This document shows, piece by piece, positions 1-64,000 of a stretch of DNA of 64,000 nucleotides (position 1 is the stretch's first letter; each line of letters starts with the position of its first letter). Under the pieces are notes generated by a model. It had not been told where the DNA came from and made no database searches. It saw only the letters and a list, made by a program, of their open reading frames with translations. Source of the DNA: Primula veris (taxonomy: Eukaryota > Streptophyta > Magnoliopsida > Ericales > Primulaceae); contig OY821748.1 in the NCBI GenBank assembly GCA_963682055.1, positions 687,001 through 751,000 of the forward strand, given 5' to 3'. The position numbers and the translations under genes were made by a program.

Positions 1-1
1 A

Positions 2-3000
2 TAAAGATATGCAATTTTGCTTTTTACTGAACCAAGAAACAAGATTATTTCCAAAATAAAAACAACCACCAGAAGTACTCTTTCTGTCATCTATGTTTCC
101 TGCCCAATCTGCATCACAGTAGCCACTAAGAAAATGGTTTGTATCTTTAGAATACCATAGGCCTAGATGAGGTGTTCCTTTTACATACCTTAGAATTCTT
201 TTGACAGCTAGAAGATGAGGTTCTAAAGGATTTGCTTGATATCTGGCACAAACTCCTACACTTAAGCAAAGATCTGGTCTACTAGCAGTTAAATACAGCA
301 AACTTCCAATCATGGATCTATAAAGACTGGGACAGATATTTTTACCTTTATCATTTTTGGACAGTTTAAGGGTAGTACTCATAGGGGTTCTCTTCTCTTT
401 ACTCTCACTCAGACCAAACTTTTTAACAAGATTGTCTGCATACTTACTTTGGCACAAAAAAATGCCTTTCTCATTCTGTTTAACTTGCAATCCTAGAAAG
501 TAAGTTAGTTCACCTCCTCCACTCATTTCAAATTCATTCTTCATGTCAGAAATGAATTCTTTTATTCTGTTATTAGAAGTAGAACCAAAAACAATGTCAT
601 CAACATAGATTTGAGCAATTATTATGTCCTTTGTGGTTTTCTTAGTAAACAGAGTTTTATCAACTCCCCCTCTGTTAAAACCTTTTTCAATCAAGTACTT
701 GGTTAATCTATCATACCAAGCTCTAGGAGCTTGTTTTAGACCATACAAGGCCTTTTTCAACAAATAGACATGTTCAGGAAAGTTAGGATCCTCAAATCCC
801 TTAGGTTGACAAACATAAACTTCTTCATTAATCACACCATTCAGAAAAGCACTCTTTATGTCAAGTTGAAACAGTTTAAAATCATACAGACATGCAAGAG
901 ACATCAGCATTCTAATGGATTCAATTCTAGCTACTGGAGCAAAGGTTTCATCAAAGTCAATTCCCTCAATTTGTGTATAACCCTGAGCTACCAACCTAGC
1001 TTTATTCCTGATAATCACTCCATCCTCATCACTTTTATTTCTAAAAATCCATTTAGTTCCTATAACATTTTTATTAGAAGGTCTGGGTACTAAAGTCCAT
1101 ACATCATTTCTCTCAAATTGGGCCAATTCATCCTGCATAGCTAAAATCCATTCACTATCTTCTAGAGCTTCTTTTATATTCTTAGGTTCTAACTGAGAGA
1201 TATAACAAGCAAAGTGAACAACATTATTTCTTTTACCTCTGGTTTTCATACCTGAAGTAACTTCTCCTATGACATTGTCAAGAGAATGATTTTTCTGAGT
1301 CCTTACATAGCGAGGCCTGCTAGTTGACTGAGCATGAGAACTTTCTTCTTCTTCTTCTTCAGATTCAGCAGCATTTTGGGTTTCAACTGTGGTTCCAACC
1401 TCAGTTCCAACCTCAGTTGTAACCTCAGTTGCAACTGGACTTCCAACCACTCTGGGACTTCCAGTTTGTTGTGTTTCTTCTTTCTCTTTTTCTGTAGTCT
1501 CAGCCTGTTCATTATCACCTGTAATCTCATCAACAGTTTTTAGGTCATCAAATAGCACATTATAAGATTCCATAACACAGTTTGTTCTTTGATTGAAGAC
1601 TCTAAATGCTCTACTGTTCTGAGCATAACCAAGAAAAATCCCTTTATCACTTTTAGAGTCAAATTTACCAAGATGCTCTCTATCTCTGAGAATATAGCAA
1701 ACACATCCAAACACTTGAAAATACTTTACATTGGGTTTTCTACCTTTCCATATTTCATAAGCTGTCATGGAAGTACCTTTAGTAATATAAACTCTATTAA
1801 CTATATGACAGGCAGTATTAACAGCTTCAGCCCAAAATCTATTGGCAAGTTTCTTAGAGTTAAGCATTACTCTAGCCATTTCCTGAATGGTTCTATTTTT
1901 CCTTTCAACTATGCCATTTTGCTGTGGAGTCTTAGGAGCAGAGAACTCATGACATATTCCTAAGGAGTTGCAGAATTCTTTAAACCTGATATTTTCAAAT
2001 TCAGTTCCATGATCACTTCTAATCCTAGCAATATTACCACTAGTGGAACCTTTTTCAACTTGCAGTTTTAAGCACAGAGTTTTGAATAGTTCAAAAGTTT
2101 CAGACTTATCCTTTAAGAACACTACCCAAGAGTATCTAGAGAAATCATCTACAACTACTAGAATGTACTTCTTACCACCTATACTGGCAGTTTGCATAGG
2201 ACCCATCAAGTCAATGTGAAGAAGTTCTAAGACTCTTTTAGTGTAGATTAGACTAGTACTTTTGTGTATACTTTTGGTTTGTTTTCCTATAGCACAATCA
2301 CCACAGACACTTTGAGTTTTAGCAATGAGTTTAGGAATTCCTCTTATCAACTCTTTTTTAACAAGCTTATCTAAAGTTTTGTAATTCACATGCCCAAGCC
2401 TTTTATGCCAAATATCTGCATTATTAGTAATAGCTTGATTACACCTACTTTGAGACAATTCTTTTTCAGCTTTTTCAAACACATAGCAACTGTTGGTTGA
2501 TCTAACTCCAGTCATGATTAAATCATTGTTAAGATTAGTAATTAGACACCTTTCTTTGTCAAATTTAACAGTCATTTCATTATCACAGAGTTGACTGATA
2601 CTAATTAGATTAGCTTTTAGACCATCTACAAGAAAAACATCCTCAATATCAGGCATTCCAGGTTTGTTTAAGGTACCTTTACCAATAATTTTACCTGTAT
2701 CTCCTCCTCCAAACACAACAGTGTTACCTGTAAGAATGGTGACATTTTTTAGGAGGCTTGCAGTACCTGTCATATGCTTAGAGCATCCACTGTCAAAATA
2801 CCAATCATTAGAAGTAACAGCATTCAAAGAGTTGATAACAGCTTTGTTGTTAGCAACTAAGATTGCTTTTTCTTTAACTTTCCAAACCCATTTCAAATTT
2901 TTATTGACAGAAGCCAACCAGGTTTTCTGGGAAATGTACTTTCTGTTCCTTTTTAAATAACACTGGACTTCAGAATGACCAGGTTTTTTACAAAAATTGC

Positions 3001-4645
3001 ACAATTTCAACCTAAAGTTATTCAGTTTGTTCATGGTTGCAACTTTGGTTGTAACTGAGCTTCCAACCTTCTTTACATAAACCTGCGTTTTATTCCTGGT
3101 TGCAACTCTGGTTGCAACTGAGCTTCTAACCTTGTGATCAAAATCATGAGTTTTAGCTTTAGCAACAGCTTCAATAAAAGTAGTTTTTCCTGTACTCTTA
3201 CCACCATAGTACCCTAGACCACTGATATCTTTGGATCCTCTAGAATATGACAGCATGTCATCTAATTTATCTGAAGCAGAGACATTCAGCAATTTTATTA
3301 TCTTTTTAGTTTCAGTAAGTTCAGCCAGTTGTAATTTAAGCTTCTCAGTAAGATTTTTGACCTCATCCTTTAGATCAACATTCAGCTTGCTTATGATCAA
3401 ACATTGTTTACTCAGACTTTTATACTTTTCATACAGAACAAGGTATTGCTTAGTAATGTTTTCATCAGAGGGCTCTTCCTCATCACTGCTATATGTTTCA
3501 CATGCAGTTGTAACTGGGGTTGAAACATGCTCACAGTCACTTTCATAAGTAAGTTCTTTTTCAGTGATTATTCCCATGAAATTAACAAAATTTGAACCAT
3601 CCTCTTCATCACTGTTACTCTCAGAATCACTATCACTATGAGTGGTTATATAAGCATTTTTGTTTCTTTTTAAAGTGTTTGCACACTCAGCCTGAATATG
3701 ACCAAAACCTTTACATTCTCTACACTGAATCTCTTTAGATTTGTATTCTTTGTTATCCTTTTCTTTGGAATTCCACTTTCCTGTAGAGTTATTATTGAAT
3801 CTAGACTCTGTCTTAAACTGGTTATCCTTTTTCTGAAAGTTTTTAGATGAACCAGTATCATCCTCCTTTTTCTTATAAAACTTCTTGTACACCTTTTTTG
3901 CAAAGAAAGCTAGTTGTTCTTCATCACTCATTTTATCACAGGTATTAGATTCAGATTTCTTAGCTTGAAATGCTATTCCCTTTTCTGGTCTTTTATGTTT
4001 GAAGAATTTCAGTTCATGTGTACTAAGATTTCCTATGAGTTCTTCAAGTTTAAGATTATCTAAGTCAGTTGATTCTTCAATAGCTGTGACCTTAATTTCA
4101 AACCTTTCTGGGAGTGACCTAAGAGTTTTCTTAACAAGCTTAGCATCACTGTATTTTTCACCTAATGTTCCAGCTTGATGAGCAATGTGGCAGATTCTAC
4201 CATTAAATTGTTCAATGTTTTCATCTTCCTCCATTCTTAAGTTCTCAAATTGGGTAGTTAACTGTTGAAGTTTGAAAGCTTTTACTTTAGTTGTTCCTTC
4301 AAAAGTAACTTGCAAAATATCCCATGCTTCTTTAGCTGTTTCACAATGAGAGATATACCTGAATACGCTGAGAGTTACACCAGCAAAAATCAAGTTTATG
4401 GCTGTTGAGTTGGCACTTGATTTTCTGTCTTCTTCAGCAGACCATCTGTCTTCAGGTAAGAGAATCAGTTCTCCTTCATTATCCATGGTAGTTGGAGCCT
4501 CCCATCCATACATAACAGTCTTCCATGCATGTTCATTCTGCTGTTTGATGAAGGACCTCATTCTAATTTTCCATACTCCATAGTTTACTCCTCCTTCAAG
4601 CAATGGAGGTTTGTTGAAGGCGTTTCCTTCCCTCATTAAGTCCAT
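2..4645 (-). CDS. Ty1/copia gag-pol polyprotein (partial, C-terminus off window)
   Basis: The frame opens at the ATG at 4645-4643 and I read no stop to the left edge, about 1548 codons. Gag comes first, with a CX2CX4HX4C knuckle (CRECKGFGHIQAEC), then a low-complexity acidic stretch and a second knuckle (CNFCKKPGHSEVQC). The aspartic protease motif is DSGCSKHMTG near residue 615. Integrase shows its HHCC zinc region and the D,D,E core, with TPQQNGIVERKNRT. RT carries the catalytic YVDDI (+ strand about 592-607). RNase H is reached (SGYCDADWAG) but cut at WFSKKQNC. The polyprotein packages, processes, integrates and copies the element RNA. Being open throughout, gag-pol may still be functional, but I cannot see its end. 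Confidence 0.9.
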   Translation of the reverse strand, partial: MDLMREGNAFNKPPLLEGGVNYGVWKIRMRSFIKQQNEHAWKTVMYGWEAPTTMDNEGELILLPEDRWSAEEDRKSSANSTAINLIFAGVTLSVFRYISHCETAKEAWDILQVTFEGTTKVKAFKLQQLTTQFENLRMEEDENIEQFNGRICHIAHQAGTLGEKYSDAKLVKKTLRSLPERFEIKVTAIEESTDLDNLKLEELIGNLSTHELKFFKHKRPEKGIAFQAKKSESNTCDKMSDEEQLAFFAKKVYKKFYKKKEDDTGSSKNFQKKDNQFKTESRFNNNSTGKWNSKEKDNKEYKSKEIQCRECKGFGHIQAECANTLKRNKNAYITTHSDSDSESNSDEEDGSNFVNFMGIITEKELTYESDCEHVSTPVTTACETYSSDEEEPSDENITKQYLVLYEKYKSLSKQCLIISKLNVDLKDEVKNLTEKLKLQLAELTETKKIIKLLNVSASDKLDDMLSYSRGSKDISGLGYYGGKSTGKTTFIEAVAKAKTHDFDHKVRSSVATRVATRNKTQVYVKKVGSSVTTKVATMNKLNNFRLKLCNFCKKPGHSEVQCYLKRNRKYISQKTWLASVNKNLKWVWKVKEKAILVANNKAVINSLNAVTSNDWYFDSGCSKHMTGTASLLKNVTILTGNTVVFGGGDTGKIIGKGTLNKPGMPDIEDVFLVDGLKANLISISQLCDNEMTVKFDKERCLITNLNNDLIMTGVRSTNSCYVFEKAEKELSQSRCNQAITNNADIWHKRLGHVNYKTLDKLVKKELIRGIPKLIAKTQSVCGDCAIGKQTKSIHKSTSLIYTKRVLELLHIDLMGPMQTASIGGKKYILVVVDDFSRYSWVVFLKDKSETFELFKTLCLKLQVEKGSTSGNIARIRSDHGTEFENIRFKEFCNSLGICHEFSAPKTPQQNGIVERKNRTIQEMARVMLNSKKLANRFWAEAVNTACHIVNRVYITKGTSMTAYEIWKGRKPNVKYFQVFGCVCYILRDREHLGKFDSKSDKGIFLGYAQNSRAFRVFNQRTNCVMESYNVLFDDLKTVDEITGDNEQAETTEKEKEETQQTGSPRVVGSPVATEVTTEVGTEVGTTVETQNAAESEEEEEESSHAQSTSRPRYVRTQKNHSLDNVIGEVTSGMKTRGKRNNVVHFACYISQLEPKNIKEALEDSEWILAMQDELAQFERNDVWTLVPRPSNKNVIGTKWIFRNKSDEDGVIIRNKARLVAQGYTQIEGIDFDETFAPVARIESIRMLMSLACLYDFKLFQLDIKSAFLNGVINEEVYVCQPKGFEDPNFPEHVYLLKKALYGLKQAPRAWYDRLTKYLIEKGFNRGGVDKTLFTKKTTKDIIIAQIYVDDIVFGSTSNNRIKEFISDMKNEFEMSGGGELTYFLGLQVKQNEKGIFLCQSKYADNLVKKFGLSESKEKRTPMSTTLKLSKNDKGKNICPSLYRSMIGSLLYLTASRPDLCLSVGVCARYQANPLEPHLLAVKRILRYVKGTPHLGLWYSKDTNHFLSGYCDADWAGNIDDRKSTSGGCFYFGNNLVSWFSKKQNCISL

Positions 4646-4690
4646 TGTTACTAGAACACAGGATCCACACTAAGTAAGATCTAGTGTGAA

Positions 4691-4702
4691 GCTCTGATAC
4701 CA
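4691..4702 (-). other. Primer-binding site of element 1
   Basis: On the minus strand this reads TGGTATCAGAGC, complementary to the 3' end of initiator methionine tRNA, the usual primer for plant Ty1/copia reverse transcription. It lies two bases from the end of the LTR. Confidence 0.9.
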
Positions 4703-4704
4703 AT

Positions 4705-5967
4705 TGAAATTCCTATCCGTTGTTCTAGATGCAGTTTTGCAGTAAGGTTCCAAGTGGGGTTGGAACTGCAGTTTGAACCAAGTGTATAAGGTTTCAAGTG
4801 AGGTTGGAACTGCAGTTTGAACCAAGTGTATTAATGGACAGAAACTGTTTTAAAATTAAATGTACTTGGAAATAATTCACACGCACATTTAACAACGGAG
4901 TTCACCTAACTAGGCTACGTCTCCGGGGCACTTACCCAGATTATGATATTATAAAAAGCTTACAATATATGACTCAAGTCTTAATGAAAAACTTAGACTC
5001 CCTCTATGTTTTTCTGCCTATCACTATATTGCTCCTACTCTATAACTATCACTTATAAATCAATGGCATCCCACCATTGTTTTTCTTTTTAAAGCTCACG
5101 TGTATTCTCTCTAGAAAATAAGTTCTTTATAATTTAGAACACACACATTTACAAGCTTAGGTTACTAAGTATATAAACAAGTAAAAACAATCTTCTATCT
5201 TCAATATCTTTTGATTGCTTTTGACTTGGTTGATTAGCTTCAATCTCTCCAAGTATCACGAGATTCTTCAGCATGGATTGACTCTAATCATCTTTGATTA
5301 ATACCTGTTTAGTAACACACTTGAAAGTAGGAGTTAATCTTTTCCTTTGAAATGAAACATATAAAGATATGATCTTTTAAAGATAATATCTTTTCATAAA
5401 CATATGAAACATTTAACTCCACATATCAATCAATCTTTATACATATCTTTACTAAATAATATAAGAATCAAAAGATTGCAACAAGTGATAAGGACAAGCA
5501 TAAGAATAGAGATATATATATTAAAAGGAAACACAACCTTATAAACTAATCTCTTTATATCTTCTATAAAACATCTTTCCTTAACACATTAATATTCTCA
5601 ATAAACACATATACACGTTTAAGACCTTATGAGAATATATCCTACATTCTTTAAAACAAATGATTAGCATCAAACAAGTAGTAATGTAGAATAATGAAAC
5701 AAGACAGAATTCTGTTTTAACAGCAGGTTGAACTGTGGTTGCAACTGAGGTTGCAACTGGTACTTGAAACCTGTCACCACAGGTTGTAACTTAGGTTGCA
5801 ACCAGTACTTGAAACCTAATACAACTAACTTAGTAGGTTGTAACTGAGGTTGCAACTGGTACTTGGAACCTGTCAATCCTGTCTTAGTTATTAATAACAG
5901 TTAGGATTTATTTAGTAAAAACCAATAGACAATTAAAAATATTTAGACCAGAAATCTGGTCCTAACA
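4705..5967 (-). repeat. 5' LTR of element 1
   Basis: The inner end is fixed by the adjacent primer-binding site. The outer end is placed at a minus-strand TGTTAGGACC; another candidate start, TGTTGAGACC, lies near 6227, so the outer limit is uncertain. The LTR contains two copies of a roughly 45-bp unit near 4735-4830 and three copies of a unit built on GTTGCAACTGAGGTTGCAAC near 5725-5875. The second LTR is outside the window. Confidence 0.65.
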
Positions 5968-6657
5968 AAATCAGAATTCCAATTTGAAAAACAGAAACTC
6001 CCCTTCCTAGCAACAGTAAAACTGTAACAAACATACATATATGTAATCAGTAATTAGTTACATAAATCCAAAAATCTTGTTTGTGATACTCTTATATAAG
6101 AAAATTAAGTATCCGGCAAAAGCAGCAACTGAAAATTGAAAACAAATTCAATACTAACGAAGTAACAAACACACAACAGTTTCATAAAAAAAATCAACAA
6201 GCCCAATGGGGGTCTCAACAAAATCACCCTGCTGGACTAAAGCACATCAACATGAAGCTTTCAAGAAGAAATCATATATAAATCTCAACATCCGAATGTC
6301 ATGATATTTTCACACTTGAAGACTCAAACAAAAATCATAAACCATCAGAGAGAAATGAATTCATTGCGGCCTCAGCAATTTCGAGTTGAATCAACCACCG
6401 AAAACAGAGAAAAGCTGCAAATTATTTTAAAGCAGCAAAATACAAAGTCAGACTATTCCATACAGTCATACACAGATCACACACAAACACACACACACAC
6501 ATGTTAGAACACTTTTTTACTCTATGGTTGTAGCAGCTAACACTACTCTATAAAAAAGAAATAGAATTAACAAGGTGTCGTAAATACTTTGAAAATAAGT
6601 GCGGAAATATAAATGAGCACAAGATATACATGGTTTGACGTCTCAATATTTCAGGGT
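5968..6657. other. Gene-free stretch right of element 1
   Basis: AT-rich DNA with a short CA microsatellite near 6480-6500. A GC-richer patch at 6360-6420 has no extended reading frame on either strand. I see no gene. Confidence 0.5.
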
Positions 6658-7105
6658 TTGAACATTTCACTTGATTAAATAGTGTTACCAAGAGACTTTG
6701 GTACTCTATGGTCCATCATAATTAATTATGGCATATCATTTATAAACACACTGCAAATTTTCCAAATTATATTGGTCACTTGTCAAATTCCACCACTAAG
6801 TCTGGTAAGTGGTAGGTATGTTTACAAAGTTTCAATGCAAATGGGTCCAATGACATTGCTGTTAGTTCTGATTCCTCTAAAAAATTATCGTATATCCTCT
6901 GATAGTCAGGGGCGGACCAGGGGTGGTCGGGGTAGCCGTGGTCACCCGGCGGTGATTTTCAATTTTTTTTTATATGTATAATTTAATTTTTTCTAATATA
7001 TATACATTGATGTCCCCCTAATTAAAAAAAAAAAACTGTTGGTGTAGCGACAAAATTGGACTTAAGGTAGTAGAAAATTATAAGTTCAAATCATGTTAGC
7101 TGTTT
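6658..7105. repeat. Direct repeat A (empty-site copy)
   Basis: About 450 bp that recurs at 8549-9198 at high identity, from GAACATTTCA to TTCAAATCATGTTA. It includes a GC-rich patch (GGGGCGGACCAGGGGTGG) typical of degraded plant transposons. It has a single TAA at 6978-6980, where copy B has a MITE inserted. Neither copy has LTR ends or a primer-binding site, so this looks like a local duplication and not a TRIM. Confidence 0.8.
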
Positions 7106-7527
7106 TTTTTTTTAATGCAATCTTACTATGGATATGTGTGTTGGTTTTAACTTTTAAGCAGTTACAAACAGCAACAAAAATGATCAAATATTTGTTTATG
7201 TATTAGATATCCAAAGAAGTTAGTAGAAGCAACAATTAATACTACTTACAATTGTAATGACTAATTATGACCTTTCTTATTTCTTACTCCATTAATGCCA
7301 CAATTTTATTAATGACATCATCTCAGTGAGCACGCATTAATTTAATTATAGTGCCCATTGGTATTGTAATGACTAATTAAATTTTGAGTACGCTAGAGTT
7401 TACTACTATATACTTATACAGTTAACAAATAACAATACAAGTTTAATTTCCAATTTAATTACTTACATTCTTGCATGGGTATTTCAATTTTTTTTTTTTT
7501 TTTGAAGTATCTGATATATGGGCATAA

Positions 7528-7720
7528 CACTACAAAATAATGTTTGATTTATTTAGAGTCAAAAACTATCACAAGTTTGTCCATAATTTAAAAAGTTGTC
7601 ACAAATCTGTCGCAAATTGACTAAACTGTCACAAAGCCGTAACAAAAACTGTCGCTAATAAACTCGTAACAAAAAATACCGTCACTAATACCGTCGCTAC
7701 TTGGTTGTTATTTTTTTTAT
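7528..7720. mobile_element. CACTA-type MITE, right end lost
   Basis: Starts CACTACAAAATAATG and carries the same internal series of CTGTCACAAA / CCGTCGCTAA motifs as the intact copy at 8874-9067. The right terminal inverted repeat is replaced by AT-rich sequence. Confidence 0.7.
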
Positions 7721-8316
7721 ATATATAAGTACGATATACCATTTCGAAATTAATATATTTTAAGTACCGTTGAGTTTTCTAATCTTTAAGTACAGCACGT
7801 CTTCAATACTTTCGGCAGAGTTTTTTCGAGCATGCAAATTATTTTTTTACCACATGTTTAGATTTCAAGTTCACGTCCCATATTATTTTTATTTATTTTT
7901 TTAATTCATTCCACTCAATTTTATTACAAAATAAATAAATATAACATCATTTCATTATATCTCATTACACTTCATTTATCTACAAAATAAATAAATTTAC
8001 TCACTCTATCACACTATTAATTAATACATTCTTCTGTTTTTTTTTTCACTCAAACTAAATACAAATTAAAATATTTTATAATCATAATATTATATCAAGT
8101 TAACACTTTCAATTAATTTATATTTTGCACCTTTTTATTTATTAATTTTATTACTTCCGAGTAAATAATTAAATTGTTCACAAAACCCTACACGTTATTA
8201 TTTTATTCCGCCTTTACCTATTCTAAACAAAGTTGCTACACAACCCACTCCATCTATATTATATTATTTTTTGTCAGCTTTTGTATTTCGTTGTACTTCC
8301 GTGTATATATAGTGAT

Positions 8317-8510
8317 TACTATAAAATAATGTTTGATTTAGTGAGAGTTAAAAGATGTCACAAGCATGTTGCTAATTTAAAAAATTATCACAAATCTGTC
8401 GCAAATTGACTAAACTGTCACAAAACCGTCACAAAAACCGTCGCTAATAAGCTCGTAACAAAAAATACCATCACTAATCCTGTGTTATTTGAGTATTTTT
8501 TTTTATTTTT
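8317..8510. mobile_element. CACTA-type MITE, both termini degraded
   Basis: Internal sequence matches the MITE at 8874-9067 (repeated GTCACAAA and GTCGC motifs), but the left terminus reads ACTATAAAATAATG and the right terminus has lost GTAGTG. Confidence 0.65.
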
Positions 8511-8548
8511 TATTTTTTTTCAGTGGAGCCTCCGTTTTATACTCAAAT

Positions 8549-9198
8549 GGATGGAACATTTCATTTGATTAAATAGTGTTACCAAGAGACTTTGGTACTC
8601 TATGGTCCATCATAATTAATTATGGCATATCATTTATAAACACAGTGCAAATTTTCCAAATTATATTGGTCAATTGTCAAATTCCACCACTGGTAAGTGG
8701 TAGGTATGTTTACAAAGTTTCAATACAAATGGGTCCAATGACATTGATGTTAGTTCTGATTCCTCTCAAAAATTGTCATATAAGCCTCTCATAGTCAGAG
8801 CGGACCCACGGGGTGGTCGGGGTTAGCCGTTGCCACCTGACGGTGATTTTTAATTTTTTTTTTATATGTATAACACTACAAAATAATGTTTGAATTAGTT
8901 ATAGTCAAAAGCTGTCACAATGCTGTCACTAATTTAAAAAACCGTCACAAATCTGTCGCAAATTGACTAAACTGTCACAAATCCATCACAAAAACCGTCG
9001 TTAATAAGCTCGTAACAAAAAATACCGTCACCAATTCCGTCGCTATTTAGGTATTTTTTTTGTAGTGTAATTTAATTTTTTCTAATATATATACATTGAT
9101 GTATCCCTAATTAAAAAAAAAAATTATTGGTGTAGTAGCAAAATTGGATTTAAGGTAGTGGAAGTTTATGAGTTCAAATCATGTTAACTGTTTTTTTC
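8549..9198. repeat. Direct repeat B (MITE-filled copy)
   Basis: Second copy of the repeat at 6658-7105. It is colinear with copy A apart from small indels and the 194-bp MITE plus a duplicated TAA. Confidence 0.8.
8874..9067. mobile_element. Intact CACTA-type MITE (194 bp) with TAA target duplication
   Basis: Termini are CACTACAAAATAATG and TTTTTTTTGTAGTG, flanked by TAA at 8871-8873 and 9068-9070. The 3-bp duplication and CACTA ends are those of En/Spm elements. The interior is a chain of degenerate C(C/T)GTC(A/G)C(A/T)AA motifs like the subterminal transposase sites of CACTA elements. There is no coding capacity, so movement would need transposase supplied in trans. Confidence 0.9.
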
Positions 9199-9990
9199 TA
9201 AAATAAATTTACTTTTAAATTACCAAATTTCGTAAATGACCATTGTATTTTTCCAAACAATATTACTACAAAAATTATTTTATTGCCCAATACCCTTTGT
9301 CTTAACTTTATATTTATTTTATACTATGTTAAACATAAAAAAATCTTTATTTTTGTATTACACCCTATTTATTTTATCTTTTATTCGACATATTTTTTAC
9401 ATCACGACCCTCAAGAAAATCATTCTGGTTCCGCACTAGTCATATAAACATAAAACGTACATTTACAAATACTTTTCTTTTAGATAAAATTTACCCTTGA
9501 ACAAAGTACTTGAGAATTATTGTAAAACACTACGTACCGTGTTTATACTGTCATACCTTATCGCTCTAGGCACATATATATCTTAAATTTTAAATTTAGA
9601 GCTTTTGAATGTATTCAAATTTTGAATTTTTTTTTTAATTTTTTTTTACGTAATTTTGTAGTTTTTTAAATGCTTAAGGACTTTGGTAGCTTAAATTTAA
9701 AGTAAAAATACTAATTTAACTTGTTTTTAAAGTGTAGTTGCTAAAAGATGTTTTTTTTTTTAATGCTTTGAATATCAATGTTGTATTTAACTAGTATGAA
9801 AAAGAGATTGATTAGGTCGTATTGTAAATAAAGAATAAAAGACAAGGGTAAATATGTCATTTATATATTTACGTTATCTTATTTAACAGCAATATGTTGA
9901 AGCGATATGTTGATCGGTTAACGTGTATAAATTGTTAATGTTGAAATATGTGCATGCATTTTATTAACCCATGATAGTTAGGTCTATATT
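9199..9990. other. Gene-free AT-rich stretch
   Basis: Homopolymer-rich, AT-rich DNA without coding-like frames. I see no gene or named element in it. Confidence 0.55.
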
Positions 9991-9999
9991 ATAATTTCC

Positions 10000-10131
10000 G
10001 GAAGCAGAGTATCTGACTCTGAGTCAGGGTTATTTTGCTTCCACAGCCATTGGATCTGTTTAAAAATTTTAACCGTAGCAGATTTAAATAGATTCAAGGG
10101 GGGTTGGAAGCTGAGTAGCTACTCTGCTTCC
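10000..10131. mobile_element. Mutator-like MITE upstream of the TNL gene
   Basis: Terminal inverted repeats GGAAGCAGAGTA / TACTCTGCTTCC bound 132 bp, with a perfect 9-bp duplication ATAATTTCC at 9991-9999 and 10132-10140. A 9-bp duplication points to the Mutator superfamily. It ends 336 bp before the TNL start codon, so it sits in the likely promoter. Confidence 0.9.
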
Positions 10132-10467
10132 ATAATTTCCCTTTTATTAGCACATCCAATTTCAAACTCTGTGTGAAATATTACTTATAAAATTTGGATA
10201 TAGCTAGATCTGGCATTTCAACAGCCTTAAAATATTCACCGCCAACTTACCTAATACCCAAACCCCTTGGATTATGTGCAATTTATTAATACAATGAAGA
10301 AGCATATTTTCACATTGTAAAAAACAAATTCAACTCTTCAAGGTGTGGGTAAAATACAAAAATGATGAGAAAACATCATTTAGCCGGTTAAAAAAAGAGG
10401 AAATATTAGAGTGCTAATTTTGTTAACAATTTTTGAGTCATTCAGATGCTTGTAATTTTGTCGTAAA

Positions 10468-13400
10468 ATGACTTCTCTATCAACTAAATCAGTCAGTTGC
10501 TTCGACCCTTCTTCTTCTAATACCATTTGTCGTAAGTACGATGTGTTCTTGAGTTTTAGGGGTGAAGACGTCCGTGGCGAGTTCCTTGAGAATTTGTATC
10601 GTACCTTACGTCAAAAAGGCATTTTGACGTTTAAGGACGATGATAAGCTTAAGGATGGAGAAGGTATTAAGGACGCACTTTACGAAGCTATTGAGGAATC
10701 AAGTTTTTCAATTGTAGTTTTATCGAAAAACTATGCTAGTTCATCATGGTGCTTGGATGAACTTGCACATATACTTTTATGCAAAAGAATAATGGGTCAT
10801 GCTATTTATCCGGTTTTCTATCATGTTGAGCCATCGGAGGTTCGTAAAATAGGAGGAGAATTCGGTGATGGATTTGCTACTGCAGCTTCTTCTAATAAAG
10901 GTAAAGTCGAAAAATGGACGGAAGCTTTGAAAGAAGTGGCTAATCTAAAAGGATGGGCGTATCCCCACTTAAGATTTGAGTAAGTCTGTTACTTTCTTCA
11001 TGACTTGCTCTTTGTCGTATGTTTTCCTCATTTCACATTTGTGCTTACTTACAGAAACATGTTTATAACAATTATTAACTAGTTTTGTAGGAAATATTTG
11101 AGTAAAGCAATGCAATCTAATGTATGATGATACTTTTAGCCTATCAGATCGATCTTTCGTATCGATCATTTTCACTTCTTTAAAAGACCTGCTTGTATAT
11201 GATTAGTTTGACGTTCAGTTAACTGATTTTAGCATATACTATTTGTCCTCACCAACAGGTCTGCACCAGCACTTATCGATAACCTTGTTCACAAAATATT
11301 TATCAGAACAATTGATACATATCGCATCCCTGCTCAAGACCTAGTTGGAATAAAATCTCGAATGACGGATGTAATTGAGCTACTAGATTTAGGATTAGAC
11401 GAGCCTCGAATTGTAGGGTTATTGGGAATGGGGGCAATTGGGAAGACGACCCTTGCAAGGGTTGTTTATGATTCTATATCCTGGCAATTTGAAGGAAGCA
11501 GCTTTATCGATGATGTTACCGAGGTTTTAGCTAGAAGTGGCCTATTAACACTTCAAAAACATCTTATTTCGGATACTCTAATGGAAAGAGATCTTGAAGT
11601 ACGAAGTGTTATGCACGGAACAAACATAATTCAAAACATGGTATGTCGTAAAAAAGTTCTCATTGTTCTGGATAATGTTAACGAGCCAAAACAACTCGAA
11701 AACTTGATCAGGGAGCTTCACTTCAGTCCTGGAAGTAGAATAATTATAACAACTCGAAATCGTCACGTACTAACTGTATGTGCAGTAAATGATGTATTCC
11801 ATGTTCAACCATTGTCAAAACGTGAATCTATAGAGCTGTTTAGATCCAATGCCTTTGGGAAAAATGGTAAAACTGAAGAATTCATGAGACTCATAGGATC
11901 TGCAGTAGAATATGCTAATGGGGTTCCTTTAGCTCTCAAGGTTTTGGGTTCTTTCCTTTTAGGTGGAACTGTCCGTGAGTGGGAAAGTGCATTGGCTCGG
12001 CTGAAGGAATGCCCTGATGAAGAAAGCCAACGAGTACTTAAAATCAGTTATGACGGATTGCAATGGGAAGAGAAGGAAATATTTCTTGATATTACTTGTT
12101 TTTTCAGAGGCATGGACAAAGATCGAGTAATAAAAGTACTGGAAAGTTGTGGCTTCAACCCGGATATTGGAGTCAATGTTCTTGTTAGAAAATCGCTTCT
12201 GACTATTTCAGATGACAATTTGTTGGTTATGCATGATTTGGTCCAAAAGATGGGGTGGTCTATTGTTGACGAAGAATCAAGGAAAGTGCCTGGTGAGCGT
12301 AGCAGATTGTGGCGTCCTTGTGATGTCAAAGACGTACTTACGGAGAACACGGTTAGTTCATTCGACAATATATAATATTACAGTTGATACTTTTTAGATA
12401 TTATTAAATTTACAAAAGCACATTATTTCACTACCTTGATAGAGTTTAAAATTTACCCTTCTTTAATTGGATTTTTTTTAGGGAACAAAAAAGGTTGAAG
12501 GCATTCTTCTTTATCCTGAAAATTTACAATTTAGGCCGAATGCATTAGCTAAGATGACAAATCTGCGAATTCTTATGATCCATGGTGCATGGTGTTCAGT
12601 TGATCTTTCTGACAAGTTACGCTTACTTTTTTGGCACGGATACCCTTTGAAATGCATGCCTTCTTCATTTCAACCGGAGAATCTTGTTGAGCTTTGCTTG
12701 ACCAATGGCCACATTGAACAACTTTGGGACAAGAAAGTGGTATGTTTATAGCAGCATGAATTCATTTGTTCAAAGGTAAAACAGATGTGATTGACTTCAT
12801 TTTCAATAATTATTTTATAGGAACTGCCAAAGCTAGCATTACTGGATCTTAAACACTCGACGTCTCTAACCAAGAGTCCAGACTTCACAGGTTTCCCTAA
12901 TCTCGAAGACTTGATTTTTGAAGGTTGTACCGCTTTAGGGGATCTACATCCCTCTGTTAAATATTTAAGAAGGCTTAAAATCTTGAACTTGAAAGGTTGC
13001 ACTAGTCTTTGTTCTCTTCCTTATGGGATTGAATCGCAATGCTTACAAACTTTAATATTTTCTGGCTGTTGGATGCTTACAAACATCTTGGAAAGATTTG
13101 GAGACTTGAAACAATTAGGGCAGCTGAATTTAGCTGGGACTCGCACAACCGAATTACCTCAAACCATTGGTAACTCAACCAATCTTGATCATCTAGATTT
13201 GTCGGGTTGTACAGGCTTGAAAAGTTTACCAAGCAGCATTGGTCAATTAAAAAAACTCAAACAACTTTTGCTTTATGGATGCTATAGCCTTAGTGAATTG
13301 CCATATGAAGTGGGAAATATAGACAGTTTAGAGATTCTTGATGTTTCATTTGTTGGAAGTATCCCGGCCTCGGATTTACCTGGTAGTACGTCGAGCAACC

Positions 13401-15299
13401 CTTTTCAGTTAAAAGAGCTTAAGCGGAAGTTGCTTAATAGGATCATTGATCTTAGAAAGCAAAATGAATTATTTGAACTTGTTGACGGTTTAGAGGTTCT
13501 TGATGTCACATCCTCTAAGTATATACCAATCCCGCAATTCTTCCTACGTTATAGTATAACGAGCAATATTATTGTTCCTTTAAAAAAGTTTAAACAACTT
13601 TTGCTCAGTTGGTACTATAATTCTCGTAAATTGCATGAAGAAGTGGGACCTGTGGACAATTTAGGGAAACCATTATGCAGGCTTATAACACTCGCAAACT
13701 CAATTGAACCTAGTAATACATCGATCGCCATTGGTCATTTAGAAATAATTAAAAAGCTTACATCCTACGGATGCTGTTTCCCTAATGAACTGTTTGCAGA
13801 AGGAATTCAGAGTTTAAAGTTTATTGATGTATCATCCTTTCCTCGACCTTTTAGTATACCAAGAAGCATTGGTCAGTTAAAAAAACTTAAACAGCTTTTG
13901 TTATTCGGGTGTGTTAGACTTGATAAACTTCCTGAAGAAGCTGGACTTATGGACAGTTTAGAGGTACTTGATGTATCATTCACCAGGATTACACACCTCC
14001 CAGCCTCAGTTGAACGCTTGAGGAACTTAAAGAAACTCGGAATTAAGTCATGCAAAAGAATTACACCACCGCCTTTTTCAGGATTTGAGTCTTTGACGAT
14101 GCTAGATCTCTCTTTTTGTAGCCTCAAAGCCATCCCTTGTTCGATCTCCTTATGTTTGTCACTAAAAACTTTACTCCTCTCTGAAAACAATTTTATGTTT
14201 TTACCAAGCATTAAGAATCTTATTAATTTGGAGAAGTTGCTCATCAACAAATGCAAGAATTTACAAGAATTGCCTGAGCTTCCGTTGAACTTGAGAGATG
14301 TTATGGCTTATGGATGTCATTCGTTGAAAACCATATGCAGCCCACTAGTGTACAAAGATGCAAGAAGACTTTGTTTTGCAAGCTGCCCCAAGCTAGTCGG
14401 AGTTGAGGAAATAAGCACCCTCATGGAATACAATTTTTTGTTCAATCAGATACAGGTTATCTCTTACGCTCACCAGAGCTTCTATCAAAGTTAAATGTGT
14501 TTGATTTCAAATATTTTACCCCCTTATAAATAAGTTATTCACATCTGAGATGAATTCGCAACATATTAGCCTTAGTCCTTGTCATGTAAATCTAAAATGG
14601 ATGACAAGTTTGCTGAAATATTTCATTCTTACATACTTACATTATATACAGGCAAATAAGCGTCGGTCATCTAGAGTTTACACTGCTCCCGGCTCCAAAC
14701 TTCCAGAGTGGATCAGCTATAAGAATGTTGGAGGTTCAATAGAATTCCGTCTGCCTATACATGATTTCAATGCCTCCAACTTAATGGGATTCACATTCTC
14801 AGCTATAGTATCGACCAAGGACCGAAACTGTAAAATTGGTGTGCAAATGAGAATTGGGGAGAAAATTTTTAATTTGGGAGAGTTCTTTAAATTTTCCAAG
14901 TACTCCGAAAATGTTATAGTTTTATTTTTACCAACAAGATACTTCACCATTGATGAGTTCCACATGGGTGGAACAATTTTGGAATTTTGTTTCGTTACCA
15001 CACGAAATCGTGACAAGAGAGGGGTATATACAACTGATCAGGAGTTGAAGTCTGCTCGGGAGGTCAAGGAGTGTGGGGTACGACTAATTTACAAGGAGGA
15101 AGTTGTCAGCAATGGAGAAATAGTTGAAGTACTGAGCACCACCTTCCTCAGACCAAGAAAAAACAAATTTGCTTGGATGCAATCTGATCACGAGGAACTT
15201 AAATTTTACAAAACAATTTCAATTTTCTGTGCATTAGTTTTGTTTGTGTGTGTGTGTCAATTTTTGTTGGATCAAGTTAAGAGGGGTCCAAAAAATTAA
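10468..15299 (+). CDS. TIR-NBS-LRR (TNL) immune receptor with C-JID and C-terminal membrane segment
   Basis: Intracellular NLR receptor that senses pathogen effectors. Modelled exons: 10468-10979, 11259-12351, 12482-12739, 12821-14455, 14652-15299; all introns are GT-AG, phases agree, total 1381 aa. The TIR domain (about 23-165) has YDVFLSFRGED, the catalytic-Glu motif AIEES and SKNYASSSWCLDEL, as in NADase-competent TIRs. NB-ARC shows the P-loop GMGAIGKTT (about 227), kinase-2 LIVLDNV, RNBS-B GSRIIITTR, GVPLALK and MHD (about 494). LRRs start at LRLLFWHGYPLK; the unit beginning SIGQLKKLKQLLL recurs. The last exon is the post-LRR C-JID (PGSKLPEWISYKN), ending in a hydrophobic helix near 1354-1372. 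It appears intact. The third P-loop residue is Ala where Gly is usual. Confidence 0.93.
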
Positions 15300-15712
15300 G
15301 CGAATCTAGGACGCCCGAAAGGTAAGAAGTAAGAACCCATGCATAATGTTTTGACCGATCTGGCGGATCTTTTTTAGGAAAAAAACCAGAATGAGATCGG
15401 TGTAACCAGAATGAGGTCGCAACTCGCAAGAAGGCAGAACAACTCTTGAAAATGACGCGACTATCTCCTTCAGAAGGGATAATGGACACTTTCTCCAATT
15501 TAATTTTCCACTCATTTGAGGATATGTACTATCTTTTTCATTTATTTATGAAATAATGCTTACTATGGGAGTATCTCAGTTGAGGGATTTGAACAAAACT
15601 TGAATTAGACTTTCATTCATTACTTTGTATGATCATTTTGTTTGTTTCTTCTGCTGATACGTGTTTCCCTTCTTTTTTTTAGTCTTAAATATAAAAACGA
15701 ATACTAGAAGCT
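15300..15712. other. TNL 3' flank
   Basis: Downstream sequence of the TNL gene, probably including its 3' UTR. A minus-strand open frame at 15277-15515 resembles no family and is taken as chance. Confidence 0.5.
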
Positions 15713-16507
15713 GGGTAAAAATGTACCAAAACTATTAATTTTTACTGATTTGGTACACAGCCTAACATACTTTCTAAATTGATACCCAACCTATACATTT
15801 CGTTCTAACAACCTAACACTTTTTCTAATTTGACACTCAACCTATGCGTTAAAAACCGAGGGAAAATGCTAAAATGATACATAACCTATCACTTTTTAGT
15901 GATTTGATACCCAACCTAACACACTTTCTAATTTGGTACCCAAGCTATACATTTCGCTCTAATTTGGTACCCAACCTAACACTTTTTTTCTAATTTGGTA
16001 CCCAACCTATAGGTTTCGCTCTAATTTGATACTCAACCTATACGTATACAGTCCAATTAAGGGACTCAATGTGTCTTCGATCATCGGTTTTAAGCATAAG
16101 TTGGATACCAAATTAGAAAAAAATGTTAGGTTGGGTATCAAATTAGAAAAAGTGTTAGGTTGTGTATAAAATTAGAGCGAAATGTATAAGTTGAATACCA
16201 ATTTAGAAAGTATGTTAGGCTGGGTACCAAATCACTAAAAGTTAATAGGTTGTGTACCATTTTAACAATTTTCCCAAAAACCGATGATCGAAGACAGATT
16301 GAGTCCCTTAATTGGACTGTATACGTATAGGTTAAGTATCAAATTAGAGCGAAACGTATAGGTTGTGTACCAAATTAGAAAAAATGTTAGGTTGGGTACC
16401 AAATTAGAGCGAAATGTATAGGTTGAGTACCAAATTAAAAAGTGTGTTAAGTTGGGTATTAAATCACTAAAAACTGGTAGATTATGTACTATTTTAGTAT
16501 TTTTCTC
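15713..16507. mobile_element. Foldback element built of tandem TTTGGTACCCAACCTA-type units
   Basis: Left arm (15713-16065) carries repeated units of the form TAATTTGGTACCCAACCT plus CTATACATTTCGCTC; the right arm (16080-16507) carries them inverted. A shared block ends each arm around ATACGTATACAGTCCAATTAA. Flanks CTAGAAGCT and CTAAAAGTA could be a worn 9-bp duplication, which would suggest the Mutator superfamily. There is no reading frame. Transcription would give a long hairpin RNA. Confidence 0.75.
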
Positions 16508-16571
16508 CTAAAAGTAGCAATTGATACTTACTTATACCTAGAAAGACATAAAACAAAAACAAAAAAACTAA

Positions 16572-16836
16572 GGCCTCGTTTGTTACCATCTTTGCTAACT
16601 TGGGATTGGAGTAGCAATGTGGGTGGACCCATAAAAGTTGTTTGAAATGTTTTTAGTTAGGCTTGGAATAGTAAAGTAATATGGATTAGAAAAGATGGTA
16701 AATACAGGATTTTTTAATACTAGAGGGGATAGGGTTTTGTAAAATAGTCCCAACATCAATGTTAATAATACCAACAATACACCATCTTTCGTAGTCCGTA
16801 GTACTCGGACTACAAAAGATTTAAACAAATAAGACC
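16572..16836. mobile_element. Tourist-like (PIF/Harbinger) MITE
   Basis: The ends GGCCTCGTTTGTTA and AACAAATAAGACC are imperfect inverted repeats flanked by TAA on both sides (16569-16571 and 16837-16839). TIR style and TAA duplication fit PIF/Harbinger. An internal palindrome GTAGTCCG/CGGACTAC lies near 16792-16814. Confidence 0.75.
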
Positions 16837-16839
16837 TAA

Positions 16840-17543
16840 GAGTAACAAATGACAATATATTCTTATTTATTTATTTACCAACTTTGGTATTTCTATATTT
16901 AGCGTGTCTTTTACGCGGTCGTTAAAGAGTTCTTTGTTTTTCTTTTATTTTCTTATTTAACGAATCAAGTTGTTTGATTAGTTGATATGTCATTTTCTGA
17001 ATCCAAAAAGAAACACAATTGAACCAAATTTCACACCCCGTGTATCGCCTTAATTACTAATGTAAGTAATTAATGTAACATAATTAGAACATACTTATTA
17101 CAGATTACTCGAATATTAACTACTGCAATTGCACCCAACTTTATTTGTATCAAGACGAGAACATAATTCCGCCCCTTAACTTTCTGGGGCTCGTTGTTGA
17201 AAAAAGTTTGGAGCCTGTTTTAACTGTCGCTCCTGAAATTAACAATGAAATAACTCGAAACTCTCTCTCAAACAAATAAATCTCATTAATATAAACAAAA
17301 CATTATATCATCGAGCAACATTTTAGTTAAATAATAAATAATTCATGTGAAAGAAACATTATTACATTCAAGTGCATTCTCCTCGCATTCTAAGAAGCAA
17401 AATTTTATTTAAATTATATTCGGGGCTACGAGAAAACACGCTATGAAATACTAGGGGAAAAAATTATAGAATTTCAACACACGCATTGTCTAAAACAACG
17501 ATTATTATCAGCTGGGTAGAAAAAAAATAAACTTGATCAAAGC
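16840..17543. other. Gene-free stretch
   Basis: AT-rich DNA with no frame I can support. It may include the 3' flank of the decayed minus-strand gene at 17544. Confidence 0.5.
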
Positions 17544-17860
17544 CTAATCCAAAGAATTAGCGGCTATCTGAGCCGCTAGCTTCTCGTAGGCTCTCAAAAC
17601 CATCAAGCTACTGAAGTAGCCTGTCTTGATTTCAACGAACATTAATAACTAGTACAAGAAGAGAAGCATCCCCCATCCGAACGCAACGAACCATAAGTGT
17701 AGTTGGAAAAACAAAGAAGACACCGGTAGACGATGAATTAGTATTAATTATCAAGTGTCCTTTTTCTTCAGATAATGATGTGTCTGGCTGTATGTCTTTT
17801 CTTGAAACTTAAAATCGTCGTCGTCGTCACCTTTATCAGAACCACCACCGCCGCCTACAT
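17544..17860 (-). pseudogene. Decayed minus-strand gene fragment, unidentified
   Basis: One minus-strand frame reads as coding-like protein to a TAG at 17546-17544. It ends FSSLMVLRAYEKLAAQ and then about seven residues. Upstream in the same frame is a hydrophobic stretch (LWFVAFGWGMLLFLY) followed by an in-frame TAG. Further upstream, after an acceptor-like TGTAG, is a Gly/Asp-rich stretch (GGGGGSDKGDDDDDFKF) in another frame. This pattern recalls small plastid membrane proteins, but I do not recognise the family. The internal stop and frame change suggest a pseudogene. Confidence 0.4.
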
Positions 17861-19208
17861 GGGAGAGAGAGGACGGAGAGAGAGGACGTATATATATATA
17901 CTACTGCCCATTGGGATTCTCCTTTGAGATAGTTAAAATCTCGAGTACACTAGGGTTTACCAAAACAAGTACTAAACATACAAATAATTAGATCTTAATT
18001 ATTCACCTCAATAGTAACTTGTTCACTTTGATAAAAATTAGAAAAATCAAAAGAACTATCAAGGCCAGTTTGATTTTTTTTAGTAATCAATTTCAATATT
18101 CAGTGTCTCATTTTCATTTTTTTAGAAAACTTGTTATGATCTGTTAATTTGATGTCCAGTTTACTCATTTCATCATACTCTTCTCGTCTTAATCAACAGG
18201 AATGATTCGAAGCAACACTTTTCCGGAGCTTGTTGTAACTGTTGAAAAGAGGGAAGTAAATAGCGTTACCGGAGATTCTAAACGGTCTCCAAAGATCTCA
18301 GTCCAATCACATACAAGTTCGATTAATTCACTACTTAGGTGAAACTAATCGATTGAGTTGTTCTTGCTACCTAATATCGGTGAATATGTCACCGCAGATC
18401 GCAGTAACTATTTTGTAATTTAAATGTTTACGAGTCACCAAAAGAAAATGTATATATTACTAGTAAATAGAATGGCATGAACAACATTTAACAAATGGAT
18501 TTAAATTTTATCATGTTCGAATTTTCAGTTTTTACATATGTATTCGTAAAAAAAATCGATTTTTTTTTTGTAAATCAACCTACTATTTTATTTTTAAAGT
18601 GTTTGTTCAAAAAAATCTGTAAAATTTATCTTTTATATATATATATATATATTTTTAATTGTTTGTTTGATAATTTATAAGGTGTAATATTAATAAATAC
18701 CAAAAAAAATATAAAAGGCCAAACTTTATAGTTTTTTTAACAACCACTTTATAAATAAAATAATATATTTATTTACAAGAAAAAAATTACAAATACTTAT
18801 GAAAAACCACGAAAACCTAACAATTCGAACCTGATAAAATTTTAACCCTTAACAAATAAACATTTTATATAGAAGTAACATAAACTACATTTAATAGAGT
18901 AACTCTCCTATTGTATAAAAATAATACTCTCTCTGTCCCTAAACAAAATATTCTTACGAAAATACGTACAACTTTGACCATCAAATTTTTCATGTCAAAA
19001 TTGACAAAATGAAAAAATTAAAAATTACATCGTATAGTTCTAAGCATGAACGGCGTGATTAAAATTTAAAATAATAATTTAGATATAAAAAAGCAATCAA
19101 TCAAAATTTTCATGTATTTTCATTTAGTAATAACGCTCTTACGTGGTTGGGGACTTTTTCCTCTTTTATATATTAGTACATGTCAAATAGTATATCACAT
19201 TTTAACTT
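17861..19208. other. Mostly gene-free stretch with one short open frame
   Basis: AT-rich, with AT and poly-T runs. A 46-codon plus-strand frame at 18202-18342 (starts MIRSNTFPELVV) follows an acceptor-like CAACAG and has ordinary codon usage; it could be a last exon remnant, but nothing connects to it. Confidence 0.4.
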
Positions 19209-19216
19209 GTATAAGT

Positions 19217-19485
19217 TAGGGCTGGCCAGAAAATCGGAAAAATCGAACCGAACCGAAAAAGATCGAAACCGAAAAATCGAAAAAAATTCGGGTCGTTTCG
19301 GTTTTCAGTAAAACCGAACCGAAAAAGACCGAAAAAAACCGAAAATGGACCGAAAAAACCGGTCCGGTTCGGTTTAAAAAATAAAAAAAACGAAACCGAG
19401 AAAAACCGAACCGAAAAATATGTTCGGTTTCGGTTTCGATTTTGCTAAAAACCGAAAAAACTGGACCGGACCGAATCCAGACGTA
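19217..19485. mobile_element. hAT-type MITE just upstream of the PPR gene
   Basis: Ends TAGGGCTGG and CCAGACGTA, flanked by a perfect 8-bp duplication GTATAAGT (19209-19216 and 19486-19493), typical of hAT elements. The interior is a run of CCGAAAAA/CGGTTTCGG motifs. It ends 72 bp before the PPR start codon, so it forms part of that gene's promoter or 5' UTR. Confidence 0.88.
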
Positions 19486-19557
19486 GTATAAGTAGTAAAT
19501 AATTTAGTCACCCAAAAAGTCCCAATAATCCCACATTTTACCCCCTTTTTATGACTA

Positions 19558-21312
19558 ATGAACAATTGCTTAACCAAAACCAACTTAATTCATCACCTTC
19601 AATATTTTTGTAAAACTTATTTCTCTATAACTTGTACACATAATAAAATCCTAAAACTTGGCTTCTCAAATGACACTTTCACAACTAACCACCTTATCAA
19701 TGGATATATTAAAATTAGAGAAATTAAACAAGCACATCAACTGTTCGATGAAATTCCTGAACCGAATGTCGTATCTTGGACCGCTCTCATGGCAGGCTAT
19801 ATTAGCATTGGTAAACCCAATATTTGTATTTTGTTATATAATAAAATGGACTGGAGTTTGGTTTTTCCGAATTGTTTTACGTTTGCAACCATTGTTAATG
19901 CTTGTTCGCTACTTGCTAACCTCGGATATGGTAAGAAAATCCATACCCAAGTCGAGATTTTTGGGTATCGGTCAAATTTAGTTGTGTCTTCTTCGCTTGT
20001 TGATATGTATGGGAAATGCAATGACGTTGATGAAGCTCGTCGAGTTTTTGATTCTATGGGTTGTAAGAATTTATTTTCTTGGACTTCGATGATAACAGCG
20101 TATGCCCAGAATGGGAGGGGTCACGAGGCTCTTGAAATTTTCAAGGATTTTAATTATTCGGGTTGTGATCGTCCGAATAATTTTATGTTGGCTAGTGTGG
20201 TTAATGCTTGTGCAAGCTTAGGCAGGCTATTGACAGGGAAAGCCACACATGGTGCTCTCGTACGAGGAGGTGACAATTTGAATGATATAGTAGCTACTGC
20301 TCTTGTCGATATGTATGCAAAATGTGGGTCCCTTGATTACTCGAGAAAAGTGTTTCGAAAAATATGTAAACCGTCTGTTATACCATATACTTCAATGATT
20401 GTTGGAACTGCAAAATACGGTATGGGTAGTTTCTCCCTTGAGCTCTTTCGAGAAATGATTGAAAGAGGGGTCAGTCCAAATTATGTCACATTTATAGGGG
20501 TTTTACATGCTTGTAGTCATTCTGGTCTTGTCGATGAAGGGCTTGAATATTTCAATTCGATGTATGTGAAATATAGGATTGTTCCCGACACAAAACATTA
20601 CACTTGTGTCGTTGATATGCTTGGGAGAGTTGGAAGGCTCGACGAGGCTTATAAAATGGCTAAATCTATTGAAGTGAGGGGAGATGAAGGGGCACTATTG
20701 TGGGGAACACTTTTATCTGCCAGTAGGCTATTTGGGAGGGTTGATATTGCTTGTGAAGCTAGCAAGTGGCTTATCGAATCAAACCTGCAAGTAGATTCAG
20801 CATATGTTACCATGTCGAATATGTATGCATTGGCCGGGGAATGGGAAAATGTTCGTGACATACGATCGAAAATGAAAAGAAATTTTGTCTCTAAAAACCC
20901 TGGTTGTAGTTGGGTGGATATAAAGGAATCCACTTATGTTTTCTACTCAGGGGATGTGGATTCGTTCCCACGAGGGAATGAGGTGTTGGAATTTTTGAAG
21001 GAATTGGAAGTGAGGATGAGAGAGAGAGGGTATTCGGGAGGGAGAATAAGGGTTGTTTCCGTTGATGTGGAAGAAGAAAGTAGAGAGGAAATAATTAGCT
21101 TACATAGCGAGAGACTGGCTTTAGGTTTTGGGTTGTTGAATATACCGAAAGGGGTAACAATAAGAGTGATGAAGAACTTGAGAATGTGTGGGGAATGTCA
21201 TGAAGCTTTCAAGGCGATTAGTGAGATTGTCGGAAGGGATTTTGTCGTGAGGGATGTTCAGAGGTTTCATCATTTTAAAGATGGTTATTGTACTTGTGGT
21301 GACTTTTGGTGA
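19558..21312 (+). CDS. PPR protein, PLS class with E and DYW domains (DFW end)
   Basis: Organelle C-to-U RNA editing factor by family. One exon, 584 aa, as is usual for plant PPR genes. Consecutive P, L and S repeats run from about residue 45 (FDEIPEPNVVSWTALMAGY) to about 420. An E/E+ region follows (GCSWVDIKE), then the DYW deaminase domain: the HxE catalytic motif in [14 protein letters not shown] near 515, CGEC near 544, and the terminal [14 protein letters not shown]. The last triplet is DFW instead of DYW. The N-terminus (FCKTYFSITC) could be a mitochondrial presequence. Its 3' part is duplicated at 28517-38483. Confidence 0.93.
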   Translation: MNNCLTKTNLIHHLQYFCKTYFSITCTHNKILKLGFSNDTFTTNHLINGYIKIREIKQAHQLFDEIPEPNVVSWTALMAGYISIGKPNICILLYNKMDWSLVFPNCFTFATIVNACSLLANLGYGKKIHTQVEIFGYRSNLVVSSSLVDMYGKCNDVDEARRVFDSMGCKNLFSWTSMITAYAQNGRGHEALEIFKDFNYSGCDRPNNFMLASVVNACASLGRLLTGKATHGALVRGGDNLNDIVATALVDMYAKCGSLDYSRKVFRKICKPSVIPYTSMIVGTAKYGMGSFSLELFREMIERGVSPNYVTFIGVLHACSHSGLVDEGLEYFNSMYVKYRIVPDTKHYTCVVDMLGRVGRLDEAYKMAKSIEVRGDEGALLWGTLLSASRLFGRVDIACEASKWLIESNLQVDSAYVTMSNMYALAGEWENVRDIRSKMKRNFVSKNPGCSWVDIKESTYVFYSGDVDSFPRGNEVLEFLKELEVRMRERGYSGGRIRVVSVDVEEESREEIISLHSERLALGFGLLNIPKGVTIRVMKNLRMCGECHEAFKAISEIVGRDFVVRDVQRFHHFKDGYCTCGDFW

Positions 21313-21715
21313 TACTACTTTCTAAAAAGAATTACAGAGATATCTTCTACGGTTCTATGCACTACCAATTTTTAGTTGCAGAAGTAGCAAATATTGTGAG
21401 GCTAAGAAGGAAAAATATTCCACTCCAAGTTACCAAAGTACCAGCTTTTAATATGATTACCAAATGCTATGCAATTTGTAAACAAACAAAAAAACAGCAA
21501 GTTTGATTTATAAGCTAAAATCAACCAAGTCTGCAGAAAAAAGTAAGAAAGTCGGATTTGAAGAAATACGAAACAGTGTCAAACGAAATTGTTGTAAAGC
21601 TAGGCTAAACGGTACTGAGAACTTGATAACAGGAACATGATGAAGAAATGTGGATCCAAAATATAAGAACATTATGCATGCAAATAGTGAACTGAACTAC
21701 TATTCTTCCCTGACA
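20829..21715 (+). repeat. Source copy of the PPR 3' segmental duplication
   Basis: This 887-bp segment (PPR 3' end plus 3' flank) recurs at 28517-28620 and 37260-38483, where it is interrupted by a retrotransposon and a MITE. Copy boundaries are at TTGGCCGGGG (start) and GAACTGAACTACTAT (end). Confidence 0.88.
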
Positions 21716-21722
21716 AAATCTG

Positions 21723-22430
21723 TTGGATCGAACCACTGCAATCTCAATTCCCGAGAAGCACGAGCCATGGCATTGGTTCTCTAGTTCAGCAGCTAGCTGG
21801 GACGGACAACCATGGAGTTTCTTAAGTAGTCGTGGTGGTCGTGGGAATAGTAGTACAAAAGATGAACAAAAGCCATGGAAGATAAGATCATCAGTAGTTC
21901 ATTCTATGGGAGTGCACCATGGAGCAGTGAGGTGTTTAGCTGTTTGTCGTGAGGATGAGTCTACAGTTTTAACAGGTGGAGTTGGTCCAGGATTCAGGGG
22001 ATCTGTTCAGAAATGGAACTTGTCTACAGTCCAGTGTACATCTGGCTATTATGGTCATGGCGAGGTACATATGTTAGACTTCTCCTATTTTAGTTATGGA
22101 AACAATTCTATCTCGAAGCCTAATCACATGCGTCTTTGAATATCTTTCTACCGGTGATAAGTACAGTAATAGCGATTCTGTGGATTTCAGGTTGTGAATG
22201 ACATGTGTGTTTTATCATCACATGAGAGGGTAGCTTCTTGTGATGGAACAGTACATGTGTGGAACATTCAAACCGGGAAACTTGTATCAAATTTTGCTGA
22301 ATCTTCAACAAATTCTCCTTATGTTACTTCTCCACTGGCTTCTGTTGCAAAGATTAAGAGTGATCATATAATAATCATCATCAGTGTTTGCTCTTCAGCT
22401 TTTAGAATCGATGGATGCTCATGAAAGTTA
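21723..22430 (+). pseudogene. GFS12-like WD40 fragment (two exons, no BEACH domain)
   Basis: Two exons (21723-22064 and 22191-about 22415) with GT-AG junctions encode the start of the C-terminal WD40 region of a GFS12-like BEACH/WD40 protein: EPWHWFSSSAASWDG, VHHGAVRCLAV, VQKWNLSTVQCTSGYYGHGE, then VVNDMCVLSSHERVASCDGT and VHVWN. GFS12 proteins act in vacuolar trafficking and carry kinase-like and BEACH regions before these repeats; none of that is present. No in-frame ATG opens the fragment, and it breaks off at a DC1-derived inverted repeat. I read it as an orphan gene fragment. Confidence 0.75.
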
Positions 22431-23222
22431 TCTGTCAACTGTCCATCCACGCCTGCGAAAGGGTAATGACAAGTTGTCTTATTTATAACTTTTAAACTGA
22501 CACAAGCAAGTTGAGCTTCTTGTGGTAATTACTAATTATCGCACTGAAACTCAACCGAAAACCTTAGAATATTTTGCCCATTATGAAACTCTAGTAGTTT
22601 GAATATCATTTTCTTCAAGATTAAACATTCTAGATTGGTCCTCAGGTTAACAAAACCACAGGTGAATTGGTCTTAAAATTGGTCCTCAGGTCAACAAGAT
22701 TATCATTCTTTTGGATGTGATCTCGATTCGATAGGAGCTCCAACTCTGATTGTGATCAATGTATACAATGGCAATTGGCATAACCTTTTTATTTAGAGAT
22801 TCACTAAAGCCTACGCATCCAAGCATATCTTGTAATAAGTAAAAATTAAAAAACTCAACCAAACATGAGTTATCAACTTATCATCCTAATATGATATGAT
22901 TAGTTGTTCAAGCTACATAAATTATAAGATTGCGTTTATCAAACAGAGTTGTACAGATTTAAGACTAGTTCAGTCGTGGTTCTGTTCACCTGAGGACCAG
23001 TCAAGAATGTTCAATCTTGAAGAAAATGACATTCAAACTACTAGGAGCTGCTTACTGGGTAAAAACTTCTAAATTTTTATATTGTTTGGTTATGAGTTTG
23101 AGTGTGATAATTAGTAATTACCACAAGAAGCTCCACTTGTTTGTGTCAGATTATATTAAAACGTGTCATTACCACTTCGCAGGCATGGATGGACAGTTGA
23201 AAGATAACTTCCATGAGCATCC
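22413..23222. repeat. Inverted repeat derived from a DC1 gene 5' end
   Basis: Left arm 22413-about 22675 and right arm about 22960-23222 are inverted copies, roughly 260 bp each, with a spacer near 285 bp. The right arm in plus orientation has an acceptor-like TTCGCAG followed by DC1 coding sequence (MDGQLKDNFHEHP). The left arm is the same sequence reversed. Transcription across it would give a long imperfect hairpin. Confidence 0.85.
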
Positions 23223-23247
23223 GTTGATTCGAAAAGCTGAAGATTAA
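23184..23247 (+). pseudogene. DC1 gene first coding exon fragment
   Basis: After TTCGCAG, the frame encodes MDGQLKDNFHEHPLIRKAED and then a stop. It matches the start of the DC1 gene at 24878 in style (HEHPLI). Only the beginning of the first DC1 module is left, and the following bases drift away from the family. Confidence 0.7.
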
Positions 23248-23750
23248 AAAAATGATGACTAGTAAGCTATCATTTTGACATGAAAATCAAATGTGACGAA
23301 TGTTTGACACAAAATTCGGGCCCTTGGAGATCATGACTGTTTAGGGTATAAATATACGATTAACACTAATCAATAATCATGTATAGACAAGACAGTATAC
23401 CATAACTTGTTCAGTGGTGCAAGCTTATTGAGAAATAGAAGGCTTGAACCTATATATAGCTGTTTTAATTAACAGGCTGTGTTTGTTTACTCTTTCTACA
23501 CTTGTTTAATAGACCAGAAAATCAATAATTGAAAGTTCACTTTAGAACCATTTTTTGAATAGCTGCTATAATGATTGTAATATTATTTTTGCCCAATCCT
23601 TCCGCGTTGAGCTATCTACTTCATTACCTCCTAAAGTTTACTATTTGTACTATATATGGTTACTTGTTATTTGTTAATCTACGCACTAATTTCGCTCATT
23701 CCATACTTAGTTGTCTTATTTGTACTATGGTTACTTGTTATTTGTACTAT
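23248..23750. other. Gene-free stretch
   Basis: No gene seen. It contains a short decayed stretch after the DC1 exon fragment and a local repeat of TTATTTGTACTATGG near 23717-23752. Confidence 0.5.
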
Positions 23751-23790
23751 GGTGGCATTTAATCAACCCTAAAATTGATTAAATGCCACC
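23751..23790. repeat. Perfect 16-bp inverted repeat
   Basis: GGTGGCATTTAATCAA and its exact reverse complement are separated by CCCTAAAA. It abuts the target site of the hAT-like MITE at 23796. It could be a tiny foldback MITE remnant or a stem-loop. Confidence 0.85.
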
Positions 23791-23795
23791 ACACG

Positions 23796-24258
23796 TAAGG
23801 CTGTAAATGAGCCGAGACGAGACGAGACGAGAAATCTCTTGTTCGTGTTCGGTTCGTTAGGTTTGTAGCCTTGTTCGTTTTCGTCTCGTGATCGTGACGA
23901 ACAATTAGATTAACGTTCATGTTCGGCTCGTAAATAATTGAAAAAGTTCGGCTCGTGTTCGTTTCCTGAACTCTTAATGAGTCGAATGTGATTTATAAAT
24001 GCTCGTTTAAGTTCGGCTTGTGTTCAGTTCGTTTCGTACTTTGAAAAAGTCTAAATTAAAATAATTATATATATATATATATATATATCTAAACGAACAC
24101 GAGCATAAACGGAACGAACAAAGTCATGTTCATGTTCAGTTCATTTATCAGACGAACACTGTATTCTAGTTCATTATCAGTTTATTTATATATGAACGAG
24201 CATTAGCCGATACGAACATGAATTTTTTCACGAACAACTCATCTCATTTACGGTCCTA
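23796..24258. mobile_element. hAT-like MITE between DC1 fragment and DC1 gene
   Basis: The ends TAAGGCTGTAAATGAG and CTCATTTACGGTCCTA are inverted, with flanks ACCACACG and ACCACAAG (8 bp, one mismatch). The interior is rich in GTTCGGCTCGTGTTCG repeats and an AT run at 24066-24088. The 8-bp duplication fits hAT. Confidence 0.75.
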
Positions 24259-24266
24259 ACCACAAG

Positions 24267-24877
24267 ACAGGCATATAGATTTAAGTCTCAACTTAACAAG
24301 TTATAACGTGCATCACATCAATGTGCACCATGTTACTCGCATGTAAATTTATTTTTTTATAATTGAATTTTCCTGTTCTTTACAATTCTTTATGATTTCC
24401 CTTTTAATTTGGTTCCATTTGCGGTGCATAACTTAAAAGACTTTTTTATATATATATTTACTCCTACTTTCCAAGAACATAGTTTCATTCTTATTTTAAA
24501 TCAAGTAAATTAGCTTGAGCTTGTGCAAAGTTGACCTTGTCTCAACGAACACTTGCAAGGTATTGTAGAGAAACAATGTATACAATGTACATTTAGTCAT
24601 TTCTAAAATAGTAGTACATAGCATAAAGAAAAAAGAAAGAAAAAAAGAGATAGCTAGAGAGCCTTGAGCATTAGATGATTTTCAAAGTTTGAAGATCCTA
24701 AAATTGATTTCAAAGGTGAACCCTAGTCCTTTTTACATATGCTTTACTCCTTCAAATGAAAATATTGTAATTCTAGGTAGATCCAACATGCTAGCGATTA
24801 AGGTATAAGCTTTTAAAAAATAACTTGTTATTACCATTTGACAGGCAACCCCCGTTTCAGAACATATTCAGCGAGAC
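24267..24877 (+). promoter_or_regulatory. DC1 gene upstream region with probable 5' UTR exon
   Basis: Upstream of the DC1 start there is a consensus acceptor (TTTGACAG at 24837-24844) and, further up, a donor-like AAAG|GTGAAC near 24713. A 5' UTR exon around 24600-24713 spliced to 24845 is therefore likely. The paralogous fragments at 22440 and 23180 also have an intron end just before the coding start. Confidence 0.5.
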
Positions 24878-27292
24878 ATGGAGGGGAGAGAGTTGCAACA
24901 TTTTTTCCATAAGCACCCGTTGATTCTCAGAGTTGAAGAACCAAAAACTAATGGTAGTAATGATCATCCAGGGGAGAAGATAAAATGTGATGGGTGTTTG
25001 ATAACAATTTCAAGCCCTTTTTACAGTTGCGAAGAGTGTCGATTCTTCTTGCATAAGGTATGCGCCGAACTACCGAGGTCATTGGACCACCCCTTGCACC
25101 CAAAACACACTCTCGTCCTCTTTAAGAGTTATCCTTTTAGTAATGTTAGTTTTCATTGCGATCTGTGTGGAAAAGAGGGGCCCGGAAAAGGTCCGACTGG
25201 GTTCATTTACTATTGTAACAAATGTTCATTTCATTTTGACATGACATGTGCTTCGGGAACACAAAAGATTGTAGATAAATGCCATCCACATCCACTAACT
25301 CCATTACAGGTTCCACTCACATTTTTCTGTCATATCTGTTGCAAAGAGGAAGAGGGTTTGTCTTACAAGTGTTACAGCTGCCCCTTTTGGGTTCACCAAA
25401 ACTGTACCTTATTAGGCGACACAGTTGAACATAGCCATCATGACTATCCATATGCATTGAGAGAGCTGCAACATTTCTTCCATGAGCATCCTTTGATGCT
25501 CATAGCCTATGAGTGTAAAACTGAATACGGTATCGAGCATACAAACATGAAATTAGAATGTTATGGGTGTAGGACACCAATCTTGGGACCTTTCTACAGT
25601 TGTGGAGAGTGTCAATACTTCTTGCATAAGGTATGCGCCGAACTACCGAGTGTGTTGGACCACCCCCTACACCCAGAACACCCCCTCTCCCTCCTTCAGA
25701 GGTCTCATAATGACTATAAATGTTTTTTATGCAGAGAAACTGGGTCCAAAATGATGGTTTTCTATTGTTCCATCTGTGAGTTTTATCTGGACATAAAATG
25801 TGCTTTAGTAGCACATGTGATTCAAGAAAAATGCCATCCACATCCATTAACTCCTTTAGAGATCCAAATATCATTCCTATGTCATGTTTGTTTGGAAGAG
25901 AAGAAAGGTCTCTCATACAGGTGTAACATTTGCCCTTTTCGGGTTCACCAAAATTGTACTTTGATACCTAGCACGGTTAAACAGCAGTATCATGGCCATC
26001 TTCTCAAACTTATTCCGTCAATTCCATTTAAGTATTCTAAGGTCAGCGAATACTGTGACATCTGTCACGGTAAGCTCTTCATGTATCAATGCATCTACGG
26101 TTGCGAAATGTGTCTGTTTTTTGCCCATGCCAGTTGCGCAATATCAGAAGCCATACAACCAACGTCAACATCATGGTTAGTCAATCTAATATTAATATTA
26201 CTAACTTCATGGGAGTGTATATCCTGTGTATTTTTCATCCATGAGAATTTGAAATTGATGATGATAAAAATGCTCTTATGTGAATTTTTATAACTAACTT
26301 GGTGTATTATAACTTGTAGGGAACAAAATACCGATGGTCAAAGTCTAATCCTTTTGCCCATGAAACAAAATTCAACGGATTTGATATCAAGATTTGTTAG
26401 GAATTATATTGATGTAGATGTTAATATAGTTAATAAGATCGATTATTTTGACCATGAGCACCCGTTGTTCCTAATTGATGAGAAAACGAATGATAAATCA
26501 TGTGACGCATGTGCAATACCTATATCGCCTCCCTCCTATGGTTGTGTTGAGTGTAATTATTTCTTACACAAGTGTTGTACCGATTTACCCAAACAGATTC
26601 GCCACCCACTGCATCCTCAACACCAACTTACCCTACATACAGCAAGTTTATTGTGGTGTGAATACTGCAAGCAGTGCTGCAATTTAATTTTCTACCGATG
26701 CTCCGAATGTGTAGACTTTGGGATGGACATCAACTGTGCTTCAATATTGCAAACAAGTGTAGTATACCATGAAGCTCACAAACACCCTCTCATACCAATA
26801 ATTAAATCATCCTCAAGCCGATGTACTGCATGTGGTGACAAACCGTACTTTGAATATATCCTACATTGCGACACGTGTAAGTTTGAATTATGCTTTAGGT
26901 GTGCTATGATGCCACCTGTCATGGAACATAGGTATGGGAAATCAGAGCCCTTCATATTAACTTACTCTCCGCTTGAGAATCATTATAGCGAATATATATG
27001 TGAGCTATGTATGAAAGACCTAAACCCGAAACTCTGGTTCTACCATTGTGTCTTTGCTGATCAATTCGTTCATGTAAAGTGCATGGTCGATTGTGGGGCA
27101 AATTCAAATATCAAGTATGGAAAGTCCATCAAGTTCAAAGGATTTCACGAACACGAGGTTACTACGATTTCATGTATCTACGATGTCTCTTGCTGCAGCA
27201 GGTGTCGTCACCCTTTGAGAACTGGTTTGTATGCAGGTGTTGGGCTTGAATGTAATACTTGCAACTTTAGGACTCATTTGTATTGCCCATAG
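24878..27292 (+). CDS. Cysteine/histidine-rich C1 (DC1) domain protein, 756 aa
   Basis: Plant DC1 proteins are zinc-binding, C1-like proteins of mostly unknown role, often stress-linked. Exons 24878-26175 and 26320-27292 join in frame (TG|G, Trp) over a GT-AG intron. The protein is a string of about ten C1-like modules of the pattern H-x-HPL...CDxC...YxC..C.FFLHxxCAELP. Residues about 1-190 and 195-400 are an internal duplication: FHKHPLIL/FHEHPLML, FYSCEEC/FYSCGEC, HPHPLTPL twice. It ends with CNTCNFRTHLYCP. The ATG is the first in frame after the acceptor. Partial copies lie on both sides (22413-23247 and 27650-28093), so this is a tandem family locus. There is no signal peptide or membrane segment. 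Confidence 0.88.
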
Positions 27293-27649
27293 AAAAAGAG
27301 AGCTACAAAGTTCAAGTAGATCTAAAGGATTTTGACCAAAAAGGGAAAGTCGCATACGATTACAATTTCAGAGGAGATGAGAGAGCTGTAAAGACGGAGA
27401 AGAAAATCCTTTCTTTCCCGTAAATTTCATAATAATCCACTTGGCTACTTTAGAGTGTTTCTATTTTCGGTGTTGAACAAGTTTAGTGTGTAGTTTGATA
27501 CTAGTAAAGAAGCCCGCACGATGCGCGGGGAAACGAATTGAGCCGATAAATCGCTTGATAGGTCTATCTGGAGAAAAAACACTAATTTATAAGTATAGAC
27601 AATAATCATACTCACAAACAAAGATTAGTACAAATTTATTTTTCATGTG
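27293..27649. other. DC1 3' flank and repeat junction
   Basis: Probable 3' UTR, then a GC-rich hairpin-like CCCGCACGATGCGCGGG at 27512-27528 of the kind seen at ends or breakpoints of plant repeats, and AT-rich DNA. No gene. Confidence 0.5.
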
Positions 27650-28093
27650 GTCGGCCTCCTTCGATGCAACATCTATGGCTTCAGATTATGCTTCAACTGT
27701 GCTATGGCACCACCTGTCATAAAGCACAAGTAAGGGAAATCAGAGCCCTTTAAATTAACTTACCATCCACTTGAAAATCATTACAACGAATATATATGTG
27801 AGATATGTCTGAAAAGGCTAAACCCAAAATTCTGGTACTACCATTGTGTCTATGCTTATCAATTTTCTCATATATGGTGCATGCTCTGGAGTGGCTTTGA
27901 TTCAAATATAAAATACGGAAAGCCCTGGATGTTTGAATATCATGAACAAAAGCTTACTACGACTTCATATACTTATGATTGCTCGCGCTGCAACTGGTGT
28001 CGTGAGCCTTTGAGGACTGGTTTTGCAGATGCTGGGTTTGAATGTAAACCTTGTAACTTCAGGATTCATCTAAGATGCCCATGTTATCAATAG
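27650..28093 (+). pseudogene. Truncated DC1 gene copy
   Basis: A partial duplicate of the last third of the DC1 gene, from the CFNCAMAPPVIKHK region to the end (KPCNFRIHLRCPCYQ). It has an in-frame TAA where the intact gene has a Tyr codon (RYGKSEPF against K-stop-GKSEPF), and it lacks a start and all upstream modules. The open part after the stop keeps the Cys/His pattern, so decay is recent. Confidence 0.85.
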
Positions 28094-28516
28094 CATGAAG
28101 GCTGGCTCGGCAGCAAGATAGTGTCCGAGATTATATTTTGGATTCTTGCTATTAACTCTTTTGCAATCCGAATCTGTATGTATGAGCTACAGTGTGATGA
28201 TGTAAGATTGATACAAGTTGGATTTGATAAAATAAATTGGTATTTACATTTATAATCAGCACAAGCTACCTTTATATGACCAGAACCAACTCACGGTAAT
28301 CAGGGGATTGTTCAAAATTTTACCCACACACTTTTCAAACTGTATTCTCACACACCACTACTTAACTACTGCTACTACTACATATACAGTCCCAATTAAA
28401 GTATTAAAAACGGGTCCTGGGCTTCAAGCTCTTCAAGTTGCGCGTATTTGAACAGAATTATAGAGCTATAAGTTATGTAATCCACTCTAAATCAGTTTTA
28501 GTATAAAGCGAAACAC
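28094..28516. other. Gene-free stretch
   Basis: Flank of the DC1 pseudogene up to the breakpoint of the PPR duplication. Nothing else seen. Confidence 0.5.
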
Positions 28517-28620
28517 AAATTGGCCGGGGAATGGGAAAATGTCTGTGACATACGATCGAAAAGGAAAAGAAATTTTGTCTCTAAAAACCCTTGTTGTAGT
28601 TGAGTGGATATAAAGGAATC
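28517..28620 (+). pseudogene. PPR-DYW duplicate, part 1 (left of retrotransposon)
   Basis: Copy of 20829-20932 of the PPR gene with few changes, one of which turns the conserved Trp codon TGG of SWVDIKE into TGA. It stops at GAATC, the target site of the inserted retrotransposon, and resumes at 37260. Confidence 0.9.
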
Positions 28621-29876
28621 TGTTGGTCCGTAGGAGTCTAAACCTTAGAGGGGGGGGGGGGGGGTGAATAAGGTTTTGTACGTTTTTCGCGGAATGAAAT
28701 CTATGGGTTATTAACAAGGTTAATGTGTGATATTTATAACAAAAACTCTTTCGTTAACTAATTATTGCTAGATAAATCTAAGCAAGCAATAAATGTAAGC
28801 GATAAATAATTACGAAAAGTAAGAGTTAAGGGAAAGAAATAACGCAAGATTTATAGAGGTTCGGCAAACCGCGCCTACGTCCTCTCCTCGGTATTTTCAC
28901 TACCGAGTGTTTCACTAAAATCTTCGTTTCAAGGTTACACCTTAACGAGCTTAATCAACCGATTACGCTCCCCCTCACTATATGAGTATCCCGAATAAAT
29001 GACCTAGAGCTTTTAAGCTACACTTGCTTAAAAGCCTCTACCCAATTCACTCGCTCACAAATGAGTTTATAAAATTACTCTTTTACAAATTTGATCACTC
29101 ACTAACAAATAATATCTCGAAATTTATAGATTACAAGAATAATACTTTCGAAAATATTTAATAATACAAGTGAGATTTTGGTAGTATAAGCTTTAAGAAT
29201 TTCTTAGTAGTATTTGCTTAAAATGTTTTGGATGCTTGGATAATTTTCTTCAAAGGGATTGGGAGCCTTTTGTAGGGAGAGAAGCTTCAGCAATTAATTT
29301 CAGACCGTTGCTGGTTGTTGGCAGAATTGAATGCTGGTTAATGCAGTGGTTCGCCCAATTTTCAGGAAGAGCTTAAAAGCTGGAATTTGAAATTCTACAG
29401 AAACGATCGGTCGTTTCTGTAAAACGATCGGTCGTTTTTCATCTTGGCTCACTGGAAGAATTCAGCACTGAAACGATCGGTCGTTGATTCTGGCGATCGG
29501 TCGTTTTTGTTCTTTGCTCACTGGAAGAAATCACACTTAAAACGATCGGTCGTTTTAAGCCTGCGATCGGTCGTTTTTGTGTTGAGCTCATTGGAAGAAA
29601 ATTTCATTGAAATGATCGATCGTTTAAGCTTATGAATCAGTCGTTTTTGTTCTGGGCTTGTTTTCGGTTTCTTCGACAAACCTCGAAACCCCATAACTAA
29701 TTCGTTTCTAATCCGATTTTAGTTCCGCTTGAACCATTGGCTTCGTAATTTCGCAATTTATCATTTTGAACCTTTAATACACTCGATGAATGATTAGTAC
29801 GCAAAACGAGCTTTTAACATGTTTTACAAATATTGTTATCATCAAAATAATTGATTTGAAGAATCAACGTTCAACA
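28621..29876 (-). repeat. 3' LTR
   Basis: 1256 bp, TGTTGG...CAACA in plus orientation. It includes a G homopolymer near 28650 and three to four copies of a roughly 75-bp unit (29400-29660) containing GCTCACTGGAAGAA and two near-palindromes AACGATCGGTCGTT. It has one more palindrome than the other LTR. Confidence 0.95.
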
Positions 29877-29893
29877 ATCTCTCCCTTTTTGAT
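29877..29893 (-). other. Polypurine tract
   Basis: On the minus strand AAAAAGGGAGAGAT directly precedes the 3' LTR, the expected plus-strand priming site. A second purine tract, AAAGGGGGAGAAATACC on the minus strand, lies at about 30393-30410, each preceded by a TGATGATG-like motif. Multiple tracts of this sort are known from Sireviruses. Confidence 0.85.
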
Positions 29894-30440
29894 GATGACA
29901 AAATATTGACAATAACATACTATAAGCTCTTTTTGCTAAAAACAAGAATGACCGAGATGTGTAGATGATGCTTTACTTGGACAAAAGTTTTTAGAGAAAA
30001 GGCAAGTAAATGTCATAACATCCGATTTTAAAACAACGTTAAAACAATGCTAAACGAATAGGGATTATGAAGATCTATATGCAAGCGAAAATTTGGCCAT
30101 AGTTTTGCCTAAAAATGGTCAATCGCCACAAAAGAAAAACAATATTAAATAATCCATTCAACTAGCAATTATGCGCATGAATATAACAACATCAATTAAT
30201 AACCACGCATTCATCTAAAGCACAATCACGCAATGTATTCGATTTTAACAATCAATCATTATAAAACGCAACATAAAACAAAACGCATCATAGCATAAAT
30301 GAAAAGAACGTTTGCTTACTTATTACAAAAAACAACGTTGTTCAACGAAAATGGAAATAATAGAAATACAACGTAAAAACAAGAGATATAGAAGGTATTT
30401 CTCCCCCTTTGACATCATCAAAAAATAAACAACTATCCGC

Positions 30441-30806
30441 CTAGTCGCGGTGGGAGGTCGCATCATCCTCGTCTTCATCGTCGTTGTCGTTGAGCCCGGC
30501 TAGGTGGGGAAAGAATTCATTGAACTCGGCCCGATGCTCGGCGCTTTCACGATCAAGTCGATCGAGCTCTTCTTGACCCGGGTTCAAGAATCGAAACATT
30601 CGACGAGTCGTTCGCCCAATATGGTATTGGTTGATGTAGAGAGAATCGTAGAACTTGTCGGAGCGCGGGACACGAGAAGAAGATCCCACGGGAGCTTTTC
30701 CTTGACGTCGAGAGGAGGCCGGAAGATCGGTGGGTGGGATGGAATCTGAGGAGATAGCAATGTCCTCATGAGAAGCACGCGGTGTGGCCTTGGGACCGAC
30801 ATACAA
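30441..30806 (-). CDS. Extra ORF downstream of pol (121 aa), unknown
   Basis: Lies where some Sireviruses carry an env-like or additional ORF, between pol and the polypurine tracts. The protein has a Ser/Pro-rich N-terminus, a central basic/aromatic part (SDKFYDSLYINQYHIGR) and an acidic end (LNDNDDEDEDD). There is no signal peptide or membrane span, so an envelope role is not supported. The central part loosely resembles plant retroelement-associated proteins, but I cannot name the family. It may have been much longer upstream; the region before it holds palindromic repeats. Confidence 0.45.
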   Translation of the reverse strand: MYVGPKATPRASHEDIAISSDSIPPTDLPASSRRQGKAPVGSSSRVPRSDKFYDSLYINQYHIGRTTRRMFRFLNPGQEELDRLDRESAEHRAEFNEFFPHLAGLNDNDDEDEDDATSHRD

Positions 30807-30840
30807 TTAGGGTTTGTAAATGTTTAAACACTGGAGAACA

Positions 30841-30995
30841 GAAAAACGATCGGTCGTTTTGTGTTTCGATCGGTCGAAAAAGGTCTGAAAAGTTCCAGAG
30901 AGTAAGACTAAAAAACGATCGGTCGTTTTTGTGGAACGATCGGTCGTCTGTAGCAAAACGATCGGTCGTTTTAGCTGACGATCGATCGACTGTAA
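30841..30995. repeat. Internal array of CGATCGGTCG palindromes
   Basis: Six near-palindromes of the form AACGATCGGTCGTT (some shortened to CGATCGGTCG or CGATCGATCG) between pol and the extra ORF, matching the arrays inside both LTRs. Confidence 0.9.
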
Positions 30996-31110
30996 ATGAG
31001 GTACAAAACAGAAATTTTGGCACATTTCGACACAGATTTGGCAAGGAAAAAAAATATGCAAAAATACTAAAATATATGAAATTAATCAAATACATGTATA
31101 TATGTATATT

Positions 31111-34100
31111 TCACATATCAAACATGCCTAACTCTCGTCGAATAAAACAAAATTGTTCCTCATTAAGGGGTTTTGTAAAAATATCGGCTAATTGCCTATC
31201 GGTACTTATATATTCAAGTGTAATATCCCCTTTTTGGACATGATCCCTTAAAAAGTGATGACGTAAATTAATATGTTTAGTGCGAGAGTGTTGGATCGGA
31301 TTTTTCGAAAGATTTATTGCACTAGTATTATCACACAAAATAGGTACACTATCAAACGATAATTCAAAGTCGTTTAGTTGTTGACGCATCCAAAGGATTT
31401 GTGCGCAACAACTACCCGCGGCGACGTATTCCGCCTCCGCCGTGGAAAGCGCAACCGAGTTTTGTTTCTTGCTATGCCAAGAAACTAAGGCGTTTCCTAA
31501 AAAATGGAAAGTGCCACTAGTACTCTTTCTATCTAATCGACAACCGGCAAAGTCGGCGTCGGAATAGCCAAGCAATTCAAAAGAAGTATCATGAGGATAA
31601 AACAATCCTAAATTGCAAGTACCTACAAGATATCTAAAAATGCGCTTAACGGCTATAACATGCGATTCTTTAGGGCAAGATTGATACCTAGCACACAAGC
31701 AAACACTAAACATGATATCGGGTCTACTTGCGGTTAAATATAAGAGGGATCCAATCATACCTCTATAGAGCTTTTGGTCCACGCTTTTACCCGATTCATC
31801 CTTGTCTAGTTTTGTTGCCGGACTCATCGGAGTTCCTAGCGGCTTTGCATCGCTCATGTTGAACCGTTTGAGCAAGTCCCTCGTGTATTTGGCTTGATTG
31901 ACGAAAATTCCGTCCTTTGTTTGTTTGATTTGCAATCCAAGAAAGTATGTGAGTTCACCCATCATGCTCATCTCGAATTCACCTTGCATACACTTAGAAA
32001 ACTCCTCGCACATGCGAGCATTAGTAGCACCGAAAATAATATCATCAACATATATTTGAATTAAAAGCATATCTTTTCCATCCTTTTTAATAAAAAGAGT
32101 AGTGTCTAAAGTACCACGAGAAAAACCCTTTTTGATCAAAAATTTACTAAGTCTTTCATACCACGTCCGGGGTGCTTGTTTTAAACCATAAAGTGCTTTA
32201 CGAAGTTTGTAAACATGATCGGGAAATGCGTGATTTTCAAAGCCGGGTGGTTGTTTTACATAAACTTCCTCATTTATAAAACCGTTCAAAAAGGCACTTT
32301 TAACATCCATTTGAAACAATCTAAAACGTTTAAAAGAAGCATAAGCAAGCAACATTCTAATGGCTTCTAGTCTAGCTACGGGTGCGTAAGTTTCATCGAA
32401 ATCGATGCCTTCTTCTTGGTTATACCCTTGAGCTACTAGTCTAGCCTTATTTCTAATGACTACCCCGGATTCATCCATCTTATTACGAAATATCCATTTC
32501 GTACCTATAATGGTTTTCTCACGCGGTCTAGGTACTAATGTCCATACGTTGCTACGCTCGAATTGATTTAATTCGTCATGCATAGCTAATACCCAACTCT
32601 CATCGAGTTCCGCTTCATGAATGTTCTTGGGCTCTAATTGAGACAAGAATGCAAAATAATTAACTATATTTCTTAATGATGAACGTGTATGCACTCTTTC
32701 TCCCGGGTTACCCAAAATTAAATCTTGCGGATGGTGATTGGCAAAACGCCATTCTTGAGGCAAATCCTCATGAATATGTACGCTAGATTCTAAGTCCTTT
32801 TGAAGTCTCTCTATAGTGACTTCTTCATCAACGGGTTCAACCTCTATGCTAGGCGTTGACTCTAAGCTAGATGTAACATGATTCGAAGAAGATGCTTTAT
32901 GAAAAATATCATCATTAATATTATGAACAATTAAAGGCTTATCAATCGTCGGCAAATTCTCATCAAATGAGACATGTACCGACTCTTCCACCAATAAAGT
33001 TCTTTTATTAAAAATACGATAAGCTTTACTCGATATAGCATATCCAACGAAAATTCCTTCGTCGGACTTAGCATCGAATTTTCCTAGATTATCCTTACCA
33101 TTATTATGAACATAGCATTTACAACCAAATGCACGTAAATGAGAAATATTGGGCTTTCGCTCATTCCATAATTCGTAAGGTGTCTTTTTTAATATGGGCC
33201 TAATTAAGGCTCTATTTAAAATATAACAAGCGGAATTTACGGCTTCGGCCCAAAAATACTTTGGCAAATTATTTTCGCAAAGCATGGTCCGTGCCATTTC
33301 CTCTAGGGTTCTATTCTTTCTCTCTACTACCCCATTTTGTTGGGGCGTACGAGGAGCCGAAAAATTATGATCAATACCATTTTCATCACAATAAGTTTGA
33401 AATGGAGTATTCTCAAATTCCTTACCATGGTCGGTTCGGATACTTTTGATCATATAACCCTTTCGTGTTTGGAGCTTTTTGCAAATAATAGAGAATTCTC
33501 TAAATGCTTCATGCTTATGAGTTAAAAACAACACCCAAGTAAAGCGACTAAAATCGTCAACCATGACGAAGGCATATGCACGCCCGCCAAGACTAAGTGT
33601 CCGGGAGGGGCCAACTAAGTCCATATGAATGAGCTCCAAACAACGAGTAGTAGAAATAATATTTTTAGACTTAAAAGAAATCTTTGTTTGTTTGCCTAAT
33701 TGGCAAGCGTGACAAAGTTTGTCCTTTATATAAGGAGCTTTTGGTAAAGCGATTACCAAATCTTTACTAGAAAGTTTAGCAAGTAAATCAAGACTTGCAT
33801 GACCAAGTCGTCTATGCCACAACCAACCATTGTCATTGATAGTAACAAGACACTTAACTTCATTTTCCACCGAACTATTCAAATCAATCATATAGACATT
33901 GTTTTGTCTTTGACCCATGAGAATAGTTTTATTATTTGAAATACAATGAATGATGCAATGAGATTTTTCAAAAATGACTTTGTGACCCAAATCGCAAAGT
34001 TGACTTATACTAAGCAAGTTGTGTTTAAGACCATCCACAAGCAATACATTATCGATAACAACATTAGATGTTTTAGAGATACTACCAATACCGATAATTT

Positions 34101-34245
34101 TGCCCTTGCTATTATCTCCGAAGGTCACAAAACCTCCGTCTTTAGGTGCAAGAGTGGTGAATTTTGTTTTGTCTCCCGTCATATGTCTTGAGCATCCACT
34201 ATCCAAGAACCACTTGTCCTCGTTGATTTTTGACCTCAAGCATAC
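31111..34245 (-). CDS. Ty1/copia pol: protease, integrase, RT, RNase H
   Basis: About 1044 open codons beginning directly after a TAG (34248-34246), with no ATG at the head. Domains: protease [10 protein letters not shown] near residue 14; integrase zinc region with HRRLGHAS and CHAC, then catalytic [17 protein letters not shown] and [15 protein letters not shown] with [11 protein letters not shown] and YVDDIIFGA near 730; RNase H with [21 protein letters not shown] and CDNTSAI. The end is intact (ELGMFDM). It is in a different frame from gag, so expression needs frameshifting, splicing or another route, or else the junction is mutated. Confidence 0.93.
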
Positions 34246-34261
34246 CTACAAGACAAAACGA

Positions 34262-35953
34262 TCATTGGTACCCTAATCCATTTTTGGGTCCTTGAGGGTT
34301 AGAGTCTCGACCCTTTGGAATCCAAACCAAATCATTTCTATTAACCTTATACCTATTAGGGCAATATATGTAATCTTCATAGTGATCACTACGGTTGCAA
34401 GTAATACATTTTACATGCGATATAGGTTTAACAAAACGATTATAAACTAAGTTCTTTTTATACGAGTTGTTTTTATGAGAGTGATTTGGTTGTCTACTTT
34501 CATTTTTAGCCGTTTGTTTGGTGAATAGGTTTTTATGCTTAGCCGTTAAGAGTGGGTTGTAACCTACACCGGTTTTATCATACGCGCCTTGTTGAGAAGC
34601 TAATATAGTACTTAGCATTTTACTACCTTTAGTGAACTTAGAGAGAGTAAGTTCGGCGCTATCCGCCTTAAGTTTACATGACTTAAGGTCATCAACTAAC
34701 TTATCATTTTCTAGGGTGAGTTCGGCATTTTTAGTTGTGAGTGAGTCATTTTTCATAGCTAAATTTTCAAGTTCGTCTTGTAGAGTAATTAGCAATTTTC
34801 TAAAAGATTTGTTCTTACCTCTAGCTTTTTCTAAAGACTCTAACACATCATTAATATCAAGACAATCATCACTAGAAATAGAGGAGTTAGAGGAGTGATA
34901 GCTTACATCCTCGGTATCATCGTCTCTAGCCATGAGACATAGATTTGCGACTTCTTCATTGTCGCTATCGGAGCTATCATCATCGCTCCCCCATGCGGCC
35001 AAGAATGCCTTCTTGTTTTCCTTTTTCTTTACGAACTTGTCCTTTTTCTTCAAGGGACATTCGTTTTGCATATGGCCGGGTTTGTGACATTTGTAGCAAA
35101 TGATTTCGTCCTTTTTGCTAGATTTTTCGGAAGTCTCTTCCTTATATTCCTTTTTCCGAAATCGTTGTCCACCCTTCTTTTTCCAACTTAGGAATTTGTT
35201 GTAGCGTTTGGCAAAGAGAGCCATCTCATCATCCTCACTAGATGAATCATTTTCGCTATCGTCATTTGTTGTGCATTTGAAGGCAATGCCTTTCTTCTTT
35301 TTCGAGTCATCCTCATGCTTTCGAGTCGTCATGTCGAGTTCATGAGTGCTTAGGGATTCAATGAGGTTGTCGAGAGAGAGAGTGTTCATGTCCTTGGCCT
35401 CTTGTATGGCCGTCACTTTCGATTCCCACTTCCTTGGAAGATTTCGAAGGATTTTCGTCACCATCTCCTTGCTAGAGTATACCTTTTCAAGTCTTTTAAG
35501 ATCATTAGTAATCTTAGTAAAACGAGTGTATATAGAAGCAATAGACTCGTCATCATCGACTTTAAATAATTCATAATCATGAATAAGCATGCTAATTTTA
35601 GAGTCCTTAACTTGACTAGTTCCTTCGTGCATAATAGCTAGCTTATCCCACATTTGCTTAGCGGTGTCACAACCGGAAATCTTATCATATTCACTAGGCG
35701 AGAGCGCACAAGTGATAGAAGTCATAGCCCTACAATTTAGGGAAAATGCGAGGCGTTCATCGGTGTCTAGTTCCTCTACAAGTTTATCTTCGCCATTTCT
35801 CCTAGGCGTTCTATAGCCTTTACTAATACTTATCCATTGGTCTATTTCAAAACCACAAAGGAAATTTTTCATAAGGTCTCTCCAATAGGGATAGTTAGTA
35901 CCGTCAAAGAATGGTGGCCTAGTTATGGATTTAGAGTCGGCGTATGAAGACAT
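34262..35953 (-). CDS. Ty1/copia gag (563 aa)
   Basis: Capsid protein with the UBN2-type gag fold: PPFFDGTNYPYWRDLMKNFL at the start, then AKQMWDKLAIMHEGTSQVKD, and the CCHC knuckle CYKCHKPGHMQNEC near residue 285, followed by acidic and coiled-coil-like parts (ENDKLVDDLKSCK) and a second Cys cluster (CITCNRSDHYEDYIYC). The start is the first ATG after the 5' LTR and primer site. It ends in GLGYQ-stop, 17 nt before the pol frame opens. Confidence 0.92.
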   Translation of the reverse strand: MSSYADSKSITRPPFFDGTNYPYWRDLMKNFLCGFEIDQWISISKGYRTPRRNGEDKLVEELDTDERLAFSLNCRAMTSITCALSPSEYDKISGCDTAKQMWDKLAIMHEGTSQVKDSKISMLIHDYELFKVDDDESIASIYTRFTKITNDLKRLEKVYSSKEMVTKILRNLPRKWESKVTAIQEAKDMNTLSLDNLIESLSTHELDMTTRKHEDDSKKKKGIAFKCTTNDDSENDSSSEDDEMALFAKRYNKFLSWKKKGGQRFRKKEYKEETSEKSSKKDEIICYKCHKPGHMQNECPLKKKDKFVKKKENKKAFLAAWGSDDDSSDSDNEEVANLCLMARDDDTEDVSYHSSNSSISSDDCLDINDVLESLEKARGKNKSFRKLLITLQDELENLAMKNDSLTTKNAELTLENDKLVDDLKSCKLKADSAELTLSKFTKGSKMLSTILASQQGAYDKTGVGYNPLLTAKHKNLFTKQTAKNESRQPNHSHKNNSYKKNLVYNRFVKPISHVKCITCNRSDHYEDYIYCPNRYKVNRNDLVWIPKGRDSNPQGPKNGLGYQ

Positions 35954-36005
35954 AGTGGATCTTTAAACTATAAAATCGTTAGATTTTTATGAATAGAATA
36001 GCTAA

Positions 36006-36017
36006 GCTCTGATACCA
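36006..36017 (-). other. Primer-binding site of element 2
   Basis: Minus-strand TGGTATCAGAGC, complementary to initiator Met-tRNA, two bases inside the 5' LTR end. It is identical to the site of the element at 4691. Confidence 0.93.
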
Positions 36018-36019
36018 AT

Positions 36020-37259
36020 TGTTGGTCCGTAGGAGTCTAAACCTTAGAGGGGGGGGGGGGGGGGTGAATAAGGTTTTGTACGTTTTTCGCGGAATGAAAT
36101 CTATGGGTTATTAACAAGGTTAATGTGTGATATTTATAACAAAAACTCTTTCGTTAACTAATTATTGCTAGATAAATCTAAGCAAGCAATAAATGTAAGC
36201 GATAAATAATTACGAAAAGTAAGAGTTAAGGGAAAGAAATAACGCAAGATTTATAGAGGTTCGGCAAACCGCGCCTACGTCCTCTCCTCGGTATTTTCAC
36301 TACCGAGTGTTTCACTAAAATCTTCGTTTCAAGGTTACACCTTAACGAGCTTAATCAACCGATTACGCTCCCCCTCACTATATGAGTATCCCGAATAAAT
36401 GACCTAGAGCTTTTAAGCTACACTTGCTTAAAAGCCTCTACCCAATTCACTCGCTCACAAATGAGTTTATAAAATTACTCTTTTACAAATTTGATCACTC
36501 ACTAACAAATAATATCTCGAAGTTTATAGATTACAAGAATAATACTTTCGAAAATATTTAATAATACAAGTGAGATTTTGGTAGTATAAGCTTTAAGAAT
36601 TTCTTAGTAGTATTTGCTTAAAATGTTTTGGATGCTTGGATAATTTTCTTCAAAGGGATTGGGAGCCTTTTGTAGGGAGAGAAGCTTCAGCAATTAATTT
36701 CAGACCGTTGCTGGTTGTTGGCAGAATTGAATGCTGGTTAATGCAGTGGTTCGCCCAATTTTCAGGAAGAGCTTAAAAGCTGGAATTTGAAATTCTACAC
36801 TGTAAAACGATCGGTCGTTTTTCATCTTGGCTCACTGGAAGAATTCAGCACTGAAACGATCGGTCGTTGATTCTGGCGATCGGTCGTTTTTGTTCTTTGC
36901 TCACTGGAAGAAATCACACTTAAAACGATCGGTCGTTTTAAGCCTGCGATCGGTCGTTTTTGTGTTGAGCTCACTGGAAGAAAATTTCACTGAAATGATC
37001 GATCGTTTAAGCTTATGAATCAGTCGTTTTTGTTCTGGGCTTGTTTTCGGTTTTTTCGACAAACCTCGAAACCCCATAACTAATTCGTTTCTAATCCGAT
37101 TTTAGTTCCGCTTGAACCATTGGCTTCGTAATTTCGCAATTTATCATTTTGAACCTTTAATACACTCGATGAATGATTAGTACGCAAAACGAGCTTTTAA
37201 CATGTTTTACAAATATTGTTATCATCAAAATAATTGATTTGAAGAATCAACGTTCAACA
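36020..37259 (-). repeat. 5' LTR
   Basis: 1240 bp, nearly identical to 28621-29876. Near 36800 it lacks about 17 bp that hold one CGATCGGTCG palindrome in the other LTR; I also see four single-base differences. Confidence 0.95.
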
Positions 37260-38483
37260 GAATCCACTTATGTTTTCTACTCAGGGGATGTGGATTCGTT
37301 CCCACGAGGGAATGAGGTGTTGGAATTTTTGAAGGAATTGGAAGTGAGGATGAAAGAGAGAGGGTATTCGGGAGGGAGAATAAGGGTTGTTGCCGTTGAT
37401 GTGGAAGAAGAAAGTAGAGAGGAAATAATTAGCGTACATAGCGAGAGATTGGCTTTAGGTTTTGGGTTGTTGAATATACCGAAAGGGGTAACAATAGTCA
37501 TGAAGCTTTCAAGGCGATTAGTGAGATTGTGGAAAGGGACTTTGTCGTGAGGGATGTTCAGAGGTTTCATCATTTTAAAGATGGTTATTGTACTTGTGGT
37601 GACTTTTGGTGATACTACTTTCTAAAAAGGAATTACAGAGATCTCTTCTATGGTTCTATGCACTATCAATTTTTAGTTGCACAAGGGAATGTTGAGGCTT
37701 AGAAGGAAAAAGATCCACACAATCAAGTCACTAAGTACTAGCTTTTAAAACGAAAACCAAATGCTAGCAGTAGAGGTGGGCAAAAAATATACAAACTCAA
37801 TCCGTACGGATTGTAGCGGGCTTAGTGTCCAAAAAAAATTCAATCCGATATATATTTTGCAGGTTGGGTTAGGATTAAAGTTTTCAAACCGCGGGTTAAT
37901 CCTCATTTTGGTTATATTTTAGTTTTATTATTTGTTCACGAATGTTCTAAACATATTTTGATTGGTTTTAATTTATATTTCTTTTTAAAAAATTCAATTT
38001 ATTTTAAAATTTAAGTTAATTATGAAAAATATATGACCAAAATGAAAATTTAAGAATCAATCCCAATCCAACACGCCCCAACCCGCAGTTTATTTTGCAG
38101 GTTGGGTTGGAGTTTTAATTGTAACGGATTGATTTGGGTTGACATTTAAATTTTATCAATCCGCCCCAATCCGCCCCGCCATTTAGTTTGCGGATTGGGT
38201 TAGGATTGAGGTCAATCCGCCCCGTGCCCACCCCTAGCTAGCAGTTTGTAAACAAACAAAAAACCAGTAAAGTTTGATTTGTAAGCTAAAATCAAACAAG
38301 CCTGCAGAAAAACTAAGAAAGTGGGATTTGAAGAAATACCAAACAGTGTCAAACAAAATAGTTGTAAAGCAAGGCTAAAAGATATTGAGAACTTGATACA
38401 AGGAACAGAATGAAGAAATGTGGATCCAAAATATAAGAACATTATGCATGTGAATAGTGAACTGAACTACTATCCTTCTCCGA
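37260..38483 (+). pseudogene. PPR-DYW duplicate, part 2 (right of retrotransposon)
   Basis: Copy of 20928-21715, resuming at the repeated GAATC. A 34-bp deletion at 37496 removes the codons for RVMKNLRMCGEC, including the zinc-binding CxxC of the DYW domain, and shifts the frame. The copy continues through the 3' flank and is interrupted by a hAT MITE at 37771-38236. The HxE motif and the terminal GYCTCGDFW codons are still recognisable. Confidence 0.92.
37771..38236. mobile_element. hAT-type nonautonomous element (466 bp)
   Basis: Ends TAGAGGTGGGCA and TGCCCACCCCTA, flanked by a perfect 8-bp duplication GCTAGCAG (37763-37770 and 38237-38244). The paralogous empty site is at about 21463-21473 (ATGCTATGCAATTTG). 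The interior has repeated GGTTGGGTT/CAATCCG motifs and no frame. Confidence 0.93.
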
Positions 38484-40103
38484 CAATTGCGGTTTGAAAT
38501 GTTTATCATAAGATGCACACAAAGATGCACAACAACAGTATACATCTGCACAAAGAAGCACTAGATACTGTTGCTTAAGTACACTTTGAAAGAAAAAAAT
38601 ACAGAACTGCATCTTCTAACAATTTCTTAAATGGAATAGTGGTACATCAACACCATCATAAAATATATTTCATTATCGTCATCCACTATCACGTTTTCAC
38701 ACAGGCATGCTTGTTAATGCAAATAAGAGAAACGTGGCTTCTTCTCCAGTCTAAACTTGTAATCCATATTACTACCACCAATTCACAATCTGCAAAACAC
38801 ACAAAAAGAACAAAATTAGCAGTACGATAGTGAAAGACCTCCACAACTACATGAAGCTCCTATATAATTACAAGAAAAATAGGAACTCTATTACCAAAGA
38901 AATGATTTTGCACTGCAGAACACATCTATGGAGAAAGAATGGGATATGTGAATACAAGCGCATACAATAAAGAACAGGTTTAGGATATAGGGAATCGAAT
39001 AGAATCATAAGACTTGAGAGTTGTGAAGGAAGGAGGTCTCTGGCTCACATAAATGGAATAAGGACAATTTCGAGAAAAATGAACTGTCGTAGACATCATT
39101 GCCTAAAAACAAGAATGAGGATGAGAAAATAGTGTAAAGCATCGTTATTTCTAGTACTAAGCTACTCACTGCAAAAGAAAGATAACATATTCAACAGAAA
39201 TAGAATATTTTAATAATTACCTGAAACATTGCTGGAGTAAATGGTTGTGAACCTCACACAATAGCGCCATCTAGAGAGCCGGTTACTTGTGTAATCTATG
39301 GCTTCATTAACTCTCTTTAATATAGTTTCTTCAATCTTCAGTAGATAACCTCGCCTGATGTAGACTTTAGGAGATTTTTTAAGAACTATCATGTCAAAGC
39401 TAAAACTTTATCGATTAGACCACCTTGTTTCAGGTGCCTTTGGTCTGGGTTAAATGAGCTAAATATACTCCAGGAATTCACCCATTTTTATCTGTGTTTT
39501 GTATACACAAAAAAAAAGAATGAAAAATATGAAACTTGATAATTCTTCATTCAGGTGCCAAATGACTAGTCTTACATTACTTCATACGTGTTGCAAGTTC
39601 AAAAGAAAATAAATGACACCCTATCATCTCCCTGACATGAAACGAACTTCTTTTTTTATCTGGCTACCAACGCTAAAGCATATGAAGCCAAGCGAAAAAT
39701 CACGGTGTTCCACAACTGTAAAATATTCTACACCATTTAATTCCTATCTAACGCTATTTGTTCATCGTCTAACACACGTGCTTAACAATCGTAAGCAACT
39801 GAACTACAAAGAAATTCTAAAACCAAACAATCAAAGAACAAAGGAAATTGTGATATGAATTTACACAACAAGACCAGAAAACGAAAAAAATGTGCACATA
39901 ATTTATTATTTATAAAACATAATTCGATTCCAGCTGTCTTGTAATTCATGAGTACTGAACGAGTAAGGTATGCAATCAACCATAATTTCATACTCCTATG
40001 ACATTTTGTACCTGGAAATCTGAATCTAGCAAAGTTTGAGCTTTAACTCTCGAACTTCGTGGATAAGAAATACTAATTTCTGACCCTGAGTTGCCTGCAG
40101 CAT
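38484..40103 (-). pseudogene. Decayed C-terminal region of the ALWAYS EARLY gene
   Basis: Beyond the stop at 40106-40104 the same strand still holds ALY-like exon sequence in shifted frames. At 40023-40103 there is NSGSEISISYPRSSRVKAQ, matching the ESGS...SSRxKAQ region of ALY. At 39231-39400 there is KIEETILKRVNEAIDYTSNR, matching the ALY stretch ending AIDYVNNR, then a frame change and an in-frame TGA. I found no clear copy of the final ALY exon. The rest (38484-39200) shows nothing I can name. The normal C-terminus is therefore lost or badly decayed. Confidence 0.6.
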
Positions 40104-43100
40104 CTACAACTTCTGTGTGTTTGGACTAAGGTGGAGGGAGCTAAGGTTCGTATTGTGTTGTCTAAAGTCTCTTAGAACACTTGAAATCTGTGAAATGAGA
40201 CAATCAACTTATAACATTGTGCATAAATATGGACATGTTTTATTTCTGTGTTTTGTGGTGTTTACAAATTTTAGTAAAGACCTAAAAGATTGTCAGAGGC
40301 CTGGTATGATCGTATCAGAAAACCTTTAATTTGGGCAGAATTTGTGGCTACCATACATAATCCAAACAAACTATTTTTAAAATTATTTGAGTACATCTTA
40401 AAACCTTTTCTTTAGGTCAGGAAACAAAGAAACTGTTCTGAAAAGCTGAATAGGCATTTACACCAACTTTAAAAAAAGAAAAACTGAAAAGTTGCATATA
40501 CAAACTCAGATAGACCAATGGGAGAAGTGCTCTATTTGCCTAATTGTTTGTTTATTTGAACTGAAGTAAATCATGAACATGTAAAAAATAAAACGAAACC
40601 AATGCCAATACAGTAGTTGATAAAATAGCTTGCCTGCATTATTAAAAAAATTGTTAAAGCAGCCTAAAATATCATATTATGCGATTGACGGCATTTCCAC
40701 ATAAATGGAAATGAAGAAACAAAAAATATGTCCTCATGGAGTTTAAAACCACACTTTTAGCTATTCCTAAGAGAAATAAAAAATAGAGTAATAATAACAT
40801 TGTGCTTTCAAAGACATACCTGGCCATTTACTGAGTCTAACTGTAAAAGGACAGAAGCATACTGCTTCTTCATCTCTGAATCACTTAAAACACTGTTGCT
40901 TCTGTGTTCAATCACATCATTTATGCTTTGCAACTCGAACACCAACGTTTCCTTCAAGATTTTTAACATAAAACGTCAGCTTATATATATACAATATATA
41001 GATATAGATATATTCCTATGTACGACAGAAAATAAACAACAATATTTGACAACACGCCTAGTTCTTTAAATTATAACATGAATAAATGCAAGTTAAGTTT
41101 CACTTCTTCTAACCTTCTTCTTAAGGATACAAGTCATCTCGGAAAGAGATTGCTTATCATCTTCTTTTGCCTGCATCTGAGCCAGTAGAGCAGAATACAC
41201 CACTTGTTGACCTTTACCATACTCACCTATTCCAGCTTTATCTTGCAAATAAGAATCATTACGGATTCCCTGTTCCAAAAACAAGAGTTTCTTTAAAACA
41301 ATCTAGCTGTTAAATCATATAAATTTCAATATCAACTTTCTTCAGCAGAAGTGACAAAGATGCGACTCCAATTACAAAACGAAAATCTTATTTATATATT
41401 TAATCAGAAACGCAGCTATAAGTTATGACCATGTTCCAAAAACAATGAAAAGATGGGGATAATCTGTTAAAGTAGTTCATATGCTTCATCGGTCTATGAA
41501 CTATCAGATCTATATGTAGATTGTCTAGTCCAGTAACCACTTCACCTTTGCCTTTTTAGCACGTCTAGGAAAGTGTATGATTGATATTGAGCATACTAGA
41601 ATGACAGGGCATACTAGTCGAGATATGACCATGATGTCAAAACTTCATAAAATCCTGGAAAATAGAATTGTCTATATATGTAAATATTTGTTCGTAACTG
41701 CGAGGATACTTTTATCAAGATAGCATTGAATCTCTAAAGCTTTGGTCTACTTCCAAAGAGTTTTGATCGACTTAAAGCGTTTCATATTAGATTCCTTTTT
41801 AGGTCTATTTGTGCCATTTAATTGGAAGAACAACATATTCTGTTCTTTGTGATAAAAATCTCATGCACAACCTGAGGCTGATTCGGCTGTACTACATCAA
41901 ATGACTAAATTCATCCATGAAAACTGTTACCTAAAAAACCCGAATAAAAAGACGAGATTTATATAATAATAAGATGGACACAATACAGATCATAGACCCA
42001 TAAAACTACAACTTGAAAACTCCTCCCGGGTACCATATACAAAAGTTCACATCACAATCGCAACACTATCTTTACATAGTAAATGGTGAATCAATTAAAA
42101 TGCAAACACACTGACCTTCACCTCCTTCGTCAACTTACTTGAGTTGCAAGCTGGTGACAAATGGGAGGCCATATCAACAAATTCAAGTATTTCACCAAAA
42201 GATTTTTTGTCATCCCCTCCTTGTTTACTTTTAGCTGGTTCACCCGTTTTGATCTCGTAGAAGCTTGTAAATAACTCATTTCTTGTGGCTGCTTTTCTAG
42301 GTAGGGATACAGGCATGTTCTCTAAAGGGTTCAGTGGCCTGCAATCAATATCCTGCACCAAAGAAAATACATTAAAACACACAGCTTAAGGAAAATTCCA
42401 AAAAAGAAACTTGAATCAGAATCCTGTAGAAAAGTTTTGGCTAAATCTATCGGGTTATTTGCGGGTTTATACCCTGTTCTAACCACTTATTGGGATTTTG
42501 TATCCTATACTACTTAACTTCTCTAATTTAGTTTCTATACTACCACTGCCCTCTGGGTTTTTTCCCTTCCGTTATTTTTTAGGATGGAAATTGTTATTTT
42601 CAGAAATACATGTGCAAGTTCTTTAATTACATACCATGTCACGACCACTCCGTTATTTTTGTTTATAACAGATCAGTCTAATAGTTTTAAAACAATTTCA
42701 ACTTGGTATTTTTATTTTATTTTAAATCTAACAAATTTTGTCCTCAAATTTAAAAAAATATATTGAAGATAAATTACATTTGAGAATTTTAAAAATCTAA
42801 ACGGGTAACCTGAACTTACTATTTTAATTAGAAATTTATAATAATAGATTCAAAACAATTAAAATTAGTGAAAAAGAATTATAGAGAACAAATTATTTTC
42901 ACAAAAATAATCCCGTCATATAATATTAAATGAATCCTAAATCATCTACTACCTAAAATCCACAAGATGTGGCATGTCAAAAAGAAGATAAAATAAATTG
43001 TTAATACAAAAAAAAAGAACTCGATGTTTACTATTTTAAAAAAAAATATTACAGTCGGTAATGATTAAAATTTAGACAATATGGATGAAGAAAAATAGGC

Positions 43101-46100
43101 GAATGAAATATAGGGTCTACCCGTAATTAGATTAAAAAACTTTCTTCCCTAACAGTGTATCTCTCTCTCTCGCTATATTCTAACCTAACTTCACCAATCA
43201 ATTCCCTCTCCCCCGTCATCCCACCAAATTGACCCCCATACTTGTAAGAAACAAAACGTGTCAAAAAACTTAAGGGAATTTGTGTATCGTACACTAACGC
43301 ATCACCGTATTTAAATTTCTGTACCATGCTACATAAAGTAACAATTATTACACTAAAATTACATTTTTCAACAGTTTTATTACACGTCATAGGAAAACAA
43401 CAATAAATCGATACTAGGATAGAAACAGGCGTCGATAGGGACTAAAGTAGGAAAACCGTGATAGACTACTGTACATACAGAAAAATATGAAGAAAAGGAC
43501 AATATTTTGTTTTCTTAACTAAATAATACACAGCAACCTATTATCATTTCCGGTTTTGTACATTAAGTATATTTGTTAGGTTAATGTATTATATTGATTG
43601 ATATTTTTGTAAGTTGGTGTACAAAATCAAAATATGGTTTTATGTAGTGTTGCAGAACGGTAATTAACCAAATGAAAAGGTCTGAAAAGATAAATCAAAA
43701 AGGTAACTGGCAGTTTCTGAATAAAGGCAATCCATGTTAAAAAATGTATTACCTGGACAAATTCAACCCCTAGCTCTGGCCGGTCAAATTGAACTCTGAA
43801 TCTGTTATACTCAACTGATGAAACAATTCCATCAGAAATCTCTCTCCTCTTTGGATGAATGGCCATGACACGTTGACCGACAGATAAAGCTCGGGGAATA
43901 TCTACGGGGAGTCTTTCAGTAACACCTTCATTAAGTTCGTTATAGCATTTTCTAACAGAATCACGATATCGACTAAGGCTTTCCTTTTCTTCCTTCAAAA
44001 ATTGTTCAGAGAATCTCCGAGGTTTGCCAAGAGAACTACAATAAATGACCCAAAAGGTTGATAAATAAGTTGGTCTGCAAAGGGTTAAATACAGTTCTTA
44101 ATTTTAACTTATCATCACACTTCGATTCGTACGCCAATGGCAAACCTACAACAATTAACCATAGATGCACCACCATAATGTTTTGTTTGCTTTTGTATAC
44201 TACATAGAGAAAAACTTTTTAGAGTATGGACCAAAATAGGAAAAAAGTGATACAGTTGTTAATACATTAGAGATGTAGAGACCACATGGTAGAATAATAT
44301 ATATAAAAAAAACTTTGTTTTTTGCAATTAATTAGTAAACAAAAATCTGATTCAGCAGCATATACTGCATGTACTAAATCATTAAAAAATGTAACAGTGA
44401 CTTATTAATTGCTTAATTAAATAGTTTGAAGTACATTTTCTAAATCTAATAATACGTTGATCAGCAAAACTGTTCCTTAAAAAAATATGAGGGGATTAGT
44501 GGTAGAGATCTATGAGGAACTGATACAGGTAAATACAATAAAAAATCATGCAAATCAAATGTCTCTTTAAGAAAATGTTGAACATAATTCAGCAAGAAGT
44601 CTATACTCATAAAAAATTCTGCCTATAGTACTCTGTTCCAGCTTTAGGTGATAGATCTCTGGTTCTAAATATTGTTTGGGAAAAACATCTTATGATATAA
44701 ATGAATTAAGCTTTTCTCAAGTAAATACTAAGACCGAGTTAGAGAGTGGCTAATAAGAGTGTCTGCAAAGCAGTCAAATTAAAAATATTTGGACAGAAGA
44801 GGGACCTAGATGTTGGCAAACTTAAAAGTATTTAAGATCTTCCTGTGAATACAAGGCTTAGAACATGGGTTTCCATGTAAAAGCAGGTCTCACATCCCAC
44901 AAACTCAATAAGAAAATGAAGCTAATTTACCTTTTAATGATGTCCCATTCGGTACGATTCAATCTCGGAACATGATCCAATCCAACATGTTTCAAATATT
45001 CCACAAACTCTCTTCTAGCAAACCAAGGGTAATCAATAGCACTGTAGAACCACTCGAAAACACACCATCGCCTTAATTGTTTGCTTGATAAGCAATTATT
45101 AAGCATGTCCTGAATTAAATAGCACAGAGTTATGCTAACTTAGAGGGTGAGTCTTGGGGCAACGGTAAAGTTGCTGTCATGTGACTATGGAGTTTACGGG
45201 TTCAAGTCGTGGAAACAGCCTCTTGTAGAAATGCAAGGGAAGGCAATCTACATTTGGCCTAAAGTGGTGGAAGCAGCCTCCCCGGAACACGCGCTTTGTG
45301 GAAGCCTTTTAGCACCGGGTTCGCCCCCTTTATAGTTATGCTTACTTAGAGTAAGGTCTATTTTTACTGTTTGGTACACCAACTTATCACGTTTTTTTCA
45401 ATTTAGAACACCAACCTACAATGTTTTCTAATTAAATTATTAGCCTAAGTATATTGCTCAATTGAACACTCCCACAAAACTTAGCATATAGGTTAGTTTA
45501 CAAAAGAGAAATTTTTGAAAACATTACTTTCACAAACTGACTACTGACTACTGCAATACGCGAGGCTTGCGTCAACTTAACAGATGTAGCCTGATTGAAC
45601 TGTTTATGTTAGGTGAGTGTAAATAATAAGTTAGTGCACAAAATCGAAATATCGTGATAGGTTATTGTTCGAACCAGCAAACATACCATTCCAGACAGGC
45701 AGTGCAGGTTTTCTTGCAAATAATCTTAAACGACAACTTTAAGATGGAGTACATCTCAGACAAAATAAGTAGATAGATAAAGTCTGTAAGCACTTACATT
45801 TTCTTTCAGATTTTTCAAGTTTTGTGGCTTCTGTAGGGCTTTTCTACGTTTTGTATATGTAATAAATTTTCTCCCCTGGTTTTGCCATGAAATATTACAT
45901 GGATTATCTCCTCCCTTGCTTGTGACATTCCTTACATAACTAGCCTGTGGCATGTGAGAACATCTTTTTTATCAATGGTATAAACAAGAGAAATTATATT
46001 GCAAAGAGGACATAGGTACGCTGCAATGGATAATTGCATGGCACAAAAGAGGGAAACAAATACCCTAGCAGGTCATAAATTTTGGAAAGTATTATGGAAA

Positions 46101-49100
46101 CAGTAGTTAGATGTGGCGTCACTGATGAAAACTGAAAAAGCATTTTCTTTCGCTTCTCTTAATGTGCATAAGGCCGAGATTTAAGAATGATCATCTACTC
46201 TGGTATGATCTGAACCAAAGTGTACTTAAAATAAATACTCTATGATAGTAATATTATTATTTCATCCCATAAGTGACATATTTTGTTTGCGGAAGAAAAT
46301 GGCTATGGTTGTGCACTTGTTTGTAAGTGAGGGGGAGGGAGACAAGAGAATTCACCTCAGCCTCCTGAGAATCACTTTGACGAGTAAGAGTGTGAAATTC
46401 TTCTCTCAGAGTCTAAAATGCAATGAAATAAGAATAAGTCCAACATGAATGTGCCGCAATTTTGATAAATAAATAAAAAAGCAATATTAGTTCAGTTAGA
46501 TAGCACTATATTGCTTACTTCAGCAATAAGGATACCATTGTTATCAAGACCAGAACCTTCCTCAAGGTACGGCGTTTTACCAACAGAAGCTCCACTTTGA
46601 TTGCCTTTTTCTTCTTCGAAATGCACTGTCGATTCTAACAAGGAAGAAAGAAATAAAAAAGCAACTTATATACTTATACCAACACAAACTGAAAGAAAAT
46701 GAATTACAAAAGCCAAACACACTTCAGTCAAAGTTACAGACCATCCTATACCATTGCTGCCTATTAGCTTAGTGTTATGGTTTGATCATTCTAGGTAATT
46801 AAATAAGAAAACCCATAGAGTGGGTTGAATTTTTTAGATTAAGGTCAGTAGTCATTTATAAATTTGTACAACAACGGATTTGCCTATATGGCCTCAGAAG
46901 TCAGACTAAGAAGAAACCTCTCTTAAAAAGCAGTCTGCAATAAGCACAAATATATGTTTGGAGTGAAGAACTAGCACGGAAATGACACCAAAAGTATTAG
47001 TACACAAATAGTGGAACTAAACATGTCGTCTAAAGAGTGGGAACCACAACTTCCATGCAAAAACCCTAATGAATTAACTGCAGATACGGTCAATAGCATA
47101 GATATGCAAAGTTCTTTTAAGGGGAAAAGTCTGGTACAACACAACATGGCCTAAATGTAAAAGAAAAGAATTGTAGCAAACCACTGCAATTAGCAAGGAG
47201 CACGAGAATCCTATACGGCAATAGCATTGGGCGCACAAATACACAGAAGTATAGCTATCAAATGATCATATAAATACGAAGTACGAACAATACACCACCT
47301 CATTTCAGCTAAATCCACAAAATTTACATGGTCAAAGATGTCAGTACAAAACTAACCATTTCCAGTAGTTGATATCCTCAGTGACAAATCAGCCAAAGCT
47401 TGTAATGCCTCAAAAGCAGATCCTTCATCTAAACAGTAAGCAACATAAAAATTTACAAGAGAATTTTAGTAATGCAAATATCAACTCAACTGACAACAAA
47501 GCTGTCAACCACCCCATTGGTGGTGCTCTCGATTACTTTATTTCATTGAAATTATATTTTCTTTCGTAATGGATGTGGTGATACATAACAAAAGTACCCT
47601 CAGAGAAAAGTTCGAATGAAACCAAGATGGAACCATATATAGAGCAATGTATAGATACACGTGCATGAATCATTTATAAAGCAATGTATGGAACCATATC
47701 GTTCGAATGAAACACATCCATCAGGTGTATTGAACTCGTTCGGATCATTTGGTACGACAAGCTCTTCCAATTCAAGGTTATTTATCTCATGCAGCCTATC
47801 TTCATGGTTCTTAAAGGGGAATAACATTACCCGACTCAAATGAATTTGGAGGTGTGGAAGTTGGTATAATCTTGACAAAAAAGAAATTTAAACAAAGAAC
47901 TAATTCTTTTATGCCACTAAACTAATTTAAAAATTGAGGTTGTGGTGGTAAAATCTACATTTGGGATTTACCTAATTGCGAATTTTCATGAGTGTAAAGC
48001 ACTGGATCCCTCACAGAATCAGCTTCATCTGATAAAATTATAGATGGTCCAGAAAGACCCGGACTAGACTTCGGAAATCCAGATGTTGTGGAAGTTTCCT
48101 GCAAAATATTCAATATAATAGAAAATCTAATAAATTTACATCAAATGACTGATTACAGAAGAGGAAAATCAAATTAAAATATTACTTATGCGAAGAAGCT
48201 TGTTTATAACTCAGCTTACTACCCTTTCATTAGAAATAACAGAAGGGTAAGGTCTTGTTTGGTTGCATCTTTTAAACTCAGCAGTGCCTTTTTGTTTAAA
48301 AAGCTTGACTTATTTGGTGGACCAGTTTGAAAGGTAGGCTTATCTGGATTTTTTGGCCTGATAAACTAGAAGCTTTAAAATGGATGATGCTAGCTTTCTC
48401 CTGAACCACAAAAAACCCAGTGTGCTTGCTTACAAGCTGTGCAATCAAAACAAGCGCCAAGTCTCATTGAACACTGACGATGGGAAAAGACGACTTACAC
48501 ATAGACTGTTCAATATTGCCGAGGCTTTTATGAAACAAATGAACTTTCATTTTTCTGTTAATCCACTAGAAGAACTTATAAAAATTCTACGAATTTGAGA
48601 AAATAACTACTAATTATGAACGTTTTTGCATACAACTGGGGAAAGAAAAGATTCCTTATGAGGTTTGATAGACTAACCTCCCGGGTATCACGATAGTGAA
48701 CAAGGACTATGTCTTCGAGAGCACTGGAATGAAAACCAGCCAAGTTAATACTTAATATTGTTAAAATTTTAGTTTACTTTTTCAGTATGCAAGTCATCAG
48801 TAAAAAATGCCTAAATATTATATAGTGATAGCAAACAACAATTCATACTTGTCGAGAAGCCAATAACATCTGCGGGTAAAAGTTGGATTATCTTCCCCAT
48901 GAGCATAATATACATGGATCTTTTTTTCATTCCCGACCTGTACTTGAAACAATGGTGTATCGAATATTAGATAGGAACGTTACCAAAACAATAAAAAAAT
49001 CTACTAGTGTGATTAAAAAGACTAATAATGTAATTTTAAATGGCAACCCTAGTTTACAAACAACAGGACAAGACCTTGGTGGTCCATCACCGGTTTCTTT

Positions 49101-52100
49101 ATTATTAAAAGAAAAGGGTGGTCAAATATTACAGATGTCAAAAAATTGTGAAAAGTATAAAAAATGTTTCCAGGTCCTGAGTGGTTGAGCCCTCGCCAGT
49201 AGGCCGTACAAGCATATAAATAAAATCCAAGACCAACATGGATATTAACCCAACAGTTGAGAAAATAGTTATGTGAAGTAAGCGGCTAAATGCACCAAGA
49301 TAAATTAATTTAAGAACCCGGAAGCTTATCTTAAACCATACCCATACAAATTTGAGAAAAAACCGGGGCAAAAATTCCATTTGTTTATTATATCACATTT
49401 GGTCTGAAGTCTCAAATATATTTTCCACGATAATTATGGGGTAAGGTTTATGAGCCAGTGTAGCATTAGTTTTATACAAAACATCAAATAAAGTTGTCAA
49501 GGAAAACAGTTGACAGATAAATAGAATTGATTTACCTCCATGAAATATGACAGCGTGAAAGCAAACGATAAGGTCAGATATAATTAATCATAACATAAAA
49601 ATCCATTTAATGACAGATTAGAACTTGCCATCTCTTTGACAATGAGAAGGATTGACATAAACACAAGGAACAAAATTATCTAAATTTACCACCGTAGACA
49701 ATATAGAAACCTGTGTTGAAGCCGAACGAAACCCTGTATCAGTTGGAAAACTTACTTTTAGGTGTTCATGAGTCTCTGCGACAGTTTTCCCATCCTGTTT
49801 CTTCTTCCAGTTATGACCATCTTTACGGAAATTCCGGAGCTTATTACGATCAAACAGTATAATTGTACCAGCTAGGTTTCAAGAAAAGGAAATAACAGAA
49901 ACACACAGTTTAAAACATATGATTAATACTGTAGCGTACAGGAATAATGTTTGGTTATGTGGGAATTAAATTAATTAACAAAGATACATCTGCTATAGCG
50001 ATTTGATTATGACATTTGTTACTGATAGTACCACTAGTAATAACCTTTTGGAAAGTCAACCGGTTCTACGTTGATACTGAAGTGGCTATAGTTGCAAAGT
50101 ATCGCATGTATCTCACTTGGACGTAACCATCTCGACATTGCTTCATTCATGATACTACCCACATCCAATCCTGACCAATAAAAAATGAATCAGTTAACTA
50201 TCCCAGTAGCATTTAAGCATAGTAATTTGTACAACACTATTGATTATTATCCCATATCGATAGGTTCTTCGTCTTAGCCTATGCTTATTATGAGTTCCTC
50301 TCCTTCCTATCCTAAGTCCTATTGTGGGGAATGGATGGACTCCAACAAACAAATAAAAGGTTCTATAAAAATGCACCTTTTTTCTTTATTCATACTATAA
50401 GTCAAACTAAACATAAACATTGAGCAAGCTGTTTGTGGAAATCTCAGTGATCTTGTAGTAATTGTTGGACATGTCAAGTCAACACATGTTCAAAGGGAAA
50501 AATGTGCTAGTGACAACTTGAGAATCAGCAAAGATTATTAGGCCTATTTTGTAATTATGTTGTATTATTTGTTTCCTCATTCACTCATATGTTCAGTAAA
50601 AATAGAGGAGGTAAATACTGATTTGGTTATGCAGAATAATACATTATCGTTTTATTATTTGTCTTCTCTGAATCAACAGATACAATCTTCTTTCTTCTAC
50701 TTGTTAATCATGATGCCATGTGTTATCTTAATTTTTAATAATTTTGAAATGTTTCCACGTTTTAAGCACTAAAAAGAAGCATCAAAGGATATCTGACAAG
50801 GGAGGTTATGTCCTAATATATACAAGCCTTCTAAGCATTGATTCTTGATTAAACTGAAACAATGCAGAAGATTTAATGAAAAATAAATCTTCTCTTGCAC
50901 AATCGTACCATATTCAATCAAACTAAAGGTGATAGTGCATACAGTTCATCAAGCAACTACAAAAGCAGGCAATAAACAGCGTCTAAGTATACAAAACATG
51001 TACACAACCTAAAGACCCAAAAAGACATTAATGTTTAAATAGAATGACGAACCTTGAGCCTTTTTGCTATTCTTTTTAGCTATGTGACGGGCAATTTTTC
51101 CGGGTTTTATCCCAGAGTACCGTGTTCCTGACACACTACTTGATTCCTTAATGGCATCTAAATAATTTTTTACGCCGTAATTGGTGTCCAAGTTCTGTAC
51201 ATTATTTCCTCTCTCTAACCCATCACCATCTGTATCACTAAGGTATCTGGCACTGGTTGATTTCAATTCGGTACCCTATACGGAAAAAGGAATTTGAAGG
51301 ACAGATAGCATTGGTTACTTACAGAAACAGTGTAAACAGAGTGCAAAAATAACCAAAGAAACTTACCATTCTTTCTCCATTCCAAGTTGGTAATAAAATA
51401 ACTTTTCCTGTTCTTTTGTTTGACAATTGAGAATTTATGGGAGAACTAAACTTTCCTCCGCCAACACTTTTATCAGAATATAAAACCGGGGAGCATGGCT
51501 TCCCTTTCTCATTGATTTGAGGCTGTGTTCCTGGAGAAGAAAAGTTAAATTACATTTACAAATCAATCCACATCACATTGCTAAGAATTGCATAGACTTA
51601 ATGACCCAGGGGTCGTTACTTTTGGCGAGACACAGACAAATAATTACAGTATGTTTGCTAAAAGGTAAGATCTGCTACAGAAGTTTTCACCACAGCGTCG
51701 ATGCAAGATAATTAATGAGTAAGGAGAAACTCGGATGTTACACCTGACTATGTGCGTGCGCGTGTGTGTTGGGGTGGGGGGACAGGGGACATACCACCAC
51801 TGGGCTTCTTAGATGCTGATATCACCAGATGTGATTTTAGTTTCTTCTGAGAGTTTAGACATGTCTCGCCTCCTTCTGGATCCCTATTGCTTTCCACCTA
51901 ATAGACCATAATTAAAGTTACAAGTCACTCAAGTTGTCGTGCCATTGTTAGGACAAAACTCAAAAATATTTAACATCACAGCTGTTAATTGTCCATACCG
52001 ATTCCATATTTTGTTTTATGATGTTTAATTATCCTTCCTTCTATTTAACTTCTTAGAGGAAATGTATGGTTTTAGCACGCTATTGTTATTTGGGTTGTTT

Positions 52101-53053
52101 CCACCTTTAATGTTTAAGATAAATGTGTTATGTGAGAACAGATTCAATAATATTGCATGGAAACCAAAAAAAATTAAAACCGAAACAGTTTAAGAAGATT
52201 TATCACTACAAATCAGGAATACCAACAGTTTCAAAAGCATTAGAGTTTGTATACTGATATGCCCTTCCATCTCTTAAAAAATCCATTATAAGTGTGGCTA
52301 TGATCCTGTATAGCACTTGCCTCATGCCACCTATGGTCTGTTTGGTCTGGAGTGGTAAAAGTAAGGATTTTATATCACAAGAGATTATTATACAAGGACG
52401 ATTTACTAAGGGGTGAAGAATAACTATCAACCATGGTCAAGGTTAATCTTTTACCCCCATTCGTCTTCATTTCTATTCTAACTAAAATGAGGTGAAACAT
52501 TTTGGAGTACCTTTCATCCCATACCAAACACACCATTAAGCAAGTATCATACAGAGAAAGGAAAAACAAATACATACGATATGCACAGTCATGTCTTACA
52601 TGCAAATGACAAAAAATCCAAAATAGCTTCACAAGGGAAAAGAGAAAATCTCTATGTATCTTCATTTCTGGATAAAGAAAGTGCATTCCCTTCACCGATG
52701 AATGAGGCAAATTACCTTCTTGGTGAAAGAAAACAATCTTATCACCACTATAACAAAAGAAAATTCAAAGAAAAAAACCATGTTAATTTTCCACGTAACT
52801 AACATTTCATAAAGATCTCACCAGATTGCAATAGTGATCGGTCATCATTGCAAAAAATCCAACAGCCGAAGCAATTCCCTCTGGTAAAGACAAGTATGCC
52901 TGAAAATCCAGCAAAACAGAAAGATAGAAAGCAGTATTAACCCTATTCCATGCAATTAAGATAAGACATTACTTGCTTAAAAATGGCCTACAGAACACAA
53001 ATAAGAGTATATAAAATCTTACTCTTCAGGGGGGGAAATTGTAAAAGTGTGAG

Positions 53054-53110
<57 letters not shown>

Positions 53111-53746
53111 TTTACCTTGTTCATCATGTAAAGAGCCTCCACCATATCGACAGACCTATTCGGCACTTCAGCCGCCACCTACAAATGACAATATATTATT
53201 CCATTTTGTAATTGAAGTAACAAAAAGTCAGAGATTAACAGAAAGCTTGTTCTTAACCACAATTAATCTATCACAAATCTTGTAAAATGCAAATCATAGA
53301 GTTCCTCTAACAAAGTCAAGCACTTCAGATAGATAGCCATGGTTATACAATTCACTATGCCGTAATTCATAGATATCTACATACCTTTCTCCAATCCTTT
53401 CCATATTTACGGTATGCTTCATAAAAAAGTTCTAACTCCTCCTTGCTCCACCGAGACCCTAACATATCAGAGAACTTCCTCTTCTACAAAATAATAAGAT
53501 AGATTTATATTTAGAACAATTTTGCGAATGCTATTTGAATATATAGATGTCACTCACTAGCACGTTGGAAAATGAATACATGAGGAAGCAAAATACAAGA
53601 CAATTCTCAGCATTCGTAATACTTCAAAAGTCTAACTTTATTTTGCCTGAAAACTATCTCACCCGCTGCAGACTTTTCTTGATATTCTCCGCATCTTTAC
53701 TCAGAGAAATCACACTCAGGCTTCTAGATTTTCTTATCGGTGCCAT
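40104..53746 (-). CDS. ALY: ALWAYS EARLY (LIN-9-type) protein gene with an embedded CG-1 cassette; C-terminus truncated
   Basis: ALY proteins are plant LIN-9 homologues of the DREAM/MuvB cell-cycle complex in the nucleus. Exons (high to low): 53746-53663, 53483-53385, 53178-53116, 52899-52822, 51897-51795, 51530-51367, 51275-51053, [CG-1: 50170-50045, 49871-49756, 48937-48849, 48723-48678, 48098-47972], 47428-47357, 46634-46519, 46412-46356, 45944-45798, 45109-44931, 44035-43753, 42352-42116, 41269-41114, 40951-40820, 40187-40104. All are GT-AG with agreeing phases: 926 aa with the cassette, 758 without. SANT domain 29-82 ([20 protein letters not shown]), [14 protein letters not shown] ([18 protein letters not shown]), then [11 protein letters not shown] and [14 protein letters not shown]. 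It ends early at TAG 40106-40104; homologous sequence beyond is frameshifted. Confidence 0.88.
42353..43752 (-). other. Long ALY intron with repeat-like DNA
   Basis: A 1.4-kb intron between two conserved ALY exons. It is AT-rich with a (CT)n patch at 43159-43176 and stretches resembling worn foldback repeats. Open frames at 42584-42766 and 43127-43390 are not conserved-looking. Confidence 0.55.
45146..45333 (+). mobile_element. Au-like SINE in an ALY intron
   Basis: Starts GGTGAGTCTTGGGGCAACGG, has the box-B-like GGTTCAAGTC at 45199-45208 and the typical GTGGAAACAGCCTCTTG and GCACCGGG blocks of plant Au SINEs. It is flanked by an 18-bp duplication AGTTATGCT(A/T)ACTTAGAG (45128-45145, 45334-45351) with one mismatch. 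It is tRNA-derived and moves by LINE enzymes. It lies in the intron before the DIRP exon, opposite to ALY. Confidence 0.85.
47690..47845 (-). pseudogene. Next CAMTA exon, inactivated
   Basis: Continues the CAMTA homology after the cassette: [10 protein letters not shown], then in another frame [20 protein letters not shown]. The expected acceptor before ATTCATTTGAG reads CAA instead of CAG (47848-47846), and one extra base near 47812 shifts the frame. It lies in the intron between the cassette and ALY exon 47428-47357. Confidence 0.75.
47972..50170 (-). CDS. In-frame CG-1 (CAMTA-type) exon cassette inside the ALY gene
   Basis: Five exons (50170-50045, 49871-49756, 48937-48849, 48723-48678, 48098-47972) total 504 nt, 168 codons, entering and leaving in phase 1. 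They encode a whole CG-1 domain, the CGCG-box DNA-binding domain of calmodulin-binding transcription activators: [72 protein letters not shown] and IVLVHYRDT, then a Ser-rich tail. The wording is closest to CAMTA5/6. The TIG, ankyrin and IQ parts of CAMTA are absent. CAMTA introns are retained, so it came by DNA duplication and not retroposition. ALY exon 7 ends ...CAA G and the next ALY exon starts AT GAA, so both inclusion and skipping keep frame. Expression is not shown here. Confidence 0.85.
48251..48458. mobile_element. Tourist-like MITE within a cassette intron
   Basis: The ends GGTCTTGTTTGGTTGCA and TGCAATCAAAACAAGCGCC are imperfect inverted repeats. No clean target duplication was found. 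It sits in the intron between the fourth and fifth CG-1 exons. Confidence 0.55.
53059..53107. repeat. (AT)n microsatellite in an ALY intron
   Basis: About 24 AT units, ending 9 bp from exon 3 on the genomic map (intron side of its donor). Similar TA runs lie at about 54398-54425 and 55166-55190. Confidence 0.95.
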
Positions 53747-54394
53747 ATGAGTAGATTAAATTCCCAATCAGCTGACGAAAACCAAAGAGTGAGCATGCGT
53801 TACGAGGTCGTAATATGCCAAATGAACCAGCAATGATAAAATGCAGTATCGCGATTTAAAGCTGGAGTACACATGAACAATAAATATACTAAATTATACT
53901 ATTGAGCATCATATGGCAGATGCAACTCAACGACTGAAGATTGGGACACTTTTGCATACTCATAGATCATAATAGCAAGCCAGAAACAAATAACGCTCAG
54001 AAATTTAAAGCCCAAATTAACAGATCCTCACACTAAAAAACATGATTCAGCTAAATGTTTGTCAGATACACGACCGCTTAAAACATAGGTTTTCCTACAT
54101 TCTATGGTGTCATAAAGTAGAAATTTTCTGAAAACCGAATCTGTTGGAACCCATGTACACCTATTACGGTATAATATGTAAAATCAATGCCATCTTTTGG
54201 AAAAAACAGTATAAATTCGTAATCAAGAAAAATGGCATGACAACAATGGGTAATTGCACTTTGTTTCCTTGTTAAGACTCCATTGCATATCAATGAGTCG
54301 TATTCATATAAATCACTAAACCTACATAGAGATCTATGCAACTAAAAATTATAGAATCGATAACCCCATAATCAGAATATACAAAAAAATTCAA

Positions 54395-54425
<31 letters not shown>

Positions 54426-55170
54426 CCGTGGACGATTTTATAACTACATTTACAAATTTATAGATAAAGATAACTAATAATTGAGCAGTTCACAGCTCCG
54501 AAATCAGAGACCACAAGAGATTACGCTAATAGCATGGATGTAATTACAGACACCCGATTTTCCGATTGTTAATCAGTTTCTGAAAATAGTAATTGTTATT
54601 ACCTTTTTATTCACTTTTTCGTTCACTTCTTCGTTTGATCTCTATAAAAACTTAGCATACGTCAATTTTCAAGAAAACGAAAATGTACGCATATGCAACT
54701 AAATCTCCAATATTGAACGAGTTTCTAACACTTGTTAAAAGAAAATTAATTTTCCTATTTTCTTTTTCTTTTGGTGTTTAATCAGTTAAGAAGAACCCTA
54801 ACTTAGATCAATTTTCAATAAATAAGCATATAATTAAGCAACTAAAACAAACTAAGCGTAAAAATATGTCAATTGAAAGTTAGCCCTAAATTAGTGTAAA
54901 CTTAGTAAATATCACTACTCAATAAACTTTAAAATAAAATAAAAAGGCTAATCAGAGTTTTTTTTTAATTGCGTAACAGTTTACGATATAAAAATAACTA
55001 AACATTATGCAATTAAAAGCTCCGATATCAGATAATTCGAAATATTAAGTTAATTCGATCAGATATTTACTTATTTACTTACTTTATATACAAGTAAAGG
55101 TGTAACGATACGCGGATTCGACTAAAATTAGTTTAATTTAGAGTAAAATATGTTTATATATAGATAAACC

Positions 55171-55210
<40 letters not shown>

Positions 55211-55236
55211 TACCAGCGAGATAATTGACGGCCGAT

Positions 55237-55270
<34 letters not shown>
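53747..55270 (-). promoter_or_regulatory. ALY 5' UTR, leader intron and proximal promoter
   Basis: There is no coding frame. A consensus acceptor (GGTTTTCGTCAG on the minus strand, near 53773) precedes the start codon by about 25 nt. CT-rich tracts (GA on the plus strand) at 55191-55212 and 55239-55268 flank a short GC-richer stretch with a donor-like CTG|GTATCT at about 55211. I infer a 5' UTR exon near 55212-55270 and a leader intron of about 1.4 kb. Confidence 0.5.
55239..55268. repeat. (GA)n microsatellite
   Basis: Perfect GA run; read from the ALY strand it is a CT tract, common in plant 5' leaders and core promoters. Confidence 0.9.
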
Positions 55271-55271
<1 letters not shown>

Positions 55272-56751
55272 TTGATATGAAATTAATTGCGCGTAAGATG
55301 TACTCTACGTGTAAAGGCGAGGGTTTTTGTTGAGCTAAAATATCTATAATTCATTTACTAATTGTGCAAACTTTACTTTTTCAAAAATTAAAAAAATATA
55401 TATATATCATTCTATTATAATAAAAAAAAATTAAAAATACTTATATATTTTTTTATTAATTACAATAATATTATGCTCACATAAAAAATAAAAAATAACA
55501 AATAATAATATTATGTGTCTCTCCTTAACAATCAAACAATATTTTAAGTTTTATACTATTTTTTTTTATTATCCACGTATTTGTATTATAACTCCACTTA
55601 TTTTTTATATTTTAATTGCATTGCGCGTCACACATGCAACGTGTGGGGCACTATTACGAGTATATATATATATATATGTTCAAGAAAAAAACTAGTAAGA
55701 TTTTTTAAATAATTGTGCAAACTTACATTCAAGAAAAAAAAACTATATTTGCCTGTGTAAAGGAAGATAAGCAGGAAACGAAATAAAAAACGAAAAAGTT
55801 AAACATTCGGGTAAAAAACGTGAAATCTACATTCTAAAACTTAGAATAATGGAAAACAAGAAACCGGTAAAAAGAAGCGGGACAGCTGGATTTTTGAAAG
55901 CCGAAACGGATTTATCATTAACTATGAATCAAACTATTCTTGATGTGGTTCACGTATTTATCTGTTCGGTTAATATTAAACACATACGGCGTTAGGTTTA
56001 TTGTTGTTTATCTCTTTTTTCTTACTCAACTAGCTATATCTACGACATCACTTTGTTGCCATCAAGCAGTGATAGACCGCCGTTGTACCATCCATATTTG
56101 CCACCATCCCGTCGGAGGACCATCTATACTAAGCAATTATGAGGACGGACCCAGCAATGTGCTACCATAGGTAAATAATTTTGTTATTACTATTACATTT
56201 TCATGTATTCTTAGGTCAAGTCGATGGTTCTCCGACTGCAATTGCTTCGAAATGATATTTTGAAGAAATGTTAAGTGAAATAATTCCGCATTTATAAGTA
56301 TGTATTTCTTTTTTTCACATGTGAATTCAGTATTATTTCTTTTCATAATTATGTAGTGAGCATTATATTTTATGACCAATAAACAGCGTTGGATGATATT
56401 AAGGATAATTATACCGATTAATGAGCACAGTTGTGTATATATTTATGTATGTGTGTGTATGTGATGATTTATGTATGTATGTATGTATGTATGTATGTAT
56501 GTGTGAGTTTTTGTTTGTATGTTGTGCACTCAATTTTTTTTTAATATAGAAATAGTTTTAGTACCATTAGCCTAGTTGAAAAAACAATTTTCTAATTTGT
56601 GTTTTTTTGAATAATTTTATATACACACCCGGTACATTCTTCCTCCGTATAGTGTTAGTGAAACACTAAGTAAAAGAATACAGTTTCATCTTGTAACGTT
56701 TTCGTGTTCGCTTCTCTTACAATAATATATAACATGAAGGATTGTATATAA
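55271..56751. other. Intergenic stretch with a TATG microsatellite
   Basis: AT-rich DNA; (TATG)n at about 56470-56502. An open frame at 55940-56170 has no recognisable homology and mixed composition; I do not call it a gene. Confidence 0.55.
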
Positions 56752-58311
56752 TGGCCTTGTTTGGTTAATGATACTTTTTACTTAATAATACTTTTTACTT
56801 ATGAAAAGTATAATGGTGTTTGGTTTGCACAAAAATAAGTATACTTATTTACTTACTTTTACATTTACTTACTTTTACTTATTTACTTACTTTTACTTAT
56901 ACTTATATTTAATTTGTTTGGATGTCATCTCATAAGTATACTTTTGGTGAAAAATAAATGTCTATAAGTAGACTTTTTAAAAGTAATTTTGATGATACTT
57001 TTAGTAGTAAGTAAAATACTCCTACTGTTTATATATGTTATGTGATAAACCTATTTCAGTATTGAATCCAACTTGTTGAATCTGAATGAACAAAATCTGT
57101 TATATTACTCAAGTTTTCATAACCAGATTAAAATTTAGGTTTTAATCTGAATGTGCTTTTAAAGTACAGTTCAAAACCTAGTTCCTATCATCATTATATT
57201 TTCCTAATTTTGTATTTTTAATCTTTAAATAATGAAATTTTGTTTGCTAGTTAATTATTTTGCATTATTCTATCAATCGAAATAAACAAGGGGTAATTCC
57301 TCCTAGATACCTCATATCAACTTATATTCCTCATAGATACCTTGATAATTTCACATTTCTCATAGATACCACTTTTTAATTATTTAGTTTATTTACTAAA
57401 TTGTCATACAAACCAAAATATAATATATATATTTTATCTTTCTACAAACCCAAAAAAATAGTTTTAAATTACAACAAAATAAAAAAAAACACAAAAAAAT
57501 AAAAAAAAATGAAAAAAATCACAAAAAATCATAAAAAATTATAAAAATCACAAAAAATCAAAAAAATTATACAAAATTATAAAAAATCACCAAAAATTAT
57601 AAAAAATCACCAAAAATCACAAAAAATTATTAAAAAATACAAAAATCACAAAAAATGAAAAAAAAATCACAAACTTTTAAAAAAAATTAAATTTTTTTAT
57701 TTTTTGTGATTTTTTTCATTTTTTATCAATTTATTATTTTTTTTATTTTTTTTATTTTTGTGATTTTTGTGATTTTTGTGATTTTTGTGATTTTTTTTTA
57801 TTTTTTTAAAATTTTGTGATTTTTTTGTGATTTTTTCATTTTTTATAATTTTTTTATTTTCTTTGTGATTTTTTTTTATTTATTTTTCAATTTTTGTGAT
57901 TTTTTGTGATTTTTTGTGATTTATTTTGAGATTTTATTTTATTTTATATAATTTTATGTGTTTTTTTTCCATTTTTTTATGAAATATGTATATAGCGTTT
58001 TGGTAAATAAAGCAAATAATTAAAAAGTAGTACCTATAGGAAATATGAACTTATGGAGGTACCTAAGAGTAATATAAGTTCAAAAGTGGTACCTATTGTG
58101 CATTATTTGAATAAACAATTCATTTTCATTCAAAAAGTAAAAGTAAAAGTAAACATATTTTACCAAACAACATTTTTAATGAAAAGTATACTTTTACGGT
58201 GTTCACCAAATAGCATTTACTTACTAAAAAGTAAACATAAAAAGTATACTTTTCAACCCACTTACAAAAAGCATACTTTTGAACATAAAAGACACGACCA
58301 AACGAGGCCAA
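56752..58311. mobile_element. Tourist-like nonautonomous element (1.56 kb, contains a nested insertion)
   Basis: The ends GGCCTTGTTTGGTT and GACCAAACGAGGCC are inverted repeats of the PIF/Harbinger style. Subterminal parts repeat AGTATACTTTT / AAAAGTATACTT motifs in both orientations. The target duplication is ambiguous (AAT or ATAA). Without the nested element at 57290-58109 it would be about 740 bp. Confidence 0.7.
57290..58109. mobile_element. Mutator-like foldback element nested in the Tourist-like element
   Basis: Flanked by the 9-bp duplication AATAAACAA (57281-57289, 58110-58118). The outer ends share inverted TAAT..C..TAG.TACC patterns; the core is a long imperfect palindrome with AAAAAATCAC repeats on the left (57470-57690) and GTGATTTTTT repeats on the right (57690-57950). 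No coding capacity. Confidence 0.75.
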
Positions 58312-58887
58312 TAAGTGTATACTGCATACCATTACGTGTGTTTCCCGCATACATTCCGTATATATATATATATACATCCATCGTGCCCATTGAATTTTTA
58401 TTCAACCAAGCATATTACCGTAAACGGATATATTAAATGTTGAATATTTAACATCAAAACTCGGTTTCCAACTTAGACACCCACTTATTCCGTTGTGAGG
58501 GATTGATTTTTGAAAACAAAAACAATATTTTTCTTCGTTTCCCTCTTATTTTTTATTTAAAAAACAACTTTTAACTTTTTAATGCTTTAAGCCTCTTACA
58601 CGTACAATCTTTTTAATTAACTCTCAAATATTTGCTCAGCATTGTTGATAATATTGCTTTACGAATACGAAGCATTGCAGAACTTCTATATTAGAGGTAA
58701 AAAGGGTAATGAAAAAAACAATTGAAATATATTACGTTGCCGAAATAGAAAAAAAAAGATATTGACAACACAGCAAAAAATAATAATATCAAAAGTGGGC
58801 ATAGATATCACAATTTAGGTTCACCCACTACACTTACAATATTCATTTCTATGCAACTATAGTATATACTAATATACATGCTACGAT
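58312..58887. other. Gene-free stretch
   Basis: AT-rich DNA with a TA run at 58361-58374. No gene seen. Confidence 0.5.
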
Positions 58888-59162
58888 TCACGTGTTTCTA
58901 GCTATCCATGGTTCATATGGAGCTACATTAGTGTGTTTGACCGATGCTTGAACTTTGACACCGCCTGTTCCGCAACCACCAGTAGGTAATAAAACCACAT
59001 TTGTCAAAGTTGTGAGTTGTAAAAATGAATCCGTAAGGAAGCGGAAGCGTTCTGCCTTAGAGAAAAGTCATCGTGCCAGTTATACGAAGCGAAGGTGAGA
59101 ATGTCCACCTGAGTAACACCGACATCTTCATACGTTATTCTCCCGTATCTAAGTGTCGTTTG
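58888..59162 (-). pseudogene. Unidentified decayed gene fragment
   Basis: A GC-richer island with two adjoining minus-strand frames that read like conserved protein: first GRITYEDVGVTQVDILTFAS and YNWHDDFSLRQ, then after a one-base shift TNVVLLPTGGCGTGGVKVQ and ending NVAPYEPWIARNT-stop at 58890-58888. I do not recognise the family. The frameshift and lack of a start suggest a remnant of a last exon. Confidence 0.45.
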
Positions 59163-60671
59163 TCAAAAACGGGATGAATATCGAAGGATTTTTAAATAGT
59201 GATGTAATCTTAAACTATGTAAAATACTTTTTGAATTTCTCGGACATTTTCCCAAAAAATAACATTCATGCATTTACTTATTTTGTTTTTGGAGGGTGTG
59301 CATTTACTTGTTATATACTTGAAAATCAACCCGTATTCATACAGTTCGTTTTTGACACTTTTGTTTTTTTAGCATCAGATGTTATGGATGTTCTTAAGAG
59401 TGCAGATGTTCTTAAATACTTAAAGAATTAATTTTGCGATCCAGAAACGACTAACATCGCAGCTTGTTGTTAGTTATTTCGTAATAATTTAGTAAAAATA
59501 GGGAGTAGTATAAATTTCGAGATAAATTATCATCAAAAGTAATAAGATGGTGATTTTGCTAACATAAAATCAAAACCAGCAAGACTCCTACTTTAAAGAT
59601 TACTCTTTGATATATAAATTAATAAACCCTTGGACACAAAATTTCCTTTTGTGATATTTCATGCATATTTGTATTGAAAGTTGAAGTCGACATGCGTAAA
59701 TATTATGGGCTAAAAACTTGAGTGGGACATATGGAAATAAACAAACAAACAATTTGGGTAGGCCCCTTTATTATAACTAGTCCTTGTCGTCACGTGAGAT
59801 ACGGGCTTAAGCAACAAAAACAAAATAAACGAAACGCCGACATACCAATTAAGTCATCACTTTTTGTACTTTTCACTCTTTTTTAAGTCTTTTATTTCAA
59901 TGTTACTGTATGGGTAGATCTTCGTGACACTTGCCAAAATAATTACTATTTCTTATTCAATTACGTTGTATACTATACTATTATATATAAAATACAAACA
60001 TTTTTACATTGTTGTACCTAGGGCTGAAAACGTACAAGACGAACCAATATCTTACAAACAGTGAAAACAACTAGCTAATTAATTATGTAACATTATGAAA
60101 TGTTATTATCATATAGTACTACTTATTATTCATTTAAAACTGTCAAGTTTAGGTTATTTTTAAATCTATCTCCAAATGATAAAGTAGTACACTTATTATG
60201 TAAAGTTATTGAAGGTGTAATCAATAAAAACTTAATTAACGCAATTTAATAAGAAAAAAAACAAAAAGAAATGTTTATGTTTGGAGAATATCTTTTGATT
60301 GATGAGACTGCGTATAAATGTGAAAGTGTAATTTCATCAATTAATTACATTAACCGCTCAGAAACTGAATGATGAATAATTAATTAAGCAATTGTAACAA
60401 AATAGCCTGTGTTTATTATGTCTATACATTAACATAGTAATTTATAGTTACAACATCTCACACCAACAAACTTATTCAGATTTATTTTTTAAATAAGTAT
60501 TTAGACTTCCTGATTATTATATCATGGTATAACGGAAATTATTTACAAATAAAGTAGTTTTAATTTACTCTATATGTAATACTCGACTATTTTACAGTAA
60601 TGCTATAGAACCAGACTGATTCAACCAGACTGATTACCATACAGTACTTTATGTAATTTTTAGAATTCTTT
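59163..60671. other. Gene-free intergenic stretch
   Basis: AT-rich DNA. The 92-codon plus-strand frame at 59153-59431 is low-complexity and hydrophobic, with no recognisable family. No element with clear ends was found. Confidence 0.5.
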
Positions 60672-61010
60672 TGAGACTCAACCAAAACAAAAATAAAACC
60701 TCAAATATAATATTTATGTAACTCTAGTTGAGACTACCTTAAATTTAAATATTAATTAAAAATATTTAAAATTTTAATGATTTTAATATATTTTATTTGA
60801 CGATTTAACTAAATAAAAATCCAAATATAATATTACAGAACTCTATTTGAGACTACTCTAAACTTAAATATTAATTAAAAATATTTAAAATTTTACTGAT
60901 TTTAATATATTTTATTTGACGATTTAACAAAATAAAACTCAAATATAATATTATAGAACCCTATTTGAGACTATCCTAAACTTAAATATTAATTAAAAAT
61001 ATTACATATA
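60672..61010. repeat. Tandem repeat of about 120 bp, nearly three copies
   Basis: CAAATATAATATT recurs at 60702, 60822 and 60940, with the flanking TTGAGACTA, TTAAATATTAATTAAAAATA and TTTTATTTGACGATTTAAC blocks repeated in the same order. Periods are 120 and 118 bp. Copies differ by scattered substitutions. Confidence 0.92.
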
Positions 61011-62093
61011 TGGCCGTACATTAAAAACCAGTGTGTTGAAAGTCTGATTGAGTGTATCTGGCTCATTAGCATTATTACTATTTTATGAATCTTAATTAGT
61101 CATGCCGCCACCACAATTTTAGAATAGAATATTTATGTAAATGATTTTTTTAATAGTGTTTAATTATAAAATTATATACATAACGTGGCATGCGTACATG
61201 GAAAGCATGTTATATATGACTTCTCTTAGCTTCTAAATACAATTAACTAATTGATTTAGTAGTGGGTAAGTCAATATCTACACGTATTAATTTAAAATTA
61301 TCATTTAAGTAAATGTTATTTAATTTATGTAACAGTGCTGCTTTAGCACGTGCAAGAACAACGCGTCTAGTTTGGTTGATTCTTGGTGCGGAATGTAGCA
61401 GCCGTTTGTCCACGTGTCCATTTTTGGTTGGGCAAGGACGATTCATATAAACAAAAGTACAAAAATAATTTTAGTATATATTTTAACGATTGAGATACCG
61501 AGTTACGAAATTTCGTCAAATTAAAGAAATAACAGTATAAATCGACGAGATTGCAGTCATTATATCTCATATTTGGGATCTATTCTTGACGTATTTTGAT
61601 AGAACTGCACTCATCATGTGGTAGACAAAAGAATGTGAGTGTAATTTCATCATTTTGTTTAACGGTGGATCATCAATTGTGACAAATTTCGTAGTTTGGT
61701 ACGTCAATTGTTAAAATTGGCAGTATAATACGTAAATCGTTAAACAGTGATAGCATAACACACTAAACGTATTTTTTTCCAATAAAAAAACGATGCCTTT
61801 TACCCGTTTTATTATTTTTAATGTGCACGATCTTTATTTATTTAGCTATAACTATAAGTAACAACGGTAGTTTTTACTTTTCTAAACTTAATTTGGTTTT
61901 TTACTTTATTTATTTATTAGTTTTGTGATCAAGACACCAGACAACAGATATCAAACCATCATTAAACACTCGTGTAGAGTCAAATTTGCAAGAACATTAA
62001 TGGTTTTAACTACATAATTAATTTTTTAAAACTATGTCAAAACTTAGACGGAAGAGGGGCAAACACTCCCAAAAATATGGTTTTACGTGACAA
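61011..62093. other. Gene-free stretch
   Basis: AT-rich with a GC-richer patch at 61330-61440 containing a CACGTG. Overlapping minus-strand frames at 61243-61570 show no family. Confidence 0.5.
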
Positions 62094-62328
62094 TCGACAT
62101 TTTAAACTCATGTAAACACAGCTTTTTTTCTATTTTCTTTTATCAAACAATACTATAAATACGTAAGTTATACATTATTATTTGTAGGTATGGAAAATTT
62201 TACGTTCTTATAATTTTATTTGATTTAGTCAAAACTAAAAATATTAACGTATAACTTGCGTATTTATAGTATGATTTGATAAATAAAAAACTAGAAGAAA
62301 ACTTATGCTTACATGAGTTTAAAATATC
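62094..62328. repeat. Inverted repeat with 80-bp arms (foldback MITE-like)
   Basis: Arms 62094-62173 and 62249-62328 are reverse complements with some mismatches: ATTTTAAACTCATGTAA...ATACTATAAATACG on the left and its inverse on the right. The loop is about 75 bp. No clear target duplication. Confidence 0.8.
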
Positions 62329-64000
62329 GGAGTGTTACGTGACAACATATTTTAGACTTCCTAACTTAAACATACTATTATTATATTATTATGGGATGGA
62401 CAGAACACTCATTTTCAAAATGTACTTAAACTCAAAGTTTAAAGGATAAAACATTGGTAATGTAGATAGAAAAAATTTGGTGGTTTGTGTAGAGAAAAAA
62501 AAATTGTTTTAGCCATCCAATCAAGAACTAGAAAAAACATAATATGGAGTATAAATTATTGTCTTTTACGGAAATTACTTTATTTTTGTAGGGATGCTTA
62601 GTTTGCATAGACTTGTTAAGTTTTATTGTTTTCAAATAACATTATACTCCATGTTTTGTTAGTCTAGTCAAATTACATTACTTATATTAAACAACCCAAA
62701 TTAAACTATTGACATGTCTATCAACGTTTCGACCCCGTATTCTTTCATCGCTTTTACTCGCTTAATTAAGTTGATTTATATATATTTGATGCGAATCATG
62801 CTACTGGTTACCATGATATGTGTAATTATTCATTCCCGGTCAGTGTTATGAATTATCACACCCCATATTCATTACGGTCACAATTTCTCATAACTAAACA
62901 CGATCAACATCGTAAACTTGCCATGACTTTATTCTATTTTTCTGTTGCAGGCTTGCATTCGATGACCGTATGACAAATCAACAATTGAAAAAATTGAAAA
63001 AAAAAAAACAGTTAAATATAAAGCAGAAATTAACTCATGAGCTCTTTGCTAAATTACAAGCACAGTAGTAAATTAGTACTAATATGAGTACACTAAACTG
63101 TAAAATATAATAAACCACACCATTCAAGTGCGTGCTACAATACAAAAACGTCAGCATAACTTATGAATATACGTCATGTATGTAATTTAATAATTCCAAT
63201 AAAATAAAAAAAAGTCCTGATACAATGTTTAGTTAGTATTTATTAGTAGCAAAATATTGAGAAATGGACACGTGACCTAACCATCTCTCCCTGTCACACA
63301 ATGGCAAAATAGTCATTTAACTAAAAACACACTCCTCTCCTCATGAAAAAACGCAGGGATAGTTACAAATAGATACATATCAATCAAATTAATTACAAAA
63401 AATAAATTTATATGCATTTATTTATAATTAGATACATATATTTATTTATAATTAGGTACATATGTCATAAAAAATAACAAAATATAAAAAAAATCAAAAT
63501 AATATTAAAAAAAATCAAAAAAATATTTTTAAAAAATCAAAAAAACTGTACATAATATCAAACAAGATTTGACATGATTAGATATAATTAAACAATATTA
63601 AACATATAAAATTAGACATGATTGAACATGATTAGAAATTATCAGACAATGTCACATATATTTTTTGTATACAAAATGTATTTTTAAATTTTTAAATTTT
63701 TTAATATTTTTTTTAGATTTTTTAATGACATATGTATATATTTGTAAATAAGTTTATAAAATATATATATATATATTTGTAAAAGAGTGATAAGTTAAAA
63801 ATAACCAGTTTTTTTTTTATAAATAAGTTTATAAATAGGTACTGAAATGTAAATTTACAAAAAAAAAAAGTAACTGTTCACATAGCTTATGCGGCTTTGG
63901 CGCGTTCACAAACCCAACCCCCACACTCAACACATACATACATACATACAGATACATATATACATATATATATATATATAGATACGTATATAGATACGTA
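62329..64000. other. AT-rich intergenic end of the window
   Basis: No gene. Around 63405-63740 AAAAAATCAAAA on the left and TTTTTTAGATTTTTT on the right, with ACATATGTCAT and ATGACATATGT, form another loose foldback like the one at 57290. The last 80 bases are CATA and TA microsatellites. Confidence 0.5.

Follow-up and report, generated by a model that had tools for sequence, protein, structure and literature searches.

A CAMTA-derived CG-1 cassette within an ALWAYS EARLY gene of Primula veris, a candidate chimeric gene

ALWAYS EARLY (ALY)/LIN-9 proteins are SANT and DIRP scaffolds of the MuvB/DREAM complex. In human MuvB, the DIRP module binds RBAP48 and LIN37 and belongs to the nucleosome-binding part, and the C-terminal half of LIN9 binds LIN52 and LIN54, the DNA-reading subunit. 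Chimeric genes produced by exon shuffling through genomic duplication are a known kind. CAMTA factors are calmodulin-binding transcription activators of calcium signalling. The CAMTA family is characterised by ankyrin repeats and a calmodulin-binding region (PMC4770041). In a stretch of 64,000 nucleotides from Primula veris (the window), a copy of part of a CAMTA gene lies in the phase-1 intron 7 of a shortened ALY gene. Judging from the sequence, we lean towards the view that its five CG-1-region exons are spliced in frame, which would give a SANT - CG-1 - DIRP protein. Such a fusion protein is predicted to own a CAMTA-type DNA-binding domain.

The host ALY gene and the CG-1 exons

The host part of the spliced model consists of 17 exons, most of which match an ALY paralogue.

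53663..53746, minus strand: ALY exon 1 with the start ATG; paralogue match
53385..53483, minus strand: ALY exon 2 (SANT/Myb); paralogue match, Pfam
53116..53178, minus strand: ALY exon 3 (SANT/Myb); paralogue match, Pfam
52822..52899, minus strand: ALY exon 4; paralogue match
51795..51897, minus strand: ALY exon 5; modelled without a paralogue match
51367..51530, minus strand: ALY exon 6; paralogue match
51053..51275, minus strand: ALY exon 7, ending in phase 1; paralogue match
47357..47428, minus strand: ALY exon 8, starting in phase 1; paralogue match
46519..46634, minus strand: ALY exon 9; poor conservation, boundary less certain
46356..46412, minus strand: ALY exon 10; poor conservation, boundary less certain
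45798..45944, minus strand: ALY exon 11; partial conservation, paralogue match
44931..45109, minus strand: ALY exon 12 (DIRP); paralogue match, Pfam
43753..44035, minus strand: ALY exon 13 (DIRP); paralogue match, Pfam
42116..42352, minus strand: ALY exon 14; paralogue match
41114..41269, minus strand: ALY exon 15; paralogue match
40820..40951, minus strand: ALY exon 16; paralogue match
40104..40187, minus strand: ALY exon 17, truncated where the frame changes, with its TAG at 40106-40104

Pfam recognised Myb/SANT at residues 39-76 (43.0 bits) and DIRP at residues 590-691 (115.7 bits) of the spliced model that includes the cassette. The host copy is without approximately 200 C-terminal residues. 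The C-terminal exons, which paralogue A2 has, were sought in the 64-kb window and not found. LIN9_C scored 24.7 bits, below the cut-off of 26.5; this is a weak criterion, as many ALY proteins among the matches listed are also without a precomputed LIN9_C match. Omega of the ALY branch was 0.40, below 1 (2dlnL 9.1), and the constraint was weaker than in paralogue A3. The host ALY is a C-terminally truncated paralogue under relaxed constraint.

Between ALY exons 7 and 8 lie five minus-strand exons of 504 nt in total (126+116+89+46+127). Each has an open frame, AG/GT splice sites and a homologous exon in a parent CAMTA gene.

50045..50170, minus strand: CG-1 cassette exon a, 126 nt
49756..49871, minus strand: CG-1 cassette exon b, 116 nt
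48849..48937, minus strand: CG-1 cassette exon c, 89 nt
48678..48723, minus strand: CG-1 cassette exon d, 46 nt
47972..48098, minus strand: cassette exon e, 127 nt, a CAMTA exon that follows CG-1

Every acceptor is AG and every donor GT, and the frame is entered and left in phase 1. On the spliced ALY-cassette model, Pfam matched CG-1 with 149.8 bits (E 3.4e-44) over profile positions 2-115 of 116, which bears out the original prediction of a complete in-frame CG-1 domain inside an ALY intron. Exons a-d alone scored 154.8 bits against PF03859, compared with 159.7-162.4 in three paralogues. The majority of the cassette splice sites had normal scores. Exon e contains 15 nt that are absent from the parent gene.

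Origin of the cassette

The cassette belongs to a genomic duplicate of a CAMTA5/6-type gene, the introns included. Its features and neighbours are as follows.

47713..50240, minus strand: CAMTA5/6-type duplicate segment with introns, about 2.5 kb (blastn against the parent)
47716..47834, minus strand: exon f, the decayed sixth exon of CAMTA, with a 1-nt insertion and without its former acceptor and donor
50238..50347, minus strand: single LTR of a TRIM-like element of about 345 bp, directly adjoining the CAMTA segment at its 5' edge
50434..50678, minus strand: another LTR-like repeat, about 245 bp long, within ALY intron 7 and occurring once in the window

The parent gene lies on the plus strand of the same chromosome (G000 C9:243360-245762), approximately 490 kb off. 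Blastn aligned the duplicate to it with 82.3% identity over 1771 columns and 78.2% over 688, with edges at 50240 and 47713. In the introns, 275 of 1691 columns differed (16%; JC 0.183) and 28 indels were present. The duplicate begins inside CAMTA intron 1, about 70 nt ahead of exon a, and ends at the sixth exon; it spans residues ~20-229 of the CAMTA relative P0121 (903 residues) and includes neither the CAMTA promoter, the first exon nor the 3' part. The extent of the parent gene was taken from its match to P0121, because Pfam on three single-exon pieces of it gave one weak ankyrin match and nothing else. Upstream of the LTR, a search for further CAMTA homology yielded weak, scattered matches at most. 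Retroposition was rejected because the introns are retained in the copy. The intron-spanning alignment gives good support to the earlier proposal that the cassette arose by exon shuffling at the DNA level. The original prediction did not include the parental CAMTA copy, the decayed exon f, the LTR beside the duplicate or the truncation of the ALY C-terminus.

Selection on the cassette and its possible fates

The evolutionary signal on the cassette is mixed. Its branch omega was 0.505 for exons a-e and 0.567 for exons a-d, neither different from 1 (2dlnL 1.8 and 0.6) and both well above those of the other CAMTA branches (0.10 and 0.06). The cassette branch carried 23 nonsynonymous and 11 synonymous changes and the parent 3 and 6 (Fisher P 0.12, not significant), and the synonymous changes matched the intron rate (11 observed, 11.0 expected). 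The omega values and this match are consistent with an intronic passenger: ALY exon 7 would be spliced to exon 8, and the CAMTA fragment would drift neutrally, intact by luck and youth. Two properties of splicing point the same way. Skipping of the cassette (51053 -> 47428) likewise keeps the frame, and the acceptor of exon b is weak, with a score lower than all 49 of the 49 reference acceptors. We regard a passenger as a serious but rather unlikely explanation, and the distribution of changes argues against it. In the lineage of exons a-e, there were no indels (4.2 expected, 3.6 of them frameshifting), no stops (1.6 expected) and no changes in the 20 splice-dinucleotide bases (1.8 expected). 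Combined, 0 lesions were found where 7.0 were expected (P 0.0009), a value that must be discounted for ascertainment, as the locus was chosen for its open frame. Missense changes also spared the invariant CG-1 sites (1/16, against a mutational share of 33%; binomial P 0.014).

Other tests of missense placement gave P 0.023 for mean site entropy and P 0.043 for new residues already present in a homologue; restricted to CAMTA5/6-like proteins, the site-placement test was not significant (P 0.18). Several CAMTA5/6-specific conserved residues are altered in the cassette. The residues altered in six CAMTA3 mutants are all retained (7/7; PMC10417383). A lysine is reported to be necessary in human CAMTA1/2 (PMC10417383); the cassette has lost lysines in KKKQDG and DRNKLR, which are not equated with that residue. 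Neutral dN/dS had been named beforehand as a result that would refute a fusion. This check was not clearly passed, as the ratio proved inseparable from 1, although the lack of lesions and the sites at which missense changes fell suggest some constraint on the cassette.

The exons may also be included at a low level or act as poison exons. Partial inclusion or remnants of exon f would then lead to a premature stop, and nonsense-mediated decay would tune the ALY level. The weak exon b acceptor fits this, since skipping of its 116 nt breaks the frame, and so does the exon f region, which yields a stop when entered via either tested AG, one directly after the shifted AG. However, exon f has hardly any splice signal left (acceptor score -4.1, donor score -0.5; upstream AG 5.9), and the preserved frame of exons a-e would be needless for a poison exon. 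We consider this fate distinctly improbable. A separate nested CAMTA-like transcript, initiated within the insert and coding for a short protein with CG-1 alone, is very unlikely: exon a holds an in-frame ATG, but the copy starts from CAMTA intron 1, lacks exon 1 and the promoter, and reaches no further than the sixth exon, and with these 5' and 3' parts missing this alternative, foreseen in the original prediction, is weakened. An assembly artefact has a negligible probability. A single assembly was examined, but near-identity would be expected of a misjoin or a collapsed haplotype, whereas the introns are 16% diverged from the sole close copy found, and the 3' flank has no second match.

We consider a young chimeric gene, with a predicted mRNA that includes the CG-1 exons, the most probable interpretation. 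The CAMTA copy would be expressed solely as part of the ALY pre-mRNA, because neither the promoter and first exon of CAMTA nor its 3' part came along in the duplication. The decayed exon f would be skipped, and exon e would therefore be joined to ALY exon 8. The cassette may have stayed open through selection on the ALY frame, with CG-1 itself only weakly constrained. A function of CG-1 within the fusion is possible; the protein might bind CGCG-type sites and enter a MuvB/DREAM-like complex, and the joint promoter targeting of the original prediction is a hypothesis. We also propose, as an unlikely extension, a self-targeting MuvB-type scaffold that has lost its C-terminal part and gained the CAMTA DNA-binding domain in cis, so that the DIRP module would be placed directly at calcium and stress genes with CGCG-box promoters. 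If the fusion is expressed, plain genomic duplication would here have given a chromatin-complex subunit a DNA-binding domain with sequence specificity, in an event that is young and datable. One genome holds the parent gene, the donor exons, the discarded exon and the unfused paralogues, which would open both the first stages of domain shuffling and the retargeting of a MuvB-like scaffold to direct tests.

Comparison with known systems

Among the matches listed in the protein searches, none joined CG-1 and DIRP and none was a near-identical protein from Primula veris, nor did this combination of domains turn up in the literature searched. A sequence search found no solved CG-1 structure, giving three chance-level matches. 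The numbered CAMTA names among the matches listed for the cassette were all CAMTA5 or CAMTA6, and the CG-1 and exon-intron structure of the cassette derive from a CAMTA5/6-type gene of the same genome. Unlike these genes, the cassette sits in an ALY gene, and Pfam found neither TIG, ankyrin or IQ domains nor a calmodulin-binding region in the fusion model; it shares CG-1 with the CAMTA family but not the ankyrin repeats and calmodulin-binding region by which PMC4770041 delimits it.

As in ALWAYS EARLY/LIN-9 genes, the SANT and DIRP exons are open and recognised, and exons 7 and 8 are arranged as in the paralogue models. In the two other ALY paralogue models, exons 7 and 8 are consecutive and the intron between them has no CAMTA similarity; among the matches listed by a genome-wide CG-1 search, none lies close to the two other DIRP loci. 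In contrast, the host intron 7 holds CG-1 exons, and the ~200 C-terminal residues are gone. Compared with exon-shuffled chimeric genes, the CG-1/DIRP pair sets the locus apart, given its absence among those protein matches and in that literature. It resembles them in that an intron-bearing piece of one gene lies within a phase-matched intron of another.

Host gene and predicted splicing of the CG-1 exons

The original prediction of in-frame CG-1 exons inside an ALWAYS EARLY/LIN-9 (ALY) gene held. Five exons (a-e, the cassette) lie between ALY exons 7 and 8, total 504 nt, are phase 1 in and out, and all have GT-AG sites.

Features of the 64-kb window, C9:687001-751000, with the other ALY loci of the same assembly (C9 and C10 are its contigs)
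53746 to 40104, minus: ALY/LIN-9 gene, 17 exons in the gene model
50434-50678: second LTR-like repeat in ALY intron 7
50347-50238: single LTR of a TRIM-like element, adjoining the 5' edge of the CAMTA segment
10456-14491, plus: TIR-NB-LRR gene pieces (from domains)
19555-21309, plus: DYW-type PPR gene (from domains)
24842-26290, plus: C1-domain gene (from domains)
2-4669, minus: Ty1/copia retroelement, one open frame
31114-35962, minus: Ty1/copia retroelement, split into two frames
C9:4.71 Mb and C10:5.78 Mb: other ALY loci

The ALY model comes to 758 aa, or 926 aa once the cassette is included; the limits of exon 5, modelled without a paralogue match, and of the poorly conserved exons 9-11 are less certain. 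In the 926-aa model, Pfam gave CG-1 (149.8 bits), DIRP (115.7) and Myb/SANT (43.0), and LIN9_C was under the cut-off. The last modelled exon carries a frame change and a stop (side region 39000-40187). The remaining C-terminal exons, which the ALY paralogue A2 has, were not found in the window; judged against the Camellia protein, about 200 residues are missing. The closest relatives among the best 120 of 1218 matches were Camellia, Nyssa, Actinidia and other asterids. The genome-wide CG-1 search gave no match near the two other ALY loci.

Constraint on the host was measured over 285 codons of six exons aligning gap-free to both paralogues (A2 and A3). The omega of the ALY branch was 0.40, below 1 (2dlnL 9.1) and above the 0.127 of the other two branches pooled (2dlnL 12.6). 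With the three omegas left free, this copy reached 0.37, A2 0.25 and A3 0.08; its constraint is thus not clearly looser than that of A2. These exons (858 nt) showed 0 frameshifts and 0 stops, against 6.1 and 2.8 expected for a gene that died when the segment was inserted, a zero count flattered by the choice of gap-free exons.

The reference for the splice-site scores was small, with 49 donors and 49 acceptors taken from gene models of the ALY and CAMTA families. The cassette donors fell between the 8th and 84th percentile, the acceptors of exons a, c and e between the 88th and 96th, and that of exon d at the 16th. The exon b acceptor scored under all 49 references because C follows its AG. 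Exon f, a decayed sixth CAMTA exon, has lost both its acceptor (-4.1; parent gene 4.9) and its donor (-0.5; parent gene 3.7) and has a 1-nt insertion. Entry into it via either of the AGs tried led to a stop. Thus, a productive mRNA would join exon e to ALY exon 8.

Origin of the copied segment

The segment 50240-47713 aligned, introns included, with C9:243360-245762 (82.3% over 1771 columns and 78.2% over 688 columns). As judged from this alignment, the copied segment is a DNA-level duplicate. The parent is a CAMTA5/6-type gene on the opposite strand, about 490 kb from the copy. The copied segment runs from about 70 nt before the second CAMTA exon to the sixth. In P0121, a 903-residue CAMTA relative, the similarity of the parent locus covers residues 19-833, where the stretch compared ends; that of the window is confined to residues 20-229. 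A retroposed origin was ruled out, the alignment to the parent running through introns.

The cassette is about 90% identical to the parent over aligned exon letters. P0121 headed the listed protein matches (74% identity), and further relatives among the best 120 of 1304 include Rhododendron, Coffea and Camellia. The parent protein, expected to outscore all, was absent among these 120, so the species seemingly has no entry in the protein database searched. After the parent, the CAMTA relatives at C9:4.13 Mb and C4:21.9 Mb came next, with similarity in exons and their immediate edges; the former had one more match beyond the copied segment (43291-43461, reverse strand). No second match was found for the 3' flank 47429-47712. 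The cassette branch may cover time spent in a lost intermediate CAMTA copy.

The TRIM-like element is about 345 bp long with LTRs of about 112 bp. At least 48 matches were found (approximate; flank search), and two LTRs were present at 10 of 11 inspected loci. The repeat at 50434-50678 had 11 matches elsewhere, with three pairs spaced 1.3-4.1 kb in the stretches compared. The fourth cassette intron carries a 176-bp insertion (48354-48529) that is not in the parent. A short CG-1-like fragment lies at G000 C8:18527673-18528020. CAMTA5/6 and ALY genes lie about 0.5 Mb apart twice on C9 (0.24/0.73 Mb and 4.13/4.71 Mb), an arrangement that would be compatible with an old segmental duplication of both together.

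Selection on the cassette

Neutral expectations were taken from the introns, which show 275 mismatches over 1691 columns (JC 0.183) and 28 indels, with half assigned to each lineage. The cassette had 0 indels against 4.2 expected (3.6 frameshifting), 0 stops against 1.6, and 0 changes in the 20 bases of its splice dinucleotides against 1.8. Counting frameshifting indels, the total was 0 lesions against 7.0 (P 0.0009), in a test biased by the finding of the locus through its open frame. Exon e differs from the parent in length at two places, by 9 and 6 nt, which we read as parent deletions because the next paralogue retains the longer form.

On selection, dN/dS points the opposite way to the lesion count. 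In a tree of four genes, the fourth without exon e, the cassette branch had an omega of 0.505 (exons a-e) or 0.567 (a-d), no different from 1 (2dlnL 1.8 and 0.6). The other CAMTA branches had 0.10 and 0.06; compared with a single omega, the 2dlnL was 13.7 and 17.4. By parsimony, the cassette branch took 23 nonsynonymous and 11 synonymous changes, the parent branch 3 and 6, respectively, and 3 changes stayed undecided; the contrast between the two branches is not significant by itself (Fisher P 0.12). The cassette's 23 nonsynonymous changes compare with 32.2 expected (P 0.058), and its 11 synonymous ones equal the expected 11.0.

The dN/dS check proposed for the cassette thus gave an omega inseparable from 1, but missense changes shun low-entropy CG-1 sites. 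In exons a-d, 1 of 16 changed codons fell at such sites (<0.3 bits, 210 homologues), whose mutational share is 33% (P 0.014). This placement test is independent of the open-frame selection of the locus; limited to 138 CAMTA5/6-like proteins, it was not significant (P 0.18). With CAMTA3 numbering transferred by matching spacing, the cassette retains all seven residues of six CAMTA3 mutants (W26, W75, H88, Y102/Y103, W118 and Y132). In PMC10417383, DNA binding is abolished in five of the six mutants, and W118A binds more weakly.

Predicted product and known proteins

Since no promoter of its own was brought along, the cassette would be transcribed solely together with ALY. If splicing includes it, a frameshift anywhere in it would also ruin DIRP, which would explain a clean frame alongside slack amino-acid constraint. 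The predicted order of the product is SANT - CG-1 - DIRP, its CG-1 being a putative binder of CGCG-type sites. In human LIN9, according to PMC8792015, RBAP48 and LIN37 are bound through the N-terminal DIRP part, and LIN52 and LIN54 through the C-terminal part. Plant LIN9 relatives having DIRP without the Myb-binding domain are already recorded in PMC7225089.

By precomputed domains, no protein with both CG-1 and DIRP occurred among the best 120 of 1218 matches of the ALY search (scoring only the 7993 candidates with most words in common), the best 120 of 1304 of the cassette search, or 96/96 matches of a third protein search. No report on CG-1 with ALWAYS EARLY, LIN-9 or DIRP was found in open-licence papers, a set with most subscription journals outside it. 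Two CG-1-like stretches occur in the sequence of P0122 (Tagetes erecta). P0241 (Camelina sativa), whose score in the third protein search far exceeds the share of its best local match, may be similar. Both exon shuffling and chimeric genes are familiar phenomena, so the predicted ALY-CG-1 fusion would be new only as a variant, a new case of a known process.
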